Shown here: positions 1-40,754 of the stretch, piece by piece
Layout: every line of letters begins with the position of its first letter
How positions within the stretch are numbered: the stretch's first letter is position 1
From: Magnetococcales bacterium
Lineage (GTDB): Bacteria > Pseudomonadota > Magnetococcia > Magnetococcales > JADGCL01
Length of the DNA: 40,754 bases
Direction: 5' to 3'
Assembly (NCBI GenBank): GCA_015229005.1
Contig: JADGCL010000025.1
Location: 1 to 40,754 of the forward strand
Notes under the pieces: generated by a model
Seen by the model: the letters and a program-made list of their open reading frames with translations, nothing else
Told to the model about the DNA's origin: nothing
Databases searched by the model: none
Translations under genes and position numbers: made by a program

Positions 1-1
1 G

Positions 2-1068
2 CGACGGTCGAGTCGTCTGCTGCGGGTGGGGTCGGTGGCGGTGGGCGGCGACAGCCCGATTTCGGTGCAGTCGATGACCAACACCGATACCCGGGATGTC
101 GCCGCGACCCTGGCGCAGGTGCGCCGGCTGGCCGAGGCCGGGGCGGATCTGGTGCGCATCTCCTGCCCCGACGAAGAGGCGGCACGGGCGGTCGGGCCGA
201 TCCGGGCGGGGTCGCCGGTGCCGTTGATCGCCGATATCCACTTCGATCACCGATTGGCTTTGATCGCGGTGGCCCAGGGGATCGACGGGCTGCGGATCAA
301 TCCGGGCAATATCGGCTCCCGCGAGCGGGTGCGCGAGGTGGTCGCGGCGGCGCGGGAGCGGCGGCTGCCGATTCGTATCGGGGTCAATGCCGGCTCCCTG
401 GAGAAGGAGCTTCTGCACCGCTTCGGCGAGCCTTGTGCCGAGGCCATGGTCGCCTCGGCGCGGCACCACATCGGCATCCTCGAAGAGCTCGATTATCGGG
501 AGATCAAGGTGAGCCTGAAGGCGAGCAGCGTCGCCATGACGGTGGCGGCCTATCGCCTTCTCGCCCGGGAGGTGGACTACCCCCTGCACCTGGGGATCAC
601 CGAGGCGGGGAGTCTCCTGCCGGGGACGGTCAAGTCTTCGATCGGCCTGGGGTTGTTGTTGAGCGAAGGGATCGGCGACACCTTGCGGGTCTCCCTGACG
701 AGCGATCCGGTGGAGGAGGTTCGGGTCGGTTTCGAGATCCTCAAGGCGCTGGGGCTGCGGCAGCGTGGGGTCAACCTGATCTCCTGTCCCACCTGTTCGC
801 GGCAGTGTTTTCCGGTGATCGAGGTGGTGGCGGAGTTGGAGAGGCGCCTGGCACAGGTGCGCGAGCCGGTCACCGCTTCGGTCATCGGCTGTGTGGTCAA
901 TGGTCCCGGCGAGGCCAGGGAGAGTGCGGTGGGCCTGGTCGGGGGTGAGGGGGGGCACCTTCTCTATCGGCTCGGGGTCCCGGCGGGGAAGGTGGCGACC
1001 GGGGCGCTGGTCGAGACGCTGGCGGCGGAGATCGAGGCGGCGGCGGTTCGCTGGCGGGGTGAGCGGTC

Positions 1069-1072
<4 letters not shown>
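2..1072 (+). CDS. ispG: 4-hydroxy-3-methylbut-2-enyl diphosphate synthase, 5'-truncated by window
   Basis: Penultimate enzyme of the MEP isoprenoid pathway: it reductively opens methylerythritol cyclodiphosphate to HMBPP using a 4Fe-4S cluster. The frame is open from base 2 and the residues before the first possible GTG (position 26) still match the family (RR...RVGSVAVGGD), so the true start lies left of the window. The TIM-barrel part carries VQSMTNTDT and ADIHFDHRLA. The C-terminal cluster ligands are visible as ISCPTCSR (two Cys) and IGCVVNGPGEA (third Cys plus the Glu). The stop overlaps the hisS start as ATGA, so the two genes are translationally coupled, an arrangement common in proteobacteria. 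The sequence reads intact apart from the missing N-terminus. Confidence 0.96.
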
Positions 1073-2341
<1,269 letters not shown>

Positions 2342-2343
<2 letters not shown>

Positions 2344-2488
2344 GCGGCCCGTTGATAAACGGGCCGCTCCGGCCAGGGATGGCCGGTCGAATTCAACGGG
2401 ACGGTGTAACCCGTTGAATTCGGAAGGGAAGGCGAAACTGCGTTTTGCCTTCCCGGGTTGAAAAAGTCCAGGGATGGACTTTTTCAAC
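2342..2488. repeat. Compound block of five consecutive hairpins
   Basis: Directly after hisS five inverted repeats follow one another: 2342-2369 (12-bp stem, loop GATA), 2369-2386 (CCGGCC/GGCCGG, loop AGGGAT), 2389-2421 (12-bp stem GAATTCAACGGG), 2426-2454 (GGGAAGGC type stem of about 13 bp) and 2459-2488 (12-bp stem TTGAAAAAGTCC, loop AGGGAT). The second and last share the loop AGGGAT. The first could terminate the ispG-hisS transcript, but the ordered series looks like a REP/BIME-type element. A degenerate version of the same series lies at 13.8-14.0 kb. Confidence 0.75.
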
Positions 2489-2577
2489 AGGCTGTGAGGA
2501 TCGTCGGCCCGGTCGGTTTCGGGCAGGGGGATGCCCCAGGGGCATCCGGTCGCAACGGTGGATTCCGGGGAAAGCCT

Positions 2578-3231
2578 GTGGCCCAGATTGGTGATATTTT
2601 CGAAATCGTCGACGAGGAGATGGATGCCGACCGCGTTCGTCGGCGTTGGCTCAAGTACCGCGGTGTTCTCATCGGCGGGCTGGTACTCCTGTTCGCCGGG
2701 CTCTTTGCCTATGTCGGATGGGAGAGCTGGCGCGAGAGGGTGGACCAGCAGGCCTCGGACCTTTTCCTTACCGCCTGGAACGGGTACGAAAAGGCCGATG
2801 CGACGGTGAATCGGGCGGAACTGGAGCGGTTGCTGGCGACCTATCCGCGCCACGGATACGCCCTGTTGGGGCGCCTCCTGCAGGCGCGGGAGATGGTGCG
2901 CGAGGGGCAGGTGGATCGGGCGCTGATGCTCCTTCAGGAGGCGGCGGCGGAGGCGGGGCGTGACGCGCCGCTGGCCGATTATGCCTGGCTCAATGCCGCC
3001 TATCTGACGGCTGCGGAGCCGGCGCGTTGTTTGGGTTTTCTGGATCGTATCGGCGAGGGGTCGGCCTTTCGCGGCCATGCCCTGGAGTTGAAGGGGCTCT
3101 TGAGTGATCACGAAGGGAAGGCCGAGGAGGCCCTGAAATGGTATCGGGAGGCCTTGGAGAAGAGCCGCGCCGGCGGTCTGCGGGAGAGGTTGAGCCGGCG
3201 GGTGGAGCGTCTGGGGGGGGCTGCGGGGTGA
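2578..3231 (+). CDS. YfgM-like membrane-anchored TPR protein
   Basis: Ancillary envelope protein of the YfgM family, which in gammaproteobacteria associates with the SecYEG translocon and PpiD on the periplasmic side. The protein has a short cytoplasmic N-terminus (RVRRRWLKYR), one membrane segment (about residues 27-45, VLIGGLVLLFAGLFAYVGW) and an alpha-helical TPR-like domain with pairs such as ALMLLQEAA and AEEALKWYREALEKS. The frame is open back to 2458, but that part is occupied by the hairpin block. The GTG at 2578, preceded by a GGGGAAAG ribosome site, gives 217 residues, close to YfgM. The position between hisS and bamB is the canonical one and supports the call. Confidence 0.8.
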   Translation: MAQIGDIFEIVDEEMDADRVRRRWLKYRGVLIGGLVLLFAGLFAYVGWESWRERVDQQASDLFLTAWNGYEKADATVNRAELERLLATYPRHGYALLGRLLQAREMVREGQVDRALMLLQEAAAEAGRDAPLADYAWLNAAYLTAAEPARCLGFLDRIGEGSAFRGHALELKGLLSDHEGKAEEALKWYREALEKSRAGGLRERLSRRVERLGGAAG

Positions 3232-4508
3232 GGGGCGGGGGCGCAGGGAGGGAGGCACTTCCGGGGGGCGTCGCGTGCGGGCGCGGTCCGGGGTTTGGCC
3301 TGGGGTCCTGGGGTGCGGCGGGTCGGGGGCTGGTCCTGGCGGCGGCCCTGGGGGTGGTCGTCGGCGGTTGCGCCCCCTCCGGGTGGTTCGGGGACTCTCC
3401 CGGAAAGGGGAAGGTCGAGACCGTCGCCGAATATCGGGAGCCGAAGCCGGCGGCGGTGCGGGATGGGGGGCTCCTTCTTGAGAAGCGCTGGTCGCGCTCG
3501 GTGGCCTCGGAGGCCGACGAGCATTTTTCGCATCCTGGGCACTCCGTCTTGGAGGGCAAGGATCTTTTCGTCGCCACCAGCCAGGGGGAGGTGGTGCGGG
3601 TGGATGCCCGGGATGGCGGGGTCCACTGGCGGGTGGACACCGAAGGCGGGATCTCCGGGGGTGTGGCCTTGGCGGCGGGGCGGCTCTTCGTGGGCAACCG
3701 GGAGGGGGTGTTGCTGGCCCTGGATCGGGAAAGCGGCAAGCCTCTCTGGAAGCGCAACGTCGGCAGTTCCGTGAGTTCAGCGCCGGCGGTCGCGGGCGAG
3801 CGTCTGGTGGTGGTGACCCTGGATGGTCACGTCCATGCCTTCCGGACGACCGATGGCGAACCGCTCTGGGTACACGAGTCGCCGTTCGAGCCGCAGGTGG
3901 TGATGGGGTCGGCGACGCCGGTCATGGACAAGGGGCTTGTCTATGTCGGGCTGGCCTCGGGTGAGGTGACGGCGTTGTCGCAGCAGGATGGTCGTCCGAA
4001 GTGGAGTCACAACCTCAGCCAGAGCCGGCGGGGTGGCGAGATCGAGATGTTACGGGATGTGGACGCGGATGTTGTCCTGATGCCGGTGTCGGCGCCGGGT
4101 TTGCGGATGGCCTATGCGGTGAGTTTCCAGGGAAACATGGTGGCCCTGCATGCGGAGTCGGGCGACCTGCTGTGGGAGAGGGCGGTGTCGGCGATCCGGA
4201 GGCCGTTGATTCTGAACAACCAGTTGATCGTTCCGGATTTGGAGGGAAATCTGGTCGCTCTTTCGGCGGATGACGGGGTGGTCCTGTGGAAGACGCGGCT
4301 GAGTGATGGACTCCTGACCGCACCGGTTGAATATCGGGGGAAGATCGGGGTTGCGGACGGGGGTGGTCGGCTCTTTGTGGTCGAGCCTGCAAGCGGGCGG
4401 GTGTTGGGGATGGAGCGCCTGGGCGAGGCGATCCTGGCCGACCCGATGGTGGCACACGAAGGGATCTACCTGTGGAGTAACGAGGGGAACGTGATCCTCG
4501 TCCACTGA
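3228..4508 (+). CDS. bamB: Outer membrane assembly lipoprotein BamB
   Basis: Beta-propeller lipoprotein of the BAM complex that helps BamA insert outer-membrane proteins. Repeated PQQ-type blades are visible (GVHWRVDTEGG, GKPLWKRNVGSSV, GEPLWVHESPF, GRPKWSHNLSQ, GDLLWERAVS, GVVLWKTRL). The lipobox is VVVGGC with Cys at residue 48 from the chosen start. That start is a GTG overlapping the upstream TGA (GTGA), which implies coupling with the TPR gene but gives an unusually long leader; a start further downstream is possible. The der/engA gene that often follows bamB is absent: a convergent gene ends 9 bp downstream. Confidence 0.92.
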   Translation: MRGGGAGREALPGGVACGRGPGFGLGSWGAAGRGLVLAAALGVVVGGCAPSGWFGDSPGKGKVETVAEYREPKPAAVRDGGLLLEKRWSRSVASEADEHFSHPGHSVLEGKDLFVATSQGEVVRVDARDGGVHWRVDTEGGISGGVALAAGRLFVGNREGVLLALDRESGKPLWKRNVGSSVSSAPAVAGERLVVVTLDGHVHAFRTTDGEPLWVHESPFEPQVVMGSATPVMDKGLVYVGLASGEVTALSQQDGRPKWSHNLSQSRRGGEIEMLRDVDADVVLMPVSAPGLRMAYAVSFQGNMVALHAESGDLLWERAVSAIRRPLILNNQLIVPDLEGNLVALSADDGVVLWKTRLSDGLLTAPVEYRGKIGVADGGGRLFVVEPASGRVLGMERLGEAILADPMVAHEGIYLWSNEGNVILVH

Positions 4509-4517
4509 CGGTCTGTC

Positions 4518-5078
4518 TTATCGGGTTTCGTTGTGCCCGGTTTCGACGATCACCATTTTCGTACCCACCCGCACCTGGTCGAACAGGTCCGCGACCGCCG
4601 CGTCTGCCATGCGCACGCATCCGGCGGAGACCGCTTGCCCCAGCAGGGAGGTGTGCGGGGTCCCATGGATGTAGATGTAGCGCGAGCGCGTATCGATTCC
4701 CGGGCCGCGATTGATCCCGGGCTCCAGGCCGTCCAGCCAAAGAATCCGTGTTGTGATCAGGTCCCGTCCCTCTCCCGCGCCGGCGGCGACGATTTCTCCG
4801 GTGGGTTGGCGTCCCTTGAAGACGGTTCCCAGCGCCGCGCCATGGCCGATCCGGTCGCTGATCCGATGCACGCCCGTCGGAGTGCAGCCGCTGTCCGCCC
4901 GATTGCCGAAGCCCTTGAGTCCGGTGGAAACGATCCACTCTCCGAGCAGTTCCCGGGCGGTGAGTCGATAGAGCCGCTGCCGGGTCCCCAGGAGTACCAG
5001 GGCGGGATCATGGTCGTCCCACCCTCCCGCGCGGAGTCGTCCCAGAGCCTGCTTTAGGACCGGGTCGCTTGTGTCCAT
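4518..5078 (-). CDS. L,D-transpeptidase (YkuD domain)
   Basis: Peptidoglycan-modifying enzyme of the YkuD family, which forms 3-3 cross-links or attaches proteins to meso-diaminopimelate. The catalytic signature is complete: IHGTPHTSLLG followed by AVSAGCVRM with the nucleophilic Cys. The 186-residue protein is short, nearly a bare catalytic domain, and shows no signal peptide from the ATG at 5078, so its route to the periplasm is unclear; the ribosome-binding site is weak. It is transcribed towards bamB, with 9 bp between the stops. Confidence 0.88.
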   Translation of the reverse strand: MDTSDPVLKQALGRLRAGGWDDHDPALVLLGTRQRLYRLTARELLGEWIVSTGLKGFGNRADSGCTPTGVHRISDRIGHGAALGTVFKGRQPTGEIVAAGAGEGRDLITTRILWLDGLEPGINRGPGIDTRSRYIYIHGTPHTSLLGQAVSAGCVRMADAAVADLFDQVRVGTKMVIVETGHNETR

Positions 5079-5189
5079 TGCATGGTTTTACTTCTGCAGG
5101 GGTCCGGGGAGCGCCACGTTCCCCGGCGGGGATTGGGGCGGCGCCCCAAGGTCTTGTTTTTGACTTTACACTTTTTGCGCCCCGTCAAA

Positions 5190-5229
5190 CCAGGCGAACC
5201 CCGTGTTTTTCTACGGGGTTCGCGCCTGG
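5190..5229 (-). terminator. Strong hairpin downstream of the Bax-inhibitor-1 gene
   Basis: Inverted repeat of about 15 bp (CCAGGCG plus AACCCCGT arm, with one bulged base pair near CGCG) around a T-rich loop, 34 bp after the stop of the minus-strand gene at 5263. There is no convincing U-tract, so it may act as a transcript stabiliser or a weak terminator between that gene and the L,D-transpeptidase gene. Confidence 0.5.
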
Positions 5230-5262
5230 GTTATCGACGGGCTACCGCCTGGTGCGGTCCGA

Positions 5263-5961
5263 TCAATCGTCGCTGGAGAGGATGCCGAGGAGGCGCAGCA
5301 GGCTCAGGAAGAGGTTGAGGACATTCAGGTAGAGACTCAGGGCCGCTGCCGCAGGCGGCACCTCCCAGGGGTGATTCTTGAGCTGCTGGGTCTCCCACAG
5401 GATATAGCCCGAGAAGATCAGCGTCCCGGCGGCGGAGACCGCGAAGGCCAGGCCCGTCGATTGGAGGAAGATATTGACCAGCGATCCGACGAGGAGGACG
5501 ATGAGACCGGCGAAGAGCATCCCGCCCATTGCCGAGAAGTCGCGCCGAGTGGTCAGGGCATGGAAGGTGAGCCCGACGAAGACGGCTCCGGTCATGAAGA
5601 CGGCCTGGCCGATGATGCCCGGCATACCCGCGTGGACGTACTGGTCCAGGACCGGGCCGAGGGTCAGGCCGGAGATGCCGGTGAAGAGGAAGAGGGTGGA
5701 GCTGTTGCGCTTGGCCAGGGCGACGAAGAAGACGATCACCTCGGCGATGATCAGGAGGAGGAGGTTTTCCTGGACGAGCGGGCTCCCCATGGCCACATAG
5801 CCGGCTGCGGTGGCGAGGAGCAGGCTGCCGCCGAGCAGGGCGTAGACTTGTTTGAGATAGGCAATGGCGGAGAGTTCGCTGGCGCTCAGTCCCTCGCTCG
5901 TCGCCGACGCGGCCACCGTCTGGCCAGGTTGCTGGCGGTGGAAGGAAGGGGATTCGTTCAC
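5263..5961 (-). CDS. Bax inhibitor-1 / YccA family integral membrane protein
   Basis: Seven-transmembrane protein of the UPF0005/BI-1 family (E. coli YccA, YbhL). YccA interacts with the FtsH protease and other members form pH-gated ion leaks. Hydrophobic segments follow each other from LLGGSLLLATAAGYVAMG to LSLYLNVLNLFLSLLRLLG, and the family's acidic tail (SSDD) closes the protein. The frame extends upstream, but the GTG at 5961 has an AGGAG site at proper distance and gives 232 residues, the usual family size. It is monocistronic, between two hairpins. Confidence 0.88.
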   Translation of the reverse strand: MNESPSFHRQQPGQTVAASATSEGLSASELSAIAYLKQVYALLGGSLLLATAAGYVAMGSPLVQENLLLLIIAEVIVFFVALAKRNSSTLFLFTGISGLTLGPVLDQYVHAGMPGIIGQAVFMTGAVFVGLTFHALTTRRDFSAMGGMLFAGLIVLLVGSLVNIFLQSTGLAFAVSAAGTLIFSGYILWETQQLKNHPWEVPPAAAALSLYLNVLNLFLSLLRLLGILSSDD

Positions 5962-6174
5962 GGGGGTTTCTCCTGGTTCGGGTTGGATCACAAGGGAGGC
6001 CGCAGGCGCCGGCGAGATCGGCAGACGACCCACAAACCTCCACCCTGCAATATGATCCCCTTGCCGGAGGAAGTCAAGTTTCAGAAAAATCGGTGGTGTT
6101 TTGCGGTGACCTGACCGGGTGACGTTAAGCCCCGATCCTGGGAGAATTTCGACGTATTGCCATACCGAAACGTC

Positions 6175-6200
6175 GAGGGGCCGCAGTGACGCGGCCCCTC
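6175..6200 (-). terminator. Terminator-like hairpin after the large surface lipoprotein gene
   Basis: Perfect 10-bp stem GAGGGGCCGC with a 6-base loop, 30 bp beyond the stop of the gene at 6230 in its reading direction. Only a short, mixed T-containing stretch follows, so efficiency cannot be judged. Confidence 0.6.
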
Positions 6201-6229
6201 GGAACACCTTCCCGTCGATCGACGGGCGA

Positions 6230-9200
6230 CTACAGCCAGCTGTTCCCGTCCCATGCCCCCCGATCCCAGAGTGTCCCCTCGCCCGGGTCGTCGTCGAGAA
6301 TGGTGCCGGTGCCGCTGTCGCCGGCCAGGGTGGCGTTGACCGGATCGGCGATGGTGACGACGAAAGTTTCGTTGCCCTCGTCGAGGTTGTCTCCCAGGAT
6401 CAACACCGACATCGGTCGCTGGGTCGTCCCCGGGGAGAAGGTGATGGCTCCCAGGGAGAAGGTGTAATCGCTGCCGTTCTTCGCAGTGCCGTCACTGGTC
6501 ACGGCATTGACCGAGACGGCCTGATGGCTCGGCAGATTGAGGGTGACGACGAAGTTGGCCTCGACCCCAGCGCCGTCTCCCTCGGTGATGGCGACGTTGT
6601 TGATGGCGAGGGTCCGCGGTACCGGGTTGACCGTCACCGACACCCGATCGGTGATGACCACGCCGCCCGGGTAGGTCACCTCGACCTGGAAGGTCAGCTG
6701 CTCCTGGGCGCTCACCACCGGTGCGGCAAAAGTCGGGGCGGCGCTGGTGGCACCGCTCAGGACGACGTTGGTCCCGCCGACTTGGGTCCAGCGGAAGCTT
6801 GTCGCCGCCGGATCGGCGCCGAGGGCCACGGCTTCCCCCTCGTTGGTGGTCCGCGGGCTTCCCGCTCCCTCGCTCCAGATGCCAGCATCCCATTGTGCCG
6901 TGTCCCAGATGCTGCTCGTGTCGTCATCGACGATGATGGCCGTTGCCTCGGCCCTGGCCAGGGTCACTCCTGTGGTGGGATTGCTCAGGACCAGGCGGAA
7001 AGTCTCGTCGAGTTCATCTTCCCGGTCGCTTACCACCGGCACCACGATCGTCCGCTCGGTCACCCCTGGGGCAAAGGTCACGTTGCCGCTCGTCGCGGCG
7101 AAATCACCGGCTGTGGTCGTCACGTCTGCAGTGGCATAACCGACCGCGATCTCCTGGCGACTGGCCATGCTGAGCGTCACGGCGAAGCGGGCCTCGGTGC
7201 TACCGCTCTGTCCCTCGGTCAGGGTCACGTCGCCCACGGTCAGGGTGCGGGGGACCGGGGCCACCGCGACCTCTACCGTATCCGTGGTCTGGTTGCCGTT
7301 GGTATAGGTCGAGTCGAGGCGGAAGATCAGCGTTTCTGGCGCCAGGATCAGCGGCGCGGTGAAGCTGGGCTGCGCCGTTTCGGCCCCGGTCAGGACGACG
7401 TTGGTTCCCGCTACCTGGGTCCAGCGATGGGTCACTCCGGCGGTATCCCCCGCTTGTAGAGTCACCACCCCCTGCTCACTGGTTGCTCGGTTTTCGCCGG
7501 CTCCCTCGCTCCAGATCCCGGAATCCCACTGGGCGGTATCCCAGAGACTGCCGCTCGCGGTGACGCCGCCGGCGGTGGTCGCTGCGGCCACCGTCACCGT
7601 GAAGGCATCGCTCGCCGATCCCGTACCGTCGCTTACCGTCACGGTGATGGTGGTGCTGCCGCTCTTTCCGACGCTGGGGGTCACCGTCAGTGTGCGATTG
7701 GCGCCTGTGCCGCCGAAGAGGATCCCGGCGTTTGGAACCAGGGTGGTATCCGAGGAGACTGCCGCCAGGGTAAGCTGCGTCGCTACCGTCTCCTCGTCGC
7801 CGATCGTAAAGGTCAATGGCCCGGTTGTTCCATCTTGTGCCACCGACTGGCTGCCGATATCGGCGATGGTCGGGGCATCGTTCACCTCGCGGATAGTCAC
7901 TGTCACCGTCGCCGTTGCCGAGTCGGTGGTGCCGTCGTTGACCTTGAAGGCGAAACTGTCGCTCCCTGTTGCATGTGGATCGGGCCGATAGGAAAAACCG
8001 CCGGTCGTCGTCTGGGTGAGGGAGACCGTCCCCTTGGTCGCTGGGGTCACCAGGACGAAACGCAAGGCATCCCGGTTGGCATCGCTCGCCCCGAGGATGC
8101 CCGAGTAGCTGCCGTGTTCGTCGAGGAGTATCGCTTGGCTGTTGGCCACCGGTGCGTCGTTCTGTCCCAAAGGGGTGGCGTCGCCGGTGTCGGGCAGACC
8201 ATCGCCGTCGTCATCGCCGTCACCGTTGTTGCCGATCCCGTCGTCATCGCTGTCGAGGCTCTCCCAGGGGTTGCGGGGAAAGGCGTCGCCGACATCGGCG
8301 ACACCATCATTGTCGTCGTCGGCATCGAGCTCGTCGACCGTGCCATCGCCATCGGTGTCGAGGGGCCGGGCCCCATCGACCACCAGCGGGGCGCTGTCGA
8401 CTGCATCGGCGACCCCGTCGCCATCGTCATCTGTATCGGTGTTGTTACCGATCCCGTCGCCATCGGTATCGACCGATTCCTGCCGATCCAGCGGAAAGGC
8501 ATCGCTGGCATCCGGGGTCCCATCGCCGTCGTCATCGTTGTCGGCATTGTTGCCGATCCCGTCGCCGTCGGTGTCGACCGACTCCTCAGCGTTTAGTGGC
8601 AGGGCATCCGCCGAATCGGCAACGCCGTCGCCATCGTCATCGACATCGGCGTTGTCGCCGATGCCGTCCTGATCGCTGTCCCGGCTCTCCGTCTTGTCCA
8701 ATGGAACGGCGTCGACCGGGTCGAGAACCCCGTCGCCGTCGTCGTCGCCGTCGCAGGCATTGCCTAGCCTGTCACCATCGGTATCTGTCTGACCGGGGTT
8801 CTCCACCATGAGGCAATTGTCGGCAGCGTCGGCGACCCCGTCATCGTCGGAGTCAACCACCCGGAAGGTGATTGTCACCGTTTCCGTGTCCGAAATCGCG
8901 GCGCCGTCGCCGACTGCGTAGGTGAAACTATCGGTCCCCGAGGCGGTGGAGACGGAGGTATAGACGAAATATCCGGTCGCCGCATCCTCCAGGCTTACAC
9001 TCCCTTTTGTGGGTTGAGTGACGATCTGGAAGGTCAGGGGTTTCCCTTCGGGATCGAATCCCTCCAGCTCGCCCGGCATCGTCGTTCCGGGCAAGGTCTC
9101 GAGGGCCAGTGCTGTCGCCATCGGTCGCCCGTCCGCCGTCGCCGACTCGGCGATGACGATGGTCACCTTGGCGACGTTGGAATCGGCCTTGCCGTCGTTG

Positions 9201-10594
9201 GCCCGGAAGAGAAAGAAATCGCTGCCGCTCGCATCGGCCTGGGGGGTATAGGTGAAGAGTCCCGCGCTTGCGTCGGTGATGGTCACCGCACCCCGGTTGA
9301 GTCCCCCCTGGCCGGTGTGCAGGGCGAAGGTCAGATTGTCGCCGTTGTGATCCGCTGCCATCAGCTGACCGGAGACCGGTACCCCGGCCACCGTCTTGAA
9401 GAAGCCTGTTTCCGCCTTTGGCGCCCGGTTGAGGCTCGCTTCGATTGTCGCGGTCGAATATTTTCCCTGGGCGATCTGACCGGCCACCGTTGCCGCGTAG
9501 TCACTCTGTCCCTGGACTACCGTCTCGGCGATCTGTCCGGCAGCCGCCTTGCCCGACACCAGGTTCTTGAAGGCGCTGGCGAGCGATGCGAAGGGTGAAT
9601 CGGTACTGCTGCCGACCAGCATCTGGGCTGCCTCAGCGAAGGCGATTCCCTGGCTCTTGAGGTTTTCCGACACCTGGGTATTGGCTAGACTCGTTGCCGC
9701 CGTTACGGCGTCGATGTCGCTTTTCACCGTGGTGATGGAGGTGGTGAGAGCCGACCTCACCTCGCCGGCGCTCATGCGGCTGCCATCGCTCTTCGTGACC
9801 TGCAACTGGTTCCGCACTACCTCGGCCACCACCGCTGCTGTTTGCACGTTCATCGTTGCGAGGAAGGTCGCCGTGGTGAGCCCGGTCGGCAGGGCCGATC
9901 TCAAAGATTCTCCAGCTTTTTTTCCGTCCATATTGCCGTCGGCAAGGTCTTCGGCGATCGCCGAGAAGGCCTTGCCCTGATCGGTCGCGTCGGTCCCGGC
10001 GATCCGCCGGATCGCCTCGCCCATCGCTTCGCTTGCCTTGGTCGAGGTGGCAATGTTGCTCTCGGTCAGAGGGGTGGTGATGGGATCGACGCCGGCATCG
10101 GCGCCGTCGATGCCGAACCCGAAGTTCTTCAGGACCGCGCTCTTGATGCCCGCCACATCCGCTGTGGCCACTTTGGTGAGATCTCCACCGGCCTTGGCCT
10201 TGCTTGACTGGGTGATCACCGTGGTGATGGTCGAGACGTTGGCCGTTGTCGCCGTGGTCTCGGTGAGGAGCGAGGAGAGATTGGTCTTGACAGTTTCGCC
10301 GGTGACGACATCGGTGCCGCCGCTGGCAACGATTTCGAGCGGAAAGGTGGTCCCGGTGGGAACAGCGAGGGTGTATTTGGCGGTGGCGTCGCTTGTGGCG
10401 GTGGCGGCCACGTTGCCGCGGGCGTCATAGGCGGTGATCGTGGCACCCTTGACCGCCCCTTCCAGGACGGTCCCGGAGACGGCGGATCCTGAGGAGGCAC
10501 TACCTCCTCCACCCCCGCCACCCCCACAGGCAATCTGGGTAACAAGACCCAGGGCGAGACCCACATTCAGAAGTCGGAGCGTGATCTTGGTCAT
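6230..10594 (-). CDS. Giant multidomain surface lipoprotein (cadherin-like, TSP type 3, Calx-beta)
   Basis: A predicted 1454-residue secreted protein, probably surface-exposed and calcium-binding. The ATG at 10594 has a strong GGAAGGGGAT site; the leader ends in the lipobox VTQIAC and is followed by a run of eight Gly. Approximate order: a carboxypeptidase-regulatory-like unit (30-90), a long helical region (90-385), two cadherin/VCBS-like domains (388-575), thrombospondin type 3 repeats of the DTDGDGIGNN kind (578-815), another VCBS-like and an Ig-like domain (810-1010), then twice a unit of Trp-rich motif, PKD/Ig-like domain and Calx-beta domain (1016-1440), ending in a third Trp-rich motif. 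TSP3 and Calx-beta folds bind calcium in known proteins. An adhesion or matrix role is inference. Confidence 0.85.
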   Translation of the reverse strand: MTKITLRLLNVGLALGLVTQIACGGGGGGGGSASSGSAVSGTVLEGAVKGATITAYDARGNVAATATSDATAKYTLAVPTGTTFPLEIVASGGTDVVTGETVKTNLSSLLTETTATTANVSTITTVITQSSKAKAGGDLTKVATADVAGIKSAVLKNFGFGIDGADAGVDPITTPLTESNIATSTKASEAMGEAIRRIAGTDATDQGKAFSAIAEDLADGNMDGKKAGESLRSALPTGLTTATFLATMNVQTAAVVAEVVRNQLQVTKSDGSRMSAGEVRSALTTSITTVKSDIDAVTAATSLANTQVSENLKSQGIAFAEAAQMLVGSSTDSPFASLASAFKNLVSGKAAAGQIAETVVQGQSDYAATVAGQIAQGKYSTATIEASLNRAPKAETGFFKTVAGVPVSGQLMAADHNGDNLTFALHTGQGGLNRGAVTITDASAGLFTYTPQADASGSDFFLFRANDGKADSNVAKVTIVIAESATADGRPMATALALETLPGTTMPGELEGFDPEGKPLTFQIVTQPTKGSVSLEDAATGYFVYTSVSTASGTDSFTYAVGDGAAISDTETVTITFRVVDSDDDGVADAADNCLMVENPGQTDTDGDRLGNACDGDDDGDGVLDPVDAVPLDKTESRDSDQDGIGDNADVDDDGDGVADSADALPLNAEESVDTDGDGIGNNADNDDDGDGTPDASDAFPLDRQESVDTDGDGIGNNTDTDDDGDGVADAVDSAPLVVDGARPLDTDGDGTVDELDADDDNDGVADVGDAFPRNPWESLDSDDDGIGNNGDGDDDGDGLPDTGDATPLGQNDAPVANSQAILLDEHGSYSGILGASDANRDALRFVLVTPATKGTVSLTQTTTGGFSYRPDPHATGSDSFAFKVNDGTTDSATATVTVTIREVNDAPTIADIGSQSVAQDGTTGPLTFTIGDEETVATQLTLAAVSSDTTLVPNAGILFGGTGANRTLTVTPSVGKSGSTTITVTVSDGTGSASDAFTVTVAAATTAGGVTASGSLWDTAQWDSGIWSEGAGENRATSEQGVVTLQAGDTAGVTHRWTQVAGTNVVLTGAETAQPSFTAPLILAPETLIFRLDSTYTNGNQTTDTVEVAVAPVPRTLTVGDVTLTEGQSGSTEARFAVTLSMASRQEIAVGYATADVTTTAGDFAATSGNVTFAPGVTERTIVVPVVSDREDELDETFRLVLSNPTTGVTLARAEATAIIVDDDTSSIWDTAQWDAGIWSEGAGSPRTTNEGEAVALGADPAATSFRWTQVGGTNVVLSGATSAAPTFAAPVVSAQEQLTFQVEVTYPGGVVITDRVSVTVNPVPRTLAINNVAITEGDGAGVEANFVVTLNLPSHQAVSVNAVTSDGTAKNGSDYTFSLGAITFSPGTTQRPMSVLILGDNLDEGNETFVVTIADPVNATLAGDSGTGTILDDDPGEGTLWDRGAWDGNSWL

Positions 10595-10692
10595 CCGATC
10601 CCCTTCCTGCAATTCCCCTTCGGGTCTCCTTCCCCTCGGACGGTGTTCCCTCCAAGGGGTGCTCACAGAGTGCCGGCGAGGGGCTTTATGAC

Positions 10693-11541
10693 TCAGCGAT
10701 CTGCGTTGTATATCTGTGCCATTTCCGAATCGCCGATCGCCCGGCTGTACATGCGGACGTCATCGATTGCCCCCCCAAAGAGGTGACCGACGGCGTTGCT
10801 ATCCGTCGGGAGTCTCCACGCACCAATGTACATTGGGTTGTCGCTTGTTCTTGCTGCCGGGGCGGATGTGAATTCCTCTGTTTTCTGTCCGTTCACATAG
10901 AGCCTTGTCTTCTCTCCAGGGGTGAATGTCATCCCGAGGAGTACCCACGAATCCAACGAGAACGTAGTCGTTCCACACTCAGTATATCTTTGGTTGGCTG
11001 TTCCATTGACCTCGTAACAAATCTTATCGGGATCGGCGCCAATCCTATAATCTGGGTAGAGCGATGGGGAAGCGCCTTTCGCTATTATTGAGTTCGCCGT
11101 GTCCGCTCCGCTCGACTTTACCCATGCCAGGATAGAAAATCCCGAGGAGAATTTTATTGTCGCCGAGCTGTTGACAGAAATATAGTTTCCAACTCCATCG
11201 AAAGAATAAGCTGAACTGGCATTTCCGAACCTATCCGCCGTCAGCGATGCCCCAACTACTGTCCCATTATTGTTGTTACCGCTTTCGTCATTCGCATTAC
11301 CGTTGAATGGATAATACGCGACCAAGCCATCCGTCGATATCATGGAATTCCTTTTGAGTTGATCGATAATATTCTTTTGGGCGTTCAATTTCTGAATCAA
11401 GTAGTCGAAATTACCATTCACCTCGGAAGACTTGATGGTTGTCCCGGACGAAAAAGTGTACGGTATAGCTAGATTCTCAGCTTGTGCACTTCCTGCAAAC
11501 AAAACAAAGGTGGCAACAGCAACAATCCTCATGGTGTCCAT
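10693..11541 (-). CDS. Secreted LamG-like (concanavalin fold) protein
   Basis: A 282-residue exported protein. The ATG at 11541 follows a GGAGGG site by 8 bases; the signal peptide ends near SAQA/EN. The N-terminal mature part (AIPYTFSSGTTIKSSEVN) resembles the leader segment of many tail-fibre-like secreted proteins and is followed by a short coiled-coil (LIQKLNAQKNIIDQLKR). From about residue 75 comes a LamG/jellyroll domain: GLVAYYPFNGNANDESG, FSILAWVKSS, LYVNGQKTEEF, GAIDDVRMYSRAI. Such domains usually bind carbohydrate or other surface ligands. The base composition is clearly less GC-rich than the neighbours, so it may have been acquired. Confidence 0.82.
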   Translation of the reverse strand: MDTMRIVAVATFVLFAGSAQAENLAIPYTFSSGTTIKSSEVNGNFDYLIQKLNAQKNIIDQLKRNSMISTDGLVAYYPFNGNANDESGNNNNGTVVGASLTADRFGNASSAYSFDGVGNYISVNSSATIKFSSGFSILAWVKSSGADTANSIIAKGASPSLYPDYRIGADPDKICYEVNGTANQRYTECGTTTFSLDSWVLLGMTFTPGEKTRLYVNGQKTEEFTSAPAARTSDNPMYIGAWRLPTDSNAVGHLFGGAIDDVRMYSRAIGDSEMAQIYNADR

Positions 11542-12450
11542 CTTTATTGCCCTCCGGAGCTTATCAATTGAGAACACGTCGCACCTTGCGGTGGACAATT
11601 TTCGTTTACAGTTGCCCTTGCTGGGTTCCACAGTTCGCTGTTGCTGTGGCGCACCCGACTCATTGGCAGGGTGACAACGGCGGTGATGACCGGGACGCAG
11701 ACCGTCGGCGCGGTGGCCTCGATGGGAAGGGAGAAGAGACCGGACGAAGTGGTCCTGACGACCGAGCCAGCACCAGCGTCACTGCCAGCGATGGATGCGA
11801 ACGGAAGGGTGGTTCTCGCGGGGGAGGTGAGTGCGGACCGGGTTGGTGCGCGACTCAGGGAGGCGGCAACGACGCCGCTGCGGGGGTCTGTCGGCGGCGA
11901 CCGCATCGCTCCAAGATCGTCCTCTGCGGGGCGGAAAGGCAACAGGGGAGCCACGAGTAGCTGCGCAGCTACCCCCCCCCCCCCGCACAGAGAGGAGCTT
12001 GGGTGTGGGGACTTCATGCGCAGAAGAGCGCTGTCCGATAGTCGGAACGTGGCCCCGGTCACCTTGGTTCCCCTCCTGGGCTTTCTCGATACGCTAGAGC
12101 TTGAGGAAATGTTCGGGAAAAACCAGCCGGGTGCCAGTAGGCACCAACTTGGTTGCCTTTGTCAAGACCATCCGCGCCCTTGGACCCGCCCCCAGGTCTC
12201 AGGGTCAAGGTTTCCAATTTTTTCTCCGAACCTGTCGGCGGTGGTCCACCGGTCCTTCTCCATGGGGGGAATTGACCGGGAGACGGGGGGACGGTCGGAA
12301 GGAACGGGGAGCCGGATCGGCGCGAGAGGTGGTGGAGAGGGGACTTGAGGGGGAGACCGGTTTGCTGGTAGGGTTCGCGGTCGAACTTTTTCTTTCCGGG
12401 TGTTACCCAGTCAGTCACAACGCTCGATCGGGCAGAGAGGGACCCGCGTC
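11542..12450. other. Gene-poor interval with homopolymer tract
   Basis: About 900 bases without a gene I can support. A minus-strand frame (12062 down to 11544) ends just before the LamG gene and its last part (LFSLPIEATAPTVC, then SELWNPARATVNENCPP) looks more protein-like than a random frame, so a decayed secreted-protein gene is possible. That frame is crossed by a run of 13 C at 11972-11984 (G on the minus strand). A TTGACA hexamer on the minus strand near 12165 could be a -35 box, without a clear -10. The 3' end is the leader of dapA. Confidence 0.4.
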
Positions 12451-13329
12451 ATGAAATGGGAAGGTGTCTGGGCGGCGGTGATCACGCCGTTCAAGGAAGG
12501 CCGGCTGGACGAAGAGGCCTTTGGTCGGCTGATCGACCATCTGGTGGCGGGTGGGATCGATGGCCTGGTCCCGTGTGGCACGACCGGTGAGTCGGCCACC
12601 CTGACCCACGAGGAACACGAGGCGGTCATCCGGGCCTGCCTGGCCCGAGCCAAGGGTCGGGTCCCGGTGGTCGCCGGGACGGGGTCGAATTCCACCAGCG
12701 AGTCGATCGCCCTGACGCGGGCGGCGAAGGAGGCCGGCGCCGACGCCGCCCTCCTGATCACCCCCTACTACAACAAGCCGACACAGGAGGGGCTCTATCG
12801 CCACTATCGCGCCGTGGCCGAGGCGGTGGATATCCCTATCGTCCTGTACAACGTCCCGGGGCGGACGGCGGTGGACATGAAGCCCGAGACGGTCGCCCGC
12901 CTGGCCGAGATCCCCAACATCGTCGCCATCAAGGAGGCCACCGGGGACATGCAGCGGGCCTCGCAGATTCGTGTTCTCTGCGGTGACCGGATCACCCTCT
13001 TCTCGGGGGACGACGCCACCTTTTTTCCGTTTCTGGCGGTTGGTGGCAAGGGGTGCATCTCGGTGGTGGCCAATATCGCCCCGAGGCGGATCGCGGCCCT
13101 GTGGCAGGCCTGGAAGCGGGGCGACCTCGTCGCGGCGCGGGCCGAACACGAGGCCCTGCTGGAGATCAACGGCCTGCTCTTCTGCGAAACGAGCCCGATT
13201 CCGGTCAAGGCGGCCGCCGAGATGCTCGGTCTGGCGGGGCCGGAGATCCGTATGCCCCTGACCCCGATCACGGAGGCCAACCGCCAGCGTCTGCGACGGT
13301 CCATGGAGACGCTCGGCCTTTTCGCCTAG
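12451..13329 (+). CDS. dapA: 4-hydroxy-tetrahydrodipicolinate synthase
   Basis: Condenses pyruvate with aspartate semialdehyde in the diaminopimelate/lysine pathway, supplying peptidoglycan and protein synthesis. The 292-residue length equals that of the E. coli enzyme and all catalytic residues sit at the same positions: Thr44-Thr45 in PCGTTGES, Tyr133 in YNVPGRT, Arg138 and the Schiff-base Lys161 in AIKEATGD. Also present are the LLITPYYNKPTQEG and GDDATFFPFLAVGGKG segments. The ATG at 12451 has a GAGAGGGAC site; the frame remains open to 12400 without family similarity. The cytochrome genes and smpB follow on the same strand. Confidence 0.97.
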   Translation: MKWEGVWAAVITPFKEGRLDEEAFGRLIDHLVAGGIDGLVPCGTTGESATLTHEEHEAVIRACLARAKGRVPVVAGTGSNSTSESIALTRAAKEAGADAALLITPYYNKPTQEGLYRHYRAVAEAVDIPIVLYNVPGRTAVDMKPETVARLAEIPNIVAIKEATGDMQRASQIRVLCGDRITLFSGDDATFFPFLAVGGKGCISVVANIAPRRIAALWQAWKRGDLVAARAEHEALLEINGLLFCETSPIPVKAAAEMLGLAGPEIRMPLTPITEANRQRLRRSMETLGLFA

Positions 13330-13402
13330 AATGCGCATTCCTCCCATGGCAGCGTTCGGCGTGGGAGTTTTCCGTTTGGCCATCTTTCGGGTTAGGAGAG
13401 CA

Positions 13403-13807
13403 ATGATGAAGAAGACGGCGCTGTTGTTCATGGGTTCGCTTCTCGCTTTGACCGTGATGGGGGGGCAGGCCCAGGCCGGTGATGCCGAGGCCGGCAAGAA
13501 GAGTGTCGAGGCGAAGTGCCTCGCCTGCCACGATTTCGGTGCGGTGTTCTCCAAGGCGGGCAAGGTCGGGCCCCCGCTGCAGGGTGCTGTCGTCGGTCGG
13601 GCTGCGGGCAAGGACGCGGCCTACAAGTACTCCAAGCCCTTCCTCGACAAGGCCGCGACCGGTCTGACCTGGGATGAGGCGACGCTGGACACCTATCTCA
13701 AGAAGCCGGGTGATTTCATCAAAGGGACCAAGATGATGGCCTTCCCCGGGATTGCCGATGACGCCGAGCGGGCCAATGTCATTGCCTTCCTGAAGACCCT
13801 GAAGTAG
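13403..13807 (+). CDS. Periplasmic mono-haem cytochrome c
   Basis: Class I c-type cytochrome of 134 residues, a periplasmic electron carrier. It has a signal peptide (about 1-25, ending GGQAQA), a single haem motif CLACH with Cys39, Cys42 and His43, the KVGPPLQGAVVGR loop and a candidate axial Met in KMMAFPG, in the layout of small cytochrome c/c2 proteins. Two consecutive ATG codons follow an AGGAG; 13403 is listed but 13406 has better spacing. It resembles each half of the di-haem protein 360 bp downstream, so the two likely arose by duplication. Confidence 0.92.
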   Translation: MMKKTALLFMGSLLALTVMGGQAQAGDAEAGKKSVEAKCLACHDFGAVFSKAGKVGPPLQGAVVGRAAGKDAAYKYSKPFLDKAATGLTWDEATLDTYLKKPGDFIKGTKMMAFPGIADDAERANVIAFLKTLK

Positions 13808-13815
13808 TCGTTCCC

Positions 13816-14005
13816 GGTAAACGGATCGTCGCCCGCCAGGGGATGGCAGGCCGATTCGATGGTTCAGGCCGGCTCGGAGGTGCGGGCCGGCTCGGCGTGG
13901 GGTGGTCTCCCGCGCTGGATTCGGAAAGAGGGGCGGGGAGGTGTCACGCCCCTCCGGGTTGGGAGAGTCCAGGGAGGGACTTTTCCGACGCCCGGGTCCC
14001 GGTGC
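13816..14005. repeat. Degenerate copy of the compound hairpin block
   Basis: The 357-base gap between the two cytochrome genes contains a series of inverted repeats in the same order as the block after hisS: a CCGCCAGGGGATGGCAGG element, a GGCCGGCTCG pair, GAGGGGCG/CGCCCCTC (about 13928-13954), a GGAGAGTCC-AGGGAG-GGACTTTTCC hairpin (about 13961-13986), and a CCCGGG pair (13991-14010). The shared AGGGA(T/G) loops and flanking words such as ATTCGG and GGGTTG show common origin with 2342-2488. The rest of the gap up to 14164 shows nothing I recognise. Confidence 0.6.
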
Positions 14006-14164
14006 CCGGGCCAGGAAGTCGGGTGCGCAGGAAGCGAAGGATCGATCGGGGGGGGGGCGTCAGGACCGCTTTCCCGATGATTCGTTCAGGAAGGGGATGT
14101 CACGATGCTCTGATGGGGTGGTCGGTCCGGTGGTCGGTATTTCCTCTCCGGTGGGTGAACGAGC

Positions 14165-15034
14165 ATGGAGAAATACAAGGACCTTGTGGCCATCCTCGTC
14201 GGTTTTCTTCTGCTGGGCCTGGTGGCGCTCTTCTCCCTCAAATACGAGGATCGGTTCGTCAGCACCATCCACGGTGATCTGGACCAGGGGGGTGATCTCT
14301 ACGTGGATCGCGGCAGACGCGCAGCCAGCGCTTGTGTTCCCTGCCACGATCTGACGCCGGCGCGGCGCATGTCCCGGGTCGGGCCACCGCTCTGGGGGGT
14401 GTACGGCAGGCCTGCCGGTCAGGTCGCGGGTTACCCCTATTCGACCGCGTATCTGGCCCGGGCCGCCGCCGGTCTGGTCTGGGACGAGGCCAGCCTGGAG
14501 CAGTTCCTCAGCAATCCGCGCCAGTTCATTCCTGGCAACAAGATGGCCTTCACCGGGGTCCGACAGGAGGCGGAGCTGGCGGACCTGATCCTCTTTCTGA
14601 GGTCGCTTGATGACAGGAAGCCCCCTCCGGCAAAGGGGCAGACCGCCGCTCGGGTTGCTGATGGCGGAGGCGCTTCCCGGCCGTTGCTTGAAATGCCGGT
14701 GGATAGGGCGGCGCGTGACGAGGCCAGGAGACGACGGACCACTGTGGCGGTGGAACGGTGTCTCCTCTGTCACGATTTGACGCGCAAGCGGGAGATTGTC
14801 GTGGGGCCGCCTCTGTGGGGGGTGGTGGGCCGGCGGGCGGGGCAGGTCAGGAAGTTCCGTTATACCGCCGCGTTCCTGGAGAGGACCCGGGGGATGACCT
14901 GGACGAGCGCCAATCTCGACCGTTTCCTCGCCGATCCCAAGGGGTTTGCCCCGGGAACGCGGATGCTCTTCGAGGGGCTGCGGCAGGAATCCGAGCGTCA
15001 CGACGCCATTGCCTTTCTCAAGACCTTGCATTGA
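14165..15034 (+). CDS. Membrane-anchored di-haem cytochrome c
   Basis: A 289-residue protein with an N-terminal uncleaved-type anchor (about residues 7-25, LVAILVGFLLLGLVALFSL) and two cytochrome c domains. Haem motif 1 is CVPCH (Cys57, Cys60, His61) and motif 2 is CLLCH (Cys199, Cys202, His203). Each domain carries VGPPLWGV and a Met in NKMAF or TRMLF that can be the sixth ligand. The halves are similar to each other and to the preceding mono-haem protein. It probably shuttles electrons at the periplasmic face of the inner membrane; the partner complex is not in the window. A proline-rich linker (KPPPAKGQ) and charged stretch join the domains. Confidence 0.9.
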   Translation: MEKYKDLVAILVGFLLLGLVALFSLKYEDRFVSTIHGDLDQGGDLYVDRGRRAASACVPCHDLTPARRMSRVGPPLWGVYGRPAGQVAGYPYSTAYLARAAAGLVWDEASLEQFLSNPRQFIPGNKMAFTGVRQEAELADLILFLRSLDDRKPPPAKGQTAARVADGGGASRPLLEMPVDRAARDEARRRRTTVAVERCLLCHDLTRKREIVVGPPLWGVVGRRAGQVRKFRYTAAFLERTRGMTWTSANLDRFLADPKGFAPGTRMLFEGLRQESERHDAIAFLKTLH

Positions 15035-15100
15035 GTTGAGAGCGCGTGCCCGGAGGCGTTTCCGGGCCGGCGGCGGGGGATGACCCGGGGTTGCCAAGCC

Positions 15101-15565
15101 ATGTCCATCAAGATGATAGCGAACAATCGCAAGGCGCGGTTCAATTATGAGATCCTCGAGGTCTTCGAGGCCGGTGTCGCCTTGGAGGGGACCGAGGTCA
15201 AGAGTCTGCGCGCCGGCAAAATCAATCTCGACGACTCCTACGCGACCGTCCACTTCGAAGAGTTGATGTGGTTGAACGCCAACATCCCGGAATATTCCCA
15301 CGGCAACATTCACAACCACGATCCCCGTCGCAGTCGCAAGCTGCTCATGCATCGACGCGAGATCAAGCGCCTCATCGGGATCACCCGGGAGAAGGGGTTG
15401 ACCCTCATCCCCACCCGGGTCTACTGGAAGGGAAGCCGGGTCAAGGTGGAGATCGGGGTTGGGAAGGGGAAGAAGCTCTACGACAAGCGCAAGACCCAGG
15501 AGACCCGGGACTGGCAGCGGGACAAGGAGAGACTTCTCAAGGAGGGCGGGCGGGGCGAGGATTGA
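15101..15565 (+). CDS. smpB: SsrA-binding protein SmpB
   Basis: Binds tmRNA and brings it to stalled ribosomes for trans-translation. The 154-residue protein has the family motifs NRKARFNYEI, GVALEGTEVKSLRAGKINL, HRREIKRL and the basic C-terminal tail KLYDKRKTQETRDWQRD. The frame opens at 15080 but the ATG at 15101 (MSIKMIANNRKA) gives the conventional N-terminus; its ribosome site is weak. The tmRNA gene itself is not visible in this window. Confidence 0.96.
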   Translation: MSIKMIANNRKARFNYEILEVFEAGVALEGTEVKSLRAGKINLDDSYATVHFEELMWLNANIPEYSHGNIHNHDPRRSRKLLMHRREIKRLIGITREKGLTLIPTRVYWKGSRVKVEIGVGKGKKLYDKRKTQETRDWQRDKERLLKEGGRGED

Positions 15566-15605
15566 GGCCGATCTTTTTGAAAAACCATCAAAAAAAGGGA
15601 GAGGT

Positions 15606-15627
15606 GTGGAGGGGTTCCCCCCTCCAC
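15606..15627. terminator. Hairpin between smpB and the convergent histidine kinase gene
   Basis: Perfect 9-bp stem GTGGAGGGG with loop TTCC, placed between two converging genes, 40 bp after the smpB stop. A T-containing stretch (TCTGTCTTTGATCTT) follows on the plus strand. It could serve both directions. Confidence 0.6.
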
Positions 15628-15683
15628 GGTCTGTCTTTGATCTTGCCTTTCAAGATGTGCAATCTTTGACTGAAGCGACCATA

Positions 15684-16985
15684 TCAGGCCTGGGAGGCGC
15701 CGCTGCCGGGGAGGGGTGCCGCCGGCAGGGTCACTGTCACTGTCGTTCCCTCCGTCTCGGAGGTGACCATGGTGATCCCACCCCCCTGGGTTTCGGCCAT
15801 CAGCCGCGCCGAGTAGGTCCCGAGGCCGGTGCCGAAGGGTTTTCCCATGGTGGTGTATTTCTCGAAGAACCGGTCGCGAATCGCCTCCGGGACCGCCCCC
15901 GGGTTGCGGATCTCGATCATGACCCGGGCCCCGCGATACAATCCGATCCTGATCGTGCCCCCGCCCGGCGCGGCCTCCACCGCGTTCTTGAGGAGGTTGG
16001 CGAGCATCGTGTAGCAGAGGGAATCCTCTCCCATTACCTCGAACGGGGTCCCCGCCGGCAGGGGCCTGCGGTCGAGGCGAAGCTCCCAGGTGAGGCCTTT
16101 CGACCGGGCCAGGGAGTCCTGCTCCCGGCGAATCGCTTCCAGGATGGGAACGAGATTGGTCTGTCTGGGCACCGGCTTGTAGATCCCCCTCTCCATCTTG
16201 AAAATGTCGAGTGACAGATTGACCAGGCGCAGGGCCTTGGAGCCCGAATCGTGGATGATCCGGATCCAGTCGCGGGTTTCGTCATCGAGTCGGGAGTCGT
16301 GGAGCAGGAGGTCGGAAAATTCGATGACGCTGTTCAGGGGGGATTTCAGGTCGTGGCGGGTGATCTGCTCCACGTCCCGGCGCAGTTTCTCCAGTTCCTG
16401 CATGCTGTGGTATTCGCGCTCCCGCGCCTCGGCCCGTTTTTCCGGGGTCAGATCCCGGGAGTAGCCGACCGAACCGACCACCTGGCCGAAGGCGTTGTGG
16501 ATCCGGGCGGCGATGAGGCGCACCGGGAAGAGTTCACCGTTCTTCCGCCGTCCGGTCACTTCGCCGGAGAAGAAACCCACCGTCCGCATCTGCTCGACCA
16601 CCAGGCGCGAATTGGCCTCGTCCCCGTAGAGCATATCCACCGGCTGCCCCATGACATCCCGGGCCTCGTAACCATACACCCCCTCCGCAGCCCTGTTGAA
16701 GACATAGATGCAGCGGTTTTCGTCGACCGAGATGATCATGTCGGCGGAGAGATCGATGATCTTGCGCACATATTCGCTCTCCTCCGTCAGGAGGCGCATG
16801 ATCTCGCGATAGGAGAGTCCCCGCTGGCTGCGCCGTTCCATCGGTGTCAGGCGATCCCGGGGATCCTCTTCGTCCTCGGTCTCCATGTCGGGGGTGAGCT
16901 TCGCCAGGAGCAGCCGGCGCTGGCGCGGAGTAAGACCTTCCACCCCTGTCATCCAGAGGTTGAAATCCGCTGTACGCATTGGCAT
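15684..16985 (-). CDS. Soluble PAS-domain sensor histidine kinase
   Basis: Cytoplasmic two-component sensor of 433 residues without membrane segments. A PAS domain (about 70-182, DMIISVDENRCIYVFNRAA to SVGYSRDLTPEKR) is followed by a dimerisation/phospho-acceptor helix with His211 in ITRHDLKSPLNSV and an ATPase domain with N-box LLKNAVEAA and G-box GTGLGTYSARL. The N-terminal 60 residues (LTPRQRRLLLAKLTPDME) are not recognised. No response regulator is adjacent, so it is an orphan kinase; the ligand of the PAS domain is unknown. Confidence 0.9.
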   Translation of the reverse strand: MPMRTADFNLWMTGVEGLTPRQRRLLLAKLTPDMETEDEEDPRDRLTPMERRSQRGLSYREIMRLLTEESEYVRKIIDLSADMIISVDENRCIYVFNRAAEGVYGYEARDVMGQPVDMLYGDEANSRLVVEQMRTVGFFSGEVTGRRKNGELFPVRLIAARIHNAFGQVVGSVGYSRDLTPEKRAEAREREYHSMQELEKLRRDVEQITRHDLKSPLNSVIEFSDLLLHDSRLDDETRDWIRIIHDSGSKALRLVNLSLDIFKMERGIYKPVPRQTNLVPILEAIRREQDSLARSKGLTWELRLDRRPLPAGTPFEVMGEDSLCYTMLANLLKNAVEAAPGGGTIRIGLYRGARVMIEIRNPGAVPEAIRDRFFEKYTTMGKPFGTGLGTYSARLMAETQGGGITMVTSETEGTTVTVTLPAAPLPGSGASQA

Positions 16986-17017
16986 ACCCTCCGTCTCTTC
17001 AAAAAGATAATATCAAA

Positions 17018-17051
17018 AGTGGTTGGGGGAGTCCGAGGGGGAGGCGCTGCC
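17018..17051. repeat. Dispersed GC-rich repeat, copy 1
   Basis: A 34-base word beginning AGTGGTTGGGGGAG and ending CTGCC, upstream of the kinase gene. It recurs at 30921-30954 with two mismatches; both copies are preceded by a short A/T-rich stretch (ATAATA) and followed by a C-rich run able to pair with the G-rich part. It is likely a genome-wide intergenic repeat. The rest of the 17000-17150 gap shows nothing else. Confidence 0.7.
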
Positions 17052-17153
17052 GCCCCCCAGCCCCTTTTGGGTAGTACGATTGTGCAGCCAACGGCCAACG
17101 GTGCGATGGCCACCGGTTTTGGAGCATCATTGTGGGGCAGGTGAGGGCCGTGT

Positions 17154-17951
17154 TCAAAGGAACCGAACGTAAATATCCCCATAGGTGACCGAGGGGGGGG
17201 CCGAGCGCAGATGTCCCAGGATCACCTCGGGCGAATCCCATTGCGCCAGGGCGAGGGTCATGCTCTCCCCGATCGCGTAGTTGCACTCCAGTGGTCCGAG
17301 TGCCGCCAGCCGTGCCAGCGAACGGCGGGAGGCTTCCAGGAATTCGGGGGTGAACTCCAGGGAGAGAAACCGGAGTGGCCGGCTCAACCCCTTGAGGACT
17401 TCCTCTTCGTAACCCTCGACATCGATCTTCACCAATTGCGGCACCCCGAAGCGGGCGATCATCCCGTCGAGGGTGAGCATCTCCACCTTTTCGACCCGAT
17501 CCCAGCGCCAGCCGTCGAAGCGACCGGTCTTTTCCACGGTCTTGATCCATTCCCGGGACATCGACGAGAGCATGTGCAGGTCGCAGATTTGAATCTCCGC
17601 CTCGCCCGGGGTGGCGCCGAGGACGTTCCTCAGGATGGTGACCCCCGGGGAGTTGCGGAACATCTTCCTCAGGATCATCACGCAGAAATCCTGCGGCTCG
17701 ACCGCGACCACCACCGCCCCCAGGCGCGCAAACACCTTGGTGCGATTACCGATATTGGCGCCGATATCGAAGCAGAGATCCCCCTCCCGGAGGAACTGGC
17801 GGTAGAAGTCGAAGCGCCGCTGATCCATTTCGTCCCAGCGCCGGATCTCGCTGCGGGCGGTCTTCCAGGAACGAAATTGGCGATAAAGGGCGGTCTGCCG
17901 CTTCCATCGTTTGAACCAGCCGACCCGGCGCTTTCCTGTGGGAGTCGTCAC
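17154..17951 (-). CDS. FkbM family methyltransferase
   Basis: SAM-dependent methyltransferase of the FkbM type, 265 residues. The SAM-binding motif is LCFDIGANIGNRTKVFA (Asp62 to about Ala76), followed by the acidic residue after beta-2 in VVAVEPQ and by the motif IV-like VKIDVEGYEEEVLKGL. These enzymes typically O-methylate sugars in polysaccharides or natural products. The basic N-terminus (KRRVGWFKRWKRQ) may touch the membrane. It follows the glycosyltransferase gene by 55 bp on the same strand, which supports glycan decoration as its role; the substrate is unknown. Confidence 0.9.
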   Translation of the reverse strand: MTTPTGKRRVGWFKRWKRQTALYRQFRSWKTARSEIRRWDEMDQRRFDFYRQFLREGDLCFDIGANIGNRTKVFARLGAVVVAVEPQDFCVMILRKMFRNSPGVTILRNVLGATPGEAEIQICDLHMLSSMSREWIKTVEKTGRFDGWRWDRVEKVEMLTLDGMIARFGVPQLVKIDVEGYEEEVLKGLSRPLRFLSLEFTPEFLEASRRSLARLAALGPLECNYAIGESMTLALAQWDSPEVILGHLRSAPPSVTYGDIYVRFL

Positions 17952-18006
17952 TCCGCCCCTCCGTATCGAGACATGTCCGCGAGAATAGCCGCGTTCCTTG
18001 CCATGG

Positions 18007-19236
18007 TTACCCTGTTTCTCCGTTTTGAAACATCCCCGCGAGAACCGCCGCGTTCTTCGCCAGATGATACTCTGCCAGGACCCGACGACGCCCGGCCTCT
18101 CCCAATTTTTGACACAGCTCCGGGTCGGCCGCCAACCTTGCCAGGGCGGTGGCGATCGCCTCGCTGTCGCCGGGTTCGGTGAGAAACCCCGTCTCGCCCT
18201 CGATGACCAGCTCCGGGATGCCCGACAACCGGCTCGACACCACTGGCCGCTCGCAGGCCATCGCCTCCATGAGGGCGACGGGGATCCCCTCGCGTTCGCC
18301 CTCGGGCCCCATCACCGAGGTCAGGGCCACCACATCCGCCGACTGCATCCGCAGGGCCACCTCCGGACCGGGGAGTGGCCCGTGGAGGATCACCTCGCCT
18401 GTGAGTCCCGCTGCCTCGAGCTGTCGCCGGATGGATGATGCCTCGGGTCCGTCGCCCACCAGGTGCAGGCGAAAACGCCACCCCCTCTCCTTGAGGAGCC
18501 GGCACCCCTCCAGGAGAAAGGCGTGTCCCTTGACCAGACGGAAGGAGGCGACGCACAAAATCTCCAGGGGAGCGCCGGGTTGGCGGCTTCGCGCTGGTGG
18601 TGGGAGGAAGCGGTCGGGGTCGACCCCGCAGCGAACCACCCGGCTCTTTGCCCTGACCCAGGGGCCGAAGGCCTCCTCGAAATAGCGGACATTGTAGTCG
18701 GAGATGGTGACGGCGAAGGCGGCGGCGCGGAGTTTGACGTCAAGCATCCGCGTCTCCTTGTGGATGTCGGAGCCGTGGCCGGTGAAGGAGAAGGGGATGC
18801 CGGTCAGGCGGTGGACGATCAGCGCGGCCAGGGCGGGATGGGTGGCGAAGTGGGCGTGGATGTGGCGCACCCCGAGCTGTTCCATCCTCCGGGCGAAAAG
18901 GGCCGCCTTGGGGAAGGTTCCCAGGGCCCCTTTGAGGAGTCGACGGCTCCGCCAGCTCCCGGCGAAGACCTCGGCGAACATCCGCAGGTAGGCCCCGGGG
19001 CGGCGCCGCAGGTAGTGGCCGTGGGCTGCCAGGATCGACCAGGAGATCAGGGGGAGGTAATGGGCCGTCCCGGCGAGGCGGGCCGCTTCGGGGTGGGCCA
19101 CCTTCTCCCGCTCCCGAAGGAGGGGAAAAAGGAGGACCGGGATCCCCAGCCGCTCGATCGCGAGGATCTCGTGAAGGACGAAGGTCTCGGTGATCTTCGG
19201 GAACCGGGAGACGATGTAGGCGACGGGGGCTGGCAT
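18007..19236 (-). CDS. Glycosyltransferase (GT4-like), exopolysaccharide type
   Basis: Retaining GT-B glycosyltransferase of 409 residues from the ATG at 19236 (MPAPVAYIVSRFPKITETF). The N-terminal domain has the HIHAHFATHPA and GHGSDIHKET segments typical of colanic-acid-type transferases. The C-terminal nucleotide-sugar domain has LEILCVASFRLVKGHAFLLEG and the E-x7-E type motif in EGIPVALMEAMACERPVV. It is probably a cytoplasmic enzyme adding a sugar to a lipid-linked intermediate; donor and acceptor cannot be read. The downstream FkbM gene is likely in the same transcript. Confidence 0.9.
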   Translation of the reverse strand: MPAPVAYIVSRFPKITETFVLHEILAIERLGIPVLLFPLLREREKVAHPEAARLAGTAHYLPLISWSILAAHGHYLRRRPGAYLRMFAEVFAGSWRSRRLLKGALGTFPKAALFARRMEQLGVRHIHAHFATHPALAALIVHRLTGIPFSFTGHGSDIHKETRMLDVKLRAAAFAVTISDYNVRYFEEAFGPWVRAKSRVVRCGVDPDRFLPPPARSRQPGAPLEILCVASFRLVKGHAFLLEGCRLLKERGWRFRLHLVGDGPEASSIRRQLEAAGLTGEVILHGPLPGPEVALRMQSADVVALTSVMGPEGEREGIPVALMEAMACERPVVSSRLSGIPELVIEGETGFLTEPGDSEAIATALARLAADPELCQKLGEAGRRRVLAEYHLAKNAAVLAGMFQNGETG

Positions 19237-19412
19237 GGAGCGATCGTCCGCAGAGTGGAGTGGGACCGGCTCGGAGCGGGACCGGTCTGGCGACCAACGG
19301 GGTGTCAAGGTGACACGAGCCCCCGGGATGAGGCAAGGGGGTGGTGGAACCCTCCTTCGGATCTCCCGTTTTCGGGGGTGGAAGATACCGTTCCGGAAAG
19401 AGAGATCCTGCC

Positions 19413-19453
19413 AAAAAAAACGGGCCGCGGGGAGATCGCTTCCCCACGGCCCG
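19413..19453 (-). terminator. Rho-independent terminator
   Basis: Stem of 13 bp with one mismatch (CGGGCCG and GGGGA arms), 7-base loop, and eight consecutive T after the stem on the minus strand. It lies 57 bp beyond the stop of the repeat-protein gene at 19510 and is the clearest intrinsic terminator in the window. The remainder of 19237-19509 shows no gene. Confidence 0.9.
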
Positions 19454-19509
19454 GTCCCGGACTCGCTGGCACGACGAAGGCGAATCCTTGTTATTCTGTT
19501 TCCTGCGGC

Positions 19510-20541
19510 TCAGCGGAGGGTGGAACCGACCGTCGGAACCTGGGATTGATAATAGGGCGCCGCCCCGGCTCCCCCCGGCATTCCCGCGTAGGGGCTGCCC
19601 GCCCCCGGCATGCTGACGTAGGAGGGTGACACCCCCTGGGCGCCGCCGGCCTGCATTTGCTGCGCGTAGGCTGCCATGGCTGCCGGGTCATACCCCCCCT
19701 GTCCCTGCTGACCGTAGGCCGCCTGCGGTTGCGCATAGGCCGCCTGCGGCTGACCGTAGGCCGCCTGCGGCTGACCGTAGGCCGTCTGCGGCTGACCGTA
19801 GGCCGCCTGCGGCTGACCGTAGGCCGCCTGCGGCTGACCGTAGGCCGTCTGCGGCTGACCGTAGGCCGCCTGCGGCTGACCGTAGGCCGCCTGTGGCGAG
19901 GCCCCGGCAGCGCCATAGGCCGACTGGTAGGCCGCCATCTGCTCCGGGGTCAGGGTCATACCGCCCTGCGCCGCCGCGCCGTACCCCGCCGCCTGTGGTG
20001 CGCTGATCACCTGCGGTTGCCCGGTGGCACCGGGATAATAACCGGACTGCCCTCCCGTGGAGGGCTGCGCCGCATACTGCTGGGGATAGGAATACTGCTG
20101 CGCTCCGGCCTGCCCGGCGCCGTAGGCCCCCTGTCCCTGCGTCGCCGCCGCCCCGGCATCCGCCGCCGAGGGAGGATAGGAGGAATTGGCATAGGCCGTC
20201 ATCGAGGAGGCCTGCTCGGGGATGGGGTTGACCGACGAATAGATGATGGCCGGTCCCACCGACTCGTTGCGGGAGAGGGGCGGCGTCACCGAGTGGGAGA
20301 CGCCGGCGTAGTCGACGGAAGTGGAGGCGGCGGCGCGGGAGGCCCGGTGACTCACCGGCGCCGCCGGCACCGGCTGGCTGATGTGGGCTGCCAATCCCAG
20401 CAGGGCCGAGGCCCCGAGAATGGCCCCCAGGCCTGCACCGGCCGCCGCCACCGGGGCCGGATTGAGCAGAGTCGCCCCGATAAGCGCCGCGCCGGTCAGA
20501 AGGGTCATCCTGACGGAATGCCGATGGGTGCGCTTGTTCAT
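19510..20541 (-). CDS. Exported Gln/Ala/Tyr-rich repeat protein
   Basis: A 343-residue secreted protein of unknown function. Signal peptide about 1-33 ([22 protein letters not shown]) followed by a hydrophobic segment ([14 protein letters not shown]). The rest is low-complexity, rich in Ala, Tyr, Gln, Gly and Pro. Nine heptads of AAYGQPQ type form the core (about residues 215-280). There are no Cys after the leader and no charged clusters, so it may be intrinsically disordered and prone to assemble. Two similar low-complexity secreted proteins lie directly upstream on the same strand, and a strong terminator follows. Confidence 0.7.
19708..19893 (-). repeat. 21-bp tandem repeat coding AAYGQPQ heptads
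   Basis: About nine head-to-tail 21-base units inside the gene at 19510, nearly identical at DNA level; the main variants exchange Ala for Thr (CCGCC/CCGTC). Such near-identity suggests recent expansion by slippage or recombination, and the copy number may vary between strains. Confidence 0.9.
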
Positions 20542-20589
20542 GGTTCCACCTCTCTCTCTCGAATGAAGGGCAAAGCGATCCGGTCGGTT

Positions 20590-21342
20590 TTACAGAACCG
20601 ATCCGGGTGCCATCGCCCCGTCCGTGGTCTGTCCCGACCACGAGGGGAAAGTCCGGGGAGGAACCCCCACCTCGGGCGTTGCTGCCGGAGGTGCCGGGGC
20701 CATCGCCGCGGCAGGCGCCGCCATCGTGGGCGCCGTCGTCATGGGCGCCATCGTCATGGGCGCCATCGTCATGGGCGCCATCGTCATGGGCGCCGTCGTC
20801 ATGGGCGCCATCATCACGGGCGCCGTCGTCAGGGGAGGGGGAAACAGTGCCACCGGCGCTGCCGGCGCTGGAACCGCTCCCTTCGCCGCACTCGAGGCGG
20901 CACTCCTTGCCAGAAGCTCCGGGGTCGCCGGCACTACGGAACGCCGACGGACGATCACCTTGATCGGCTGTCGGACATCCCCCACCGGCCTGAAATAATC
21001 CCACTTCCCCTCCATCGAGGGGTTCTGATGCCACCAGAAATCCACCGGATCGGCGAAGCGGATCTCCGTCTCTTCGGTCGGTACCACCACCGTCCCCGGC
21101 GGCAGGGGGGCCGGCGGATGCGCCAGTATGCCCTCCTCATCGGCAAGAACCCCCTCGGGCATCACCGGTTTTCCCAGGACCGCCCGAACTCCCCGATGCC
21201 AGACCCGGGCAAACGACCGGTTCAACTCCTGCATCGGCGTCTCGGCCTGGGCGACGGACGCCAGGAGACAACCGCCGGTCAGCACCAGGAGACCGCCTCG
21301 ACAGGAGTACACGAAAAACCGCCGGTACCAGAGGTGATTCAT
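20590..21342 (-). CDS. Exported protein with Met/Thr/Ala/Pro pentapeptide repeats
   Basis: A 250-residue protein of unknown function. The ATG at 21342 has a GGGGAGT site; the frame reads further to 21357 but the ribosome site lies inside that part. The signal peptide ends near ASVAQA/ET. The mature N-terminal domain (about 35-145: MQELNRSFARVWHRGV, TVVVPTEETEIRFADPVDFWWHQ) looks folded and is not recognised. After about residue 165 comes a tail of MAPMT-type pentapeptides coded by 15-base tandem units (about 20723-20835), then a Pro/Ala-rich end. It sits between two other repeat-bearing exported proteins and is probably co-regulated with them. Confidence 0.7.
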   Translation of the reverse strand: MNHLWYRRFFVYSCRGGLLVLTGGCLLASVAQAETPMQELNRSFARVWHRGVRAVLGKPVMPEGVLADEEGILAHPPAPLPPGTVVVPTEETEIRFADPVDFWWHQNPSMEGKWDYFRPVGDVRQPIKVIVRRRSVVPATPELLARSAASSAAKGAVPAPAAPVALFPPPLTTAPVMMAPMTTAPMTMAPMTMAPMTMAPMTTAPTMAAPAAAMAPAPPAATPEVGVPPRTFPSWSGQTTDGAMAPGSVL

Positions 21343-21420
21343 CGTGACACTCCCCAACGACCTCCGACCATCAACCCGTTCGGACAGGGATCCGCCCGCC
21401 CGTTACCACCATCTCCTCCC

Positions 21421-21452
21421 GGTCCCGAGCGGACGTCTGTCCGCTCGGGACC
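21421..21452 (-). terminator. Perfect 13-bp hairpin after the Pro-rich lipoprotein gene
   Basis: GGTCCCGAGCGGA arm with a 6-base loop and perfect complement, 21 bp beyond the stop at 21473. No T-tract follows on the minus strand, so it may attenuate or stabilise transcripts rather than terminate fully. Confidence 0.55.
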
Positions 21453-21472
21453 GGTCATTCCCTCTCACCCCC

Positions 21473-22345
21473 TCACTTGGGCGGCAACCGCGGTGGGGGC
21501 GGTGGGGGCGGCGGGGCCGGCCTCGGCTTCTCGACGTAGACCGGTACCGGCTCGGGGGGCTTCGGGATTACCGGCACCGGCGCTGCCACCGGTACTGGCG
21601 CTGGTACCGGCACGGGGGCCGCCACCGGCACCGGTACCGGCATCGGCATCGGCATTGGCATTGGTACCGGCATGGCCGCCTGGACCAGCGCCGGAGGCTG
21701 GATCATCGCCCCATGCTGCTGGAAAAACATCGGCGGCTGGCGAATGTGGATCGGCGGCTGTGCCACCACCATCGGCGGCTGCTCCATCATCACCGGCGGC
21801 TGCGCCACCATCATCGGCGGCTGCGCCACCATCATCGGCGGCTGCTCCATGACCATCGGCGGCTGCGGGATCACCAGCGGCGGTCGTGGGACCACCAGCG
21901 GCGGTCGTGGGACCGCCACCGGCGGCTGCGGCACCGCCACCGGTGGCTGCGGCACCGCCACCGGCGGTCGTGGAACCACGACCGGAGGCCGCTGCACGAC
22001 CAGATCGGGCTGATGGACGACGGTGGACGAGGAGGTGATCACCGCTCCCCCGGCGGAGGTCACCGAAGCCCCGCCGCCGAACATCCCGCCCGCCACCACC
22101 CCGCCCACTCCGCCCACCATCGGCATCGGCGGTGGCGGCATCACCATCCCTCCGCCCCCGACCACCGTCCCACCACCGGCCACCATCGCCTCCCCAACCG
22201 TCGAAGTCCCGACGCCACTGCCGTAGGTCGGCATCGGTTGACTGGCAGGGTCGGCCATCGTCGAGCAGGCGACCATGGTTCCAGCGAGCCCAAGGAGTGT
22301 CAACGCTCGACCCCCCCGTCTACAGGCGAAGCGGATTCCCTTCAT
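21473..22345 (-). CDS. Proline-rich repeat lipoprotein
   Basis: A 290-residue lipoprotein of unknown function. The ATG at 22345 follows GGAGGGAAG. The leader ends in the lipobox GTMVAC (Cys27). A Gly/Met-rich part (GGMFGGGASV) is followed by about 14 heptads of the form VVVPRPP, VAVPQPP or MMVAQPP (roughly 115-210), a Met/Pro/Val alternating stretch (VPMPMPMPMPVPVPV) and a poly-Pro tail. Repeated PP motifs suggest an extended polyproline-II rod and possible ribosome stalling with EF-P dependence. It might span the periplasm or cell surface; this is inference from composition. It is divergent from the sensor gene at 22504. Confidence 0.7.
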   Translation of the reverse strand: MKGIRFACRRGGRALTLLGLAGTMVACSTMADPASQPMPTYGSGVGTSTVGEAMVAGGGTVVGGGGMVMPPPPMPMVGGVGGVVAGGMFGGGASVTSAGGAVITSSSTVVHQPDLVVQRPPVVVPRPPVAVPQPPVAVPQPPVAVPRPPLVVPRPPLVIPQPPMVMEQPPMMVAQPPMMVAQPPVMMEQPPMVVAQPPIHIRQPPMFFQQHGAMIQPPALVQAAMPVPMPMPMPMPVPVPVAAPVPVPAPVPVAAPVPVIPKPPEPVPVYVEKPRPAPPPPPPPPRLPPK

Positions 22346-22503
22346 TTGAACTTCCTCCCTTGCTCTCTTCGGCAGAGTAAGATTTCTTCATCAAGTCCTT
22401 GACTTATCGGACCCTTCTTCCACGAAATGAAGCCGATATTTCTCTCAAGTCGCGAACGGTCAATTATGGCCCCCGCGAGCCCCCGATCCCCGAGGCCATC
22501 GTC

Positions 22504-24300
22504 TTGATACGCTTCACCATCAAAGCCAAGAGTATCCTTGTACTCACCCTCGTCGGGGTGGTCGCCCTGGCCACCAGCGGCGCCATGGTCCGGTTTCTCG
22601 AACGCACCAAGACCGATACCGATGTCGTCGTTGCCCTGGCCCGGCAGCGGGTCCTCACCCAGACCATGGCCAAATCGGCGCTCGGCTATGTGATGGCCAA
22701 GAGCGGCTACCAGACCATGGAACAAAAGGTCCGCTTCCTTGACGGCTATATCACCCGCATGCGCGAGGAGCTTGCCAGGAGGGCTCCCCTGCCGGCACCC
22801 CCTGCGCCGGGGCAGCCGCTCCCGTCCGCGCCGGGAGCGTCGCCCCATCCCGGCGCCGCTGGAATGGGGGCGGCCCCCGATGCCGTCACCCAGGCGATCA
22901 ACCGGGCCTTCGGTCAGGATTGGCAGGCCTCCTTCAGCATCCTCGGCGTCGCGCCGCTGAATCCCGCCGCGGCGATCGTCGACCCCCGGGACCTGGAGGC
23001 GCTGGCCTGGCTGCGGGAGAATCCGGGGCGAATCCGCGGGGTCCCCGACCGTGAGGCGGGAGAACTTTTCCTGCGCTTCTATGCCGTCGACCAGGCGACC
23101 GACCCCTCCTGCCTGGAGTGCCATCGCCGCCTCGGCGGGAGACTCCCGGAGCCGGGAGGCATCATGGGATTGCGGCTCTATCTCTTTCGCTTCTCCGGGG
23201 AGGTGGCCCTGGGCAAGGCGGAACTCGAACCCAGCCTGATCGAATATTACCAGGCCCGCGATCTCTTTCGGACGACCCTCCAGGCCATGCGCCAGGGCGG
23301 CGATTTTTCCCTCGATCCCCCGGAGGAGAGTATTGCCCACACCGCCGGCATCCCCGAGGCCGATGCCCAATCCAAGATGGGAGAGATCGAAGAGCAGTTC
23401 GCCCGGTTCACCGAGATGGTTCAGACCATCTTCGGGGCCGACCTCGGCTCCGCCGCCTACCTTCAGGCGCGGGAAGGTCTGCTGGAGCAGTCCGGACAGC
23501 TCAAGAGATTGAGCGAGGAGCTGGTGGCCATTTATGCCCGCATCACCCACGAAAACAAGAGCCGGCAGGTGCTGTGGGCGACGGCGGCGACCATCGGCAC
23601 CGTGTTCCTGGTCATCCTTGCGGCGGCGATCTTCATGAACCATTCGGTCTTGACTCCCCTGTCGGTCCTGCGCCAGGCCCTGGAACTCATGGCCAACGGC
23701 GACCTGCGGGCCCGTATCCGTTGGGACGGCTCACGGGATGAGATCGGTCAGATCGGTCTCGGAGTTAACCGTCTTGCGGACCATCTTGGTGAAATCGTCC
23801 TGCGCCTGCGGGGAGAGTCGGCCTCGCTCAATGCCGCGGTCCGGGTGATGCGGCAGGTCCCGGAGGGAGAAGAGGGGGGAGACGGCCCGGGTCGGGGTCC
23901 GTCCCCCGAGCCCCTGATGGCGGTCATTGCCCGGGTCGGGGCGGAGTTGGAGCGGGTCCGACAGGGGCTGACCACCGGGTCGGCGCCCTTCGACCCGGAG
24001 CGGCTGAAACTCGTCCACCTCCGATGGCTGCTGCGATCGGAGAGAGTGCCGGCCTGCCACGAGGAGCCGCAGGCGGGAGAGACCTGTCCCTGCGGGGCCT
24101 GGTTCGCACCCGAGGAGCTCGGGCATCTGGAGCCCTTGCCGGGATACCGGGAGCTGTTCCACCATCATCGGCGATGGCGTCGGGCGGTCGAAGGGAGTTC
24201 CCATGGGGACCCCGGGGAGGGATTGGACGCCCCCTGCCGGGAACTCCTGGCCGGGATCGACAGGTTTTACCGGGAGGCGGAGCTTCTCTCCGGCAGTTGA
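22504..24300 (+). CDS. Haem-motif/HAMP/CZB membrane sensor lacking a signalling domain
   Basis: Inner-membrane sensor-like protein, about 598 residues from a TTG at 22504 (GAGG 8 bases upstream; the frame is open from 22399, so the start is uncertain). A first membrane helix (about 9-29) is followed by a periplasmic region with a c-type haem motif CLECH (Cys203, Cys206, His207) of the kind seen in DUF3365/Tll0287-like redox sensors. A second membrane helix (about 388-412, TIGTVFLVILAAAIF), a HAMP domain (LTPLSVLRQALELMANGDL, DEIGQIGLGVNRLADHL) and a C-terminal zinc-binding CZB-like domain follow (VHLRW, CPCGAWFAPEEL, FHHHRRW). The methyl-accepting or kinase domain expected after HAMP is missing. 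It may work through a partner. Confidence 0.75.
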   Translation: MIRFTIKAKSILVLTLVGVVALATSGAMVRFLERTKTDTDVVVALARQRVLTQTMAKSALGYVMAKSGYQTMEQKVRFLDGYITRMREELARRAPLPAPPAPGQPLPSAPGASPHPGAAGMGAAPDAVTQAINRAFGQDWQASFSILGVAPLNPAAAIVDPRDLEALAWLRENPGRIRGVPDREAGELFLRFYAVDQATDPSCLECHRRLGGRLPEPGGIMGLRLYLFRFSGEVALGKAELEPSLIEYYQARDLFRTTLQAMRQGGDFSLDPPEESIAHTAGIPEADAQSKMGEIEEQFARFTEMVQTIFGADLGSAAYLQAREGLLEQSGQLKRLSEELVAIYARITHENKSRQVLWATAATIGTVFLVILAAAIFMNHSVLTPLSVLRQALELMANGDLRARIRWDGSRDEIGQIGLGVNRLADHLGEIVLRLRGESASLNAAVRVMRQVPEGEEGGDGPGRGPSPEPLMAVIARVGAELERVRQGLTTGSAPFDPERLKLVHLRWLLRSERVPACHEEPQAGETCPCGAWFAPEELGHLEPLPGYRELFHHHRRWRRAVEGSSHGDPGEGLDAPCRELLAGIDRFYREAELLSGS

Positions 24301-24355
24301 TCATCCCGCACCGTGCGGCATCGACCGGGGCCACGGCCCCCAAGGAACCCGACTC

Positions 24356-25777
24356 ATGGCCAATCCTGCTGAAACCTCCTCCCCCCTGGAGGAGACCATC
24401 ATCATCGGCGGTGGCATCTCCGGGCTTGCCACCGCCTGGTTTCTCCATCGGTCGGGGCGCGGCGTTCGTCTCCTGGAGGCCTCGCCGGCGGTGGGCGGCG
24501 TGATCCGCACCCTCGACCACCCCCCCTATCGCCACGAACAGGGACCCAATTCCACCCTGCAAAAGCCTGGCGGCGCCGATGACGCCCTGGGGCGAATGGT
24601 CGCCTCCCTGGGATTGCAATCGCGACTCTGCGAGGCCAATGCCGCTGCCGGCAAGCGATTCGTCCTGAAGGGGGCCCGACTCCAGCCGCTGCCGGATTCT
24701 CCCGTCGCCTTCCTCCGCACTCCTCTTTTCTCCTGGCGGGCCAAGCTCCGGCTCCTGATGGAACCCTGGGTGCGGCGCGGTCGGGAAGAGGAATCCATCG
24801 CCGCCTTCGTCCGCCGCCGCCTCGGGCAGGAGTTCCTCGACTACGCCGTCGAACCCTTCGTCTCCGGTGTCTGGGCCGGTGACCCGGAGCGTCTCTCCGT
24901 CCGCGCCGCCGCTGCCCGGATCCACGCCCTCGAAGAGCGTTACGGATCGCTCCTCCGTGGCGCCCTGGCCATGGGGCGGGTCGCCAAGGGGGCGGGGATG
25001 CCCAGGGGGAGACTGGTCAGCTTCGACACCGGCATGGGCCTCCTGCCGGAGACGATCGCCGCCAGGCTCCCCCCCGGGAGCGTCACCTGCGATGCCGAGG
25101 TGATCGCCCTTCGCCCGCAGGCCGGCGGCTGGCAGCTCACCCTGAAGGGCGGCGAGCTCCAGTGGGGTCGACGGGTGGTCCTGGCCCTGCCCGCCCTGGC
25201 GGCGGCCCGCCTGTTGCGGGACTTCGCCCCGGGGGCCGCCGACCTTCTGGAGGGGATCGCCTACGGGCCGATCGCGATCCTGGCGATCGGTTATCCCCGC
25301 CGGAACGTGGAACACCCCCTGGACGGGTTCGGCTTTCTTGCCCCGCGACGGGAGGGGGTGGCGCTCCTGGGGGGGTTGTTTTCGAGTACCCTTTTTCCGG
25401 GTCGGGCGGAAGCGGGGCGGGTCCTGGTGACGCTCTTCGCCGGCGGGCGCATGGGGGAGGCCTTCCTTCGGACCGAGGATGCCCGCCTGAAAGCGCACCT
25501 GACGGGAGAGCTGGCGGGGATCCTGGGCATCTCCGGGGATCCGGAGAGGGTGCATCTGACCCGCATTCCCCGGGCGATCCCGCAGTACGAGCTGGGACAC
25601 CTGGAGCGTCTGGCCGAGCTGGACCGGATCCTCGCCCCATTCCCGGGGCTCTACACCCGGGGCAATTGGCGGGATGGCATTTCGGTTGCCGACTGTATCC
25701 GCAACGGCGAAAGGCTGGCGACCGTGATCGGTGGGGAGAAAGGAGCTGGGCGCAGTGATGGCGGCGAGCCCACCTGA
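24356..25777 (+). CDS. hemY: Protoporphyrinogen/coproporphyrinogen oxidase (HemY type)
   Basis: FAD-dependent oxidase of haem biosynthesis, 473 residues from the ATG at 24356 (AAGGA site), matching the family length. The dinucleotide-binding fold IIIGGGISGLATAWFL sits at the N-terminus, followed by GVIRTLDHPPYRHEQGPN. The central part has FLDYAVEPFVSGVWAGDPE and SFDTGMGLLPETIA, and the C-terminal FAD contact is LYTRGNWRDGISVADCI. It converts protoporphyrinogen IX (or coproporphyrinogen III) to the porphyrin; which of the two cannot be decided here. The next gene starts inside its 3' end. Confidence 0.92.
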   Translation: MANPAETSSPLEETIIIGGGISGLATAWFLHRSGRGVRLLEASPAVGGVIRTLDHPPYRHEQGPNSTLQKPGGADDALGRMVASLGLQSRLCEANAAAGKRFVLKGARLQPLPDSPVAFLRTPLFSWRAKLRLLMEPWVRRGREEESIAAFVRRRLGQEFLDYAVEPFVSGVWAGDPERLSVRAAAARIHALEERYGSLLRGALAMGRVAKGAGMPRGRLVSFDTGMGLLPETIAARLPPGSVTCDAEVIALRPQAGGWQLTLKGGELQWGRRVVLALPALAAARLLRDFAPGAADLLEGIAYGPIAILAIGYPRRNVEHPLDGFGFLAPRREGVALLGGLFSSTLFPGRAEAGRVLVTLFAGGRMGEAFLRTEDARLKAHLTGELAGILGISGDPERVHLTRIPRAIPQYELGHLERLAELDRILAPFPGLYTRGNWRDGISVADCIRNGERLATVIGGEKGAGRSDGGEPT

Positions 25778-26993
25778 TCTTCCGCCGCACGGGGAGGTTC
25801 CCCCCCGGGGCGCTTCCCCCCGGACCCCGGTCCTGGTGGCACATCTGGTCTACCGCCTGGATGTCGGGGGGCTGGAGACGGTCCTGGCCAACGTGATCGA
25901 CGGCCTCGATCCGGGGCGTTTCCGCCATGCGGTGATCGCCCTGACCGAGGTCACCGCCTTTCGGGAACGGATCCGGGCGCCGCAGGTCTCCTTTCACGCC
26001 CTGGGCAAGCGCGAGGGCAAGGATCTCGCGGTCTGGGTGCGCCTGTGGCGGCTCCTGCGCCATCTGCGCCCGGCCATCCTGCATACCCTGAATATCGCCA
26101 CCCTGGAGGGGGTGGTGCCGGCATTCCTGGCCGGGGTCCCGGTCCGGATCCACGCCGAACATGGTCGCGACAGCTACGACCTCGACGGCTCCAACCGCAA
26201 ATACCGTCTTCTCAGGCAGCTCTTGATGCCCCTTGTGGACCGCGTCGTCCCGGTGTCGCACGATCTGGAACGCTGGTTGCTTGCGCAGGTGAAGGTACCG
26301 CCGGCCAAGGTACGGTTCATCATGAACGGCATCGATCAGGAGCTCTACCGACCGGCGCATGCCGCCGAGAGCCGTGGGGGTGGCTACCCCCCGGGGTTCG
26401 GTGAACCTGGGTGCCGGGTGATCGGGACGGTGGGGAGGCTCTGGGCGGTCAAGGATCACGCCAATCTGCTGCGGGCCTTCGCCCTGTTGCGGCAGGAGGT
26501 TGAACGCCGCTCCGGCCCCGGGGAGAGGCGGAGATTGCGCCTGGTGGTGGTCGGTGACGGCCCCCTGCGTCCGGAGCTGACCGCCCTTGCTGCCCGGCTC
26601 GAAATCGCCGATGCCGTTTGGATCACGGGCTGGCGGGGGGATGTCGCGGTGTTGATGCGGCGCTTCGATCTTTTTGTCCTCTCTTCCCTGGCCGAGGGGA
26701 GCCCGTTGACGGTGTTGGAGGCGATGGCCACTGCCCTGCCGGTGGTGGCCACCCGGGTCGGTGGTGTTGCCGATCTCCTCGCCGGCGACGACGGCCAGCT
26801 CGGGCGGCTCGTTCCGGCGGCCGATCCCGCCGCCCTGGCGGCGGCGATGGGACGCGCTCTTGCCGACCCGGAGTGGCTGTCGCGTCAGGGAAGGGAGGGG
26901 CGCACCCGGGTCGAGCGATGCTTTGGGCGAGAACGAATGGTGGCTGCGTACCGGGATCTTTTTCTTGCCGAGTTGTCAACAAAGGTCCCGTGA
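25758..26993 (+). CDS. Glycosyltransferase of the PEP-CTERM/exosortase-associated type
   Basis: GT4-family transferase of about 411 residues (ATG 25758; a GTG at 25755 is also possible; AGGAG upstream), overlapping hemY by 20 bases. The N-terminal LVAHLVYRLDVGGLETVLAN and the IHAEHGRDSYDLDGSNRKYR segment match the TIGR03088-type sugar transferases found with exosortase/EPS loci. The C-terminal domain has VIGTVGRLWAVKDH and EGSPLTVLEAMATALPVVAT. It likely helps to assemble an exopolysaccharide. No exosortase or PEP-CTERM protein is seen in the window, so that system would lie elsewhere. Confidence 0.9.
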   Translation: MAASPPDLPPHGEVPPRGASPRTPVLVAHLVYRLDVGGLETVLANVIDGLDPGRFRHAVIALTEVTAFRERIRAPQVSFHALGKREGKDLAVWVRLWRLLRHLRPAILHTLNIATLEGVVPAFLAGVPVRIHAEHGRDSYDLDGSNRKYRLLRQLLMPLVDRVVPVSHDLERWLLAQVKVPPAKVRFIMNGIDQELYRPAHAAESRGGGYPPGFGEPGCRVIGTVGRLWAVKDHANLLRAFALLRQEVERRSGPGERRRLRLVVVGDGPLRPELTALAARLEIADAVWITGWRGDVAVLMRRFDLFVLSSLAEGSPLTVLEAMATALPVVATRVGGVADLLAGDDGQLGRLVPAADPAALAAAMGRALADPEWLSRQGREGRTRVERCFGRERMVAAYRDLFLAELSTKVP

Positions 26994-27165
26994 GCGGTCT
27001 TTGTGACGGGCCGTGACCCATTGTTTTTGCTTTTCCCCCCCGGCCGATAGTAGACTCGCAATGGGGGAGTGACATTCCGGTGGGGGCGCCGGTCGGGGAG
27101 GGTTCGACCGGAAGTGGGGCTCACCCCCACGGCTTGCGGGTTGCCGATCGAAGAGGACTTGGCAG

Positions 27166-27705
27166 ATGGACGAGTCGCGCGAAGAGGTGTCGGGGAGGGT
27201 GGCGCAACGGGCGGAGGAGCCGGGCGCTTCCGCATGTACGGGAGAGGCGGACGGTCTCTCGCCGGTCGCGGTCCAACTGCAGCGGCGGCGGCGCCTCCTC
27301 AAGGGGCTCGTTGCCGGTGTCCCGGCGATCATCACCATGCAGAGCGGCGCCATCGCGGCGGCGGCCAGCAGCAAGAACAACTGCATCAACACCGGCAGCG
27401 GTTTCTCCGCGCTGGCCGCAAACAGCATCAATTCCAGCAATGGCAACGCCCGCTGTGGTGCCTCTACCCCCGACTCCTACAAGTACAAATATCAGACTGA
27501 GGCCTGGTTCGGGGGGGATGTCAATGGCAATTCAACCCCCAGCGAGGCCGGCGTCAATTGCCTGGTCTATGTCGACGCTGCCGGGACCGGCGCCGCCGCC
27601 GGGGCCGGGGCCGGTGGTTACGGCTCTGCGTCGGCCAATGGTGACCCGGACACCGGTTATTATGCGGTGACCACCTCCTGCTGGTCCTCCTTCACCTGGA
27701 CGTAG
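27166..27705 (+). CDS. Tat-type secreted Gly/Ala/Cys protein upstream of a PqqD-like chaperone
   Basis: A 179-residue protein I cannot assign to a named family. A hydrophilic N-terminal extension of about 38 residues precedes a twin-arginine-like signal (RRRRLLKGLVAGVPAIITMQ, about 40-59, then SGAIAAAAS). The mature part is rich in Ser, Asn, Gly and Ala, carries Cys73, Cys97, Cys132 and Cys172, has a Gly/Ala run (AGTGAAAGAGAGGYG) and ends in the aromatic sequence SCWSSFTWT. The ATG has GAGGA 9 bases upstream. The PqqD-like gene follows by 79 bp. This pairing suggests a peptide or protein substrate handled by the chaperone, possibly via the long N-terminal extension as leader; that is inference. 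Confidence 0.6.
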   Translation: MDESREEVSGRVAQRAEEPGASACTGEADGLSPVAVQLQRRRRLLKGLVAGVPAIITMQSGAIAAAASSKNNCINTGSGFSALAANSINSSNGNARCGASTPDSYKYKYQTEAWFGGDVNGNSTPSEAGVNCLVYVDAAGTGAAAGAGAGGYGSASANGDPDTGYYAVTTSCWSSFTWT

Positions 27706-27784
27706 GCGATTTCCGTCGTCGGCTCTTGGTGGATCCACCGCGCGGCAGGTCTCGGCTGCCGATGAACGCCTTTCCTGGTCGCCG

Positions 27785-28066
27785 ATGAACGCCTTTGAGG
27801 TGGTCTGGCGCGTCCCCATGATCGGGGAGCTTCGCTGGGAGCGGTTCGGCGAAGAGGCGATCCTTTACAATCCTGCCTCGGGGCGGACCCATCGGGTCAA
27901 TGAGCTGGTCGTGGATATCCTGGAGAGCCTCGGGAGCGAGCCCGCGACCTTTGCCGATCTCAGCCGTAGGATGGGTGTCGCGGGGCTGGGACCCGCCGAA
28001 GAGGAGTATTTTTCGGGGTTGTTGCGGCAGCTCGACCGACTGGGGTTCATCGAGCCGTGTTACTGA
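27785..28066 (+). CDS. PqqD-like peptide chaperone (HPr-rel-A type)
   Basis: A 93-residue winged-helix protein. The pattern ELRWERFGEEAILYNPASGRTH-type (aromatic-rich start, YNP.SG.TH, then VVDILESL, FADLSRRM and LLRQLDRLGFIEP) fits the PqqD-related family annotated as HPr-rel-A system PqqD family peptide chaperone. PqqD proteins hold a leader peptide for a modifying enzyme. In the described HPr-rel-A loci a HprK-related kinase gene sits alongside; here the next gene is on the other strand and unrelated, so the system appears incomplete or split. A 16-base direct repeat covers the start codon region. Confidence 0.75.
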   Translation: MNAFEVVWRVPMIGELRWERFGEEAILYNPASGRTHRVNELVVDILESLGSEPATFADLSRRMGVAGLGPAEEEYFSGLLRQLDRLGFIEPCY

Positions 28067-28076
28067 CTGCGGTGCG

Positions 28077-29165
28077 TCAGAGGGAGCACCCCAGAACCCG
28101 GCAGACCCGGGGAATGAAATCCTCCACCACCAGGGGCTTGACGGAAAAATCGGCGGCCCCCAGGCGGAAGGCCCGGACCCGCTGTACCGCCGACTCGTCG
28201 CCGGTGACCAGGATCACCGGGATCTCCTGCAGGCGCGGATCCGTTGTGATCGCCTCCAGGAGCTGAAAACCATCCATCTCCGGCATGGTGATGTCGGTGA
28301 CGATGAGATGCGGCAGTTCCTCTTCCTTCGCGGTTGACAGCCGTTCGAGCGCCTGCCGACCGTTCTCCATGGGGAGTACCGTCACCCGCAGCCCTTCCAG
28401 GTAGGAGGCGAAGAGATCACGGTCCATCGCCTGGTCTTCCACCACCATGACCCGCGGCTCCATCACCGGCAGGGAGAGGGAAAAGGTGCTGCCACGTCCC
28501 AACAGCGAGTTCATCTCCAGACTCCCGCCGTGCCTTTCCATGACCCGTATGCAGGAGGCCAGCCCGAATCCCCGTCCCCGGCTGCGTCGATCCAGGGGTT
28601 CCCGGCTGCCCCCCCCTTCCGGCGTGGACAACTCCCCGGTCACGGCGAGCGAAGCCAGATCCTTCGGGGCGATGCCGATCCCGTAATCGCGCACCACCAC
28701 GACCACCTCCCCCTCTGTGTGTGCCGAAACCTCGACCACTCCTCCCTGGTGGCTGAACTTGATGGCGTTGGACAGCAGTTCGTAGACCACCTCTCCCAGC
28801 AGCATCGGTTCGGCGAAAAGACGGGTCCCCTCGGCGACCTGATTGTCGATCTCGACCCCTTTCCATTCCGCCAGCTGCCCCAACTTCCGCGTTGCCTCGG
28901 CGACGACATGGCGGGCATCGAGAAACTGCTTCTTCAGGATTCGACCTTCGGATTCCAGGCCGCAGAGACTCGTGATCCGATCCATCGCGTCCAGGAGATG
29001 GCCATTGACCGAAACGATCCGGTCGAGGAGATTTTTTTGTGGACCGGAGAGGGGAGGATGGCTGACGAGGCGCAGTTGCTCCAGGAGACCGGTCAGGGTG
29101 ACCAGGGGGTTCCTGAGGTCGAGTCCGATGAGCTGCGACATCTGTTCACGAAGATCCTTGGCCAT
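28077..29165 (-). CDS. Histidine-kinase-like ATPase with REC domain, acceptor His replaced
   Basis: A 362-residue cytoplasmic signalling protein from the ATG at 29165 (GGGGAGAG site). The N-terminal helix LIGLDLRNPLVTLTGLLEQL aligns with the HisKA H-box, but the position of the phospho-acceptor His is Leu15 (codon CTC). The ATPase domain looks complete: N-box LLSNAIKFS, G1 DYGIGI, G2 GRGFGLA. A receiver domain follows from about residue 245 (VMVVEDQAMDRDLFASYL, phospho-Asp in VTDITMPEMDG, Lys in SVKPL). Without the His it cannot autophosphorylate in the usual way. The Hpt and REC-GGDEF genes lie divergently upstream and are probable relay partners. Confidence 0.85.
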   Translation of the reverse strand: MAKDLREQMSQLIGLDLRNPLVTLTGLLEQLRLVSHPPLSGPQKNLLDRIVSVNGHLLDAMDRITSLCGLESEGRILKKQFLDARHVVAEATRKLGQLAEWKGVEIDNQVAEGTRLFAEPMLLGEVVYELLSNAIKFSHQGGVVEVSAHTEGEVVVVVRDYGIGIAPKDLASLAVTGELSTPEGGGSREPLDRRSRGRGFGLASCIRVMERHGGSLEMNSLLGRGSTFSLSLPVMEPRVMVVEDQAMDRDLFASYLEGLRVTVLPMENGRQALERLSTAKEEELPHLIVTDITMPEMDGFQLLEAITTDPRLQEIPVILVTGDESAVQRVRAFRLGAADFSVKPLVVEDFIPRVCRVLGCSL

Positions 29166-29504
29166 CAGGCACTCTCCCCGCCGTATGGTCGACAAGCCCC
29201 CCCGTTCTCCTGGATTTCCCTGACCCGGAGGGGCGATATCCAGCATCATGACCCAGGTTAGCACCAGTCGCGTTACCCGTCCATCCCTCCCTCCACCATC
29301 CGCTCTTCTTCCCCGCCATCTGCTCCTCCCCCCCCTCCCCCGTTGTCTGCGCCTTCCCTTCCGGTTGAGACCGGGGGGGGAAGGAGCGGACGACCCGGCC
29401 CGGACTGGCTCTGCGACCGGACTTCGGGATAAGATGTCCGTCGGCCCTGTGCGAGGATCCGACTGGGCCAATAGCCCTCACATCTTCCGGATGGTCCGGT
29501 TTTT
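29166..29504. other. Divergent intergenic region of the phosphorelay genes
   Basis: The 339 bases between the kinase-like gene and the Hpt gene are rich in C/T runs and hold no supported gene; the kinase frame continues into it but reads as low-complexity basic sequence. It must contain the two divergent promoters, but I cannot place -35/-10 boxes with confidence. Confidence 0.4.
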
Positions 29505-29879
29505 ATGTCGACTTCTTCTCCCCCGAGCCTTGATCCCTATGTCCTGGCGAAGTTGCGCGAAGAGATGGGGGGCGATGTCGACGATCTCATCGAGGCCTTT
29601 CTTGTCCATCTGCCGGGGCGGGTAGCCCTGGTCGCATCTGCGGCAGCCGATGGACGGGCCGATCTTCTCCACCAGGCGGCGCACAAGCTGAAGGGGGTCG
29701 CTGCCACCCTGGGGGCCGGGCGGCTGGCCTGGTTGGCCGATGGTATCGATCGGGAGGCCCGGGAGGGGCGTCTTCCCATCGAGGCGGCTGTCTTGCTCCG
29801 GCTGGACGAAGAGGCCCGCTGCGTGGAACGGGCTTTTCGGGCGGAGGCAGGCAGGGTATCATCGACCGTCGGCGGCTGA
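29505..29879 (+). CDS. Hpt phosphotransfer protein
   Basis: Histidine phosphotransfer domain protein of 124 residues. His60 in the motif AAHKLKGVAATLGA is the phospho-carrier. Helical segments before and after (DVDDLIEAFLVHLP, LAWLADGIDREAREG) complete the four-helix bundle. It lies between a REC-bearing kinase-like protein (divergent) and a REC-GGDEF protein (same strand, 48 bp downstream), so it can pass phosphate between their receiver domains. Confidence 0.9.
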   Translation: MSTSSPPSLDPYVLAKLREEMGGDVDDLIEAFLVHLPGRVALVASAAADGRADLLHQAAHKLKGVAATLGAGRLAWLADGIDREAREGRLPIEAAVLLRLDEEARCVERAFRAEAGRVSSTVGG

Positions 29880-29927
29880 CTCTTCCCCTCTCTTCTCGAT
29901 TCCCTGGGGGCCAACCCCTGGTGGAAC

Positions 29928-30899
29928 ATGGTGGTGACTTTGGATTCCTCCCCTGAAGCGGTTCCCGATTGTCGGATCGGTCTCCCTGTCGATCCGCCCG
30001 AGGCGGCGACGATCCTGGTGGCCGACGACGACGAAGTCCTCCGGAGTTTGATCGACCGTTTCCTGACGCGCAACGGCTACGTCACCCTTCTTGCCAGGGA
30101 CGGCCTGGAGGCGGTCGCGCTCTTCCAGGCGGGGCGACCGGATCTGGTTCTCCTGGATGCCGACATGCCGGTCAAGGACGGTTTTGGCGCCTGTCGGGAG
30201 ATCAAGTCCCTGGAGGGGGGTCGGGAGACGAGCGTCATCATGGTCACGGCCCTGGCCGATGATCGTTCGGTGGACCAGGCATTCGCCGCCGGGGCGGAAG
30301 AGTACGTCACCAAGCCGATCCACTGGGCGGTGCTGAGGCAGCGGATCCGGCTCCTGCTGGATCACCGTCGGGCCCTGGCGCAAATCCGCCACCAGGCCAG
30401 TTTTGATGCCCTCACCGACCTGCCCAACCGCTGCCTTTTTCTCGACCGGCTGGAGCGGAGCCTCGTCATGTGTCGGCGCAATCGCGAAGGCCTGGCGCTG
30501 ATGTTCGTCGACCTGGACGGATTCAAGGCGGTCAACGACACCTTGGGGCACGCGGCGGGAGATGCCCTGCTCAAGGAGGCCGCCGCGCGTCTCATCCATT
30601 CGGTCCGGGCCTCGGACACGGTGGCACGTCTGGGGGGCGACGAGTTTACCGCCATCTCCGTGGGTCTGGAACGGACCCAGGATGCGGAGAAGATCGCCGG
30701 CAAGATCCTCGACCAGCTGCACCGACCCTTTCTCCTCGGGGGGGAGGAGGCGGTTGTTTCCGCCAGTATCGGCGTCGCCTTCTATCCCCGTGATGCCGAA
30801 ACCCCGGACCGCCTCATCCACTGTGCCGATCGCGCCATGTATGTGGCCAAGTTCGCCGGCAAGAATACCTTCCGGCTCTACGAACCGGCGATGGGTTGA
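29928..30899 (+). CDS. Response regulator diguanylate cyclase (REC-GGDEF)
   Basis: A 323-residue regulator that makes cyclic-di-GMP when its receiver is phosphorylated. REC domain at about 27-145: acidic pocket VADDDE, phospho-Asp77 in LLDADMPVKDG, Lys in YVTKP. A short helical linker leads to the GGDEF domain (155-320) with FDALTDLPNR, VDLDGFKAVNDTLGH and an intact active site LGGDEF (236-240). The RASD at 227-230, five residues before GGDEF, is the product-inhibition I-site. In this operon the Hpt is a likely phosphate donor. The output probably controls surface attachment or polysaccharide, in keeping with the envelope genes nearby. Confidence 0.94.
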   Translation: MVVTLDSSPEAVPDCRIGLPVDPPEAATILVADDDEVLRSLIDRFLTRNGYVTLLARDGLEAVALFQAGRPDLVLLDADMPVKDGFGACREIKSLEGGRETSVIMVTALADDRSVDQAFAAGAEEYVTKPIHWAVLRQRIRLLLDHRRALAQIRHQASFDALTDLPNRCLFLDRLERSLVMCRRNREGLALMFVDLDGFKAVNDTLGHAAGDALLKEAAARLIHSVRASDTVARLGGDEFTAISVGLERTQDAEKIAGKILDQLHRPFLLGGEEAVVSASIGVAFYPRDAETPDRLIHCADRAMYVAKFAGKNTFRLYEPAMG

Positions 30900-30920
30900 C
30901 AGAATGGATATAATACCGAG

Positions 30921-30988
30921 AGTGGTTGGGGGAGCCCGAGGGGGAGGCTCTGCCTGCCCCCTCAGTGGGGGTTCGGAGGCGAAGCCCC
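30921..30988. repeat. Dispersed GC-rich repeat, copy 2, with hairpin
   Basis: Bases 30921-30954 repeat the 34-base word at 17018-17051 with two mismatches. It is followed by a G/C-rich stretch with a GGGGGTTC/GAAGCCCCC imperfect hairpin (30966-30988). It lies 22 bp after the GGDEF gene stop and may also end that transcript. It marks the last high-GC sequence before the defence island. Confidence 0.7.
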
Positions 30989-31009
30989 CGAAATAACAGG
31001 ATGATACCC

Positions 31010-31064
31010 TTGCCCATGCCCCCCTGAATGGTTACTCTTTGCCCATGTTTCCCTGAACGGTTAC
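31010..31064. repeat. 26-bp imperfect direct repeat at island edge
   Basis: Two copies (31010-31035 and 31039-31064) starting TTGCCCATG and ending GGTTAC, 22 of 26 bases identical, separated by 3 bases. They lie where composition changes, 46 bp before the ATPase gene. They could be regulator-binding sites for the next operon or the scar of an insertion. Confidence 0.6.
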
Positions 31065-31109
31065 GACCGAGGATTCCTGTCGGTCCACGGGATAGATAGA
31101 GAGTACCCG

Positions 31110-32174
31110 ATGATTCAGCAATTGGAATTGGAGAACTTTACTGTTTTTAAAGAAGCCGCGCTGAAATTCTCGCCAGGGCTCAATGTCGTGATCGGGGAAG
31201 ATGGTACCGGCAAGAGTCACCTGCTCAAGTTGATCTATGCGTTGGCATGCATCAGCCAAAACGCGGGGGAGCAGGCGAGCCGGCGGACTAAAGCCTGGCT
31301 GGGCAAGGCAACTGCGGAAAAATTGATCCACACCTACCGCCCCGATTCTCTGGGGCGGTTGGTCCGCAGGACTCCCGGACGACAGCGCACCCAAGTGCGT
31401 TTCCTGGTGGCCGATCCCAATACCAGGGGATCATCGCCCAGCTGGTTCGGTTTCAGTTTCTCCACCAACAGCAAGACCGAGGTCGTGATCGAACAGGTGC
31501 CGGACCAGTGGGAGACCGAGGCTCCCATCTTTCTGCCGACCCGGGAGATCATATCCGTTTTCCCGGGGTTTGCCGCCCTTTACCTGAAACACCATCTGGA
31601 ATTCGACGAAACTTTTTATGACCTCTGCCTGGCCTTGGAATCGCCCCTTCTCAGGGGGCCGCGTCTCAAGGAAACACGGGAGATGATCGTTGCATTGGAG
31701 CAAACGCTCCGGGGGCAGGTGGTGGCGGAAAACCGCAGGTTCTATCTCCGGATCCCGGGCAGGGGCAACTTGGAAATGAGCTTGGTGGCGGAAGGCATGC
31801 GGAAGATTGCCATGCTGTCTTTCCTGATCAAAAACGGATCATTGTCGAGTCGGAACCAGTTGTTTTGGGATGAACCGGAAGCGAACCTGAACCCCAAGCT
31901 CATTCGTCTGGTTGCCCGCAGCATCCTGGATCTATGCAACAACGGCATACAGATTTTTGTTGCCACCCACAGCCTGTTCCTTCTCAAGGAGTTCGACATC
32001 CTTCTGGCGCAACCGGCCCACGCCAAAGTGAAGAGACGCTATTTTGCTCTCGCGCCAGGCGAAGATGCGGTAGAATCGACTCAGGGAGATTCCAGTGATG
32101 ATATCGAACCCGTTGTCATGCTGGATGAAGAATTGACCCAATCTGATCGCTTCATGGAGATGGAGAATTCGTGA
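31110..32174 (+). CDS. SMC/OLD-like AAA ATPase (putative defence ATPase)
   Basis: A 354-residue ATPase. Walker A is GEDGTGKS (29-36) after the typical IQQLELENFTVFKEAALKFSPGLN-type beginning of RecF/SMC/OLD-like proteins. The Walker B region is FWDEPEANLNPK (about 252-263), followed by FVATHSLFLL (His-loop). The insert between is short, so it has no long coiled coil, and no TOPRIM nuclease domain follows. Proteins of this build are the ATPase partners in several two-gene anti-phage systems (Septu PtuA, PARIS AriA and relatives). The stop overlaps the next start as GTGA. The neighbourhood of restriction and toxin-antitoxin genes supports a defence role; this is inference. Confidence 0.8.
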   Translation: MIQQLELENFTVFKEAALKFSPGLNVVIGEDGTGKSHLLKLIYALACISQNAGEQASRRTKAWLGKATAEKLIHTYRPDSLGRLVRRTPGRQRTQVRFLVADPNTRGSSPSWFGFSFSTNSKTEVVIEQVPDQWETEAPIFLPTREIISVFPGFAALYLKHHLEFDETFYDLCLALESPLLRGPRLKETREMIVALEQTLRGQVVAENRRFYLRIPGRGNLEMSLVAEGMRKIAMLSFLIKNGSLSSRNQLFWDEPEANLNPKLIRLVARSILDLCNNGIQIFVATHSLFLLKEFDILLAQPAHAKVKRRYFALAPGEDAVESTQGDSSDDIEPVVMLDEELTQSDRFMEMENS

Positions 32175-32692
32175 CTGTTATCCCGGAGGGCAATATTAAC
32201 TTAACCTTCCCGGATAGTTGGCGGGTTTACAAATACGACGACTGGTCGTATTATAAAAAACAGTTTCAAAAATGTTGCGACGCCAAGGCCGTTGATTTTC
32301 TCGCCTGTTCCCCTGCCACCAATGCCGGAGGTCGGGGAGTCTGGCTTATCGAGGTGAAGGATTACCGCAAATATCCTCGGAGCAAGCCCAGCGAGCTGGA
32401 TGTGGAGGTGGCTGAAAAGGTTCGCGACACCCTGGCGGGTCTGGTAGCCGCTTCCTTACGCGCCAATGATGCTCATGAAAAAGAGTTTGCATCTCTTTGT
32501 CTCAAATCTGCGTCAATCCATGTTGTCTTGCATCTTGAGGTGCCTAAGCATCCTTCCAAATTGTTCTCCCTACCGGTTGATCCCGCCAACATCCAGATGC
32601 GGCTACGACGCCGTCTGAGAGGCATTGACCCACACGTCTGTGTCGCCCAAAAGTCCAAACTTCCCATGCGGATCGGTTGGGAGGTTTCCTGA
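32171..32692 (+). CDS. Putative PD-(D/E)xK nuclease partner of the ATPase
   Basis: A 173-residue protein not recognised as a named family. It starts at a GTG overlapping the ATPase stop. The part VDFLACSP (Asp42) followed by VWLIEVKDYRKYPR (Glu61-Val-Lys63) has the spacing and hydrophobic strands of a PD-(D/E)xK nuclease core, with a helix (LDVEVAEKVRDTLAGLVAA) and another strand (SIHVVLHLEV) after it. The C-terminus is basic (MRLRRRLRGIDP). If the fold is right, this would be the effector activated by the ATPase. Its 3' end abuts the broken end of hsdR on the other strand. Confidence 0.6.
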   Translation: MTVIPEGNINLTFPDSWRVYKYDDWSYYKKQFQKCCDAKAVDFLACSPATNAGGRGVWLIEVKDYRKYPRSKPSELDVEVAEKVRDTLAGLVAASLRANDAHEKEFASLCLKSASIHVVLHLEVPKHPSKLFSLPVDPANIQMRLRRRLRGIDPHVCVAQKSKLPMRIGWEVS

Positions 32693-32768
32693 CAGCCTGG
32701 CGAGGGAACAATCCCGATTCCGAAGACCCGGCCCCTTCTCGACTCGGTCCGCCATCGGATCGAAGCCC

Positions 32769-33542
32769 GATATCGCCGAACACGGTGAAGTGAGCGATCA
32801 GATCGAGAAAACGCCGTTGCTCGAACACCCCCTCGGCGAGTACCGGGAGTTCTGGCTGCCCCTTGGGCGCTGTATGGGCGCCATCGGTGGTACGCCAGGG
32901 CATGAACCGCTCCTGGTTGGCGGTCAGGGATCCCAGTCGTGCGGTCAATCCATCGGAAGTGACCAGAACGGCATTGGTGCGAAACAGGGCGGGAATTTGC
33001 GTCTTGTAGGTCTGCAACTGGTTGTGGGCGGCCTCCAGCGTAGCCTGTTCACCACCCGGTTTCTTGAGTTCGATGACAGCCAATGGAAGTCCATTGACGA
33101 AGAGCACCACGTCGGGGCGGCGCTTGTGGGAACCCTCGATGACCGTGAACTGATTCACGGCGAGCCAGTCGTTGGCCGCCGGATCGTCGAAGTCGATCAA
33201 ACGGACCTTGTCCCCGCGCAAGGTGCCATCCTCGGCGTAAAATTCCACATCCACGCCTTCGGTGATCAAACGTTGCAGGCGGCGGTTCTCCTCCAGGAGC
33301 GAGGGGCATTCGGTCTGAATCACCTTGCGCAGAGCGTCTTCCCGGGTCTCTTCCGGGAGGAAAGCGTTCAACCGCGCCACGGCGGCGCGCAGGCGCGGCA
33401 GAAGGAGAACCTCTCCGTAGCTCTCCCGCTCCGGCCTGTGTCCGTCGGGGCCGATCTCGGCATCCGTGGTTCGCGTGTAACCCAGGGCGGCGAGGCTTTC
33501 GAGAAGGATCTCCTCGACCTGGGCTTCGGTGAGGAAGGGCAT
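32769..33542 (-). pseudogene. hsdR: Truncated type I restriction subunit HsdR (N-terminal quarter)
   Basis: The first 258 residues match HsdR: FLTEAQVEEILLESLAALGY, the HsdR_N nuclease core with RRPDVVLFVNGLPLAVIELKK-type motif (Asp144 and Glu159-Leu-Lys161) and VLVTSDG. Similarity stops after HFTVFGDIG, just where the helicase domains should begin; the frame runs on to 32544 antisense to the putative nuclease gene with unrelated sequence. A full HsdR has about 1000 residues, so translocation and cleavage by the normal mechanism are impossible. The nuclease residues are intact, and the start overlaps the stop of the DUF2326 ATPase gene (TGATG), so a free nuclease domain might still be made. 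Confidence 0.85.
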
Positions 33543-35284
33543 CAGAAACGAACTCCAAGCAAGGAGCCTTTCACATCTTCGTCCGTCAGGCGCAGCCGGA
33601 TAAAAGGCGACAGATCAAAATATGCCGAAAACTCCTTCTCTGGGACCATATCGCTATTGAGGGTACAGATGTATTGAAAGCCATGCGCTTCCGATTCTTG
33701 AGCTGCCAATTCAAGGGCGCGGGCGCGTTGACGTTCATCAACGCCATCAAAAATCATGCTGTCATGGATCAGAACCCGAGGAGAAACCGATTGTTCCGCC
33801 CACAGACGGGCAAGCATCAGGTCGTAGCAGAAGATCTTCATGTTATCGACGCCGCCGCTTCCCGAGCGTTCAATGTCAACACGAAAATTGAACCCACTGG
33901 GTGTAACGTCAACGACAAGATTTCCTGGAACAGAATACAAGTTCTGCGAATATTCGTTGAATAGGCTGATGGCCCTCTCTCGGATGGTTCTTCGCTCATC
34001 AAGATCCCGCCTGGCTTTCTGATGCAGGTGTTCCTGGGCGATCTTGACTTCGCTCATCCCCGATTCAAAAGCCCGGTGATTTTCGATCATCGATGTGACC
34101 GCATTCAACTCTTTCACCATTTCCAGATGGCGTTGTTGCAGCCGCGTATAAGACTCCAATGCGCCATGGGTTTTCAGGATCTCCATCAATGCGGCGCATT
34201 CTTCGGTTCTTTCCCGAACCTGGATTTCCCGTTTTGATATGGCATCTTTGATACGTTCCACCTCATCAGCCAGGAAGGCGTGCCGATTGGAAATGATCGT
34301 TTCGTGGAAGTGGCGAACCTCCTCGATTCTGCGTAGCGCGGTCGTCGGCAGGGATATGCCCGCCTCCTGATAGATCCGATCCAGGGAATCCGTAGGTGGT
34401 GATTGCTCCTCGGACAGATTCCGCTCGTACAGTTCGAGCATCTTTCGATCAACGGTGTTGGTATTGACCAATTGATGAACTTCTGCGGTCAATCGGTTGG
34501 CCTCGGTTTGGATCTGCTCATATTGAGGATGAACTTTGAATGACTCCAGATCCGCTTGCCCTTTTGTGACCAGATCTTTCAATCGGACCTGCCGAGTTTC
34601 CAGATCACCGAGCTTTCCACCAAAGCCATCCAATATTCCGGCCTTGATGGCTATTCTAATGGCTGCCAGGTCCTTGCTTCGTTCTTTGATTTTCAGAAGT
34701 TCCGATGCGTCTTCCCAAGCCAGACCCAGGAGAAAGGCATTATGGATTTGGGCATCCAACGCTGTTTGCTTGCGGAACGATTCAAATGGTGTGGAATAGG
34801 CATCCTTGCGACGGCGAATGAAGTAGGAAATCAAACTGCGGAAAGATGGACCACGCAACGAATTCCTTTCGGTGTCATAAGACAATCCGAACAGAAAATG
34901 CCCGAGCAGCAGGGTCCATTCCTTGGCGATGAAGGCTTCGACGCCTTTCCGAACCATCGGTTGGATCGGCCAGTTGGAGGGAACATCGGAAACCAGGAGA
35001 TTGGTTGGGTTCTCCACCCCCCTGGTCACGGTCATCTGATGTGGGCCAACAGCCAATTCCAGGGAGAATTCCCAACCGGGCAGGTACTCTCTGGGGAAGA
35101 CTTCCTGGTCCGCATTGGCTCCAAGGCAGAAGTGAATGATCTCGATCAGGGTTGATTTACCAAGACCGTTCCGGGAGTTCTTTCTGGTTTCTTCTTTTGT
35201 CCGGTCGGCCAACACCACATTGAAACCTTTGGTAAACCCAACGCTTCGAAACGAGGATTGATTGGCTGTAATTTTCCTGATCAT
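33542..35284 (-). CDS. ABC-three-component system ATPase (DUF2326)
   Basis: A 580-residue RAD50/SMC-like ATPase. Walker A lies in NSRNGLGKST (36-45) after RKITANQSSFRSVGFTKGFN; a long central region (about 215-425) with many charged heptads (AFLADEVERIKDAISKREIQ) forms a coiled coil; the C-terminal DUF2326 domain has KIFCYDLMLARLWAEQ and RVLIHDSMIFDGVDERQRAR with the Walker B/D-loop function. This is the ATPase component of ABC-3C conflict systems described by Krishnan, Burroughs, Iyer and Aravind. It overlaps the middle-component gene upstream (4 bp) and the hsdR fragment downstream. Confidence 0.9.
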   Translation of the reverse strand: MIRKITANQSSFRSVGFTKGFNVVLADRTKEETRKNSRNGLGKSTLIEIIHFCLGANADQEVFPREYLPGWEFSLELAVGPHQMTVTRGVENPTNLLVSDVPSNWPIQPMVRKGVEAFIAKEWTLLLGHFLFGLSYDTERNSLRGPSFRSLISYFIRRRKDAYSTPFESFRKQTALDAQIHNAFLLGLAWEDASELLKIKERSKDLAAIRIAIKAGILDGFGGKLGDLETRQVRLKDLVTKGQADLESFKVHPQYEQIQTEANRLTAEVHQLVNTNTVDRKMLELYERNLSEEQSPPTDSLDRIYQEAGISLPTTALRRIEEVRHFHETIISNRHAFLADEVERIKDAISKREIQVRERTEECAALMEILKTHGALESYTRLQQRHLEMVKELNAVTSMIENHRAFESGMSEVKIAQEHLHQKARRDLDERRTIRERAISLFNEYSQNLYSVPGNLVVDVTPSGFNFRVDIERSGSGGVDNMKIFCYDLMLARLWAEQSVSPRVLIHDSMIFDGVDERQRARALELAAQESEAHGFQYICTLNSDMVPEKEFSAYFDLSPFIRLRLTDEDVKGSLLGVRF

Positions 35285-35508
35285 GGCTTTCTCCGTACAA
35301 GCAGACCGTCCACCCAGTCAATCGCCTGAATGGCGAAGAGAAAGTCCAGCGTCAGGACAAAACGCCAATAAACGCTTACCTCCGGCTTGTCGCGCACTCG
35401 TTCCCACAGTGCCGTGACCGTTTGTGGAGACTGCATGTGCCGCAGCAGGGTGGCCCCGGCCCCCAGGAGAGAGTGTCGCAGGTCAACATGCTTGGTGGGG
35501 AGGATCAT
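35281..35508 (-). CDS. ABC-three-component system middle component (MC6-like)
   Basis: A 75-residue protein with the pattern ILPTKHVDLRHSLLGAGATLL, TVTALWERVRD and FVLTLDFLFAIQAIDWVDGLL, which fits the small winged-helix middle component (type 6) of ABC-3C systems. It is thought to bridge effector and ATPase. ATGA overlaps on both sides couple it to the effector upstream and to the DUF2326 ATPase downstream. Confidence 0.85.
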   Translation of the reverse strand: MILPTKHVDLRHSLLGAGATLLRHMQSPQTVTALWERVRDKPEVSVYWRFVLTLDFLFAIQAIDWVDGLLVRRKP

Positions 35509-36264
35509 TTCTCAAAGACCTCGCAGCTCTCGAACAAATACACAAGAACAGCCAGTCCTGCCGCCCTTCGTTTAAAATCCATGTCGGCGCCGCTGGCAAA
35601 CGTCAGCATGGCTTCGAACAGGGCGTCATCGTCCAGGTTCTGCGCCCGGAAGCCCTGATAGGCCGTCAGGAATCCGGACTTGAGCCGTTCGGGAAAATCC
35701 GGGTCGAAGGTGGACATGTTCTGCAAATAACCAGACACCTCCTGACTCCGGACCATACCCATGGTGATCAACAGTCCGACATTGCTGGTCAGCCGGTTCT
35801 TGGCCATCTTTTCACGAGGAGCGGTGATCGTGAAATCATCCGTTGGAGTGCTGGGTGGAGAGGCAATGGCTTTGGCGACAACCTCCAGTTCCGGGAAGCC
35901 GACGCTGGGCATGGCGGCAGCCAACGTCGATTTGACCCATCGCTCATGGTCTGTCTGATGGTTCTGAGGCTGTCCACGGTGAAGGTGTTGGGCTGGGCAT
36001 CCACCTGGGCGTGGCAAGCCGAACACAACAGGATCGAATTTTCGTAGGTATCCAACTGGTCCCGAGAAAAGCCGGGATCTCCCCGGGGACCTCGTCACTG
36101 TGGCCGACGATATGGGCTCTTTCACCGATCTGCTTGGTGGGATCCGCCTCTGTAGCCTCCAACGCCAGTTCCCGCCGACAGCCAGCAAACGCGCAACGGT
36201 TGCCGGAACGACCGTAGAGCTTTTTGATTTCTGCTGGTGACAGCTCTTTCCTGGGCCTATTCAC
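35505..36264 (-). pseudogene. ABC-3C effector: HNH nuclease with C-terminal ABC-3C domain, two frameshifts
   Basis: The protein can be read only by joining three frames. From the GTG at 36264: GNRCAFAGCRRELALEA and GERAHIVG (zinc Cys pair and HNH His). After about 36068 (a TTTT run that may lack one T) the next frame gives LDTYENSILLCSACHAQVDAQ, the second half of the HNH fold. After about 35948 a third frame gives DHERWVKSTLAAAMPS and the conserved C-terminal ABC-3C domain (MAKNRLTSNVGLLITMG, AVLVYLFESCEVFEK). The motifs are intact, so sequencing or assembly indels are as likely as real decay. In the system the HNH domain would cut nucleic acid when the ATPase senses its trigger. The start overlaps the stop of the HsdS-tail mini-ORF. 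Confidence 0.75.
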
Positions 36265-36344
36265 AGTGCCGCCTCCACCGCCTTTTCGGCGTCACGAACC
36301 CGGATTTTGCCGGAAATCAGCTTGGGGAGAGAAGCATGGTTCAC
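36261..36344 (-). pseudogene. HsdS C-terminal remnant as a 27-residue overlapping mini-ORF
   Basis: Too short for usual gene calling. It reads VNHASLPKLISGKIRVRDAE plus KAVEAAL from a GTG that overlaps the stop of the upstream PIN gene (GTGA), and its own TGA overlaps the GTG start of the HNH effector (GTGA). LPKLISGKIRVRDAEK is the conserved C-terminal end of HsdS subunits. It is a relic of an hsdS gene that may still carry ribosomes from the PIN gene into the ABC-3C operon. Confidence 0.75.
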
Positions 36345-36712
36345 GCTGGCGTCTCCAGCGGGTTGATCACGGTCAGGTCCGTGATCCAGCGGAAATCCTC
36401 GACATTCACGGTTGCCAGTGTCTGCCGGTGTTCCCATGCGGTCGCGGCGATCAGGGCGTCACCCAACGAGATCTTGCGTTGTTGGCGCAGGTGAATGGCT
36501 TTCTCAAAGGTTTCCATCGTGGGGTAAAGGATGTCCAGGTGGTCCAGCACAGCTTCAATGGATCGGCGACCCGCAACGGATAAGCGATGGTATCCAAGGG
36601 CTTCCACCCGGCTGATCACGGAGCAGGCCGGGCATTGTCCCACCAGCCAGCGGCGCAACCGGGGATAGTCAGGATGAACAGAATAGATGATCAGGTTGGT
36701 ATCAATCAGCAT
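36341..36712 (-). CDS. vapC: PIN-domain toxin (VapC-like)
   Basis: A 123-residue PIN nuclease. The acidic metal-binding residues are in MLIDTNLIIY (Asp4), ISRVEALGYHRL (Glu37), SLGDALIAATAW and TVNVEDFRWI. VapC toxins cleave tRNA or rRNA. The start lies inside the 3' end of the antitoxin gene (7-base overlap), the usual vapBC arrangement. Its stop overlaps the HsdS-tail mini-ORF. Confidence 0.88.
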   Translation of the reverse strand: MLIDTNLIIYSVHPDYPRLRRWLVGQCPACSVISRVEALGYHRLSVAGRRSIEAVLDHLDILYPTMETFEKAIHLRQQRKISLGDALIAATAWEHRQTLATVNVEDFRWITDLTVINPLETPA

Positions 36713-36978
36713 GAGTTTTCTTCTCGATCCGGCAAAGGGCGGTCCTGGCGGATGTCACGCTGCCATGCAACAGGATCGGGAATCCCCTGGAACGGATTCA
36801 AGCGGGCAGCAGATTCCAAGGATTCCGCCAGCAATCGTTGCCGTTCTTCCAATGTCTGCCTGGCGGTTTTATTGTTGGCGATCCGCTGTTCGAGAAACAA
36901 GGCGTAATGTAACAACTCCACCTGCAAGTCTTCCGGCAGGCGGGCAACATGGCTGGCAATCATGTCAAGCGTGGTCAT
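36706..36978 (-). CDS. vapB: VapB-type antitoxin (DUF2281-like)
   Basis: A 90-residue antitoxin. MIASHVARLPEDLQVELLHYALFLEQR followed by the acidic-basic tail WQRDIRQDRPLPDRE (read in parts) is typical of DUF2281 proteins paired with PIN toxins. The ATG at 36978 overlaps the stop of the upstream DUF2442 fusion (ATGA); an in-frame ATG at 36984 is the alternative. It should bind the VapC made by the next gene and autorepress. Confidence 0.82.
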   Translation of the reverse strand: MTTLDMIASHVARLPEDLQVELLHYALFLEQRIANNKTARQTLEERQRLLAESLESAARLNPFQGIPDPVAWQRDIRQDRPLPDREENSC

Positions 36979-37316
36979 GGCCACACCTGAAGATTTTTCA
37001 TGGCGTCACACCCTTGTCCAAGATTGTTTTGGACAGCAGTGATGGTGTCACGAACCCGGATTTCGCCTGTGATCAGTTTGGGGAGGAGCAGGTCGCGCAA
37101 GAATTCCGGGGCAAGATCCAGGCCGTTGTCCCAAACGATGGTGTCCATGTCCACGCGGAACGCCTGAAACGATTTCAGATCGAGTAGTTCCTGGAAGATG
37201 GCGCGGTGGTCGTGATCGATGGTTTCCCACAAGTCCACCACACCTTCCACGCCGTCGTTGAACCGGAGGTGAATCCGATATTCCCCCTCATGGCGGGCAT
37301 GGGTGACCCAGCACAT
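36975..37316 (-). CDS. DUF2442 protein fused to an HsdS C-terminal tail
   Basis: A 113-residue chimera. The first about 75 residues (YRIHLRFNDGVEGVVDLW, FRVDMDTIVWDNGLDLAPEFL) form a DUF2442 domain, common in toxin-antitoxin loci and thought to be an antitoxin-like regulator. At its natural end the protein continues as RDLLLPKLITGEIRVRDTI, the C-terminus of HsdS, then unrelated residues. At DNA level 37070-37097 is identical over 28 bases to 38361-38388 in the hsdS gene of this locus. The ATG at 37316 has an excellent AAGGAGG site. The fusion probably arose when a cassette joined the end of an hsdS copy. Confidence 0.8.
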   Translation of the reverse strand: MCWVTHARHEGEYRIHLRFNDGVEGVVDLWETIDHDHRAIFQELLDLKSFQAFRVDMDTIVWDNGLDLAPEFLRDLLLPKLITGEIRVRDTITAVQNNLGQGCDAMKNLQVWP

Positions 37317-37358
37317 GATTTCCTCCTTCACAGCAGGGGGGGGTTGGAGCCTGCCATG

Positions 37359-37601
37359 TTACGCCGAGGCTACCAGTCGTTCCCAGGCCGCGCCGGTCTG
37401 GGTGTTGGTGACCACCAGCTTGCCATGGTCCTGTTGCAACAGCTGTTCGCTGGCGTTGAGCAGCTCGATGCCGCAAACCTTGCCGTCCGGCGACAGGTCG
37501 ATGTTGAGTTCGTCGCTGATGCGCAGGGTCTCCACTTCCGCCGGGTCTTCCCGCAAGCGGATGTAGGCGACGTTGTAACGCGGGTCGTAAGTCAGACGCA
37601 T
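37359..37601 (-). CDS. DUF2283 protein
   Basis: An 80-residue protein with MRLTYDPRYNVAYIRLRED, LNIDLSPDGKVCGIELLNAS: the DUF2283 pattern (a small beta-rich domain with D...D.DG..G.E). Such proteins usually stand beside DUF4258 or DUF2442 genes in toxin-antitoxin arrays; the molecular role is not established. The DUF2442 gene follows 42 bp downstream. Confidence 0.85.
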   Translation of the reverse strand: MRLTYDPRYNVAYIRLREDPAEVETLRISDELNIDLSPDGKVCGIELLNASEQLLQQDHGKLVVTNTQTGAAWERLVASA

Positions 37602-37648
37602 GTTGACTCCCCCTGGTCAGAAGAACTTGACGATGCCCCTCCATCCCA

Positions 37649-38071
37649 TCATCCCGCCTGCTCCAAGAAGGGATTGACGATCCTCAACCGTCCGTCGATG
37701 CGCTGGCCGTGTTGCAGGTCCTCCGAGTAGAGGACGGCGCATTGTGCTTGCAAGGCACTGGCGACCATCAAGCTGTCCCAATAGGAAAAACCGTAGGCGT
37801 CACGGATGGCGTAGGTGGCGCGGATCACCGCCAGGGAGATGATTTGCACCTCGCAATGGCGGATCATGTTCTCCAAATTACGTCGAATCCATGCTTCCGC
37901 CGCATGGTTCTTCAGCATCACCGCATAGTATTCATTCAAGACCTGCGTGCTGATGACGCATGACGGAATATTTTCCACCAGCGTTGTGGCCGTGCTGCCC
38001 TTGGCGTCTCCGTCCTGGTCCAGGTGGGCGTAAACCCAGACGTTGGTATCCACAAAAGCCCTATCGCTCAT
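37649..38071 (-). CDS. PIN-domain toxin, second copy
   Basis: A 140-residue PIN nuclease: SDRAFVDTNVWVYAHLDQD (first Asp), QVLNEYYAVMLK (Glu), FSYWDSLMVASALQAQC (Asp) and LYSEDLQHGQ (Asp). It is closer to the COG5573-type VapC than to the PIN protein at 36341. The start is inside the end of the antitoxin gene; the frame is open to 38080 but MSDRAF at 38071 fits better. Confidence 0.87.
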   Translation of the reverse strand: MSDRAFVDTNVWVYAHLDQDGDAKGSTATTLVENIPSCVISTQVLNEYYAVMLKNHAAEAWIRRNLENMIRHCEVQIISLAVIRATYAIRDAYGFSYWDSLMVASALQAQCAVLYSEDLQHGQRIDGRLRIVNPFLEQAG

Positions 38072-38270
38072 GGAGTTCATCCCGGCTGGGAATGATGCGT
38101 TCCTTGGTTGGCCATCGTTGATAGCGTGGTTCTTCCCGAATGGCGTGTTGTTCCTCTGCCTCGTCCATGGGCAGGACGATCACCTCTACCCGGCGGTGGT
38201 GCAGATGGGGGGGCAACGCCACGGTCAACTGCTCTGGGGCGTCCTCGATGATCTGGCGCAGGGCGTGCAT
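38061..38270 (-). CDS. Putative antitoxin of the second PIN toxin
   Basis: A 69-residue protein (ATG 38270 with GAGGAG site; frame open to 38288). MHALRQIIEDAPEQLTVALP, RRVEVIVLPMDE and the charged tail ERIIPSRDELHER resemble small antitoxins found before PIN genes. It overlaps the toxin gene by 11 bases. It begins 35 bp after the hsdS stop. Confidence 0.7.
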   Translation of the reverse strand: MHALRQIIEDAPEQLTVALPPHLHHRRVEVIVLPMDEAEEQHAIREEPRYQRWPTKERIIPSRDELHER

Positions 38271-38304
38271 GGGGGGCTCCTCGGTCAAGGGTTCCTCACC
38301 TTTT

Positions 38305-39918
38305 TCATCCTACCACATCCCCTACCCACCGCTCCGCATCTTTTACCCGGATCTCTCCGGTGATCAGTTTGGGGAGGAGCAGGTCGCGGGTTGTAGCCAA
38401 TTTTCCCATTTCTCCCAAATTAGCCAAGCTCTTATCAAACAGCGGTGCAACCAAACCCTCAAAGGAACTGACAATACGAATATTGGGATTGATCACAGGA
38501 TAGGTCAATAAATCTTTTGTGCTGACATTTGCCTGTGCGGAACCATGGGCCTTGTTTTCAGCGTAGATCTTAAACGCAGGGTCTCTGACGCAAGCGTATA
38601 CAAATGGCGAAAATTTACCAGATGAGGAAAATCGAGCTACCCGCTGGTTGAGCATCGGAGGATTAATCGTGGGAGGAACTCGGCCTGTTTCTCCCACGTA
38701 CCCCGTCAATCCTACAAGCGTGTCACCTATATTCAATCGAAATGCAGAACGTTCCTTCGCAAGGGAAGGAGAAATATAGCTCACCTCATTTAAATCAACC
38801 ACAGATGGTTTGACGGAACCGATTTTCACAACTGGAACGCCTTCATCCCTCCAATCAGCACTCTTGAACGCATAACCATTCTGCAAATCCGTGAAAGCTC
38901 CAAGGCAGTCCAATCGCCACCCCACCGGCTTATCCTCATCATCCATCGCATCCGGAAAGAGATCCCATATCTCCTGGGCAAGATAGGCCGGGCGGCCCTC
39001 GGCCTTGGCGCGCACCGGGCCGAAGTCCACGAACCAGTCCTTGAACAACGCCCGTGCCATGGCCTCCAGGTCGGCGTTCATGCGGCGGTTCAACTCGATC
39101 TTGTCGTCCAACGCGCCCAGGACTTGGGCGATGGCGCGTTGTTCCGAGTAGGGGGGAAGCGTGAGTAAGACGTTACGCAGTTCACTCTGCTTGATTCCGA
39201 GGACTGTTGTGCCACTGGCCCTGGCATGTAGTTGATCCTGAACATTTTCTGACTGCATGAGAAATTTCAGGAACCCGTTATCCAGAACTCTCGATTTTCC
39301 ACGAAGTGCAATAAGCCTCTGAGCCAGAGCAACACGCTCATTTCCCAGTTGTGCAACTTGTCCTAAAGGGGCCTCGGTTGTAACGACAACATCTCCAGCC
39401 TTTGGAATGCCGCGAGTCATCCACTGCTCGTAATCTTCAACAGCTATGAACTCGTCTGGCGTTTCAATCCTACCACCCTTTACAATCTTTGCTGTGATGA
39501 GAGGAATCCCATACAGAGTCTTCTGCGGAGTTTTCCCACGGTAGTCGATAATAGCTTCCATGCAAGATTCGAGAGACTGGGCACCCCATTCGCAACTCGT
39601 TCCTTTCGCTAGTTGCACCACCACCCTATCCCTCTCAATAATCTTCCTGAACCCCTCCGCCGTCGTTGCCCAATCCACCACATCCACCTTGAACGGCAAG
39701 TCCGACTCGCTGAAATCCTCTTCCAATCCGGCCAGAACGCCCAGATCCAGCGGCTCATCCCCCAGAATGGCCAAGTCCAGATCGGAATACTGTTTGGCCG
39801 TCCATTTGGCGCGGGAGCCGAAGGCCCAGACCTCCCGGTCGGGGAGATGCTTATTGAGGATGGCCCGGACGATCTCCCAATGATCCGGGCGGATATCGAT
39901 GAGGGGTGGTTCGCTCAC
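38305..39918 (-). CDS. MntA-type nucleotidyltransferase antitoxin fused to HsdS specificity subunit
   Basis: A 537-residue fusion. Residues 1-105 are a minimal nucleotidyltransferase: VWAFGSRAKWTAKQYSDLDL holds the GS-X10-D-X-D motif (Gly34, Ser35, Asp46, Asp48) with a further acidic residue in FKVDVVDW. This is the MntA antitoxin, which AMPylates the HEPN toxin HepT. From about residue 106 the protein is a type I restriction specificity subunit: TRD1 (AIIDYRGKTPQKTLYGIPLI), central conserved region (LPPYSEQRAIAQVLGALDDK, LFKDWFVDFGPV), TRD2 (FTDLQNGYAFKSADW) and the C-terminal LLLPKLITGEIRVKDAE. The start overlaps the HEPN gene stop (ATGA). No HsdM is seen in the window. Confidence 0.9.
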   Translation of the reverse strand: MSEPPLIDIRPDHWEIVRAILNKHLPDREVWAFGSRAKWTAKQYSDLDLAILGDEPLDLGVLAGLEEDFSESDLPFKVDVVDWATTAEGFRKIIERDRVVVQLAKGTSCEWGAQSLESCMEAIIDYRGKTPQKTLYGIPLITAKIVKGGRIETPDEFIAVEDYEQWMTRGIPKAGDVVVTTEAPLGQVAQLGNERVALAQRLIALRGKSRVLDNGFLKFLMQSENVQDQLHARASGTTVLGIKQSELRNVLLTLPPYSEQRAIAQVLGALDDKIELNRRMNADLEAMARALFKDWFVDFGPVRAKAEGRPAYLAQEIWDLFPDAMDDEDKPVGWRLDCLGAFTDLQNGYAFKSADWRDEGVPVVKIGSVKPSVVDLNEVSYISPSLAKERSAFRLNIGDTLVGLTGYVGETGRVPPTINPPMLNQRVARFSSSGKFSPFVYACVRDPAFKIYAENKAHGSAQANVSTKDLLTYPVINPNIRIVSSFEGLVAPLFDKSLANLGEMGKLATTRDLLLPKLITGEIRVKDAERWVGDVVG

Positions 39919-40340
39919 ACCTGTCCCGTCCGCTTGCGCAGTTGCTCCAGCAGAAACCGCGCCTCTTCCAAAAAGGCGGGGATCTTGCCAATCACCTTCA
40001 ACGCCTTCTCCTCATTGTAGGTATGGCTGGTATCGGTCCGTGATTGCCGATACCCTTTCCACGTCTCCCAATCGCCCAGCAACAATCCCTGTTCATTGCC
40101 GGTACGGATCAGATCCTGGAAGACCATCTTGTCCACGGTTTCGGGGCTGGCTGAGGTCATTTCCAGGTATCGGCGCAGCATTTTATGGGAGAGTTCGTAG
40201 GTGAACTCGAAGCGTTGGATCACCCCATCCCGATACAAGGTATTGCCTGGCTCACGTCCCAATGACTCCAGCCCTTCGGCGAAGCGCTCGACAGCCGACA
40301 CGAAGGATTCGATCTCCAATTCAGGATTGTCCCCGCTCAT
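39915..40340 (-). CDS. hepT: HEPN-domain toxin HepT (HI0074 family)
   Basis: A 141-residue all-helical protein of the nucleotidyltransferase-substrate-binding/HI0074 type (FVSAVERFAEGL, RDGVIQRFEFTYELSHKML, FQDLIRTGNEQGLL). It carries the toxin motif R-X4-H-X-Y as RTDTSHTY (Arg101, His106, Tyr108). In the HepT/MntA system of Shewanella the Arg-His pair is the RNase site and the Tyr is AMPylated by MntA for neutralisation. Its MntA partner is the N-terminal domain of the next, overlapping gene. Confidence 0.92.
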   Translation of the reverse strand: MSGDNPELEIESFVSAVERFAEGLESLGREPGNTLYRDGVIQRFEFTYELSHKMLRRYLEMTSASPETVDKMVFQDLIRTGNEQGLLLGDWETWKGYRQSRTDTSHTYNEEKALKVIGKIPAFLEEARFLLEQLRKRTGQV

Positions 40341-40344
40341 ACGC

Positions 40345-40581
40345 TCAATCCTCCCTGGCGATATGGTTTTCCCCGGAGAGCAACAACGCCGTCACGGCTT
40401 TCTCATCGCCCGCGTCCGTTCCCTTATGCGCTCCGTAATACCACTGGGTGTTGACCTCTGGAACCATGCGCACCGGAGCCACCGAAAAGAGATCGTTGTA
40501 GCCACCCTCATACCCCGCCACCACTACGCCCATAGTGGGTGGGTGCTGTTTTAGGAGTTCCATCAGTTCGGCAACGGTCAT
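40345..40581 (-). CDS. Small conserved protein of unknown function
   Basis: A 78-residue protein: TVAELMELLKQHPPTMGVVV, AGYEGGYNDLFSV. I recognise the type (helix LMELLKQ.PP, strand, GYEGGY) as common next to toxin-antitoxin and phage genes, without an assigned role. It ends 4 bases before the hepT start, so it is probably in the same transcript. Confidence 0.6.
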   Translation of the reverse strand: MTVAELMELLKQHPPTMGVVVAGYEGGYNDLFSVAPVRMVPEVNTQWYYGAHKGTDAGDEKAVTALLLSGENHIARED

Positions 40582-40593
40582 GGCGTTTTTACC

Positions 40594-40754
40594 TCACGCG
40601 GCATATCGAACCACCTCCAACTCGGCGGCAGGACCGATGCGTTCCAGAATCGATTCCACCCGCGCCATGACGGTATCCTCGATCAGGTACTCCCGGCAGT
40701 TGCCACACTGCGCCACGGGCAGGTTCTTCACGATCACGACGGAATCCTCGCCGG
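40594..40754 (-). CDS. YgiT-type zinc finger protein, 5' part outside the window
   Basis: Only the C-terminal 52 residues are visible. VIVKNLPVAQCGNCREYL, then IEDTVMARVESILERI and AELEVVRYAA, matches the YgiT/MqsA-like zinc-finger proteins that often pair with DUF4258 or MqsR-type toxins. One Cys-x2-Cys knuckle is seen; the other would lie upstream beyond the right edge. It ends 13 bp before the start of the next gene. Confidence 0.75.
   Translation of the reverse strand, partial: GEDSVVIVKNLPVAQCGNCREYLIEDTVMARVESILERIGPAAELEVVRYAA

Follow-up and report, generated by a model that had tools for sequence, protein, structure and literature searches.

The Tat-signal protein and the PqqD-family protein encoded side by side in the analysed stretch of DNA are probably the front half of a split HPr-rel-A module, in which the PqqD-family protein would present the Tat precursor to an HprK-related kinase, a nucleotidyltransferase would decorate it and the Tat system would export it. 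The stretch (hereafter the window; 40,754 nucleotides) is the whole of contig C91 in a 3.28-Mb Magnetococcales assembly of 173 contigs that is 78.6% complete. We read the pair as a front half because the usual gene order is Tat protein, PqqD, HprK, nucleotidyltransferase, and the back half lies on contig C127 of the same genome. Tat protein and PqqD-type presenter are conserved together as a unit.

The HPr-rel-A genes have names in the family library of NCBI and are present in many genomes, yet they are uncharacterised; none of the papers searched names HPr-rel-A, TIGR04352 or TIGR04353, and NCBI's family notes may already mention a secreted partner. The constant upstream Tat-signal protein likely supplies the missing piece, being an obvious candidate substrate, and it makes the chemistry of HPr-rel-A directly testable.

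The gene pair in the window

Both open reading frames are real and correspond to their preliminary description as a Tat-type signal protein followed by a PqqD-family protein (Table 1). The long N-terminus, the RRRRLLKG motif and the four mature cysteines attributed to the upstream product are all present in it: RRRRLLKG occupies residues 40–47, a mildly hydrophobic stretch runs from there up to ...AIAAA, and the cysteines after the signal are C73, C97, C132 and C172. The signal thus has the hallmarks of twin-arginine export, namely RRxLLK, a mild h-region and an AxA-type end. By contrast, the Gly/Ala run once listed among the product's features is incidental, as relatives in the family alignment lack it. 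The exosortase-type glycosyltransferase gene said to precede the pair belongs to TIGR03088 and clusters with the gene 5′ of the Tat protein in locus L120, and a hybrid histidine kinase gene on the reverse strand, starting at 28077, faces the pair.

Table 1 Features of the gene pair and the preceding gene, in window coordinates.
Feature	Position	Strand	Remarks
TIGR03088 (stp2) PEP-CTERM/XrtA-system glycosyltransferase	25731..26993	+	458 bits, cut-off 409
Tat-signal protein of 179 aa, putative HPr-rel-A substrate	27166..27705	+	Homologue upstream of PqqD in nearly all system-carrying Magnetococcales
n-region, 39 residues before the arginines	27166..27282	+	Family median 29, range 6–88
Extended Tat-type signal RRRRLLKGLVAGVPAIITMQSGAIAA	27283..27360	+	RRxLLK family profile
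First mature Cys, C73	27382..27384	+	Cys in 97% of aligned family members
C-terminal motif SCWSSF (S171–F176), tentatively proposed modification site	27676..27693	+	C172 and S175 invariant in 34/34 Magnetococcales homologues
PqqD-family (RRE) protein, TIGR04353 PqqD_rel_X, 93 aa	27785..28066	+	42.8 bits, cut-off 35

The Tat protein represents a conserved but strongly diverged family. It was found in 35 of the 61 genomes in the set of relatives, and a single-sequence search of named genomes gave zero matches because the family is too diverged, so that profile or genome searches are needed. Neither the window protein nor ten upstream proteins from different lineages matched any Pfam or NCBIfam model (11 proteins scanned in all). 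What the family alignment conserves is the signal, the Cys residues and a C-terminal SCWxSF; mature domains vary by lineage, falling into at least two groups, and the signal is the common element. Its profile comprises the two arginines (100% and 97%), x L/F. K/R, a mild h-region with frequent Pro, T-L-x-S and an A-x-A-like end, with a Cys soon after in 97%. T-L-x-S looks steadier than an ordinary Tat h-region requires, which suggests that the signal has a second reader.

The C-terminal pattern [STGA]C[WFYLMIV]xS[FLIVM] is present in 34/34 Magnetococcales proteins and in 17/95 others, including those of Sphingomonadales and several gammaproteobacteria, compared with 0.1% of shuffled tails. A different, SPGYW-like motif occurs in 41 of the 95 non-Magnetococcales proteins, and the remaining 37 have neither. 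Aligning the window protein with six distant proteins reduces the invariant positions to M1, residues of the signal, the first Cys and SCxxS; retained in distant lineages, the C-terminal SCxxS looks like a functional site. Structure prediction for the Tat protein from seven sequences was uninformative (pLDDT 40).

The PqqD-family protein, modelled with AlphaFold2 from 60 sequences, has an RRE/PqqD fold (pLDDT 91.7). Among solved structures it most closely resembles RRE domains (best E 1.2e-3, TM-scores about 0.6), several of them leader-bound, including TruD, TbiB1, PbtF and the lasso B1 protein 6jx3. The predicted fold is that of RRE proteins in RRE-dependent RiPP pathways, and the protein may likewise bind a leader. 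At the start of the PqqD gene lies a direct repeat, CCGATGAACGCCTTT (27760–27797), whose copies are 22 bases apart and provide two ATG codons in different frames, leaving the placement of the start codon uncertain. A second PqqD/RRE-like gene is present elsewhere in the genome (C153:5584–5856, 91 aa; TIGR04353 32.7 bits, below cut-off), with an ATP-grasp-like gene and a PLP decarboxylase-like gene after it, in a possible separate peptide-modification cluster (3086–5856). Given these neighbours, it probably belongs to a different system, and we rejected it as part of the HPr-rel-A system.

The rest of the window holds several other features. A defence island lies beside the pair (31110–40340; PADLOC, Pfam), with an HEC-02-like pair (31110–32692), a PDC-M68-like pair (33542–36188, one member with DUF2326), a type I specificity subunit and a PIN-domain gene. 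A type I restriction HsdR gene within it (32544–33542, reverse strand) retains only its N-terminal domain (332 aa); the end of HsdR and the HEC-02-like gene's tail overlap, which would fit an interruption of HsdR by the element. The open reading frame at 38305–39918 (reverse strand) joins the type I specificity subunit to an N-terminal Polbeta-type nucleotidyltransferase domain of about 100 aa. Elsewhere on the reverse strand are a surface-type protein of 1478 aa whose repeats are of the cadherin-like, Big_9, Calx-beta and TSP_3 types (6230–10666) and a protein that looks secreted, lacks any Pfam match and contains many near-perfect copies of QPQAAYG (19510–20541).

A split module in Magnetococcales and beyond

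The kinase described as missing is indeed not adjacent to the pair, but the genome encodes it. A genome search located HprK_rel_A (TIGR04352) at C127:4615–5466 on the reverse strand, with 342.5 bits against a cut-off of 200 and an intact signature of His, GSGKST and SDE. On the same strand follows an NTP_transf_5 gene (PF14907; 2002–3087, 205.7 bits), the order being NDP-sugar dehydrogenase, HprK_rel_A, a methyltransferase-like gene and NTP_transf_5, with the XrtA/PEP-CTERM amidotransferase TIGR03108 also located after the kinase. Of the two architectures initially suggested, a minimal system lacking the kinase is contradicted by these genes, whereas a scattered one is true of this genome, with the set split over C91 and C127. 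The preliminary description had itself named two findings that would count against it: a kinase partner in another cluster, which is what C127 provides, and widespread occurrence of the Tat protein without PqqD, which was not seen, strong signal matches being confined to HprK_rel_A genomes (41/41).

In this genome the module is thus broken between PqqD and HprK. Arrangement as a single cassette is usual, yet the cases found indicate that it is not required for an HPr-rel-A system. Given the incomplete assembly, C91 and C127 could be chromosomal neighbours, though the genes at the break differ. The relative G011 has the order FemAB-type gene ... TIGR03088, Tat protein, PqqD, HprK_rel_A, NTP_transf_5 and TIGR03108; the window's genome carries the same gene set, cut between PqqD and HprK.

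Within the order, Tat protein and kinase occur together. Among the window's genome and 47 others, the Tat protein was found in 35, HprK_rel_A in 36 and PqqD in 34 plus G002, where it was recognised by profile; 12 genomes have none of the three and one (G047, 57% complete) has the kinase only. The co-occurrence check proposed at the outset therefore gave a clear result, with all 35 genomes that carry the Tat protein also carrying HprK_rel_A (Fisher p=1.9e-10). By coordinates, the kinase is directly 3′ of the Tat–PqqD pair in 30 of these 35; it is on another contig in the window's genome, G001, G007 (where Tat protein, PqqD and kinase are each on different contigs) and G015, and head-to-head in G043. 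Outside the order, G267 has Tat protein and PqqD on one contig and HprK and the nucleotidyltransferase on another. Since splits also occur in G001, G007, G015 and G267, the window's break has several counterparts, and front and back half each behave as a sub-module. Genome G010 carries two Tat-protein copies, that is, duplicated candidate substrates.

The Magnetococcales module sits in an XrtA/PEP-CTERM exopolysaccharide region, with TIGR03088 just upstream in relatives. Outside Magnetococcales, a polysaccharide-export-like gene accompanies 15 loci and the amidotransferase 3, in each case a minority, and the link to exopolysaccharide genes holds in Magnetococcales but is not general.

The module itself extends well beyond the order. 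Of 399 genomes sampled across the phylum, 61 have HprK_rel_A. A scan of named genomes, which relied on a single conserved P-loop pattern, added 80 further loci; these come mostly from beta- and gammaproteobacteria, towards which the scan is biased, and otherwise include some Sphingomonadales and a single Phycisphaeraceae MAG. Together with 20 from the phylum search they form a set of 100 loci. NTP_transf_5 is present in all 100, immediately downstream of the kinase in 84, and PqqD in 92. Simple hydrophobicity rules mis-picked several upstream open reading frames. A signal profile under five-fold cross-validation matched an upstream open reading frame (one ending 120–1700 bases from the kinase) at ≥10 bits in 87/100 loci, as against 3/9,366 other open reading frames, with folds drawn at random, so that close relatives may fall in different ones. 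The three exceptions come from L144 and L149, where the gene is downstream of the kinase as a relocated or extra copy. Including every sequence in the model raises this to 93/100 loci, plus L144 and L149; L187 and L201 are truncated by contig ends. Trained on Magnetococcales alone, a stricter model (8 bits) continued to show enrichment, with 27/100 outside loci against 2/9,366 other open reading frames; the low recovery implies that lineages differ, and we took the main count from the mixed, cross-validated model. Candidate substrates are duplicated at two loci: L206 (a Kangiellaceae MAG) has two Tat-signal proteins with a PqqD-like open reading frame between them, up to 2200 bases upstream of HprK, and L144 has two Tat-protein copies.

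Searches of whole genomes gave the same association. At E<1e-5 the signal profile matched 41 genomes, all of which carry HprK_rel_A, and none of the 338 without it (p=4e-41). In its own genome the window protein is the single strong match (A3; E=8e-16).

Proposed mechanism and alternatives

We propose that, in the cytoplasm, the PqqD/RRE protein docks on either the long n-region or the extended signal of the Tat precursor and delivers this precursor to the HprK-like kinase for phosphorylation on a Ser or Thr. In proteins of the window's class the acceptor would most likely be Ser175 of SCWSSF. Onto this phosphate the nucleotidyltransferase would next transfer a nucleotide or a sugar. The modified protein would then leave through the Tat system, and its cysteines may form disulfides outside. 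More speculatively, as the module lies among XrtA/PEP-CTERM exopolysaccharide genes, the product might act in the exopolysaccharide or envelope layer of Magnetococcales. TatC was not found in the window's 78.6%-complete assembly; it is present in 45 of the 47 other genomes of the order and, within the set of relatives, in each of the 40 genomes with a completeness of 90% or more, and incompleteness of the assembly is therefore the likely reason.

These steps differ in strength. A modified, exported product, as suggested early on, is the most likely meaning of the pair, with the Tat protein its probable substrate. That the nucleotidyltransferase acts on the phosphate is plausible but falls somewhat short of probable, and S175 as the modified residue is a doubtful guess from conservation, against which it counts that the SCxxS motif is missing from most of the proteins of beta- and gammaproteobacteria. 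The broader proposal, which we rate only just below an even chance, is that a system found widely in proteobacteria phosphorylates entire Tat-exported proteins and decorates them further through its nucleotidyltransferase, with the Tat signal serving as the recognition leader of the RRE chaperone. If true, this would be RiPP-like modification of secreted proteins in which the signal is conserved and the cargo exchanged between lineages; RRE-guided modification would extend from peptides to whole Tat-exported proteins, and the Tat signal would gain a second role.

Because the upstream proteins share the signal and not the mature part, PqqD might instead be a Tat proofreading or maturation chaperone resembling TorD/DmsD, with the kinase and nucleotidyltransferase modifying something else or regulating the process. 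Such chaperones bind the signal, and in three genomes with a split locus (G001, G267 and the window's own) PqqD has remained beside the Tat gene. We nevertheless consider a chaperone unlikely: the kinase accompanies the pair in every genome of the order that has the pair, a strict co-occurrence that a chaperone alone leaves unexplained, the nucleotidyltransferase is found at 100/100 other kinase loci, and presenting substrates to modifying enzymes is a known role of RRE-fold proteins.

The Tat protein could also be a partner of the system rather than its substrate, a receptor or immunity-like component, for example, with an unlisted small peptide or a polysaccharide-pathway protein being modified. 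The great diversity of the mature parts would fit such a role, and very small peptides could escape gene calling. However, besides the Tat protein, PqqD, kinase and nucleotidyltransferase we found no open reading frame as constant at HprK_rel_A loci, the window's genome has one strong signal match only, and the C-terminal SCxxS of distant lineages looks functional; we regard this role as improbable. A maturation system operating without any kinase, the original reading, drew on the lack of an adjacent kinase in the window and is rejected in view of HprK_rel_A (342 bits) and NTP_transf_5 on C127, with intact motifs. It is very improbable and would survive only if C127 were a binning contaminant; C127 carries TIGR03108, which comes next after the module in relatives.

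Comparison with known systems

The closest counterpart is the HPr-rel-A system itself (TIGR04352, TIGR04353, PF14907): PqqD and HprK_rel_A score above cut-off and PF14907 is present, all in the window's genome. It departs from the usual arrangement in having the kinase and nucleotidyltransferase on a different contig, and the Tat-signal proteins scanned matched no Pfam or NCBIfam family. The HprK_rel_A profile aligns to HPr kinases over a matching region of His, P-loop and Asp; relative to classical HPr kinase/phosphorylase HprK, the His, the P-loop GxxGxGKS and the acidic motif correspond, but only about 45 residues align, overall similarity is weak and HPr as a substrate is not implied.

RRE proteins bind leaders and recruit enzymes (PMC7470986). 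The window's PqqD is predicted to have its RRE fold in common with PqqD of PQQ biosynthesis and lasso B1 proteins, yet it scores under the cut-off of other PqqD-type models, and its partners are a kinase and a nucleotidyltransferase, whereas theirs are a radical SAM enzyme or a cyclase. No lasso cyclase was identified with the module; the Asn-synthase-type gene of relatives and C127 is the XrtA amidotransferase TIGR03108 and scores below the lasso cyclase cut-off.

Action of a kinase and a nucleotidyltransferase on a C-terminal Ser of a precursor has a precedent in the lasso tailoring enzymes PadeK/ThcoK/SyanK and PsmK/PsmN (PMC9266682). Those systems combine a His-Lys-Asp-type kinase, a nucleotidyltransferase and a PqqD-like B1 protein, as here, and their precursors bear a Ser at or near the C-terminus, as in SCWSSF (PMC9266682). 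The kinase likeness is one of motif and gene set, and the candidate precursor here differs in being a protein of 120–300 aa with a Tat-type signal.
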